From IMG/VR virus record IMGVR_UViG_3300032326_002011, positions 1 through 34,966 of that record: a stretch of DNA of 34,966 bases; one strand, written 5' to 3'. The position numbers were made by a program, and so were the translations under genes. Each line of letters begins with the position of its first letter. Within the stretch, counting starts at the first letter, position 1. Shown in pieces: positions 1 through 34,966 of this stretch. This DNA is from a virus. A model generated the notes under the pieces. It did not search any database, was not told the DNA's origin, and worked only from the letters and a program-made list of their open reading frames with translations.

Positions 1-14
1 ATAAAATAAGTTAT

Positions 15-719
15 ATGGAAGAAATGGAAAACAAACGTCGTAAAAAGTACGACAATATCGAGTGTGTTCAACCTGGTTTTGCTAACGGTGTAGCAGGAGA
101 TTTCCCGCTTACTGACGAACAGAAAAAACAAATGGTAGATGAAGCAACCGAACATTTCGGTAAGTTCCTTACCGCACTAAAATGTGATTGGCAAAATGAT
201 CCTAACTCAATGGAAACGCCTCGTCGAGTGGCTAAAGCGTATGTTTACGATCTCTGGAAGGGACGTTATGAGAAGTTTACTGAAATCACTTCTTTCCCCT
301 CAGATGGCTATGATGGGATTATTATTGAACGTAACATACCTCTTACTTCTATGTGTTCTCACCATCATCAAACCATCAATGGGGTTGTACATATCGGCTA
401 CGTTGCAGGCAAAGATGGACGAGTTATTGGATTGAGTAAGCTTAATCGTATTGTAGAACACTTTGGTCGCCGTGGTGCTATTCAAGAGCAACTTACAGCA
501 GCTATTCACCAAGCCGTAGATAAAGTATGTGAAGATAATTTGGGTGTAATTGTAACTGTGGTTGCTACTCACTCTTGCGTATCTTGCCGAGGTGTTAAAC
601 ACCAAGGAGCAGCTATGGTAACTACTAAAGCATCAGGTGTGTTTATGGATAATAGTAACCAAGCACGAAAAGAATTTTTTGATTCACTTAAAATTAATAA
701 TGGGCATGTCTCAATTTAA
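15..719 (+). CDS. folE: GTP cyclohydrolase I
   Basis: Converts GTP to 7,8-dihydroneopterin triphosphate, the entry step to folate and also to queuosine/7-deazaguanine precursors. At 234 residues it is full length for the family. Zinc ligands are visible: Cys114 and His117 in MCSHHH, and Cys188 in the HSCxxCRGV segment. The substrate-pocket region HIGYVAGKDGRVIGLSKLNR follows the first two ligands, as in the family. The ATG at 15 is preceded by GTTAT; a second in-frame ATG lies at 24. The end overlaps the next gene by 14 bases, suggesting one operon. Phages carry folE either for folate or for 7-deazaguanine DNA modification. No queC, queD or queE homologue is visible in this window, so the pathway is open. 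The enzyme call is secure. Confidence 0.96.
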   Translation: MEEMENKRRKKYDNIECVQPGFANGVAGDFPLTDEQKKQMVDEATEHFGKFLTALKCDWQNDPNSMETPRRVAKAYVYDLWKGRYEKFTEITSFPSDGYDGIIIERNIPLTSMCSHHHQTINGVVHIGYVAGKDGRVIGLSKLNRIVEHFGRRGAIQEQLTAAIHQAVDKVCEDNLGVIVTVVATHSCVSCRGVKHQGAAMVTTKASGVFMDNSNQARKEFFDSLKINNGHVSI

Positions 720-1323
720 AGAACTAATTACTATTGAGCTAATTAAAAGCATTGGAATGCTTCGCTCATTCTCAGACCGAGATGAAGCTGGACGCAATCC
801 TGAGTTTGAATGGGCTGAAACTACCGCAGAAAGAATTACAAATTTGTTTAATTCACAATATGTACCATTCGTGAGCGAGGTTGAAGAGTTCAACAGCTTA
901 ATGAACAAACCTAACAATTATGTACCAACCGTACCAGCCAAAAATGAATGGGAGTTTGTTTACAACTTCGTTCTGGAAGAACTTGAGGAGTATAAACAAG
1001 CTTGCGAACAAGAAAACATCGTGGAAATTCTGGATGCATTGTGTGACATTGCTTACGTATCCATTGGGAACGGTGCTATGCTTCATGGTCTTAAGGATAA
1101 AATTTGGCCCGCTTATATGGAAGTACAGGCGTCAAATCTTTCAAAAGCTTGCTCTACACCAGAAGAGGCACAAAAGACTGTTGAAATCCGTTCCCAAGAA
1201 CAAGGCGAGAGCTGTCACTATGAACAGGTTGCTGACAAGTATGTTGTATATCGTACTCGAGACCGTAAGGTGATGAAATCAATTAATTACTTCAAACCAG
1301 ATCTGAAGCAATTCTTTAAGTAA
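706..1323 (+). CDS. MazG-like nucleotide pyrophosphohydrolase
   Basis: An all-alpha NTP pyrophosphohydrolase, likely to hydrolyse (d)NTPs to monophosphates and trim or clean the nucleotide pool. Counting from the ATG at 706 (205 residues), the metal-binding pattern EExxE is at 91-95 (EELEE), ExxD at 107-110 (EILD), and a further Asp at 114. The C-terminal part (VVYRTRDRKVMKS followed by NYFKPDL) resembles the tail of MazG/PRA-PH-like phage proteins. Starts at 700 or 706 both fit; an open frame reaching back to 637 would overlap folE too far. The stop overlaps the polymerase start by one base (TAATG). The substrate cannot be read from sequence. Proximity to folE and polymerase supports nucleotide metabolism. 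Confidence 0.82.
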   Translation: MSQFKELITIELIKSIGMLRSFSDRDEAGRNPEFEWAETTAERITNLFNSQYVPFVSEVEEFNSLMNKPNNYVPTVPAKNEWEFVYNFVLEELEEYKQACEQENIVEILDALCDIAYVSIGNGAMLHGLKDKIWPAYMEVQASNLSKACSTPEEAQKTVEIRSQEQGESCHYEQVADKYVVYRTRDRKVMKSINYFKPDLKQFFK

Positions 1324-3044
1324 TGAGTTATAAATCTTGTTTTGTTCAACCCCTTAAGGATAACAACTATAAAGTTCACTTGTGGGATGATGGTGGTTAT
1401 CAAACAATAGTGTGGAATTATCATGCTTACGAGGAGTGTGGTGATCATGATGCAAACAGGAATATTAGAGGACTAAGACAAGAATCGCTTCGTAAAGTAA
1501 ACAAATGGGCTAAAGACAATGTCAAGTTACATTTTAACGACATGCGACCATACCAAAGGTTTCTAGTTGATATGTACGGGACAAATGACGAGCCATCTGT
1601 TACTCACCAAGAAGTATTTTTTGATATAGAGTGTGAAATGGGAGGTGCACTTACGGAAGATTATATTCGTAGTGCTCCAAAACCTATTACCTCTATTGCT
1701 TGGTGGCACCGTCAAAAAGACGAGTGGAAAATTCTTATCTTAGATAAAAAGGAAGAGCTACAACATGCTCAAGAAGACAATAGAGAGATTATTCCGGTTA
1801 AAACAGAAAAAGCCTTACTTGAAGCTTTCCTTAACAACCTCCGCGAAATTAATCCGGATATACTAGTTGGTTACAACAGTGACTACTTTGACATACCTTA
1901 CCTCTACTACCGCCTTTGCAACGTATTCGACAAAGAAGTAGCAAACATGCTTTCTCCGATCGGAATCGTAATGGATGAATCCGAATGGAACAGAGATGGT
2001 TGGCTTAAAATTGCGGGTACCGAGTCTTTGGATTACATGAAGCTACACAAAAAGTTTAGCTTTAGAGATGAGCCTTCATTTAAACTAGATGCATTAGGTA
2101 AAAAGTACGTTGGTTTAGAAAAAATCGAGTACGAGGGTAGTTTGGACCGTTTATTTAAAGAAGACAAACAAAAGTTTATTGCTTACAACTTTCGAGACGT
2201 AGAGATCTTAAAGGCCTTAGACGAGAAATTTCAATACCTACCTTTAACAAAAAATCTAGCACATAAGGGTAAAATCAACTATTCAGATGTTTATAAGAAT
2301 AGTATGATTCACGATGGTGCAATTTCGGCTTACTTGTTATCTCAAGGTGTGGTTCCACCCGCACGCGATAGAAACCCTATCACTAAAAAGAATTACGCGG
2401 GTGGTTACTTGTTTTGCCCTAACGCAGGTTTATTTAATTACATGTTTGACGAGGACTTAACGTCTCTATACCCTTCAATTATCATGTCTTTAAACATTGG
2501 TAAAGAAACGCTAGTAGGAAGGATTTTAATTCCGGATGAGAAAGTAGTAGTAGAAGGTAAAGAGATTTTTAACTGTAGATTTGGATTAAATGATCTAAAA
2601 CAAATGAATCCGGATCTTGAATTTACTGTTCAAAACGCGAGACGTAAAACTGCACAAATGAAAGTTAAAGAGATTATCGAACTAGTAGAAAAGTCTGGGT
2701 TAGCGATCTCGGCAAACGGGGTTTTATATAGAACAGATTTTGATTCGGTACTGAAAACGATTCTGGCAAAATGGTTTGAAGAACGAGTTATATATAAAAA
2801 TAAAATGAAGCAAGCTTACAAAGCTGGCAACAAAGCAGATGGTGAAAAATTTCACTTGATGCAACACACCATGAAAATCTTGTTGAACTCACTTTACGGG
2901 GCTACCGCTTTGGGTTCATTTAGGTATGGTAACGTAATTTTGAGTGAAAGTATTACTTTGTCTGGTCAACGAATCATTCAGGAATCAGCTTATTTTGCAA
3001 ACACTCATATGAATAAAGTAATGAGAGGAGAACTTACACTATAA
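1323..3044 (+). CDS. 43A: Family B DNA polymerase, N-terminal part (exonuclease, fingers, part of palm)
   Basis: First piece of a T4 gp43-like replicative polymerase. It has the whole 3'-5' exonuclease: Exo I FFDIECE (Asp101, Glu103), Exo II NSDYFD (Asn185, Asp190) and Exo III YNFRD (Tyr288, Asp292). Polymerase motif A is DLTSLYPSII (Asp378 onward) and motif B is KILLNSLYG (518-526). The protein stops at residue 573, before motif C. The missing YVDTDS catalytic motif and thumb are in a separate gene at 3506-4435, and together the pieces total about 882 residues, close to T4 gp43 (898). Two small genes lie between. Exonuclease and polymerase residues look intact, so this is probably a working two-subunit enzyme rather than a decayed gene. 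Confidence 0.95.
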   Translation: MSYKSCFVQPLKDNNYKVHLWDDGGYQTIVWNYHAYEECGDHDANRNIRGLRQESLRKVNKWAKDNVKLHFNDMRPYQRFLVDMYGTNDEPSVTHQEVFFDIECEMGGALTEDYIRSAPKPITSIAWWHRQKDEWKILILDKKEELQHAQEDNREIIPVKTEKALLEAFLNNLREINPDILVGYNSDYFDIPYLYYRLCNVFDKEVANMLSPIGIVMDESEWNRDGWLKIAGTESLDYMKLHKKFSFRDEPSFKLDALGKKYVGLEKIEYEGSLDRLFKEDKQKFIAYNFRDVEILKALDEKFQYLPLTKNLAHKGKINYSDVYKNSMIHDGAISAYLLSQGVVPPARDRNPITKKNYAGGYLFCPNAGLFNYMFDEDLTSLYPSIIMSLNIGKETLVGRILIPDEKVVVEGKEIFNCRFGLNDLKQMNPDLEFTVQNARRKTAQMKVKEIIELVEKSGLAISANGVLYRTDFDSVLKTILAKWFEERVIYKNKMKQAYKAGNKADGEKFHLMQHTMKILLNSLYGATALGSFRYGNVILSESITLSGQRIIQESAYFANTHMNKVMRGELTL

Positions 3045-3307
3045 TGGAAAACAAAATTTCAAAACAATCAATTAGAGCAGGGGTATCAATTTTTAGTTCA
3101 GGTGAAAAACTTGATAAAGATACTATCATCTTTAAATCAGAAAACTGGTCAGATAAGGAAGTATTATTCTTTAAAAAGATGCTTAAGCAAGGGGGACGTT
3201 TTAGTATTAAAGGAGAAAAATTTTATATTACTGTTCCAGAACAGGTTTACAACCAAAAAGGAGAAGTTGAGGGTGTGATGCACAATGAAGCCGAAGAAAA
3301 CTCTTGA
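3044..3307 (+). CDS. Small unknown protein between the polymerase halves
   Basis: An 87-residue protein I do not recognise. Its start overlaps the stop of the N-terminal polymerase piece (TAATG), and its end overlaps the Smr gene by 23 bases, so all four genes are probably translated from one message. It is charged and rich in Lys and Glu, with a central KEVLFFKKMLKQGG stretch followed by alternating hydrophobic residues (RFSIKGEKFYITVP) that suggest beta strands. No membrane segment, cysteine cluster or nuclease motif is seen. Its position inside the split polymerase is the main point of interest: it could be passenger DNA or a factor that helps the halves associate, but nothing in the sequence decides this. 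Confidence 0.75.
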   Translation: MENKISKQSIRAGVSIFSSGEKLDKDTIIFKSENWSDKEVLFFKKMLKQGGRFSIKGEKFYITVPEQVYNQKGEVEGVMHNEAEENS

Positions 3308-3509
3308 TTTGCACGGGGTTAAACACGCTGATGTTGAAGATAAGTTGATTGACTTTTTCTTTTGGCAAGGTTTTGATCGTAAAGGAGTAAATATTATAAC
3401 GGGTAACTCTCAAAAAATGCAAGAAATAGTTATGAATTTCCTTGACGAATGGGACTTTAAGTATTATATTTCGTCTCACAATTTAGGAGAAATAGTAGTA
3501 GTAGAATGA
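3285..3509 (+). CDS. Stand-alone Smr-domain protein
   Basis: A 74-residue single Smr domain. The LDLHG signature is at residues 7-11, and the region equivalent to TGxG reads IITGNSQKM, so the second glycine is replaced. The C-terminal strand GEIVVVE closes the fold. Smr domains occur at the C terminus of MutS2 and as free proteins, and several have nicking or RNA endonuclease activity. Phage versions with TGxS are, as far as I recall, common in marine phages, with unproven function. The stop overlaps the start of the C-terminal polymerase piece (ATGA), giving tight coupling. It may be a structure-specific nuclease or nucleic-acid binder. Because it sits between the polymerase halves, it may also have been carried in with the event that split the gene. 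Confidence 0.8.
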   Translation: MKPKKTLDLHGVKHADVEDKLIDFFFWQGFDRKGVNIITGNSQKMQEIVMNFLDEWDFKYYISSHNLGEIVVVE

Positions 3510-4435
3510 TTAATTTAGAAAGCACACCTTGGTTTATTTGCAAAGAAGGCGACATTAATTATTGCGCTTATGTTGATACAGACTCTAATTATTATAATGC
3601 TGAACCTTTGCTTAGGCATCTCTACCCTAATTTTGATGAAATGGATGAAGGGGAAAGAGATAACAAACTCGAAGAAATCGCTCTCAAATATCAAGACTTA
3701 ATTACCGACTATTATTCGGAAATGTCTACGAACGTATTTAACGTTCCTATTCACCGTTTTGAAATGAAAACAGAATGTATTATTCGTTCGGCCTACTTTA
3801 GAGCGACTCGCCGTTATGCACAATGGATTACTAAGAAAGAAGGTGTAGTTAAAAACGAGCTAGATATCAAAGGTTTGGAGTTTATGAAAGCTAACTTCCC
3901 TCCTATTTTTGGGAAGTTTTTTAATAAGATTCTAGAGATGGCTCTTAAGGGTACTAAACAAAGTGAAATCGATAAATTGCTTTTAGAGTTTAGAGAGCAC
4001 ATTATGTCAAAAGATCTTGATATTACAATTTTAGGTAACCCTACTTCGGTAAAAACCCTAAACGATTATGTTGAGCGTGCTCCTAAACCAGGAGAAATGT
4101 TTTCACTTATCAAACCTAAAGCCCCAGCCCCAGTTAAAGCAGCTATCAAATACAATGATTTGTTATCATTTTGGGGTTTAGATAAACAACACTCTAGAAT
4201 CACTCAGGGTGATAAAGTAAAATGGATTTATTTAAAAGATAACCCATACAAAGTAGAAGCACTTGCATTCCTAGATTTTGATATGCCAGAAAAGATTCGT
4301 ACATTATTAGACGATTATGCTGATAAACACAAATCATTTGAATCTATTTTAGAATCAAAATTAGAAGGATTTTATCATGACTTGGGTTGGTCATTAAATT
4401 TAAACCCATATAGAAATATGTTTTTTAGTTTTTAA
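3506..4435 (+). CDS. 43B: Family B DNA polymerase, C-terminal part (palm motif C and thumb)
   Basis: Second piece of the polymerase, 309 residues. It begins just upstream of motif C, YVDTDS, with the catalytic aspartates at 24 and 26. The KTECIIRSAYFRATRRYAQW region is the conserved palm/thumb segment (KxxY-like), and a thumb of about 200 residues follows. The extreme C terminus, NPYRNMFFSF, has the hydrophobic and aromatic character of the clamp-binding tail of T4 gp43, which would dock on the clamp encoded at 6799. The ATG at 3506 overlaps the Smr stop. The protein is meaningful only as the partner of the 1323-3044 product. Whether the break occurred in a recent ancestor or is shared by a whole phage clade cannot be told from one window. 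Confidence 0.94.
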   Translation: MINLESTPWFICKEGDINYCAYVDTDSNYYNAEPLLRHLYPNFDEMDEGERDNKLEEIALKYQDLITDYYSEMSTNVFNVPIHRFEMKTECIIRSAYFRATRRYAQWITKKEGVVKNELDIKGLEFMKANFPPIFGKFFNKILEMALKGTKQSEIDKLLLEFREHIMSKDLDITILGNPTSVKTLNDYVERAPKPGEMFSLIKPKAPAPVKAAIKYNDLLSFWGLDKQHSRITQGDKVKWIYLKDNPYKVEALAFLDFDMPEKIRTLLDDYADKHKSFESILESKLEGFYHDLGWSLNLNPYRNMFFSF

Positions 4436-4437
4436 AT

Positions 4438-6108
4438 ATGGCAAAAGTATACGGAATAGGATTCCCATTTCACAACCACTCTTCAGTATACATTGAGGAT
4501 GGTAAAATTAAATACGCAGTCGAAGACGATAAAATGATGCGTACTAAAACTCCTTTTATTTGGGGTTACGCATCTGGAACCTCTTTAAGGGCAATTGAAG
4601 ATGCTACAAACGTTTTACTTGAAGAGGCCGATTATATTGGAGTAGGTGATACTAACTTAGTTTACTCTTATTATAGTGGATTTAATGTTACTGGTTATAA
4701 CGAGGTTTATAAAAAAGATATAGTTAATCAATTAGAAAAAATTCGTAAATCAAAAGCTAAAGTAAGATACTACAAGCACCATGATTGCCATGCTGCCTCA
4801 ACTTATTATCTTTCAGGATTTGATAAAGCCTTAGTTGTTACTCTTGATGGTGGTAACGCAGAACATGAGCTAGGTACTATTCAGCTAGCTGAAGGTATGA
4901 AAATGAATAGAGTTCATGTTTTAAGTATGCACCATAATGCTAACTCTATAGCTACACTTTGGTATTACTTGTGTGCTCCTTTTGGGTTTTTAGGTAATAA
5001 AGATGAAGGTAAAATTATGGGAATGGCCGGGCATGGTAAGTATAATGAATACTTAATGAAAGGTTTCCGTTCTGTTTTATCTTATAATAAAGGAGATCTT
5101 ACGTTTGGTCCTATTGCTCACGACTATATCTACCAATGGTTTTATTCTCAACTAGCTAAAGAAGGTTGGTTTAATACTCCTGAAGGTAAAGCTGATGTAG
5201 CTTATGCTCTCCAAAAACACACTGAAGAATTAATAGTACAATATTTAGCTGACGTAGCTGAAAGATATCCTGACTATAAAAATATTTGTTTTGCAGGTGG
5301 TTTATTTGCTAATGTAAAAATGAACCAGGTAATAAACGAAATGGGTTGTTTTGATAATATCTTTGTCACCCCAGGTATGGGTGATGAAAGTATTGCTTTA
5401 GGAGCTGCTATTTTAGCTTCTATTGAATCAGGTGATTGGAAACCTTACAAACTAGAAAATGCATTTTTAGGTTTTTCTTATAATCAAGATCAAATTGAAG
5501 CTGAAGCTGCTAAACATTCTAATTTAAAAAAGTTAGATTTTGATTACAGAAAAGTAGCAGAACTAATTCACGAAGGTAAAGTTTGTGGATTGTATCAAGG
5601 TCGTTTTGAATTTGGCCCTCGTGCTTTAGGTTCTCGTTCCATTATGGTTCGAGCAACAGATCCAGGAACCCATGAAATGCTAAATGAAAGGCTAAAACGA
5701 AATGAAATTATGCCTTTTGCTCCATTTGTGTTAGGAGAACAAGCACATAACGTCTTTAATATCGAAGGATCAGAGCACACCGCTGAATTTATGACTATTT
5801 GTTATACAGCTAAAGATGAATGGATTGAAAAAATTCCAGCAGTAATTCACAGAGTAGATAATACAGGTCGTCCACAACTAATCTACCAACATGCTAACCC
5901 AGTATTCTGGAATATTATAAATGAATACTATAAACTTTCAGGAATACCTGTTTTATTAAATACTTCATTTAACGCTCATGGAGAACCAATTAATGTGTAC
6001 CCTGATCAAGTATTTAAACATTTAGTAGATGGTGTTGTAGATTATTTAGTTACTGAATACGGAATATATTATAAAGAAGAAAAAAATGAAGACGAAAGTA
6101 ACAGTTGA
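4438..6108 (+). CDS. Carbamoyltransferase of the NodU/TobZ family
   Basis: Transfers a carbamoyl group from carbamoyl phosphate, through a carbamoyl-adenylate, to a hydroxyl of a small molecule or base. At 556 residues it is full length with both domains. The N-terminal Kae1-like ATPase fold shows HHDCHAAS (His114, His118) and TLDGGN (Asp137), followed by the region KDEGKIMGMAGHG. The C-terminal carbamoyl-phosphate domain has the hallmark GRFEFGPRALGSRSI at about 388-402. In other bacteria the substrates are nodulation factors or antibiotics. A phage-type homologue has been reported to carbamoylate 5-hydroxymethylcytosine. The gene sits beside DNA polymerase rather than in the sugar cassette, which favours a nucleotide substrate, but a glycan substrate is possible. 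The start lies 2 bases after the polymerase stop. Confidence 0.92.
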   Translation: MAKVYGIGFPFHNHSSVYIEDGKIKYAVEDDKMMRTKTPFIWGYASGTSLRAIEDATNVLLEEADYIGVGDTNLVYSYYSGFNVTGYNEVYKKDIVNQLEKIRKSKAKVRYYKHHDCHAASTYYLSGFDKALVVTLDGGNAEHELGTIQLAEGMKMNRVHVLSMHHNANSIATLWYYLCAPFGFLGNKDEGKIMGMAGHGKYNEYLMKGFRSVLSYNKGDLTFGPIAHDYIYQWFYSQLAKEGWFNTPEGKADVAYALQKHTEELIVQYLADVAERYPDYKNICFAGGLFANVKMNQVINEMGCFDNIFVTPGMGDESIALGAAILASIESGDWKPYKLENAFLGFSYNQDQIEAEAAKHSNLKKLDFDYRKVAELIHEGKVCGLYQGRFEFGPRALGSRSIMVRATDPGTHEMLNERLKRNEIMPFAPFVLGEQAHNVFNIEGSEHTAEFMTICYTAKDEWIEKIPAVIHRVDNTGRPQLIYQHANPVFWNIINEYYKLSGIPVLLNTSFNAHGEPINVYPDQVFKHLVDGVVDYLVTEYGIYYKEEKNEDESNS

Positions 6109-6778
6109 TTTTAACGGATCAAGACAAGGTATTAAAGTTAGTGTTAAATGTAATCCTGAAAAGGAGATTTACATTGTAATGTTAACTAAAAGAGGTAATT
6201 TATGGAATTATTATGGTGCTGCTACTCTTTCAAATGATCAATGGCAGGTAACAGGACCTAACTGGCACCGAGATTGGAAATTTGTTTGTTATGAGTTTAT
6301 AGATGGTGAAGCTGTAGTTATAGATACTATTGAAAAGAATAGATATGGTACTACTACTAATTTTTATTTATTAGGAGGTGAATCTATTGAAACTCATTTT
6401 ATTTGGTGTAATACTATTAAAGAATACGCTAAAAAGTTTCAATGCAAAGTACAAATCGAAACAGAGTATGCTAGTGTTTTAGCTAGTAGTTTTCCTGAAA
6501 TGGTGTTTTACCAAGAAATGCCTAGTATAGCTTTAAGATCTAACTATATAGGGTATAATGTTTGTAGAGATTTAAGTCAACCTAATAGATTTGATTGGCA
6601 AACCAATAGATCAGATATCCAATATTATAATTGGTGGCATCCCAAACCTCCTCATAACTTAACAGACAAAGAAATAGTTAATGAAATTATTTTCGGTCCT
6701 GATTTGTTAGATCCATTTTTTGATATTATTCGTTCTTCTGAAGAAACAATTAATAGTTTATACTTGATTCTTGACTAA
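6086..6778 (+). CDS. Unknown protein downstream of carbamoyltransferase
   Basis: A 230-residue protein of no family I recognise. Its start overlaps the carbamoyltransferase by 23 bases. It is rich in Trp, Tyr and Asn, with an N-terminal part predicted by eye to be beta-rich (KVTVDFNGSRQGIKVSVKC, then alternating aromatic strands). The motif-like segment NWWHPKPPHNLTDKEIV lies near residues 192-208. No transmembrane segment or signal peptide is evident. Tight overlap suggests co-translation with the carbamoyltransferase and possibly a shared pathway, for example substrate delivery, but this is inference only. It is the last gene before the promoter of the clamp gene. Confidence 0.7.
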   Translation: MKTKVTVDFNGSRQGIKVSVKCNPEKEIYIVMLTKRGNLWNYYGAATLSNDQWQVTGPNWHRDWKFVCYEFIDGEAVVIDTIEKNRYGTTTNFYLLGGESIETHFIWCNTIKEYAKKFQCKVQIETEYASVLASSFPEMVFYQEMPSIALRSNYIGYNVCRDLSQPNRFDWQTNRSDIQYYNWWHPKPPHNLTDKEIVNEIIFGPDLLDPFFDIIRSSEETINSLYLILD

Positions 6779-6794
6779 AAAATTATTATATTTA
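6764..6794 (+). promoter_or_regulatory. Promoter TTG-N20-TATATTTA before the sliding clamp gene
   Basis: TTG at 6764-6766, exactly 20 bases, then TATATTTA at 6787-6794. The same arrangement occurs four more times in the window. The -7-like box ends only 4 bases before the clamp ATG, so the transcript is expected to be leaderless or nearly so. The -33 part lies inside the end of the upstream gene. Confidence 0.7.
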
Positions 6795-6798
6795 AGTT

Positions 6799-7539
6799 AT
6801 GATAAATAAAGGAGAACTACAGGCAACTATCTCAAAATATAATTTGGGGGGAATGATTGATGCTGTAAAATGGACTGTTAAAGATAAACAGCTTACAATT
6901 AAATTTAACGCACCTACCAAAGATATGATTGGTGAGGTAGTACACACTAAATTTGATTTAGAAGACAGTGAATTTGCTGTTTATAATACCTCTCAACTTG
7001 ATAAACTACTATCTATTACCTCAGGTGATATAAACTTACAACTAGAAAGAACTGGTAAAATATTTGGTCGCTTAGTAATTGAAGATGTAAACTACAAACT
7101 TAATTATTCATTATCTGATCTTCTACTTATCCAGGAACCAGGTAAAGTAAACGATACAAATGATTACATTATCGAAAGTACTTTAGAATCAGATGCTATT
7201 TCAGCTGTTATCAAGGCTAAAAACGCACTACAAAGTGATAATGTAAACTTTACTATTACTACAAACTTTGATGGTGATCAAGTATTAACAATGGTGTTCG
7301 GTGATAACTCAAACCACACACATAAGGTTGAGTATATCGTGCCTGACACGGTTGTAACAGGCGATCACTTCAATTTTAATATCCCATTCAACTCCGAGAT
7401 GATACGCGTTATATTCGCAAATAATAAAGATGCGAATAAAGCTCACATGAGTTTGAACGTACAAGGATTACTTAAACTCGTGTTTGAAGGAGATAATTGG
7501 AAAAGTACTTACTATATTGTAAGAAAAGCAGATCAATAA
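6799..7539 (+). CDS. 45: Sliding clamp (gp45-like DNA polymerase processivity factor)
   Basis: A 246-residue protein resembling T4 gp45, the trimeric ring that holds the polymerase on DNA. Features include an N-terminal strand-helix unit, the segment EFAVYNTSQLDKLLSI near residues 55-70 (comparable with the FxIYDLxxFL region of gp45), and the beta-rich repeats expected of the clamp fold. The C-terminal segment LLKLVFEGDNWKSTYYIVRK forms the usual last strands. The start is GTTATG, directly after a promoter. In T4 genes 45, 44 and 62 are contiguous, but here a chaperonin pair and small genes separate 45 from 44. In T4 the clamp also activates late transcription, though whether it does so here is unknown. 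Sequence similarity among clamps is low, hence some caution. Confidence 0.82.
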   Translation: MINKGELQATISKYNLGGMIDAVKWTVKDKQLTIKFNAPTKDMIGEVVHTKFDLEDSEFAVYNTSQLDKLLSITSGDINLQLERTGKIFGRLVIEDVNYKLNYSLSDLLLIQEPGKVNDTNDYIIESTLESDAISAVIKAKNALQSDNVNFTITTNFDGDQVLTMVFGDNSNHTHKVEYIVPDTVVTGDHFNFNIPFNSEMIRVIFANNKDANKAHMSLNVQGLLKLVFEGDNWKSTYYIVRKADQ

Positions 7540-7554
7540 TATTTATCGTAAAAT

Positions 7555-7585
7555 TTGGTTTATCTAAAAAAGTTTCGTATATTTA
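7555..7585 (+). promoter_or_regulatory. Promoter TTG-N20-TATATTTA before the small-gene/GroES-GroEL unit
   Basis: TTG at 7555-7557 (within AATTTGG), 20 bases, then TATATTTA at 7578-7585 (within TTTCGTATATTTA). The box ends 18 bases before the ATG at 7604. The flanks AATTTGG and TTTCG are shared with the promoter at 34810. The 64-base gap 7540-7603 holds nothing else that I can see and no clear terminator hairpin. Confidence 0.75.
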
Positions 7586-7603
7586 CGTTATAATTAAAAT
7601 GTT

Positions 7604-7890
7604 ATGCGCAAAACAAAGGAATCAAAGCAGTACACCCGCTACATCAAAGATCCACTAATTGAACCATACTACATCCAGTTGGATGACTATTGCTATGCAG
7701 TTCAAAAAGGTATTACCGCTGAAGAAAGTGGTAAAGAATATCAACAAACTCTTGGATACTATACTAGTTTAGGCAGTGCTCTTGAAGCAATTGCTCGAGA
7801 CGAAGCTATGAGTATCAGCTATGATACAATCCAAGAATATCTTAACAAATATAATCAAATCGTTAATCGTCTAAGTCAAGTTATCAAAAT

Positions 7891-7894
<4 letters not shown>
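7604..7894 (+). CDS. Small unknown protein upstream of GroES
   Basis: A 96-residue protein, first in the transcription unit that includes groES and groEL. It has a Lys/Arg-rich start, then PYYIQLDDYCYAVQKG and GYYTSLGSALEAIARDEA, a layout I associate with small phage and plasmid proteins (DUF5405-like), though I cannot confirm it. The C-terminal half is predicted helical. The start is GTTATG after a strong promoter match, and the end overlaps groES by 4 bases (ATGA). No catalytic motif is visible. It could be an early host-takeover protein or a minor accessory of the chaperonin operon. Confidence 0.75.
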
Positions 7895-9894
<2,000 letters not shown>

Positions 9895-9895
<1 letters not shown>

Positions 9896-10155
9896 TGGAC
9901 ACTCAACAAGTAGAAAAAAATATTCAAATCGCTGAGCGAGTTCCACCTGGTGACAGGTGGAAACTCCTCAACGGTGAGAAAATTTATGATTCACTAACTG
10001 AGGTTTTAAATGCTTGGTATCAACAAGCAACTACAAAACCCCAAGCATTTAGGCTTGAACCCTTAAAGGGAAAGTTGCATATTATCACTACTGAAGAGGT
10101 AGAAATACTAAAACCTGAACCTAAGAAATACGACCTGTATGGTGACTTCGAGTAA
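9895..10155 (+). CDS. Small unknown protein between groEL and clamp loader
   Basis: An 86-residue protein of unknown function. Its ATG overlaps the groEL stop (TAATG), and its end overlaps the clamp loader gene by 17 bases. Recognisable features are a conserved-looking VPPGDRWKLLNG segment, a short helix (EVLNAWYQQATTKPQAFRLE), and a C-terminal strand with EPKKYDLYGDFE. It has no cysteines or membrane segment. It may belong with either neighbour, and I cannot choose between a replication role and a chaperone role. Confidence 0.72.
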
Positions 10156-11056
10156 AGAACATACTCTATTAGTTGAAAAATATCGTAGTAAAATACTAGA
10201 TGAGTATGTAGGTAACGAGAATATTAAGGCAACTATATCGAAATATTTATCACAGAACGATATACAAAATCTAATATTCTATGGACCAGCTGGAACTGGC
10301 AAAACTACTCTTGCTAAGCTCATTGTCAATAACCTTGATTGTGACTACCTTTATATTAATGCCTCAGACGAAAGAGGAATTGAAACAATTAGAGATAAAG
10401 TTCAAGGATTTGCTTCAACAGCTTCGTTCAAGTCTCTTAAAGTAGTTATTTTAGACGAGGCTGATTTCTTAACCATTCAGGCCCAAGCATCACTTCGTAA
10501 CGTAATTGAAACCTTTTCACGTACTACACGTTTTATTCTAACGTGTAATTATGTGGAACGTATTATTGATCCTCTTCAATCACGTTGTCAGGTACTTAAA
10601 ATTGTTCCACCTTCAATGAAAGAAGTAGCTGCTCACGTAGCAGATATTTTAGATAAAGAAGGAGTTGAATGGAGTAAAGAAACATTAGGCCCTATTGTTA
10701 AACAATATTACCCAGATATTCGTAAAATTTTAGGTACTGCTCAATTATCTACCATTGATAATAAAATAGTACTTGATAAGTCAATACTTGTATCGAATAA
10801 CTATATTGAGCAAGTTATAAACGAGCTTAAAACCGGTAAAAACTGGAAAACAATCCGCCAGATAATTGCTGATTCTAATATTAACGATTACGATGAGTTA
10901 TTTAAAGCACTTTATGAAAACGCTTCAGTATATGCTGGAGGGCAGGAAGGTTTAGTTACAATTATTATTGAAGAATATCAATATCACTCTAACTTTAGGA
11001 TTGATAAAGAAATCAATATTATGGCTTGTGTAGCTAAAATTATTCAAATGTTGTGA
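10139..11056 (+). CDS. 44: Clamp loader large subunit (gp44-like AAA+ ATPase)
   Basis: Opens the sliding clamp and loads it onto primer-template DNA, as a gp44(4)-gp62(1) complex in T4. At 305 residues it is close to T4 gp44 (319). Walker A is GPAGTGKTT at 49-57, Walker B is VVILDEAD with Glu107, sensor 1 is LTCNY (Asn137), and the SRC arginine-finger motif is at 148-150. The collar region follows. The ATG at 10139 overlaps the preceding gene, and the TGA shares bases with a GTG start of the next small gene. Its partner gp62 is at 11433-11870, with two small genes between, unlike the direct 44-62 coupling in T4. Confidence 0.95.
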   Translation: MVTSSKEHTLLVEKYRSKILDEYVGNENIKATISKYLSQNDIQNLIFYGPAGTGKTTLAKLIVNNLDCDYLYINASDERGIETIRDKVQGFASTASFKSLKVVILDEADFLTIQAQASLRNVIETFSRTTRFILTCNYVERIIDPLQSRCQVLKIVPPSMKEVAAHVADILDKEGVEWSKETLGPIVKQYYPDIRKILGTAQLSTIDNKIVLDKSILVSNNYIEQVINELKTGKNWKTIRQIIADSNINDYDELFKALYENASVYAGGQEGLVTIIIEEYQYHSNFRIDKEINIMACVAKIIQML

Positions 11057-11247
11057 AACATTTCTTTAAATACACTGTAGTTTGGATTAGCCAAAACCTT
11101 TCTATACCTTTTTGGATGGTAGGGCATGTACACCTTAGTGTAAATATTTATCAAGACTTACACGAAATAATCGCTAGTGTAGGTATGAATTTAATTGTAG
11201 CGATTGGTTTTATAATAGATTATCATGAATCAAAATCAAGATCTTAA
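11053..11247 (+). CDS. Small hydrophobic (membrane) protein, GTG start
   Basis: A 64-residue protein read from GTG at 11053, which overlaps the stop of the clamp loader gene by four bases (GTGA). Two hydrophobic stretches, about residues 14-32 and 40-56 (MNLIVAIGFII), suggest two membrane-spanning helices. The tail is short and polar (DYHESKSRS). I do not recognise it. Position and overlap support translation, but the unusual start codon and lack of homology evidence keep confidence moderate. Confidence 0.55.
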   Translation: MKHFFKYTVVWISQNLSIPFWMVGHVHLSVNIYQDLHEIIASVGMNLIVAIGFIIDYHESKSRS

Positions 11248-11467
11248 ACTCAACATCGACCTTAAAAACACAGAAAAAGTAGAAACCCCAGACGGAAACT
11301 ACGTAGTTGCTGAAGGTCTTATTTTGCGTAAAGCATCACGCTTTGCTGTAGGTACTGCACAAGATGCACTTATTCCTATCCCTGTGTTTTATGATGTTAA
11401 AACAGGACGCATTCTAAAAGAAACTTTACCAGGTGACATCAAAGACGACTACGAAGACGCTATTTGA
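11225..11467 (+). CDS. Small unknown protein before gp62
   Basis: An 80-residue soluble protein with no family I recognise. It has an acidic Asp/Lys/Asn-rich start, then LRKASRFAVGTAQDALIPIP and FYDVKTGRILKETLPGDI, giving a compact beta-type domain with an acidic tail (DDYEDAI). Its ATG at 11225 lies inside the end of the small membrane protein gene, and its end overlaps the gp62 start by 35 bases. Codon use is like the replication genes rather than the AT-rich sugar cassette. Confidence 0.7.
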   Translation: MNQNQDLKLNIDLKNTEKVETPDGNYVVAEGLILRKASRFAVGTAQDALIPIPVFYDVKTGRILKETLPGDIKDDYEDAI

Positions 11468-11870
11468 TTGGCTGGAAGAAATAACAGTCAAAAAGACTCC
11501 TTCGGCTAACTTCACCGAAGAGTCATGGGATTCATTTAATTCTTATATGGTTCATAGATATTTATCGATGGATATAAATTACGTAGAACTCGTAAATTAT
11601 GTCCAAAAGATAAGCCCACAGAATAAGAAACAGATTTATACCATTTATCGAGAAATGATCCCAAAGAAAAAAGTTTGGCTAAAGTATGTCAAACCTAGTA
11701 AAAAACAAAGACCACAAAGTGTAGCAGAATACGTAGCAAAATATTATGAATGTAGTTTAGGTGAAGCTGATCACTATATTGATATAATTCGAGAACCAGG
11801 TGTTCGAAGTATTTTGTGGCAAATGGGAATCGAACAAAAAGAACAAGATAAACTAGTAAAACAAATCTAA
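11433..11870 (+). CDS. 62: Clamp loader small subunit (gp62-like)
   Basis: A 145-residue protein resembling phage gp62, the single small subunit of the clamp loader. Supporting features are LFDWLEEI close to the start, the helical central part (YMVHRYLSMDINYVELVNYV), the KKKVWLKYVKPSKK basic segment, and a C-terminal helical region ending in IEQKEQDKLVKQI. It is shorter than T4 gp62 (187) but similar to other marine T4-like versions as I recall them. The only start before LFDW is GTG at 11433, which overlaps the preceding gene by 35 bases; the true start is uncertain. Position downstream of gp44 supports the call. Confidence 0.75.
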   Translation: MTSKTTTKTLFDWLEEITVKKTPSANFTEESWDSFNSYMVHRYLSMDINYVELVNYVQKISPQNKKQIYTIYREMIPKKKVWLKYVKPSKKQRPQSVAEYVAKYYECSLGEADHYIDIIREPGVRSILWQMGIEQKEQDKLVKQI

Positions 11871-11871
11871 T

Positions 11872-12549
11872 ATGAATTTAAAAGGTTTTGATTGGGGTTG
11901 GATGGCTGAAGGAGATGCTTTTCATCAAAAGGCTATTACATTTGAAATTTTTGAACAAAATTTATACGAAAAATTTTTTGAGGTTCAAAAAGATGATATT
12001 GTATTAGATGTTGGTTCTAGTATTGGTCCTTTTACTTATTCTATACTCCACAAAAATCCATCTAAAGTATTTTGTGTAGAACCATCAGTAATTGAACACC
12101 CTACTTTAGAAAAAAATACACAAGGAGGTCCTATTACTATTATTAAAAAAGCTATAACACCTACTGATGGTGAATTAGCTACTACTGAAATTTTTGATCC
12201 AACAAAATCCTCAACATTAGAGGGTATTTCATTTAAAACCTTACTAAAAGAAAATAATATTAATAAAATAGATTTTCTTAAAACAGATTGTGAAGGAGGA
12301 GAATATAGTATTTTTAATTTTGAAAATCTTTGTTGGTTAAAAGATAATCTAGGAGTAGCAGTAGGTGAATGGCATCTATCTACCCCAGAATTAAAACAAC
12401 AATTTAGAGTATTTAGGGATGTTTTTCTTAGGCTTTTTCCAAACCATGCCGTATATTCTGTAGATGGAGTAGATATAAAATGGGACTTATGGAACGAACA
12501 TTTTATAGAATACTATAATGAAGTTATAATTTACATAAATAATAAATAA
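11872..12549 (+). CDS. FkbM-family methyltransferase
   Basis: SAM-dependent O-methyltransferase, 225 residues. The SAM-binding glycine loop is VLDVGSSIGPF at about 44-54, with an acidic residue after the next strand (VFCVEPS). The FkbM signature KIDFLKTDCEGGEYSIF is near 131-147. Members methylate sugar hydroxyls in glycans and polyketides. It begins one base after the gp62 stop and marks the border between the replication genes and the AT-rich glycan cassette. The target is unknown; a phage-made or host glycan is the likeliest. Confidence 0.88.
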   Translation: MNLKGFDWGWMAEGDAFHQKAITFEIFEQNLYEKFFEVQKDDIVLDVGSSIGPFTYSILHKNPSKVFCVEPSVIEHPTLEKNTQGGPITIIKKAITPTDGELATTEIFDPTKSSTLEGISFKTLLKENNINKIDFLKTDCEGGEYSIFNFENLCWLKDNLGVAVGEWHLSTPELKQQFRVFRDVFLRLFPNHAVYSVDGVDIKWDLWNEHFIEYYNEVIIYINNK

Positions 12550-12550
12550 A

Positions 12551-12913
12551 ATGGAAGAACAAATTGGTTACGGCAATTCAAAAGCAGTTGTAGATTTCGA
12601 ACAAAAATATTCTGAACTAGCATACGAATTTCAACAAATTCAAAAGGAACAATATGAATTGTTTGCTTCTAAAATGATGGACTATGGTCTTCAAAATATT
12701 GCTTTAGGTTCTACTTTAGAAAAAGAAGAAGACATTAATCTATCTATTACAGGAATTTGGCTTCGTTGTAATGATAAAATTAATCGTTTAAAAAATATGC
12801 TTCAGCGTAATGGAAAAAATTATGTTAAGGGAGAAGCAATGATTGATAGTTTTATTGACATTTCTAATTATGGAATTATCGCTCAGCTAGTAATGAGAGG
12901 TAAGTGGAAATGA
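12551..12913 (+). CDS. DUF1599 / Nmad1 protein (nucleotide modification associated)
   Basis: A 120-residue protein matching the DUF1599 layout: LFASKMMDYGLQNIALG near the middle, GIWLRCNDKINRLKNML, and the C-terminal IDISNYGIIAQLVMRGKW. The family was named nucleotide modification associated domain 1 because of its neighbours in phage genomes, and its fold is proposed to be related to all-alpha NTP pyrophosphatases. A role in sensing or hydrolysing a modified or unmodified nucleotide is plausible. It sits between two sugar-cassette genes, 1 base after the methyltransferase, and overlaps the next gene by ATGA. Together with the carbamoyltransferase and MazG-like genes it hints at modified DNA. 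Confidence 0.82.
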   Translation: MEEQIGYGNSKAVVDFEQKYSELAYEFQQIQKEQYELFASKMMDYGLQNIALGSTLEKEEDINLSITGIWLRCNDKINRLKNMLQRNGKNYVKGEAMIDSFIDISNYGIIAQLVMRGKWK

Positions 12914-14277
12914 AAAAATTAATCTTATTTGATTTAGACGGAGTAATAGCTGATACAAAGCAAGTTCATTATGAAGCTTTGAATCATGCTATATCTCTAG
13001 TTGATCCCCAATATGTTATCACAGAATCAGAACATGTTTTAAGATATGATGGATTAAAAACTAGAACTAAATTAAATATGTTAAGTGATGAAAAAGGTCT
13101 TCCAGTACTATCACATGATTTTATTTACAATAAAAAACAAGAATTAACTATCTATCATTTTTCTAAAATCCTAACGGACGAAAGGATGAGAGACATTTTT
13201 AAAACCCTAAAAGATGAAGGTTATATTTTAGGTTGTTGTACTAATTGTATTCGTAGAACTGCTTTAGTAGCGTTAGCTAAAACTGGTGTAATTGAGTATT
13301 TAGATGTTATTGTAACCAATGATGACGTTAAAAATCCTAAACCACACCCTGAAATGTACTGGAAAGCTATTTCAATGATGGGTTGTCTCCCAGAAGAAAC
13401 TGTTATAATAGAAGATTCACCTCAAGGATTATTAGCTGCTACTCGTTCAAGAGCAGATGTAGTAAGAGTTAAAAACTCAGCTGATGTTGCTTTAGATAAA
13501 ATATATGCTAAATTGAAATCAAAGAAAAAAATAGTAAATAAATGGCACGACGATAAACTAAATATTGTTATTCCTATGGCAGGCGCCGGTTCTAGATTTG
13601 CTGATGTAGGTTATACATTTCCTAAACCCTTAATTGAAGTTAAAGGAAAGCCTATGATTCAGGTTGTAGTAGAATCTCTTAATATTGAAGCTAATTTTAT
13701 CTACATTGTTCAAAAATCACATCGTGAAAAGTATAATTTAGATGCTCTACTTAATTTAATTACTCCTAACTGTAAAATAGTAGAAATAGAAGGCATTACA
13801 GAAGGAGCAGCTTGTACTACTTTACTAGCAAAAGAATTTATTAATAACGATTCCCCTTTAATTATAACCAATTCAGATCAGTTTATTGATTGGAATTCTA
13901 CTGAGTTTATGTATCAAATGAATGAAAAAAACTATGATGGCGGAATAGTAACCTTCCCAGCTACTCATCCTAAATGGTCATTTGCTAAAGTTGATAAAAA
14001 TAATTTAGTTTTAGAGGTTGCTGAGAAAAAACCCATATCAGATCAAGCCACCGCGGGTATCTATTATTGGAAACATGGTTCAGATTATGTAAGATATACT
14101 GAACAAATGGTTAAAAAAGATATTAGAGTAAATAATGAATTTTACGTATGTCCTGTTTATAACGAGGCTATTTTAGATTGTAAACGTATATTTAACTTTA
14201 GTATAGAAGAAAATAAAATGTGGGGTTTAGGTACCCCCGAAGATTTAAATTATTATTTAGAAAATTATAAAATATGA
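12910..14277 (+). CDS. Fusion: HAD phosphatase plus sugar nucleotidyltransferase
   Basis: A 455-residue two-domain enzyme. The N-terminal HAD domain (about 1-205) has motif I FDLDGVIADT (Asp8, Asp10), motif II with TNC, motif III in PKPHPEMYW, and motif IV IIEDSPQG, as in beta-phosphoglucomutase-type phosphatases. The C-terminal domain (about 217-455) begins IPMAGAGSRF and FPKPLIEVKGKPM, the G-x-G-x-R...PK signature of sugar-1-phosphate nucleotidyltransferases, with NSDQF as the metal-binding region. The ATG at 12910 gives an ATGA overlap; an upstream GTG at 12904 is less likely. The fusion could dephosphorylate and then activate a sugar as an NDP-sugar for the cassette's glycosyltransferases. 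The sugar is unknown; a heptose is possible given the kinase at 31421. Confidence 0.9.
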   Translation: MKKLILFDLDGVIADTKQVHYEALNHAISLVDPQYVITESEHVLRYDGLKTRTKLNMLSDEKGLPVLSHDFIYNKKQELTIYHFSKILTDERMRDIFKTLKDEGYILGCCTNCIRRTALVALAKTGVIEYLDVIVTNDDVKNPKPHPEMYWKAISMMGCLPEETVIIEDSPQGLLAATRSRADVVRVKNSADVALDKIYAKLKSKKKIVNKWHDDKLNIVIPMAGAGSRFADVGYTFPKPLIEVKGKPMIQVVVESLNIEANFIYIVQKSHREKYNLDALLNLITPNCKIVEIEGITEGAACTTLLAKEFINNDSPLIITNSDQFIDWNSTEFMYQMNEKNYDGGIVTFPATHPKWSFAKVDKNNLVLEVAEKKPISDQATAGIYYWKHGSDYVRYTEQMVKKDIRVNNEFYVCPVYNEAILDCKRIFNFSIEENKMWGLGTPEDLNYYLENYKI

Positions 14278-15224
14278 ACTACAACATAATTATTAACTCC
14301 TTTTCAGACAATTTTAGAAAAGTAGATTTTAAAACTAATTCTTCTAATACAGAAAAAGTAAAAGTTTTTGTTAAAAATAATTATTTTAACTCTATTGAGT
14401 ATGAAACTACTTTAGAAATGACCCCTAATTGTGGCTATTGGTTTTCAACCCCATTAAATCATAAAAATCGAGTAGTAGAGTTTAGAGATTATTATACTGA
14501 AACTTTGGTAGGGTTATTTGCTTTAGATGGGTTAGCTGATTTTGCTGAATATGATGTTAACGATTATGCTAAAAAATCTTATATAAACTCCAGTAAAGGA
14601 GGTAAATGGAATATTTTAGCAGTGTTCAATGAAATTATAGGACATAAAGTATATCATAATGATTTTATTAATGTTGAAGAAAATGATGTTATAGTAGATA
14701 TAGGTTTTAATTATGGATTATTCTCTATGGTGAGTTTAAAAAATAATCCTAGTAAAATAATAGCTTTTGAACCTAATCCTAAATTAGTTTCTAATTATCA
14801 AAAATTTTTTAATCACGAAAAAATAGAACTTCATCAAAAAGCTGTTTCTAATAAAGCAGGCATAGTTACTTTTAATGAAAATAATGATCCTGGGATGTCT
14901 ACTTTACTAAGTGATATAAATACACATAATATAAATGCTACTTATGAAGTAGAATTAATTAATTTTTATCAATTTCTTCAAAAAAATAATATTAATCAAA
15001 TAGATTATTTAAAAGTAGATTGTGAAGGTGGTGAATATGATATATTTGATTCTATACCAAATGAATATTTAACTAACCAAGTAAAAAAAATAGCTTTAGA
15101 ATTTCATCATAAATTTGAAGATGAAAAAGTTCAAAAATTATATAATAAAATAATGAGCTGTGGGTTTGAAACTAAAATTATGCATGATAATGGTAGTATA
15201 GGAATGATTTATGCTAAAAAATAA
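14274..15224 (+). CDS. FkbM-family methyltransferase with N-terminal extra domain
   Basis: A 316-residue SAM-dependent methyltransferase. The catalytic domain starts near residue 130: the SAM loop VDIGFNYGLFS is at about 141-152, followed by IIAFEPNP, and the FkbM signature QIDYLKVDCEGGEYDIF is near 242-258. The first 110 or so residues form a separate beta-rich region (YETTLEMTPNCGYWFS) not seen in the shorter homologue at 11872. That region may bind a glycan. The gene is extremely A+T rich, like its downstream neighbours. It overlaps the fusion gene by ATGA. It likely methylates a sugar in the same glycan pathway. Confidence 0.87.
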   Translation: MNYNIIINSFSDNFRKVDFKTNSSNTEKVKVFVKNNYFNSIEYETTLEMTPNCGYWFSTPLNHKNRVVEFRDYYTETLVGLFALDGLADFAEYDVNDYAKKSYINSSKGGKWNILAVFNEIIGHKVYHNDFINVEENDVIVDIGFNYGLFSMVSLKNNPSKIIAFEPNPKLVSNYQKFFNHEKIELHQKAVSNKAGIVTFNENNDPGMSTLLSDINTHNINATYEVELINFYQFLQKNNINQIDYLKVDCEGGEYDIFDSIPNEYLTNQVKKIALEFHHKFEDEKVQKLYNKIMSCGFETKIMHDNGSIGMIYAKK

Positions 15225-15231
15225 TTAATTT

Positions 15232-17085
15232 ATGAATCACTATAAAATAGCTTTAATTCAAGTATGGTTAGGTGATTTCCCAAATTATTTTAAATATCAT
15301 TTAAAAACCTGTGAAAACCAGTCTTATATAGATTTTTTTATATTTACTGATCATAATATAGATTTTGAGTTACCTTTTAACGTAAAAGTTTTTAATATTA
15401 CTAAAACCGAAATTGAAAATAAAATATCAACATTAGTAAATTCTCCTATTAAATTATTTAATAATAAAAAAGCTTGTGACTTAAAAGCATCTTATGGTGA
15501 TTTATTTAAAGAATATTTAACAGAATATGATTATGTTGGATGCTATGATATAGATACTCTTATGGGGGATTTATATAATTGGATACATCCTTATTTAGGT
15601 AAATATGATTTTATTTCAAGTGCAGATTTAAATTTTCATAATAGACTCTCAGGACCATTTTTAATTTGGAAAAATAAATTAAATTTAAATACTGTTTATA
15701 AAAAATCTAATTTTATAGACATAATGTCCTTACCTGAAGTTTACTGTTTTGAAGAAAAAGAATTTAGTAATTTTGTTATAGATAATTATTTAACTAAACT
15801 TATTTATAATTCTCAAAATGTAGAAAATCTTACAGGAAAAGTTTTACATGAAGCTATTTGGACTGGGGGTAAAGTTTATTGTGAGGAAGAAGAAATTATG
15901 TTTCATCATTTTTATAATAAATCTTATACAAAACTATCCTTTAAAGGCAATTCTATAATTTCAGAATATAAAAAAACTTATTTAGAAGATTTTTACTGGG
16001 TAACTCATTTTACTAAAAATTATGAACCTTTACTCCAAGTTTTAACTAATTCAATTGAACAATTTTCTAATAGAAAATGTATTCTTTATACTATAAACTA
16101 CACCTCAGATTTAGTTTTTAAATTAAGTGATCAATTTATAATTAGAAGATTAGATATTGAATTAGGTGAATTAAATTCTAAAGGTAAATACGATAACGTA
16201 TTATCTTTAAAACCTTCTATTTTAAAAGATGTAGTTGAATATTTACCTAAAAGTAAATTTGTGTATGTTGATACTGATATAGCTTTAACAGTAAATGCTG
16301 ATTCTATAATTAAATATTTTAATCATTTAGATAATTTTCCTTTAATTAATTCTCATACTCACGATAGAATTGTAGTTAAAAATTTAATTAAAGGAGAAGA
16401 ATGGTCTAGTCCATTAAACATTTTAGCTGATGCTACTGGAGATTTAGTTCGTGTATTTCCTAGAAGAAAAACTAATGTAATTGTTTTTGATAAAACTTGT
16501 AAATGGTTTTTTGAAGAACAAATTAACTTATTCAACACTTATAAAAATACAAGACCTGGAATATTTGCTTTACATGATGAAGATTCTGCTAATTTATTAA
16601 TTAATAGATATAATTATAAAAAATGTCTTCCTTTAGTAGATATTGAAGAAATTCCATATGTTGATATAGAAATATTTCATAACTACAAATATGGTGCTCA
16701 CCCAGTATCCGATGAATTAGTTTTACCTCAACATGAGAATGATTTGATTGCGTTTCATGGATTTAAAAATCCTGAATTTCAAAATCAATTAAAGGAAAAT
16801 TATTTTAAAACAATATTATCTCAAGATGATTTTTTAATTGAATATAAAAATGATTCTTTTTATTGGACTAAAAATTCATTTTTAGGAAGTAAAAATTTTC
16901 AACCTATTGTTAGATTTGAAGTATTAAGTAACGATCAGATTCTTTATACTTTAAACCACCAAGACATTTTTAAATATTGGAGTTTCTTTATAAGCAATCT
17001 ATTCTTAAACTCAGGTTATTACGAAACTAGAATAATAGAAGAATCTACTAATAGAATTATTTATAAAAATGTTATAAAAATATGA
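15232..17085 (+). CDS. Tandem glycosyltransferase-like protein (DUF6625-like N-terminus)
   Basis: A 617-residue protein with two GT-A-like halves. The N-terminal half starts KIALIQVWLGDFPNYFKYHL and has KASYGDLFKEYL and GCYDIDTLMGDL (Asp105, Asp107), the layout of DUF6625-type glycosyltransferases. The second half, from about 275, begins with a strand-rich CILYTINYTSD segment and has YVDTDIAL (DxD near 345-350), with conserved-looking HDEDSANLL and AFHGFKNP, consistent with another nucleotide-sugar transferase. About 80 C-terminal residues form an additional small domain. Such tandem enzymes often build repeating or branched glycans. It is very A+T rich and overlaps the next gene by four bases. 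Donor and acceptor are unknown. Confidence 0.75.
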   Translation: MNHYKIALIQVWLGDFPNYFKYHLKTCENQSYIDFFIFTDHNIDFELPFNVKVFNITKTEIENKISTLVNSPIKLFNNKKACDLKASYGDLFKEYLTEYDYVGCYDIDTLMGDLYNWIHPYLGKYDFISSADLNFHNRLSGPFLIWKNKLNLNTVYKKSNFIDIMSLPEVYCFEEKEFSNFVIDNYLTKLIYNSQNVENLTGKVLHEAIWTGGKVYCEEEEIMFHHFYNKSYTKLSFKGNSIISEYKKTYLEDFYWVTHFTKNYEPLLQVLTNSIEQFSNRKCILYTINYTSDLVFKLSDQFIIRRLDIELGELNSKGKYDNVLSLKPSILKDVVEYLPKSKFVYVDTDIALTVNADSIIKYFNHLDNFPLINSHTHDRIVVKNLIKGEEWSSPLNILADATGDLVRVFPRRKTNVIVFDKTCKWFFEEQINLFNTYKNTRPGIFALHDEDSANLLINRYNYKKCLPLVDIEEIPYVDIEIFHNYKYGAHPVSDELVLPQHENDLIAFHGFKNPEFQNQLKENYFKTILSQDDFLIEYKNDSFYWTKNSFLGSKNFQPIVRFEVLSNDQILYTLNHQDIFKYWSFFISNLFLNSGYYETRIIEESTNRIIYKNVIKI

Positions 17086-18179
17086 ATCAAGATACTTTAA
17101 TTTTTATTGATTCATATCTTTCAAATAATGAAAGAGCTGAAACTTGTAAAAATTTAATCTATCAGATTAGAGAATTTTTTCCTGAATACAAGTTAGCTTT
17201 ATTAAATAAGTATAATGATCCTTGGGGGTTAGATTCTTTAACAGATTATTATTTAAACCACGAAGAAAGTATAATGGTTGGAATCCCCCCTCAGTGGATT
17301 CTAGATCAAGAACTATACGAAAGACAATATGTTTATGTAGGTACAAGTTTAGGGATTTGTGAAAATTGGATGCCCTTAATTGGAGTTACAGACCACGTAT
17401 CTTCTATTTATGATAGTTTTATTTTAACTAGTGAATTTGCTAAAACTTTAGGTTTTAAAAAAGTATTTAAAATTGAATATGATACTATTTTAGATAAAGA
17501 AGAGGCATATACTATAAAAAAAGATATAAATCAATTTAAAGACTATCTTTTATATGGTAAACGTCAAGAAGGACAATGGGCCAAACCCCATCACTATTTA
17601 GCCGATATTCATATTATAGGATATTCAGTTGATCTATTTTCAGGATTTAATTTAGTTAAAAGTAATGAAGATTTTTGGAAACTCTGTAAACGTATAGGAT
17701 ATTATGGTAAATGGGTTGAATACATAATTCCTACTATAATCGAATATCAAAAACAAAATAATTCCTTAGAAGGCATAACTTATACAACTTCAGTTAGAGA
17801 ACTTTATAATAAAACTAAATTTGATGTTTTAAATTCTCCTAGTTATTGGACTAAAAAATGGGATAATATTCCTAAAATTTGTAGAGTAAGTTATGATAAA
17901 GGTAAAACCGAAATTACAAATGAAGTAGCAATATTCTTTTGGAATGATAAAGAAGAAGATTTAGAAATTAATACTATAATTAGGAATAGTGATAAAGAAA
18001 TTGTATATTCTAAGCAAATAACTTTAAAACAAAAATACTGGAATTTAGATAAAATACCTTTTACTGAAGAATTGTTTATTACTAACTACAATACTCGAAA
18101 AGGGGAAACTGAAATATACGATTTTAGTATTAAACCTAAAGAATTAAAAGATTTACCTACTAGATTTTTATATGAATGA
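17082..18179 (+). CDS. Glycosyltransferase-like protein, unassigned family
   Basis: A 365-residue protein that starts IFIDSYLSNNERAETC, a Rossmann-type first strand. It continues with KVFKIEYDTIL (acidic DxD-like position near 130-137) and a central KPHHYLADIHIIGYS stretch, and ends in a beta-rich domain of about 90 residues (EVAIFFWNDKEEDLEI). The arrangement resembles GT-A-type glycosyltransferases of capsule and LPS clusters. I do not recognise the exact family. ATGA overlaps at both ends place it in one translation chain with the tandem glycosyltransferase and the cupin gene. Confidence 0.6.
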   Translation: MNQDTLIFIDSYLSNNERAETCKNLIYQIREFFPEYKLALLNKYNDPWGLDSLTDYYLNHEESIMVGIPPQWILDQELYERQYVYVGTSLGICENWMPLIGVTDHVSSIYDSFILTSEFAKTLGFKKVFKIEYDTILDKEEAYTIKKDINQFKDYLLYGKRQEGQWAKPHHYLADIHIIGYSVDLFSGFNLVKSNEDFWKLCKRIGYYGKWVEYIIPTIIEYQKQNNSLEGITYTTSVRELYNKTKFDVLNSPSYWTKKWDNIPKICRVSYDKGKTEITNEVAIFFWNDKEEDLEINTIIRNSDKEIVYSKQITLKQKYWNLDKIPFTEELFITNYNTRKGETEIYDFSIKPKELKDLPTRFLYE

Positions 18180-18502
18180 AAATAGATAAAATTGAACATA
18201 TGCAAGGTGGTTGGTTTATTGGAAATTTTGAACCAGTAGTATATCAAACTAGTGATTTTGAAGTTTCTTATAAAACTCATTGTAAAGGAGAAAAATATAA
18301 TTTTCATTATCATACATTAGTCACTGAAATAAATTATTTAATTCGAGGTAAAATGATAATTCAAAATACTCTACTTCAATCCGGTGATATTTTTACATTA
18401 TACCCCTATGAAATTTCTGATCCTGAATTTTTAACCGATTGTGAATTAATTGTTGTAAAAATTCCCTCAGCTAATGATAAAATTGATTTTAAACCCTTAT
18501 GA
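18176..18502 (+). CDS. Small cupin-domain protein
   Basis: A 108-residue single-domain cupin. The metal-binding first motif is visible as FHYHTLVTEINYLIRGKM (His44, His46, Glu51), and the second motif region SGDIFTLYPYEI lacks a clear His, so metal binding may be partial. Small cupins in sugar clusters often act as sugar epimerases or isomerases or as binding proteins. It overlaps both neighbours by four bases (ATGA). I infer a role in tailoring the nucleotide sugar or glycan of the cassette; the substrate is unknown. Confidence 0.75.
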   Translation: MKIDKIEHMQGGWFIGNFEPVVYQTSDFEVSYKTHCKGEKYNFHYHTLVTEINYLIRGKMIIQNTLLQSGDIFTLYPYEISDPEFLTDCELIVVKIPSANDKIDFKPL

Positions 18503-18939
18503 AATTAATCTCACACCGCGGAAATATCTTAGGCCCTAACCCTGAACGTGAAAATCACCCAGAATATATTTTTGAAGCTTTACAAGCAGGATATGATGTA
18601 GAAATTGATGTTTGGTTTGAAAATGAAAAATTTATGTTAGGCCATGATGAATCCCAGTATGAATTCCCCTTTGAGTTATTAGATAAAAATTATTCTAAAC
18701 TTTGGATTCATTGCAAAAATATGGCTGCTTTATCTACTTTAAATCATTTAGACCCAAGTGGAGACAAAGTAAATTATTTTTGGCATGAGAATGATTTAGG
18801 AACCCTAACCTCTAGGGGCTATATTTGGTCAGTTAATTTATTTGATAGAGGTATTTTAGTAATGCCTGAAACATTTAATAAAAAGCCAATAGAAACTACA
18901 TTTGGAGTATGTAGTGATTATATAAAAAATTATGGCTAA
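18499..18939 (+). CDS. Short GDPD-like phosphodiesterase-family protein
   Basis: A 146-residue protein with glycerophosphodiester phosphodiesterase landmarks: SHRGN (His6, Arg7), an Asn/Glu region ENHPEY, GYDVEIDVWF (Glu35, Asp37) and LGHDE (His49). Full GDPDs run about 240 residues, so this is a shortened TIM-barrel form. Similar short forms are seen in capsule clusters. It might cleave or transfer a phosphodiester-linked substituent on a glycan. Its end overlaps the nuclease gene by eight bases. Catalytic residues look present, but activity is uncertain because of the length. Confidence 0.78.
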   Translation: MKLISHRGNILGPNPERENHPEYIFEALQAGYDVEIDVWFENEKFMLGHDESQYEFPFELLDKNYSKLWIHCKNMAALSTLNHLDPSGDKVNYFWHENDLGTLTSRGYIWSVNLFDRGILVMPETFNKKPIETTFGVCSDYIKNYG

Positions 18940-19882
18940 AAAGAAAATCCCTTCTATAATTAAGGAGGTACAACAATTCACGCCCCCAGACGTTGACCAT
19001 CGATTTCAGAAAATGATTTCGTTTAGTCAATTCTCGATGTTTGAGAGCTGCCCACATAAGTGGGCGCTCCAATATCGGGATGGGCATTATACGTCAGAAG
19101 TATCGATTCATATGACATTTGGCACCGCTATACACGCGGTTATGCAAGATTATTTGACTGCGTTTTATAACGTAAGTAAAACCGCAGCAGACCAAATTGA
19201 TTTAGAGGGGCAGTTTGAGGAAAAACTTAGAGAAGGGTATAGAACCGATTATGAGCGAAACAAAAAAGAACATTTCTCATCCCCTGAACAATTAAGAGAG
19301 TTCTATGAGGATGGTTTAGGTATTCTTTCTTGGTTTAAACGAAATAAAGGCAAATATTTTAGTAAACGAGGTTGGTGGTTAGTAGGTATTGAGGTACCTA
19401 TTACTCTCCAACCTAATCCTGTTTACAAAAACTTATTCTATAAAGGATTTTTAGATGTTGTTTTGTACGACGAAACATCTAATAAAATTAAAATTATAGA
19501 CATTAAAACTTCAACTCGCGGTTGGAGAGATAAAGAAAAAACTGACGAAGTAAAAATGATGCAGTTAATTCTTTATAAAAAGTTCTTTAGTGAACAATAC
19601 GGGTTTCCAATTGATAACATTAATATTGAATATTTCATTGTTAAAAGAAAATTGCACGGTAACCCTGACTTCCCAGACCCCAGAGTACAAATCCATGTAC
19701 CTGCTTCTGGTAAAGTAAAGCTTAATAAAGCAACCAAATCAATTCATGAATTTATCGAAATGGCTTTTAACAAGGACGGATCTTATAATACCGGACCTCA
19801 GTTAAAGAATCCCTCAAAGTATAACTGTACGTACTGTCCTTTTAAAGGCAATGCAAGTCTATGCGATAGGGGACTATCTTAA
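18932..19882 (+). CDS. PD-(D/E)XK nuclease with four-cysteine (Fe-S type) cluster, RecB/Cas4-like
   Basis: A 316-residue RecB-family nuclease. It shows SFSQFSMFESCPHKWALQY near the N terminus (Cys40), GTAIHAVMQDYL with the motif I His68, GFLDVV (Asp175) and IIDIKTS (Asp190, Lys192) as the catalytic D...DxK set, and a Gln/Tyr motif (MMQLILYKKFF). Three C-terminal cysteines (299, 302, 311) in CTYCPFKGNASLC, with Cys40, form the arrangement that holds a 4Fe-4S cluster in AddB, Cas4 and related nucleases. It probably processes DNA ends in replication, recombination or host DNA breakdown. The 5' part (about 18960-19110) is visibly richer in G+C than the neighbours. It separates the two blocks of sugar genes. 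Confidence 0.92.
   Translation: MAKKKIPSIIKEVQQFTPPDVDHRFQKMISFSQFSMFESCPHKWALQYRDGHYTSEVSIHMTFGTAIHAVMQDYLTAFYNVSKTAADQIDLEGQFEEKLREGYRTDYERNKKEHFSSPEQLREFYEDGLGILSWFKRNKGKYFSKRGWWLVGIEVPITLQPNPVYKNLFYKGFLDVVLYDETSNKIKIIDIKTSTRGWRDKEKTDEVKMMQLILYKKFFSEQYGFPIDNINIEYFIVKRKLHGNPDFPDPRVQIHVPASGKVKLNKATKSIHEFIEMAFNKDGSYNTGPQLKNPSKYNCTYCPFKGNASLCDRGLS
19045..19069 (+). repeat. Strong inverted repeat inside the nuclease gene
   Basis: GAGC, one unpaired T, GCCCAC, loop ATAA, GTGGGC, GCTC: ten paired bases with one bulge. It lies in the codons for the conserved SCPHKW segment, so coding constraint may explain part of it. No U tract follows, so it is not a standard terminator. Confidence 0.6.
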
Positions 19883-19918
19883 TATATTTATAGTCGTATA
19901 TAATTTAAAAACAATGTT

Positions 19919-20107
19919 ATGAGTAAAAAGGACATGACACTTACGAGTGTAAAAATCCAAAGTGACTTATTTGACGAATTTAAAGTTTCTTGCGTTCGTC
20001 ACAAGTTTTCATTTCAAAAACTTGCCGATCGAGCAATTCATTTGTATCTTACAGATGAGACGTTTAGAAAACAAATCCACAGTCACAACGATTTAGATAT
20101 TCAATAA
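19919..20107 (+). CDS. Small ribbon-helix-helix-like DNA-binding protein
   Basis: A 62-residue protein with the ribbon-helix-helix pattern: a short strand TSVKIQSDLFDEFK, then helix KVSCVRHKF, a turn, and a second helix FQKLADRAIHLYL. Such proteins bind DNA as dimers and often regulate transcription. It sits alone in a gap between the nuclease and the first GT4 gene, with the start in the GTTATG context. Upstream, a TATATTTA box (19883-19890) and a variant (TATATAATTTA at 19897-19907) are seen, but without a TTG at the 20-base spacing. It could control a subset of phage genes or the flanking cassette. Confidence 0.72.
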   Translation: MSKKDMTLTSVKIQSDLFDEFKVSCVRHKFSFQKLADRAIHLYLTDETFRKQIHSHNDLDIQ

Positions 20108-20110
20108 TTT

Positions 20111-21544
20111 ATGAAAAACGGTTACATTCCGAAGGAGCAAAGAAAGAAAATTCTATTGCTAACAGATGATATTAGATTACCCTCAGGTGTAGGTAATGTA
20201 GGTAAAGAAATAGTAATCCATACAGCTCACCGCTATAATTGGGTAAATCTTGGAGCCGCAATAGGTCATCCAGATGCCGGAAAACGTTTTGATGTAAGTG
20301 GAGATACTAACACATCAGCAGGTATTGAAGATTCTAGTGTAATGATTTATCCTAATAATGGTTATGGAGATGCTAATCTTCTAAGAACTATTATTAATAT
20401 AGAACAACCAGATGCTATTATGTTGATCACTGATCCACGTTATTTTGTATGGTTATTTTCTATTGAAAATGAAGTTCGTAAAAAGCTCCCTATTATTTAT
20501 TTAAATATTTGGGATGATCTTCCTGCTCCATATTACAATCAAGCATTTTACGAATCATGTGATGCTTTGTTAGGTATTTCTAAACAAACAGTCAATATTA
20601 ATAAACTTGTTTTAGGTGATAAAGCTAAAAATAAAATTATTAAGTACGTACCTCATGGTTTAAATGATGAAATCTTTTATCCTATTCAAGATAAAGAACA
20701 AGATAAAGAATTTCAAGAATTTAAAAAGCAATTATTTAAAGGTAAAGAATATGAATTTGTAGCCTTCTTTAATTCTAGAAATATTCGTCGTAAACAAGTC
20801 CCAGATACAATTCTAGCCTTTAGTCAATTTGTACAACAACTACCTAAAGAAAAAGCAAATAAATGTGCTTTAGTTTTACATACTGAATTAGTTAGTGAAC
20901 ATGGAACTGATTTAGTAGCAGTAATAGAAACATTAGTTCCTAAAGATGTAAATATAATTTTTACTCCTGGAAGACTAGACCATAAAGCAATGAATTATCT
21001 TTATAATCTAGCAGATGTTCAAATGTTGCTTACTTCAAATGAAGGTTGGGGTCTATCACTTACAGAAGCACTTCTAACAGGTACTCCAATTATTGCTAAC
21101 GTAACAGGTGGAATGCAAGACCAAATGCGTTTTGAATTTGAAGATGGAACTTGGATTGATTTCGATGCTGATTTTCCTTCAAACCATAGAGGTACTTATA
21201 AAAAGCATGGTAAATGGGCTTTTCCAGTTTATCCATCTAATATTTCAATTGTAGGTTCTCCTCCAACACCTTATATTTTTGATGATCGTTGTCGTTGGGA
21301 AGATGCAGCTGAACGTTTAATGGAAGTTTATAATTTATCTTCCGAAGAAAGAAAAGAAAGAGGTTTAGCTGGTCGTGAATGGGCTACTAGCAAAGAAGCT
21401 GGATTCACTTCAAAACATCAAGCTGATAGATTTATTGAAGCCACTGATCAATTATTTAGTACTTGGACCCCCAGAGAAAAATATGAGCTTGTTAATGCTA
21501 CCGAATTTAAAAAACCAGTCTTAAACCATAAATTAATATATTAA
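20111..21544 (+). CDS. Glycosyltransferase family 4
   Basis: A 477-residue GT-B glycosyltransferase. The N-terminal domain starts KILLLTDDIRLPSGVGNVG, with the glycine-rich acceptor loop. The donor domain holds NEGWGLSLTEALLTGTP near 310-326, the E-x7-E retaining GT4 signature, followed by ANVTGGM. The C terminus has the usual return helix (DRFIEATDQLFSTW). It is followed by a second GT4 with a one-base overlap, so the two probably add consecutive sugars. The cytoplasmic donor is probably an NDP-hexose. The acceptor could be a phage protein, phage DNA or a host lipid-linked glycan. Confidence 0.9.
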   Translation: MKNGYIPKEQRKKILLLTDDIRLPSGVGNVGKEIVIHTAHRYNWVNLGAAIGHPDAGKRFDVSGDTNTSAGIEDSSVMIYPNNGYGDANLLRTIINIEQPDAIMLITDPRYFVWLFSIENEVRKKLPIIYLNIWDDLPAPYYNQAFYESCDALLGISKQTVNINKLVLGDKAKNKIIKYVPHGLNDEIFYPIQDKEQDKEFQEFKKQLFKGKEYEFVAFFNSRNIRRKQVPDTILAFSQFVQQLPKEKANKCALVLHTELVSEHGTDLVAVIETLVPKDVNIIFTPGRLDHKAMNYLYNLADVQMLLTSNEGWGLSLTEALLTGTPIIANVTGGMQDQMRFEFEDGTWIDFDADFPSNHRGTYKKHGKWAFPVYPSNISIVGSPPTPYIFDDRCRWEDAAERLMEVYNLSSEERKERGLAGREWATSKEAGFTSKHQADRFIEATDQLFSTWTPREKYELVNATEFKKPVLNHKLIY

Positions 21545-22821
21545 TGAAACCAGTTTTTGTAATAAGTTGCCCTATCGACACTTATAGTGGGTATGGAGCA
21601 CGTTCTAGAGATATCGTCAAAGCAATCATTAAAACTGATAGGTACGATGTAAAAATTCTCCCACAACGTTGGGGTAACACATCTTGGGGCTTTATTGAAG
21701 ATCATAAAGATAAGTGGGGATTTTTAGAATCATATATTTTACCTCAACCTAAATTAACTCAACAACCTGAAATTTGGGCTCAAATTACTATTCCAAACGA
21801 ATTCACCCCAGTGGGAAAATATAATATTGGGATTACTGCGGGTATGGAAACTACAGCAGTTAAAGGTGAATGGATTGAAGGGTGTAATAGAATGAATCTT
21901 GTAATTACCTCTTCGGATTTTGCTAAAAAAACTTTTGAGTCAATGAGTTATGAAATTAAAAATCAACAAGGTCAACCTCAAGGCTATTTAAAATTAACAA
22001 CCCCAATTGAAGTTATTTTTGAAGGAGCAGATACAGACATTTATAAAGTAATTGAAGCTAATCAACTTAAAAGTATTGATTTAAGTGCAATTAAAGAAGA
22101 TTTTTGTTATTTGTTTGTAGGTCATTGGATGCAAGGTGATTTTGGTGAAGATAGAAAGAATGTGGGATTATTAGTTAAAGCATTTTTTGAAACATTTAAA
22201 AATAAAGCTAAAAAACCAGCTTTAATTTTAAAAACTAGTGGTGGAGTATCTTCGTACATGGACAAAGCCGAACTACTAAAAAAAATTGCTGCTATTAAGG
22301 ATACAGTAGTTGCTAATTCTTTACCTAATATTTACCTTATTCATGGTGAATTTACAGATGAAGAAATGAATGAAATTTACAACCATCCTAAAGTAAAAGC
22401 TATGGTTAGTTTAACTAAAGGTGAAGGTTTTGGTCGTCCATTACTTGAATTTAGTTTAGTTAAAAAACCAATTATGACTACAAATTGGTCAGCTCATACT
22501 GAATTTTTATCTAAAGAATTTACTACATTAATGAATGGTGAATTAAAAAATCTTCATCCAAGTGTTTTAAATGATTGGTTTGTAAAAGAAGCTCAATGGT
22601 TTAATGTTAGTCCCATGGAAATAAATCATTACTTTAAAGATATCTTTGAGAATTATAAGAAATACCAAAATAATGCTAACCGACAAGCTTATAAAAGCAA
22701 AAATGAATTTAGTTGGGAAAAAATGTTTGAAAAAGTAGATCAAGTACTTACAGAACACATCCCAGAATTCCCTAAAGAAATAAAATTAGAACTTCCTAAA
22801 TTACAAAAAATAAATGGATAA
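21544..22821 (+). CDS. Glycosyltransferase family 4 (second copy)
   Basis: A 425-residue GT-B glycosyltransferase related to, but clearly different from, its upstream neighbour. It starts VFVISCPIDTYSGYGARSRD, with a glycine-rich acceptor loop. The donor domain has KGEGFGRPLLEFSLVKKP near 292-309, the GT4 E-x7-E motif. An internal region (DFGEDRKNVGLLVKAFFETF) matches the common RKN(V/I) phosphate-binding segment of the family. It overlaps the zinc ribbon gene by eight bases. It probably works in series with the previous enzyme. Confidence 0.9.
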   Translation: MKPVFVISCPIDTYSGYGARSRDIVKAIIKTDRYDVKILPQRWGNTSWGFIEDHKDKWGFLESYILPQPKLTQQPEIWAQITIPNEFTPVGKYNIGITAGMETTAVKGEWIEGCNRMNLVITSSDFAKKTFESMSYEIKNQQGQPQGYLKLTTPIEVIFEGADTDIYKVIEANQLKSIDLSAIKEDFCYLFVGHWMQGDFGEDRKNVGLLVKAFFETFKNKAKKPALILKTSGGVSSYMDKAELLKKIAAIKDTVVANSLPNIYLIHGEFTDEEMNEIYNHPKVKAMVSLTKGEGFGRPLLEFSLVKKPIMTTNWSAHTEFLSKEFTTLMNGELKNLHPSVLNDWFVKEAQWFNVSPMEINHYFKDIFENYKKYQNNANRQAYKSKNEFSWEKMFEKVDQVLTEHIPEFPKEIKLELPKLQKING

Positions 22822-23260
22822 TTTAACTACCTGTGACCGTTGCGGTTCAGATGCTTGCTACGTTCAAGAAGTAAATCAAGATATAAAACTACACTTTTGT
22901 TATGGTTGTGGTTTCCAAGCTAATACCGCTATGAAACGTGACTCAGAATTTTTACAACAACAAATAGAAGTACTTCCTGAGTTGTATAAAGAATTAATGG
23001 GTGAAGATGAAAATGGAACTATTTGGATGCCTTCAGTAGTTAACATTCCTGATAAGGGAATGGTATTTGCTGATGGTCCCAATGGTAAACAATGGCAGTG
23101 GGCTGCTGTAAAAGCTACTTTAATGTCTGAAGAAGAAAAGGCTAAATTTAAAGAAAAAGGTAAAGAGTACGACTACAAAATGGATATGACTACTCTAACT
23201 CATTTCCAAGAACGTGATTTTATAGAGGCTTTAACTTATATTGGGGTATTACCTGAATAA
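22814..23260 (+). CDS. Zinc ribbon protein of unknown function
   Basis: A 148-residue protein. An N-terminal zinc ribbon is formed by CDRC (Cys7, Cys10) and CYGC (Cys29, Cys32). The rest contains DGPNGKQWQWAAVKATLM and KMDMTTLTHFQERDFIEAL, with no motif I recognise. It looks like a phage housekeeping protein rather than a sugar enzyme, yet lies in the sugar cassette, overlapping the GT4 gene by eight bases. It could bind nucleic acid or a structural partner. Confidence 0.75.
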   Translation: MDNLTTCDRCGSDACYVQEVNQDIKLHFCYGCGFQANTAMKRDSEFLQQQIEVLPELYKELMGEDENGTIWMPSVVNIPDKGMVFADGPNGKQWQWAAVKATLMSEEEKAKFKEKGKEYDYKMDMTTLTHFQERDFIEALTYIGVLPE

Positions 23261-23261
23261 G

Positions 23262-23888
23262 ATGAAAATTAGTTATGCAGTCACAGTTTGTAATGAACTT
23301 ATAGAAATACAACGTTTACTTCCTTTCTTAATTAAAAATAAAAGAAAAAAAGATGAAATTGTTATATTCTATGATTCTAATAATGGTTCTAAAGGAGTTG
23401 AGGATTATCTAAGAGCTCAATCTCAAGGTACATTTGCTCCTTTTAGATTCATTCACTATCATTTTGATGGGCATTTTGCTAATATGAAGAATGCTCTTAC
23501 AGAAGCCTGTCTAGGAGATTATATCTTTCAGATTGACGCTGATGAAATACCTAATTGGTATTTAATTCAATACCTACCTATCTTACTAGAGAATAATGAT
23601 GTAGAAGTACTTAGAGTACCCAGAATAAACACTGTAAAAGGATTAACCCAAGAACATACCCAGAAGTGGGGTTGGATTGTAGATAGCAAAGGTAGAGTTA
23701 ACTGGCCTGATTTACAATGGAGGATTTATAAAAATACCCCAGAAATTAGATGGAAAAATAAAGTACATGAAGTATTAGATGGTTATAAAACTCATGCTAT
23801 TTTACCTTTAGAGGAAGAATTTGCTTTAGAACACCATAAAGATATTGAACGTCAAGAAAGACAAAACGCTTATTACGACACATTATGA
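23262..23888 (+). CDS. Glycosyltransferase family 2-like
   Basis: A 208-residue GT-A glycosyltransferase. It begins ISYAVTVCNELIEIQRLLPFL, the family 2 first strand and helix. The QIDADEIPNWYL segment near 90 supplies the DxD metal and nucleotide-binding site. EIRWKNKVHEVLDGY resembles the short WxxxVHE motif of LPS-type GT2 enzymes. The ATG at 23262 is preferred over an in-frame TTG at 23241, which would overlap the zinc ribbon gene. It overlaps the DegT-like gene by ATGA. Confidence 0.88.
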   Translation: MKISYAVTVCNELIEIQRLLPFLIKNKRKKDEIVIFYDSNNGSKGVEDYLRAQSQGTFAPFRFIHYHFDGHFANMKNALTEACLGDYIFQIDADEIPNWYLIQYLPILLENNDVEVLRVPRINTVKGLTQEHTQKWGWIVDSKGRVNWPDLQWRIYKNTPEIRWKNKVHEVLDGYKTHAILPLEEEFALEHHKDIERQERQNAYYDTL

Positions 23889-24526
23889 AAAATGTATATG
23901 ACATCACAAATGAGTTTGAAGAAAAACTAGCTCAATACACAGGAGCTAAATATGCTATTACTTTAGATAATATGAGTAACGGTTTATTTTTAGCTTTATA
24001 TTATGAGCATTATGTAAATAAAAGTATTAAAACTGATTCTATTACAATCCCTAATAGAACTTACCCATCAGTCCCTTGTGAAATTATTCATGCTGGGTTA
24101 AAAGTAAAATGGGAAATACAACCTGAAAATACTATTACAGGGGCATACCAATTAAAAGGATCTAATGTTTGGGACTCAGCTTTGTCATTTACTGCTGATA
24201 TGTACAAACCTAAAACTCATATGTGTGTTTCTTTTACAGGTCCTTATAAACATTTTAAACTAAGTAAAGGTGGTGCTATTTTAACTGATAGTCATGAAGC
24301 TTATCTTTGGTTTAAAAGAGCTAGATATTCAGGCCGCCGTGAATGTTCTTACCATGATGATAATTTAGATATGTTAGGTTGGAATTTTTATATGATGCCT
24401 GAATTAGCAGCACGTGGTTTATTACTTATGGGGCAATTCTATAATTTAGATGGCTCTAAGAAAACTAACCCTGATCTAACTCTACCTTACCCTGATTTAT
24501 CCAAATTCCCAGTTTACCAACAATGA
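23885..24526 (+). CDS. Short DegT/DnrJ/EryC1-like aminotransferase homologue
   Basis: A 213-residue protein with the N-terminal and central part of the PLP-dependent sugar aminotransferase fold: FEEKLAQYTGAKYAITLDN, TIPNRTYPSVPCEIIHAG, a WDSALSF segment (Asp97, equivalent to the PLP-ring Asp) and SFTGPYKHFKLSKGGAIL. Lys122, seven residues before GG, fits the Schiff-base lysine. Typical members have 360-400 residues; the C-terminal domain is missing here. It may be a compact active form, or a binding protein derived from an aminotransferase. It sits between a GT2 and a NeuD-like acyltransferase, which together suggest an N-acylated amino sugar. Confidence 0.78.
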   Translation: MKNVYDITNEFEEKLAQYTGAKYAITLDNMSNGLFLALYYEHYVNKSIKTDSITIPNRTYPSVPCEIIHAGLKVKWEIQPENTITGAYQLKGSNVWDSALSFTADMYKPKTHMCVSFTGPYKHFKLSKGGAILTDSHEAYLWFKRARYSGRRECSYHDDNLDMLGWNFYMMPELAARGLLLMGQFYNLDGSKKTNPDLTLPYPDLSKFPVYQQ

Positions 24527-25188
24527 AAAATATTGTCTTAATTGGAGGAGGAAACCAAGCTCACTATACAATTGATATAATCGAAAGAGAAGAAAAATAT
24601 AATATTATAGGTATTATAGATTCTGTCCATGAAGTAGGTAGTGATAGATTTGGTTATAAAATTTTAGGTAGACAAGAAAATATTTCTCAACTTATAGAAG
24701 AATATAATATTGAAGGTGGAGTAATTTCTATTGGAGATAATTGGAGTAGGTATTATGTTTATAATCAAATTAAAGAAATATCCCCTAACTTTCAATTTGT
24801 AAATGCTATACACCCCTCAGTTATTATAGGTAATAATGTAAAATTAGGAGTAGGAATAGTAGCTATGGCAGGGTGTATTTTTAATCCAAAATCTCAAATT
24901 GGTGATTTTACTTTCTTTGCTACTGGAGCCCAAGTAGAACATGATTGCCAGATAGGAGACTTTGCTAGCATTTCAGCAGGATCTGTTACAGGAGGATATG
25001 TAAAATTAGGAAAATTTTCAGCTATTACTTTAGGAGTAACTATAGTAGATAGATTAGAAATTGGAGAAAATACAGTTGTAGGGTCTGGAAGTTTAGTAAC
25101 TAAATCACTCCCAGACAATGTTTTAGCTTATGGTTCTCCTGCTAAGGTTATAAGAAATAGAACTAATGGTGAAAAATTTTTAAAATGA
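24523..25188 (+). CDS. NeuD/PglD-like sugar O/N-acyltransferase
   Basis: A 221-residue acyltransferase. The N-terminal Rossmann-like domain begins IVLIGGGNQAHYTIDII. From about residue 95 a left-handed beta helix is built from hexapeptide repeats (VIIGNNVKLGVGIVAMAG, QVEHDCQIGDFASISAG), with the catalytic His in EHDCQIGD. The end has the usual SPAKVIRNR. It acetylates an amino sugar using acetyl-CoA. Its placement right after the DegT-like gene, with an ATGA overlap, fits two consecutive steps of amino-sugar synthesis. Confidence 0.92.
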   Translation: MKNIVLIGGGNQAHYTIDIIEREEKYNIIGIIDSVHEVGSDRFGYKILGRQENISQLIEEYNIEGGVISIGDNWSRYYVYNQIKEISPNFQFVNAIHPSVIIGNNVKLGVGIVAMAGCIFNPKSQIGDFTFFATGAQVEHDCQIGDFASISAGSVTGGYVKLGKFSAITLGVTIVDRLEIGENTVVGSGSLVTKSLPDNVLAYGSPAKVIRNRTNGEKFLK

Positions 25189-25970
25189 CACAAGATAATT
25201 TTATTGAATTAAATAAACAAGGGTATACTATTATAAGAAATTTAGTAGATGAAAATTGGCTAAATACTTTAAGAGAAGCTATAGATAAAGCTTTTGTTGA
25301 ACATCGTACTACTCAACTTAATAATAATAACGATATTAAAACTGATGGAGTTGCTCTTCATGCTTTATTAAGTAATCCTATTTTTATTTCCTTTTTAGAG
25401 AATCTACAAAACAAAGGATTTTTTAATTTTCTTTCTGAAAGTTTTTTTAAAAGTAATTGCATTATAAATTCATTTAGTGCTTTAGATAATCTTCCAAATC
25501 AACCTAACTTCTCAGCTATAGTGCATAGAGATTTAAGATTTTATTCTGGTGATTTTCCAATCATGCTTAATTGTCTTTTAATGGTAGATGATTTTACTAT
25601 TGAAAATGGAGGAACTTATTTATTACCTTATTCTCATTTAGAAGAACGTAAACCTAGTGATGAAGAATTTTTCCAAAAAGCTATCCAAGCTACAGGTCAA
25701 AAGGGAGATATGATAATTTTTAATGCTAATGTTTGGCATTCTTCAGCTCCTAATACTACTCAAGATCATAGAAGAGCAATTCCTATTACTGTTAGTAGGT
25801 CATTTATGAAACAGTTATTAGATTATCCTAGAGCAATAGGATATGATAAAATGGACAATTTTTCTATAGAATTACAACAATTACTAGGTTACCATTCTAG
25901 AGTTCCAGCTTCATTAAATGAATGGTATCAACCTGAGGATAAACGTTTTTATAAAAAGAATCAAGATTAA
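25185..25970 (+). CDS. Phytanoyl-CoA dioxygenase (PhyH)-like Fe(II)/2-oxoglutarate oxygenase
   Basis: A 261-residue non-haem iron oxygenase. The start FIELNKQGYTIIRNLVDENW is typical of PhyH proteins. Iron ligands are His113 and Asp115 in VHRDLRF and His185 in VWHSSAPN, with the 2-oxoglutarate-binding Arg in HRRAIPIT near 195. The loop ENGGTYLLPYSH between them is also characteristic. Its substrate is probably a sugar, lipid or base carrier in the cassette. It overlaps both neighbours by 1-4 bases. Confidence 0.9.
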   Translation: MTQDNFIELNKQGYTIIRNLVDENWLNTLREAIDKAFVEHRTTQLNNNNDIKTDGVALHALLSNPIFISFLENLQNKGFFNFLSESFFKSNCIINSFSALDNLPNQPNFSAIVHRDLRFYSGDFPIMLNCLLMVDDFTIENGGTYLLPYSHLEERKPSDEEFFQKAIQATGQKGDMIIFNANVWHSSAPNTTQDHRRAIPITVSRSFMKQLLDYPRAIGYDKMDNFSIELQQLLGYHSRVPASLNEWYQPEDKRFYKKNQD

Positions 25971-26818
25971 TGAGTCCTAATGTAGTAATAGTAGCTCCTT
26001 CCTATAACCCTCAAATTGGGGGTTCAATAGTTTTACATAAACTATGTGATATTTTAAATCAAATTGGAATCTCCTCATCTTTAACTACTACAGTAAAACT
26101 TAACGGTCCCTCTAACTACTTTTCTCTTAATCCTCAATTTAATACTGATATAGCAAAAGAATTTAATCCTCTAACAGACATAATAATTTATCCCGAAATA
26201 GAAAGAGGAAATCCTTATGAAGCTAAAAATGTAGTAAGATACATCCTTAGTAAATCTCACACAGTAGACCTACCAGAAGGATCTCATAGTTCTACATGGA
26301 GTGATAGTGATTTTTGGTTGTATTTTCATGAACTTTTTTATGATGGGTTAGCTGAAAAAAATATACTTCATATTATACAATCTAAAGTAGATTTATATTA
26401 TGATATGGGAATAGAAAGAACTATAGATTCATGCTATACTTATAGAAAAAGTTCTAAAATTTTAAATCAAGATTCTAATTCAATAGAAATTAAATATAAT
26501 ACTACGGACGCTGAATTGTTACAAATATTTAATAAATGTAAAAGATTTTACAGCTACGATACCGAAACTTATTTAAATGTATTAGCAGCACTATGTGGAT
26601 GTGAAAGCATAATAATCCCCGAAGAAGGAAAAACTCGAGACATGATTATCGATAAACAACCTAGTTTTAAATACGGTATAGCATACGGGTTAAACGATAT
26701 TCAACACGCCCAAAACACTAAACATTTAGTTAGGTCCCATCTTGAAAATTTAGAACAAATCCAAATACAAGACACTATAAGTATTTTTAATAAAATATTT
26801 AACCATTTTAATTTATGA
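25970..26818 (+). CDS. Glycosyltransferase-like protein (GT-B type)
   Basis: A 282-residue protein starting VVIVAPSYNPQIGGSIVLHKL, a GT-B N-terminal strand plus glycine loop. IIIYPEIERGNPYEAKNVVRYIL matches segments in glycosyltransferases of LPS clusters (WavQ-like, from memory). Near the C terminus, KCKRFYSYDTETYLNVLAALCGCESIIIP is the expected donor-domain segment, with an acidic residue in place of the GT4 E-x7-E. It starts in TAATG overlap and ends in ATGA overlap. The specificity is unknown. Confidence 0.72.
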   Translation: MSPNVVIVAPSYNPQIGGSIVLHKLCDILNQIGISSSLTTTVKLNGPSNYFSLNPQFNTDIAKEFNPLTDIIIYPEIERGNPYEAKNVVRYILSKSHTVDLPEGSHSSTWSDSDFWLYFHELFYDGLAEKNILHIIQSKVDLYYDMGIERTIDSCYTYRKSSKILNQDSNSIEIKYNTTDAELLQIFNKCKRFYSYDTETYLNVLAALCGCESIIIPEEGKTRDMIIDKQPSFKYGIAYGLNDIQHAQNTKHLVRSHLENLEQIQIQDTISIFNKIFNHFNL

Positions 26819-27495
26819 CCACACACATATATTATAGACACTATAATACTTCAGATGATAATAATAAAAATCGACCTGATTGGTTTACTTATAAAAAATG
26901 TTACTATAATTTATTATCATCACTTCAATCCGAAACTAATAATTATAAAATAAATGTAATTTATGATGGGGTTGAATTAAATTGGATTCAAAGTACAAAA
27001 CATGACGTTTTATATAATATTAATGCCGGAGCTGATTTTAAATCATTTCAACAAACTTGCACAATAGTAAAAAACGATCCTTTAGTAAAAGATGGTGATT
27101 TAATCTATTTTCTAGAAAATGATTATATGCACTTAGATGGTTGGTTAAATAAAATTATAGAATTGTTTTCAACATATCAAGGTATAGAGTATGTATCTTT
27201 ATACGACCATATGGATAAATATTTTCTACCAATGTATGATAATTTATTATCTAAAATATTTGTTACTCCTACCCATCATTGGAAATCAACCCCATCAACC
27301 TGCGGTTCATTTATATTAACTAAAGAATTATTTGACCAGGATTATGACATACTATCTACTATGGAAGGAGATCATAATAAATGGCTATGGTTAAATCATC
27401 ATAGAAACAGATCAATTATATCCCCAATCCCGGGATTATCTACTCACTGTATGGAAGGTTTAATGTCTCCTACTATTGATTGGTCTCAAGTATGA
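26815..27495 (+). CDS. Putative GT-A glycosyltransferase
   Basis: A 226-residue protein with a GT-A-like fold pattern. It begins THIYYRHYNTSD, and residues about 94-108 read DGDLIYFLENDYMHLDGW, where END would be the DxD equivalent. WKSTPSTCGSFILTKELF resembles the acceptor/nucleotide loop found after DxD in such enzymes, and the tail contains LSTHCMEGLMSP. The family is not certain. ATGA overlaps on both sides tie it to the neighbouring glycosyltransferases. Confidence 0.65.
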   Translation: MTTHIYYRHYNTSDDNNKNRPDWFTYKKCYYNLLSSLQSETNNYKINVIYDGVELNWIQSTKHDVLYNINAGADFKSFQQTCTIVKNDPLVKDGDLIYFLENDYMHLDGWLNKIIELFSTYQGIEYVSLYDHMDKYFLPMYDNLLSKIFVTPTHHWKSTPSTCGSFILTKELFDQDYDILSTMEGDHNKWLWLNHHRNRSIISPIPGLSTHCMEGLMSPTIDWSQV

Positions 27496-28286
27496 TTTCA
27501 GTAATCATTCCAACATATAAAGAGCCTGAAGTATTAGATTTATGTTTAAAATCTGCTATTCTAGGACAATTTTATACTAATCAAATTATAGTAGTTGTAG
27601 ATGGATTTTATGATTTAAATAAAGACGTTCTTGAAAAATATAAAGAATATATTCAAATTTTAAATTTAGAGGAAAACGTTGGACTTTGTAAAGCTACTAA
27701 TTTAGGAGTATACAATGCTTCTTATGATAAAATTCTTATTGTAAATGATGATAATGTTTTTCCACATGGTTGGGATTTAACATTAGTAGAAGAATTTAAA
27801 GAAGGAACAGTATTCGCTCCTAATCAAATCGAACCTACTCCTTCTATGTTTAGGCAATTCCATATTAAAGATTTAGGTCGTGATCCTAACACATTTGATT
27901 TACAAGAATTTTGGGATTATGTAAATTCGCTTTCAATTTTGCCTAATGAAAATACTGGCTCAACATTACCTATCTTTATGTCTAAAAAAGATTACTTAAG
28001 AGTTGGAGGTTGGGATGAAGCTTATCCTGGTGCTTGGGTTGTTGATTGGGAATTTTTCTTAAAATGTGAACTCTCAGGAATGAATATGGTTCGTTCTTAT
28101 AATTGTCATTTTTATCATTTTGTATCTATAGGTACAGAGGCTACTCCTGAAGAAAAAGCTAATAAACAAGCTAAAGAACAAATGTGCCATGAATACTTTA
28201 GGTATAAATGGGGGGTATATGCCCAACATAACCCCGAAACGAATTCAAAAATGTTAAGTATTTATACTCATGGAACAGAAATTTAA
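27492..28286 (+). CDS. Glycosyltransferase family 2
   Basis: A 264-residue GT2. It begins ISVIIPTYKEPEVLDLCLKS, with QIIVVVDGFYD, NVGLCKATNLGV and LIVNDDNVFPHGWD supplying the nucleotide-binding Asp and the DxD-like site (NDDN). The YPGAWVVDWEFFLKCELSG segment is the conserved ED-type catalytic region of family 2. The ATG at 27492 overlaps the previous stop; an upstream TTG at 27480 is less likely. It is the last sugar enzyme of this block and overlaps the next small gene by 17 bases. Confidence 0.92.
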   Translation: MISVIIPTYKEPEVLDLCLKSAILGQFYTNQIIVVVDGFYDLNKDVLEKYKEYIQILNLEENVGLCKATNLGVYNASYDKILIVNDDNVFPHGWDLTLVEEFKEGTVFAPNQIEPTPSMFRQFHIKDLGRDPNTFDLQEFWDYVNSLSILPNENTGSTLPIFMSKKDYLRVGGWDEAYPGAWVVDWEFFLKCELSGMNMVRSYNCHFYHFVSIGTEATPEEKANKQAKEQMCHEYFRYKWGVYAQHNPETNSKMLSIYTHGTEI

Positions 28287-28584
28287 ACTTGAGTTTCCAC
28301 TTGATCTAGAAATCAAGTATGAGGACCCACAAGAACTATTAGAGTTGGCTTCTAAAGAAGAATTTGTTACATTTATGTTCGGAAATGCCATAGCAGCAAT
28401 CAAGCAAGCTATCCGTAAAAATAAAAGTGAATGTGTTATATTCAGCATACAAAACTATAATGTAACAGTAGCTATTAAAAAAGAACATTATAAAACATTC
28501 TTAAATAAAGCTATTAAACACTATGAATCTCTAGAAGAATATGTTAAATGTAGTGAATTAGTAACCTTAAAATCCAGATTATGA
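28270..28584 (+). CDS. Small unknown protein
   Basis: A 104-residue, mainly helical, charged protein without a recognised domain. It has KEEFVTFMFGNAIAAIKQAIRKN followed by a strand pair (CVIFSIQNYNVTVAIKKEHY) and a C-terminal helix. The start at 28270 lies inside the end of the GT2 gene, and the end overlaps the next small gene by four bases. It belongs by style to the run of small phage genes that begins here. Confidence 0.7.
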   Translation: MEQKFKLEFPLDLEIKYEDPQELLELASKEEFVTFMFGNAIAAIKQAIRKNKSECVIFSIQNYNVTVAIKKEHYKTFLNKAIKHYESLEEYVKCSELVTLKSRL

Positions 28585-28751
28585 CTATATACTGTTATTA
28601 TTATATCAAAAATGATCCTAGCAAAGAAAAACTAGGTAAAATATTAACTGGTTCAAGACTAGAAGCCGCTAAAGAATTTGCTGGTCAAAAACAACTTCCA
28701 CTTAAAACCTTTCTTTCAATTTGGGGTGTAGCTAAAAAAACAGTATTCTAA
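28581..28751 (+). CDS. Very small unknown protein (56 residues)
   Basis: An open frame of 57 codons from ATG at 28581, overlapping the previous stop (ATGA) and the next start (TAATG). These two junctions are the main evidence that it is a real gene filling what would otherwise be a 166-base gap. It starts MTIYCYYYIKNDPSKEKLGK and ends in FLSIWGVAKKTVF. The pattern SRLEAAKEFAGQKQLPLKTFL looks like a small helix-turn-helix or phage adaptor fold, but no family is recognised. Confidence 0.68.
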   Translation: MTIYCYYYIKNDPSKEKLGKILTGSRLEAAKEFAGQKQLPLKTFLSIWGVAKKTVF

Positions 28752-29146
28752 TGGACCCCAAGAAGGACTTTAAAAAATTCTTTCAAAAGATGTTTGATAC
28801 TCCTGTTGACATACAGGGAGAAATTCTTACATCTGAAGAATTAACTAAAAAGAACTTTATTATTTTTGTAGACAACTATAAAAAAGCTATCCTACGTTCT
28901 AGAGAAGCTCAAGAAAAGTTTGGCTTGGATTTTTGGAGCTGGGAAGATTTATTTGCTAAATCACTCGAGGGTCTTATTTATTATTCATTTGATGAAGAGG
29001 TAGCTGACGTAATTTTATGGTACATTTACGAACATTCATTAGCTGAAGACCAAGAAGATAAAATTATCAATTTTGGAGATGAACAGTTTGTTATAGAAAC
29101 AGCTGAAGATCTTTATGATATTATTTGTCTATACGAGGAAGAGTAA
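28751..29146 (+). CDS. Unknown acidic protein
   Basis: A 131-residue acidic protein of unknown function. It is largely helical, with FIIFVDNYKKAILRSREAQE in the first half and EEVADVILWYIYEHS in the second, and a very acidic C terminus (YDIICLYEEE). There are no cysteine clusters or membrane segments. The start overlaps the stop of the 56-residue gene. The promoter for the next gene begins inside its last codons, so this gene ends the upstream transcription block. Confidence 0.75.
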   Translation: MDPKKDFKKFFQKMFDTPVDIQGEILTSEELTKKNFIIFVDNYKKAILRSREAQEKFGLDFWSWEDLFAKSLEGLIYYSFDEEVADVILWYIYEHSLAEDQEDKIINFGDEQFVIETAEDLYDIICLYEEE

Positions 29147-29155
29147 TTATATTTA
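29125..29155 (+). promoter_or_regulatory. Promoter TTG-N20-TATATTTA before the zinc finger gene
   Basis: TTG at 29125-29127, exactly 20 bases, then TATATTTA at 29148-29155, 18 bases before the ATG at 29174. The -33 part lies within the upstream coding sequence. Spacing to the start is the same as for the promoters at 7555 and 32875. Confidence 0.75.
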
Positions 29156-29173
29156 CAAATAAAGGTTATATGT

Positions 29174-29491
29174 ATGGAACAAAAGGAAATTATGATTATA
29201 GAATGTCTAGGATGTGGTGAGGCAATTCACCCAAAACGAATTGAGATCCTCCCCAACACTAAATACTGTGTAAACTGTTCAGATGTCGGTCGTAAACGCG
29301 GTGTTACCGTACAACGCGGAGAAGGTGATCACTCATACACGGATGTTGTAATCATGGAAGAAAAACAATTCATTCAGTACATTATTAAAGATAAACCTAA
29401 AAAGGGATCTAGTAAGGCTGAATTTCAAAATTTTGATGAAGATGAATCTACACCAGATACTGCTGGTCTAGATGTTGTAGACATTGGATAA
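29174..29491 (+). CDS. DksA/TraR-type C4 zinc finger protein
   Basis: A 105-residue protein. CLGCGEAIHPKRIEILPNT with YCVNC gives a four-cysteine zinc finger (Cys11, 14, 32, 35) of DksA/TraR type, in which the finger is followed by a short basic stretch. The long N-terminal coiled coil that reaches the polymerase secondary channel in DksA is missing, as in several short phage homologues. The C-terminal half is acidic. An out-of-frame ATG at 29170 precedes the real start. It may act on host RNA polymerase or bind nucleic acid. Confidence 0.82.
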   Translation: MEQKEIMIIECLGCGEAIHPKRIEILPNTKYCVNCSDVGRKRGVTVQRGEGDHSYTDVVIMEEKQFIQYIIKDKPKKGSSKAEFQNFDEDESTPDTAGLDVVDIG

Positions 29492-30135
29492 TGCCAAAAC
29501 CAAAACCATTAACTAAAGAACAAATTTTAGCAGCTATGGGGGTTACAAAAAGTAACCGCTCAGCAGCTCGTTATTTGAACTGTAGTTACACACACTATAA
29601 ACAGTGGGCTAAAAACTATGATGCTACAGAACCAGGTTACAAAAACCTATTTGAGCAACATTTAAATCAAGCAGGTAAAGGTATTAAAAAGTGGATTGGT
29701 AATCATGGTAAAACACCCCCACTACAAGATCTAATAAACGGAATAATCCCAGCAACAAGTTTCTCACCTGCTAAGATTAAAAAACGTTTATTTGAAGAAG
29801 GTTATTTAAAAGAAGAGTGTGGTTTATGTGGGTTTAGTGAGCGTAGAGTATCAGATTATAAGATACCTTTGTTACTTCATTTTAAAGATAAAGACCCAAA
29901 AAACTATAGACTAGAAAATTTAGAGGTACTCTGTTATAATCATTATTTTCTTATGGTGGGTGATGTATTTAACCCATCTGATATAGCCCAAATTGAAGAT
30001 TCAGTTCCTAAATTCAAAACATCAGATGCTATTGATTGGGAGCTAGATGATTATCAACTTGAGCGTTTGAAAGAATTAGGTTTACATAACACAACTGAAT
30101 CAGATGATGGTTCAGAATTTATTTCTAGAATATGA
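29491..30135 (+). CDS. HNH-like zinc protein with N-terminal HTH
   Basis: A 214-residue protein. The N-terminal region (about 8-45) looks like a helix-turn-helix (SNRSAARYLNCSYTHYKQWA). A treble-clef HNH-like module follows: CGLC (Cys110, Cys113), LLLHFKDKDPKNYRLENL (His130, Asn143) and LCYNHY (Cys148, His151). The usual second His next to the first is Phe here, so nuclease activity is uncertain. Similar proteins exist in T4-like phages as HNH endonucleases or DNA-binding proteins. It starts in TAATG overlap with the zinc finger gene and ends in ATGA overlap. Confidence 0.78.
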   Translation: MPKPKPLTKEQILAAMGVTKSNRSAARYLNCSYTHYKQWAKNYDATEPGYKNLFEQHLNQAGKGIKKWIGNHGKTPPLQDLINGIIPATSFSPAKIKKRLFEEGYLKEECGLCGFSERRVSDYKIPLLLHFKDKDPKNYRLENLEVLCYNHYFLMVGDVFNPSDIAQIEDSVPKFKTSDAIDWELDDYQLERLKELGLHNTTESDDGSEFISRI

Positions 30136-30287
30136 AATCTAAAAAACACGAAAAGATAACTAAAGATTATCAAAAAGAAAAAGCGAAACATCTCGAAAAA
30201 CTAGCTGATAAAATGTTGGAGAACGACGAGAAGGTTCGTAAATTTAAGGAGAAGAAAACAGACGGAAAATTTCTTGACTTGTTTTAA
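30132..30287 (+). CDS. Very small basic helical protein (51 residues)
   Basis: An open frame of 52 codons from ATG at 30132 (ATGA overlap with the HNH-like gene) to the stop at 30285-30287. It is almost entirely charged and helical, with many Lys and Glu, in the style MKSKKHEKITKDYQKEK, ending KFLDLF. It could form a single coiled-coil helix. The overlap and the good fit in the gap support it as a gene; the function is unknown. Confidence 0.65.
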   Translation: MKSKKHEKITKDYQKEKAKHLEKLADKMLENDEKVRKFKEKKTDGKFLDLF

Positions 30288-30302
30288 TTTAAACCAAAGG
30301 TT

Positions 30303-30848
30303 ATGTTTTATACTTACAACCGCCAAAACCTCGAATTTAAACGATTCGGTTTTAAACACTATTCAATTTTACTACTTACCCTATTTGTAACCTACACAGT
30401 AGGTCGATTCATCCAGGTAAACCACCTTACTCTATATGAAAAAGAATTTATCATTTATATGGATCGGAATTATTTTAGTCAAGATGCTTTAGTTGAAACT
30501 ATTAAAAATAAGCATCTTAAATTTCCACACATCGTCTTAGCTCAGGCTACATTGGAGACTGGTAGTTTTAAATCTAAAGTATTTAAACAAAACCATAACT
30601 TGTTTGGAATGAAGCAATCACTTCGTCGTCCTACAACTTGTATAGGTACTAAAAATGGTCACGCATACTATGATCATTGGGAATCATCAGTTGAAGACTA
30701 TGGTTACTATCAAGCAACTTCAGGTCTAATTAAGGCACGGAGTGATCAAGAATATTATAACCTACTTTCACAAATGGGTTATGCTGAAGATCCAAATTAT
30801 ATTTTAAAAGTTAAAAAACTAGCCGAAGAACTTAAAGACAAATTTTAA
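30303..30848 (+). CDS. Membrane-anchored glucosaminidase (GH73-like peptidoglycan hydrolase)
   Basis: A 181-residue protein. A basic N terminus and a hydrophobic segment (about 20-36, YSILLLTLFVTYTVGRF) form a signal anchor. The GH73/FlgJ-type domain follows: FPHIVLAQATLETGSF with catalytic Glu85, QNHNLFGMK (97-104), and YDHWESSVEDYGYYQ. It cleaves the glycan strands of peptidoglycan between N-acetylglucosamine and N-acetylmuramic acid. The membrane anchor would place the enzyme in the periplasm, so it could work in lysis. It starts at GTTATG after a 15-base gap. No holin is recognised next to it. Confidence 0.9.
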   Translation: MFYTYNRQNLEFKRFGFKHYSILLLTLFVTYTVGRFIQVNHLTLYEKEFIIYMDRNYFSQDALVETIKNKHLKFPHIVLAQATLETGSFKSKVFKQNHNLFGMKQSLRRPTTCIGTKNGHAYYDHWESSVEDYGYYQATSGLIKARSDQEYYNLLSQMGYAEDPNYILKVKKLAEELKDKF

Positions 30849-30895
30849 CATATTTATAACTGTTCAGTTATTACTAATGTTAATTTGTTCTTTAA

Positions 30896-31039
30896 ATGGC
30901 AAAAATTAAATCCCAAACTACAACTTCGTTTCAAGAAAAACCAGACGTATCTCGCCCAGGTGTTCATGCTAAAACTAAAACATCTAAGCTCAAAACTAGT
31001 AAACTTTATAAAAAAGCCTACAGAGGGCAAGGTAAATAA
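30896..31039 (+). CDS. Small basic protein with conserved-looking RPGVHAKTKTS core
   Basis: A frame of 48 codons from ATG at 30896. The product is 47 residues and strongly basic. The central SRPGVHAKTKTSKLKTSKLY and the tail KKAYRGQGK match a type of tiny protein I recall from many T4-like marine phages, where it is annotated as hypothetical. The 47-base gap before it holds a CATATTTA box but no TTG at the expected distance. The stop overlaps the next ATG by one base (TAATG). It may be a nucleic-acid-binding peptide or structural accessory. Confidence 0.72.
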   Translation: MAKIKSQTTTSFQEKPDVSRPGVHAKTKTSKLKTSKLYKKAYRGQGK

Positions 31040-31158
31040 TGGCACAGTCAGAGAAAAAACGAGTTGAGGGTAGAAAACCTCTAAGTAAAAAAACTAAAGT
31101 AAAATTTGGAAAACGTTTAGAGGCTAATTATATTGTATTAAATAAATTAACTAATTAA
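31039..31158 (+). CDS. Tiny basic protein (39 residues)
   Basis: A frame of 40 codons, starting in TAATG overlap with the previous small gene. The product is Lys/Arg-rich (EKKRVEGRKPLSKKTKVKFG) with a short helical end. Nothing further can be recognised. The overlap and conserved small-gene setting support translation. Confidence 0.6.
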   Translation: MAQSEKKRVEGRKPLSKKTKVKFGKRLEANYIVLNKLTN

Positions 31159-31166
31159 ATTCTGTT

Positions 31167-31301
31167 ATGAGTAAAGTATCAAGTAAGGCTCGTTACGAAG
31201 CTTTTTCTGAGTGGCTTAAGTGGGCACAAACCAAGTACCCATCTATGAAGCGTAAGAAGAAAGCACGTCCCGACTACCTGCTTTCCAATGAGGACTATTA
31301 A
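31167..31301 (+). CDS. Tiny basic protein (44 residues) with GTTATG start
   Basis: A frame of 45 codons from ATG at 31167, in the GTTATG context. The product begins MSKVSSKARYEAFSEWLKW and contains the basic run KRKKKARPDYLL. Codon choice (CTG, TCC, GAG, AAG) is noticeably richer in G+C than that of its neighbours. A weak promoter-like TTG-N20-TAAATTCT (31133-31163) precedes it. The function is unknown; the amphipathic helix plus basic patch could bind nucleic acid. Confidence 0.68.
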   Translation: MSKVSSKARYEAFSEWLKWAQTKYPSMKRKKKARPDYLLSNEDY

Positions 31302-31470
31302 TATCCCAGGATCAATGTTAGAACTATTGTTCACCCTTCCAGATGAACAATTAGCTGAAATTACTATAGAACGTCCTGATATAATGCAAAGTATTTGTTT
31401 GGGGGTTAGTTTAGAGTTATATGAAAGAGAAAAACTTGAAAATACTAGTAATAGGAGAGAGTTGTGTTGA
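31288..31470 (+). CDS. Small unknown protein overlapping both neighbours
   Basis: A 60-residue frame from ATG at 31288, or about 51 residues from ATG at 31315. The product is acidic and helical (MLELLFTLPDEQLAEITIE). It overlaps the 44-residue gene by 14 bases and the sugar kinase gene by 50 bases, a large overlap that weakens the call. Without it, a gap of about 120 bases would remain before the kinase, so I keep it at moderate confidence. Confidence 0.5.
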   Translation: MRTINIPGSMLELLFTLPDEQLAEITIERPDIMQSICLGVSLELYEREKLENTSNRRELC

Positions 31471-32170
31471 CCAATTTGTGTATTGTAACACAAATAGACT
31501 TTCACCCGAAGCACCAGTTCCAGTCTTAAACCCAGTTTATACAACTGAAAATTCAGGCATGGCTGGTAACGTTTATGAAAACGTTTGTGCTTTAGATCTT
31601 GAATCTGATGTTACGTTGTGTTATCAAGATGAAGATATAATTAAGAGAAGATATATTGATGTTAAATCCAACCATATGTTTCTTCGAGTTGATACTGGAG
31701 AAGATAAAATAACCGAATTTGATTATTCAGAAAACATAACTCAACAAATTAAAGAAGCTGATCTTGTTATTGTAAGTGATTATAATAAGGGATTTTTAGA
31801 TAATCATATGTTATGGGATATTGGCCATTTAGCTAAAATATCAATTTTAGATACTAAACGTAAATTACCTCAAGATGTAGCTAATAAATATTCTTTTATT
31901 AAATTAAATGAGAGTGAATCTAAAAACAATTCACATTTAAATCCTAAGAATATAATTACTACTTTAGGTTCTAAAGGAGCATATTACAACGGTGAACTAA
32001 TCCCTCAAAATAACCCCCAGCAAACCATAGATGTTTCAGGTGCCGGTGACACTTTTGTAGCGGCATTTGCTGTTAAATTTTTAGAAACATTAGAAGAAAA
32101 AGCTGCTATCGAATATGCTAATGATATGGCCGGAAAAGTGGTTAGTAAAAGAGGTGTAGTTACTCCATGA
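31421..32170 (+). CDS. Compact PfkB-family sugar kinase, HldE/RfaE-like
   Basis: A 249-residue kinase resembling the N-terminal half of HldE, which phosphorylates D-glycero-D-manno-heptose 7-phosphate. ILVIGESCVDQFVYC and the diagnostic RLSPEAPVPVL (about 26-36) match HldE closely, as does SGMAGNVYENV for the substrate loop. The active-site motif is DVSGAGDTF (204-212, with base Asp210). HldE kinase domains are about 315 residues; here the segment after AGNVYENV is shortened. No nucleotidyltransferase half is fused, but the fusion at 12910 could supply one. It overlaps the sulfotransferase gene by four bases. Confidence 0.88.
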   Translation: MKEKNLKILVIGESCVDQFVYCNTNRLSPEAPVPVLNPVYTTENSGMAGNVYENVCALDLESDVTLCYQDEDIIKRRYIDVKSNHMFLRVDTGEDKITEFDYSENITQQIKEADLVIVSDYNKGFLDNHMLWDIGHLAKISILDTKRKLPQDVANKYSFIKLNESESKNNSHLNPKNIITTLGSKGAYYNGELIPQNNPQQTIDVSGAGDTFVAAFAVKFLETLEEKAAIEYANDMAGKVVSKRGVVTP

Positions 32171-32895
32171 TAATCCCAGAGCATAAAATATTTTTTCATC
32201 ATGTTCCTAAAACTGGGGGGAAAACCATAGATAATTTTTTATATGATTATTTTAATTTACCCTACAAGAGTTGGTTATACTTCACAGAAGGGTTAAGTTT
32301 AAGAAAATCTTTTACAGATAAAGAAGTATATTCTGTTTTTAATATTTGCCATCTCCAATACATAGAATTATTTAAATTAGCAAAAAAGTCAAATATTCAA
32401 ATTGATAATAGTTGGGATATTTTTACTATTGTAAGAAATCCATACTATAGAGCTTGTTCAGCTATATTTTTTCAACCTGTTTTAGAATGTATGAACCATA
32501 TGCATACATTACCTACAATTAAAGAAAAAAGAAAATTATTTACAAAATCTTATAATCAATATTTTAGTACAGATGGTTTGGGTAATGACTGGTTTTCACA
32601 TAGAGTACCTCAACATTTAATATTGGAAACTGATGTTAATATTCCTTCTTACAAAATGTATAAGTATGAGGAAGGTTTAGAAAATATTTTAACAAAAGCT
32701 TTAAGTAATAAAATTAAAGAAAATATTGTTTTAACCAATAGACACCAAAATCAAAACGATTTTAATATTCCTAAAACAGACTATCTTAGTTTATTTACTA
32801 GGAGTTATATTGAAAAAATAAACGAATATTATTATAAGGATTTTGAATTTTGTGGTTATGAAATGTGGAATCCCTTGGATTTTCCTGAAAATTAA
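32167..32895 (+). CDS. Sulfotransferase-family protein
   Basis: A 242-residue protein with PAPS-dependent sulfotransferase features: the 5'-phosphosulfate loop HVPKTGG (12-18), and the 3'-phosphate region IVRNPYYRACSAIF (88-101, with Arg90 and Ser98). The remaining part is helical with several His and Tyr residues. It would move sulfate from PAPS to a hydroxyl of a glycan or protein. PAPS would have to come from the host. It is translationally coupled to the sugar kinase (ATGA), so the acceptor is probably a sugar. The next promoter overlaps its last codons. Confidence 0.85.
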   Translation: MIIPEHKIFFHHVPKTGGKTIDNFLYDYFNLPYKSWLYFTEGLSLRKSFTDKEVYSVFNICHLQYIELFKLAKKSNIQIDNSWDIFTIVRNPYYRACSAIFFQPVLECMNHMHTLPTIKEKRKLFTKSYNQYFSTDGLGNDWFSHRVPQHLILETDVNIPSYKMYKYEEGLENILTKALSNKIKENIVLTNRHQNQNDFNIPKTDYLSLFTRSYIEKINEYYYKDFEFCGYEMWNPLDFPEN

Positions 32896-32905
32896 ATTAT
32901 ATTTA
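32875..32905 (+). promoter_or_regulatory. Promoter TTG-N20-TATATTTA before the oxygenase-SET-GT25 unit
   Basis: TTG at 32875-32877, 20 bases, then TATATTTA at 32898-32905, ending 18 bases before the ATG at 32924. It drives a three-gene unit that ends at the hairpin at 34812. Confidence 0.75.
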
Positions 32906-32923
32906 TTATAAACATTATACGTT

Positions 32924-33709
32924 ATGTGGAAAACTGGTCAAATTGGACAACCTAAGTACGCGACTGAAGAAGATTTCGCTTCACCTTATATTTTACCCTT
33001 TAAAGAGGAGCCTACATTAAAAGTTAATTTTAGTAATTTAGATTACTATAAAGAACAATGGCAAAAAGGTAATAATGCTGTTTTAACAGATTTTTTTGAT
33101 GAACAATCCGCACTTGCTTTATGGTCTTATTATTATAATAAACCTGACCATGATTATGATTTAGCTATCTTCCCAGATCATTTTGGTCATTATGAAGAAG
33201 GAGCTTACCCACTTTATAGATGTAAACCAGACGATCCTTCAATTCCAGATCGAGTAAATTATTCACTTAAGATGAATGATGAAGGTAGATTTTCTTACAT
33301 GTACAGACGTACAGAAGACTATCACCCCCTACTTAATTGCTTTGCTGAAGATTGGTTTATTAAAAAACTAGAATACATTACAGGCTATGAAAATCTCCAG
33401 TTTACTTGGGACATGACCTTTATTTCAAACTATGGCCCTGGTCATTATAACGGACCTCATACTGATGGTTCTAATGGTAGAATTGCTTTTGTATTCCATT
33501 TATCTAAAGATTGGAAACCTTGGAATGGTGGTTTATTCTTAAGAATGGATCATGATTGGACTAAAGCAGATGCTGTGATATCTCCTAGCTTTAATAAATT
33601 TGCTATGTTTAATGTGTTTGGAGATGGTTATGGTGCTCCTCACTTAGTAACAGAAGTAGCTCAGGGCTGTACTAATAGAAGAATTAGTTATACTGGTTGG
33701 TATCAATAG
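32924..33709 (+). CDS. Prolyl-4-hydroxylase-like Fe(II)/2-oxoglutarate oxygenase
   Basis: A 261-residue oxygenase of the P4H/SM-20 type. Iron ligands are His179 and Asp181 in PHTDGSNG and His240 in APHLVTEV; the 2-oxoglutarate Arg is in NRRISYTGWY (252-253). The WNGGLFLRMD segment and the final R-x-S-x-x-GW pattern match enzymes that hydroxylate proline or other residues in proteins. The N-terminal 80 residues are a separate region (FFDEQSALALWSYYYN). The start is GTTATG. It is followed by a SET protein and a GT25, suggesting oxidation and decoration of a protein side chain. A nucleotide or sugar substrate cannot be excluded. Confidence 0.9.
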   Translation: MWKTGQIGQPKYATEEDFASPYILPFKEEPTLKVNFSNLDYYKEQWQKGNNAVLTDFFDEQSALALWSYYYNKPDHDYDLAIFPDHFGHYEEGAYPLYRCKPDDPSIPDRVNYSLKMNDEGRFSYMYRRTEDYHPLLNCFAEDWFIKKLEYITGYENLQFTWDMTFISNYGPGHYNGPHTDGSNGRIAFVFHLSKDWKPWNGGLFLRMDHDWTKADAVISPSFNKFAMFNVFGDGYGAPHLVTEVAQGCTNRRISYTGWYQ

Positions 33710-34107
33710 TGGATTCATTAATTCATCCTTTTAAATGTGTAGTTAAACCCTCTCCTGGAAAAGGTTTAGGGGTGTTTGCTACTGAATTTATTAAAGAAGG
33801 TGAAGTAATTGAAGAATGTCATTTAATCACTATTCCTGAAAATGCATTTTTATTCATAGCAGAATTATTTACTGATTATAGATTTAATTGGCCTAAAACA
33901 GGTAAGACCTTAGAACAAGTGTTACCCTTAGGATTTGGATGTATCTACAACCATTCAGATGATAACAATGCTATATGGGCTGATCACCCTACTGAAAAAT
34001 TATTTCAATTTATAGCTATTAAAGATATTCTACCTGGTGAGGAAATCTGTACTTATTATGGAGATCATACTTATTGGGGTGAAAGAACTCATACTAAAGT
34101 ATTATGA
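33709..34107 (+). CDS. SET-domain protein (putative lysine methyltransferase)
   Basis: A 132-residue SET domain, counted from GTG at 33709, which overlaps the oxygenase stop (TAGTG). An in-frame TTG at 33697 is an alternative. SET landmarks are present in order: GKGLGVFATEFIKEGEVI (17-34), YNHSDDNNA (80-88; NHS is the SAM and pseudoknot motif), and IKDILPGEEICTYYGD (104-119, catalytic Tyr region). The length is minimal, without pre- or post-SET cysteines. It would methylate a lysine on a protein, or possibly another amine. SET proteins are mainly eukaryotic but occur in some bacteria and viruses. Confidence 0.88.
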   Translation: MDSLIHPFKCVVKPSPGKGLGVFATEFIKEGEVIEECHLITIPENAFLFIAELFTDYRFNWPKTGKTLEQVLPLGFGCIYNHSDDNNAIWADHPTEKLFQFIAIKDILPGEEICTYYGDHTYWGERTHTKVL

Positions 34108-34805
34108 ATTTAGCTAACGTCCATATAATAACAATTGATCAGACCGAAGAATACTTTAAACAAGCTCTTCAAACACTTAAACATTTAAATTTACCCGTAG
34201 GAACTAAAATTAGTTTTGGAGGACAAAAAGGTGAATTCATCTCAAAATCCGATAAAGACCAATTAACTCAATACTCAGGATGGAATCTTAAAAATTCAGG
34301 TAATGCTTTCTGGGATAGAGATATGACTATTGGTGAATTTGGTTGTGTTGTGTCTCATATGAGAACTTGGAGTAGGTGCCATCATAATTACATTTACCCA
34401 ATTTTAATTCTAGAACAAGATTTTGTTCCACTATTTGACTTAAATTGGTCTGTGTTTGATGAAATCGAAAACTATGATTGGGATATAATTTTATTAGGTA
34501 GACAACCTTTAGCTAAAGATACAGAAGTAGGATTAAATTATTTTGTTAAACCCGGTTATAGTTATCAAGCCCACGCTTATATTTTATCTAAATCAGGCTT
34601 AAGAAAAATCCAAGAAAATATAAAAACTCTAATGGATAATTTAATTCCAACAGACGAGTTTTTACCTGCTTTATTTGCTACACACCCACGAGCTGATATT
34701 GATGCAATGTACCCAAATAAAATAAATGCCTTAGCTTTAAGAGTAGATGCTGTAGCTCAAAGTGATTGGGAAGGAACCGGAAGAAGTAGAACAGCCCCTA
34801 AATAA
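34104..34805 (+). CDS. Glycosyltransferase family 25
   Basis: A 233-residue GT25 (LPS beta-1,4-galactosyltransferase / collagen galactosyltransferase family). It begins VHIITIDQTEEYFKQALQTL, has the family signature IGEFGCVVSHMRTWSRC, and ILILEQDFVP (LEQD at 103-106, equivalent to the catalytic LEDD). SYQAHAYILSKSGLRKI is the conserved acceptor-side segment. In eukaryotes and giant viruses GT25 enzymes galactosylate hydroxylysine; in bacteria they act on lipooligosaccharide. Its partner oxygenase and SET genes make the protein side-chain option worth testing. The gene ends 6 bases before the closing hairpin. Confidence 0.9.
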   Translation: MNLANVHIITIDQTEEYFKQALQTLKHLNLPVGTKISFGGQKGEFISKSDKDQLTQYSGWNLKNSGNAFWDRDMTIGEFGCVVSHMRTWSRCHHNYIYPILILEQDFVPLFDLNWSVFDEIENYDWDIILLGRQPLAKDTEVGLNYFVKPGYSYQAHAYILSKSGLRKIQENIKTLMDNLIPTDEFLPALFATHPRADIDAMYPNKINALALRVDAVAQSDWEGTGRSRTAPK

Positions 34806-34809
34806 AAAT

Positions 34810-34840
34810 TTGGAAGCCCGAAAGGGCTTTCGTATATTTA
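34810..34840 (+). promoter_or_regulatory. Promoter TTG-N20-TATATTTA before the truncated last gene
   Basis: TTG at 34810-34812, 20 bases, then TATATTTA at 34833-34840, 22 bases before the ATG at 34863. The flanks AATTTGG and TTTCG repeat those of the promoter at 7555. Confidence 0.75.
34812..34831 (+). terminator. Hairpin closing the GT25 unit, inside the next promoter spacer
   Basis: AAGCCC (34814-34819), loop GAAA, GGGCTT (34824-34829), extendable by two pairs with one G-T. It lies directly after the GT25 stop. The following TTTCGTATATTT is only loosely U-rich, so intrinsic termination is likely but not certain. The stem fills the 20-base spacer of the promoter at 34810. Confidence 0.6.
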
Positions 34841-34862
34841 ATTAAATAAGGGAATAAAGGTC

Positions 34863-34966
34863 ATGCTTTGGAAATTTACAAATACCAACAAATACGGCAA
34901 CTTGCGAAGCCGTATCGTACACTCAGAAGGCGCTTTGAAAGTTGGTCGCGGATTTGGCTCGTTCCA
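34863..34966 (+). CDS. Partial gene running off the window end
   Basis: An open frame from ATG at 34863 with no stop before the end, 34 complete codons. It begins MLWKFTNTNKYGNLRSRIV and continues with a Gly/Arg-rich segment (KVGRGFGSF). Codon use is richer in G+C than the sugar genes. It follows a strong promoter match and a GTCATG start context. It is too short to assign; a structural or DNA-associated phage protein would fit. Confidence 0.65.
   Translation, partial: MLWKFTNTNKYGNLRSRIVHSEGALKVGRGFGSF

Follow-up and report, generated by a model that had tools for sequence, protein, structure and literature searches.

The Aeromonas phages 44RR2.8t and 25 make a T4-type family B DNA polymerase from two adjacent genes, gp43A and gp43B, and the two products of phage 25 co-purify and are active (PMC2988022). 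The halves of the phage 25 gene are separated by a seg homing endonuclease and its 43B has an annotated group I intron, and the gap in 44RR is an untranslated spacer rather than a homing endonuclease (PMC2988022). PolB of the jumbo phage MIJ3 also lies in two ORFs with a gene between them, in this case an HNH endonuclease, and a putative split intein would re-ligate the protein (PMC6892783). Two polypeptides also make up a cellular enzyme, the archaeal PolB of Methanothermobacter thermautotrophicus, according to a passage in PMC7776575 that cites Kelman 1999. The split phage polymerases known previously were a few Aeromonas phages and the intein cases.

Layout and conservation of the polymerase locus

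The window, which is the whole 34 966 nucleotide stretch of viral DNA analysed here, carries a split gp43-type family B DNA polymerase in two complete genes. The N piece (1323..3044, 573 aa) holds the exonuclease domain, motif A, the fingers and motif B, while the C piece (3506..4435, 309 aa) holds motif C, the rest of the palm and the thumb; this division, which an earlier note on this DNA had described, was confirmed from the ORFs and motifs. Two optional occupants lie in the gap, which is fully coding: orf2 (3044..3307, 87 aa), from a conserved family of unknown function, and a gene for an Smr-like protein (3285..3509, 74 aa). All four ORFs are on the + strand and overlap successively by 1, 23 and 4 nt, the start of orf2 overlapping the N-piece stop (TAATG) and the stop of the Smr-like gene overlapping the C-piece start (ATGA). 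Exo I–III and motifs A, B and C follow in order with their catalytic residues intact. The N piece contains the exonuclease residues D101, E103, N185, D190, Y288 and D292, with the Exo I motif FFDIECEM at 1617..1640, motif A (DEDLTSLYPSI) at 2448..2480 from residue 376 and motif B (MKILLNSLYG) at 2871..2900 from residue 517. Motif C (YVDTDS, 3569..3586) occupies residues 22–27 of the C piece and includes the catalytic D24 and D26. The polymerase is broken after window residue 573.

The N piece matched the Pfam families DNA_pol_B_exo1 and DNA_pol_B. Aligned with PHROG 262 (phage DNA polymerase, 856 positions), the N piece covered 61–567 and the C piece 565–841, and as the two pieces tile the family no essential segment is missing and no residues have been lost at the break. 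The summed length is 882 aa, compared with 874, 848 and 855 aa in unsplit relatives, in agreement with the match to an unsplit gp43 proposed earlier.

Scans of IMG/VR, for which the two pieces and diverged relatives served as queries, yielded 325 loci with both polymerase parts, 296 of them near full length and 167 remaining after dereplication at 99%. Broken at the same place were 137 distinct loci, a number from which two distant cases (L001 and L238) were left out; the recurrence of the break in so many loci shows that it is not a sequencing error. The polymerase of L238 is distant and its N and C ORFs are ∼1 kb apart, a separation that may reflect an intein, an intron or a split. The split loci share N tails of the form ..IIQESA..ANxHMNKV.. 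and C heads of the form M(K/I)xLExTPWFICxxxDxNYCAYVDTDS. The intactness of the catalytic residues claimed from the window extended across this set, since 17 of the 19 catalytic and motif positions checked were invariant in 137/137 loci and the other two deviated in one locus each. Values of dN/dS between 0.03 and 0.14 against close relatives indicate that both halves are under strong purifying selection.

Unsplit polymerases were found in the L055/L062/L163–L172 group, in the L192–L200 group (∼42% identity to L062) and in more distant phages. The closest annotated isolate, Microcystis phage Mel-JY01, has an unsplit polymerase with 33% identity. Related records of 130–183 kb carry T4 portal and gp23 capsid genes and the lineage is therefore assigned to the T4-like myoviruses; testing the clade on the SU10 capsid family yielded nothing. 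The sole match in the genome collection was a contig (CAJQJC010000006.1) whose N piece was 59% identical. This contig was assigned to the bin of a Pelagibacter metagenome-assembled genome, which hints at the host. The lineage is large, uncultured and mostly marine, the term marine resting on the Pelagibacter-binned contig and a general impression.

Occupants of the gap

The earlier note had read the polymerase as split by two extra genes. This did not hold: the same break has nothing between the halves in 16 of the 137 split loci, where the two ORFs overlap by 4 nt (ATGA), and other genes, often metabolic ones, in 80, so that orf2 and the Smr-like gene did not cause the split. The gap holds orf2 only in 24 loci and orf2 with Smr only in 13. 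Across the split loci 270 gap ORFs were in the sense orientation and six were opposite, and the median coding fraction among gapped loci was 1.0. A gene starts within −30 to +3 nt of the N-piece stop in 104/121 gapped loci, and a gene stops at the C-piece start in 101/121. The arrangement can be seen in a pair of loci, L137 (empty) and L138 (occupied), with flanks 96% and 99% identical, in which the occupied locus carries a 368 nt gene placed precisely where the stop and start codons of the empty locus overlap (ATGA to ATGA). Within this essential, split gene the gap serves as a site for cargo, with orf2 and Smr as two of its occupants.

Representative cargo was assigned by Pfam to mannose-6-phosphate isomerase C-terminal, cytidylyltransferase-like, PALP, DAHP synthetase I, transaldolase and dTDP-sugar epimerase families, and further cargo resembles glycosyltransferases and methyltransferases, as judged by eye only. 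The second commonest gap family after orf2, G2, encodes about 120–150 aa and was present in 37/137 split loci (e.g. L293). Many metabolic and sugar genes also lie elsewhere in the window (4438–6108, 7891–9895 and 20111–34805), where they encode a carbamoyltransferase, GroES/GroEL-like proteins, two glycosyltransferases, a PhyH-type dioxygenase, a sulfotransferase and a glycosyltransferase family 25 protein. Endonuclease-like genes were seen in three gaps, as GIY-YIG in L335, as T5orf172 in L073 and, by eye, as an HNH-like gene just upstream of the C piece in L020 (polC start 9999), which had no Pfam match. The first residues of the L020 C piece are unlike those of close relatives, and may have undergone co-conversion. 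Homing endonucleases were rejected as the general gap occupant, these three loci being the only ones with endonuclease-like genes.

The gene orf2 was found in the gap of 103/137 split loci. The family consensus is MxLKKQSIRxG..KxExIxxSExWSExQExFFRKMLKQGGxFKIxG, and the predicted fold is a beta-hairpin, two helices and a second beta-hairpin (pLDDT 80.5); no match was found in Pfam, PDB sequences, PDB folds or BFVD. Smr-like genes were present in 24/137 loci, and elsewhere unrelated genes take their place. The identification of an Smr gene in the window stood only in part, as the window protein matched Pfam Smr at E = 0.11, below the cut-off, and 8/11 members of its family matched, the best at E = 2.8e-5. 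A DLHG motif is present in all members and not just in the window copy, whereas the second motif is TGNS in most members rather than TGxG and lacks the second glycine. The Smr assignment is thus a weak one, made at the level of the family. A Pfam match to the botulinum neurotoxin helical domain (18.8 bits, cut-off 52.2) was treated as chance.

A probable polymerase of two chains

A working two-chain polymerase, as the earlier note suggested, is supported by the conserved residues and the low dN/dS, and the locus very probably encodes, for a T4-type phage, a replicative family B DNA polymerase that truly has two subunits, its assembly and activity being inferred. The break lies in the loop between the long helix after motif B and the beta-hairpin bearing motif C, and the junction has gained about 16–19 residues, including the conserved C-piece head MxxLExTPWFICxxxDxN. 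The halves are made from one tightly packed operon, presumably with translational coupling, and would fold together non-covalently into one enzyme like RB69 gp43, motif C then being on a different chain from motifs A and B. In an AlphaFold model of the naturally unsplit L062 polymerase (an unsplit relative rather than the window pieces), which resembles RB69 gp43 with a TM of ∼0.8, the position of the break falls in a loop of low confidence (residues 571–580, pLDDT 54) flanked by a helix (532–561) and the motif C hairpin (585–596). A break in this loop spares both secondary structure elements, which makes non-covalent assembly of the halves plausible. One ORF ends and the other starts independently, so the boundary tolerates whole genes placed between stop and start codon, and the breakpoint has become a site for cargo. 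The activity of phage 25 gp43A and gp43B offers a precedent, by analogy, for such an enzyme.

It is very unlikely that the enzyme is really a single chain, with its halves united after transcription or translation by ribosomal frameshifting, by an intron or by a split intein. Such joining has parallels in MIJ3, where a split intein would unite the PolB halves (PMC6892783), and in the intron of phage 25 43B, but no intein blocks were seen at either end of the break when the junctions of ∼100 loci were read by eye, the C head offers only ∼20 residues before motif C and has no terminal His-Asn, and no Rfam intron was detected in the window. In abutting relatives the 4 nt overlap is out of frame, and a frameshift cannot bridge the two intervening genes of the window. 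A split intein and an intron were both rejected on the junction sequences, the Rfam search and the abutting relatives. Less probable still is that the split gene is a decaying relic and that another polymerase replicates the phage; the window is an incomplete 35 kb fragment and an intact polymerase could lie elsewhere in the genome, but the strong purifying selection on both halves and the conservation of catalytic residues over 137 loci do not fit decay. The frequency of orf2 in the gaps, and the tight packing of orf2 and Smr with the halves, would fit one or both serving the split polymerase specifically, as subunits or as assembly factors. This is unlikely, though less so than the readings above, as the Smr-like gene is so often absent or exchanged and as orf2 was not found in the records of two split phages with abutting halves, L041 (95 kb) and L147 (113 kb), records that may be incomplete. 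Whole-record searches also located orf2 outside the polymerase locus, in two phages with unsplit polymerases (L165 and L195) and in one with an abutting split (L049). These searches, in which orf2 and the split were uncoupled, point to an existence of orf2 independent of the split and weaken its candidacy as an obligate partner. In the record of L165 the orf2 homologue (L355 2176–2397) has an exonuclease-like gene as its neighbour within the replication region, with the clamp loader and GroEL genes close by, and the polymerase there is unsplit.

Age of the break and comparison with other split polymerases

The gp43 gene was most likely broken once, in an ancestor of this large uncultured T4-like lineage. 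Trees were made with the junction columns removed, and the concatenated tree took the form ((L073 split, (unsplit L055/L062/L171, split L253/L254/L257/L258)), main split clade). Monophyly of all split loci was rejected by the concatenated data (AU p = 0.003 with LG and 0.0007 with a mixture model) and by the N piece alone (p = 0.0002), p-values that are somewhat optimistic because the grouping was named after the first tree had been seen. The tree of the downstream clamp-like gene also joined the unsplit clade to L073 and the L253 group (100/99). An unsplit clade nested in the split lineage, as in the concatenated and N-piece trees, implies one old split and probably one re-fusion; the C heads, N tails and orf2 position are common to both split groups, which favours a single split and hence a single re-fusion. 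Compared with outgroup enzymes, the unsplit clade has a linker with ∼16 additional residues. The sequence of this linker was not consistently closer to the split ends than shuffles were, and a scar recognizable by sequence was rejected; only the extra length is therefore used. A GTP cyclohydrolase gene upstream of the polymerase (window 15–719) gave a tree strongly at odds with that of the polymerase, an observation suggestive of frequent exchange beside the replisome genes, and folE was rejected as a phylogenetic marker owing to its scrambled tree.

A single origin rests on the homologous junction ends and on the trees, and the C piece alone orders the loci differently, placing the unsplit clade outside all split loci (93/89) without rejecting the nested grouping (p = 0.37). 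This ordering lends some weight to a tentative alternative, that the gene was split repeatedly and independently at the same place, with the unsplit form ancestral or the N part recombined, and that no re-fusion took place. Also in its favour are the unsplit linker, which has no significant similarity to the split head and tail, and the apparently separate break of the huge phage LR756508 (484 kb) in this region; set against it are the rejection of all-split monophyly, the clamp-like gene and the likeness of C heads, N tails and orf2 start in both split groups. Recombination between N and C may have occurred. These data, on balance, favour a break beside motif C in a T4-like ancestor that was kept, became a landing site for cargo and was re-fused in one clade with a linker scar.

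The break between motifs B and C appears to be a long-kept trait of a whole lineage, so that a split of this kind is not a rarity and is not soon mended. The varied metabolic genes that lie within a split essential gene suggest a route by which cargo could become tied to genes that the phage cannot lose. The apparent re-fusion would provide a natural test of the gains and losses of a two-chain polymerase, and the family offers many such polymerases with a permissive junction.

The searchable literature, where most subscription papers are missing, contained no earlier description of this break. In the M. thermautotrophicus enzyme it is the small subunit that carries motif C. MIJ3 has its putative split intein, whereas no intein sequence was found in the window lineage. 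The polymerase of LR756508 also has its break between motifs B and C, and other genes take up ∼3 kb between the two parts (L001, LR756508.1 256000–270500, polymerase genes at 3348–6417 and 9410–11288). It groups weakly with unsplit relatives (88/54) and its split is for that reason probably independent. Intein-like segments occur in motif B of its first gene and motif C of its second; both are in cis, and a split intein was rejected for this phage. The distinction drawn earlier from the Aeromonas 44RR/25 group was upheld for the position of the break and failed for the contents of the gap, where homing endonucleases had been set against the gene pair of the window: the gap of 44RR is a spacer, and endonuclease-like genes do occur in the gaps of a few relatives of the window, making the contrast one of frequency. 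The end of 44RR 43A, nearly identical to that of phage 25, corresponds to window residue ∼475, between motifs A and B and about 100 residues upstream of the break in the window lineage. With the Aeromonas break elsewhere and a spacer in 44RR, the two are not the same split with different contents; unlike the Aeromonas phages, the window lineage is broken between motifs B and C and carries varied cargo in the gap.
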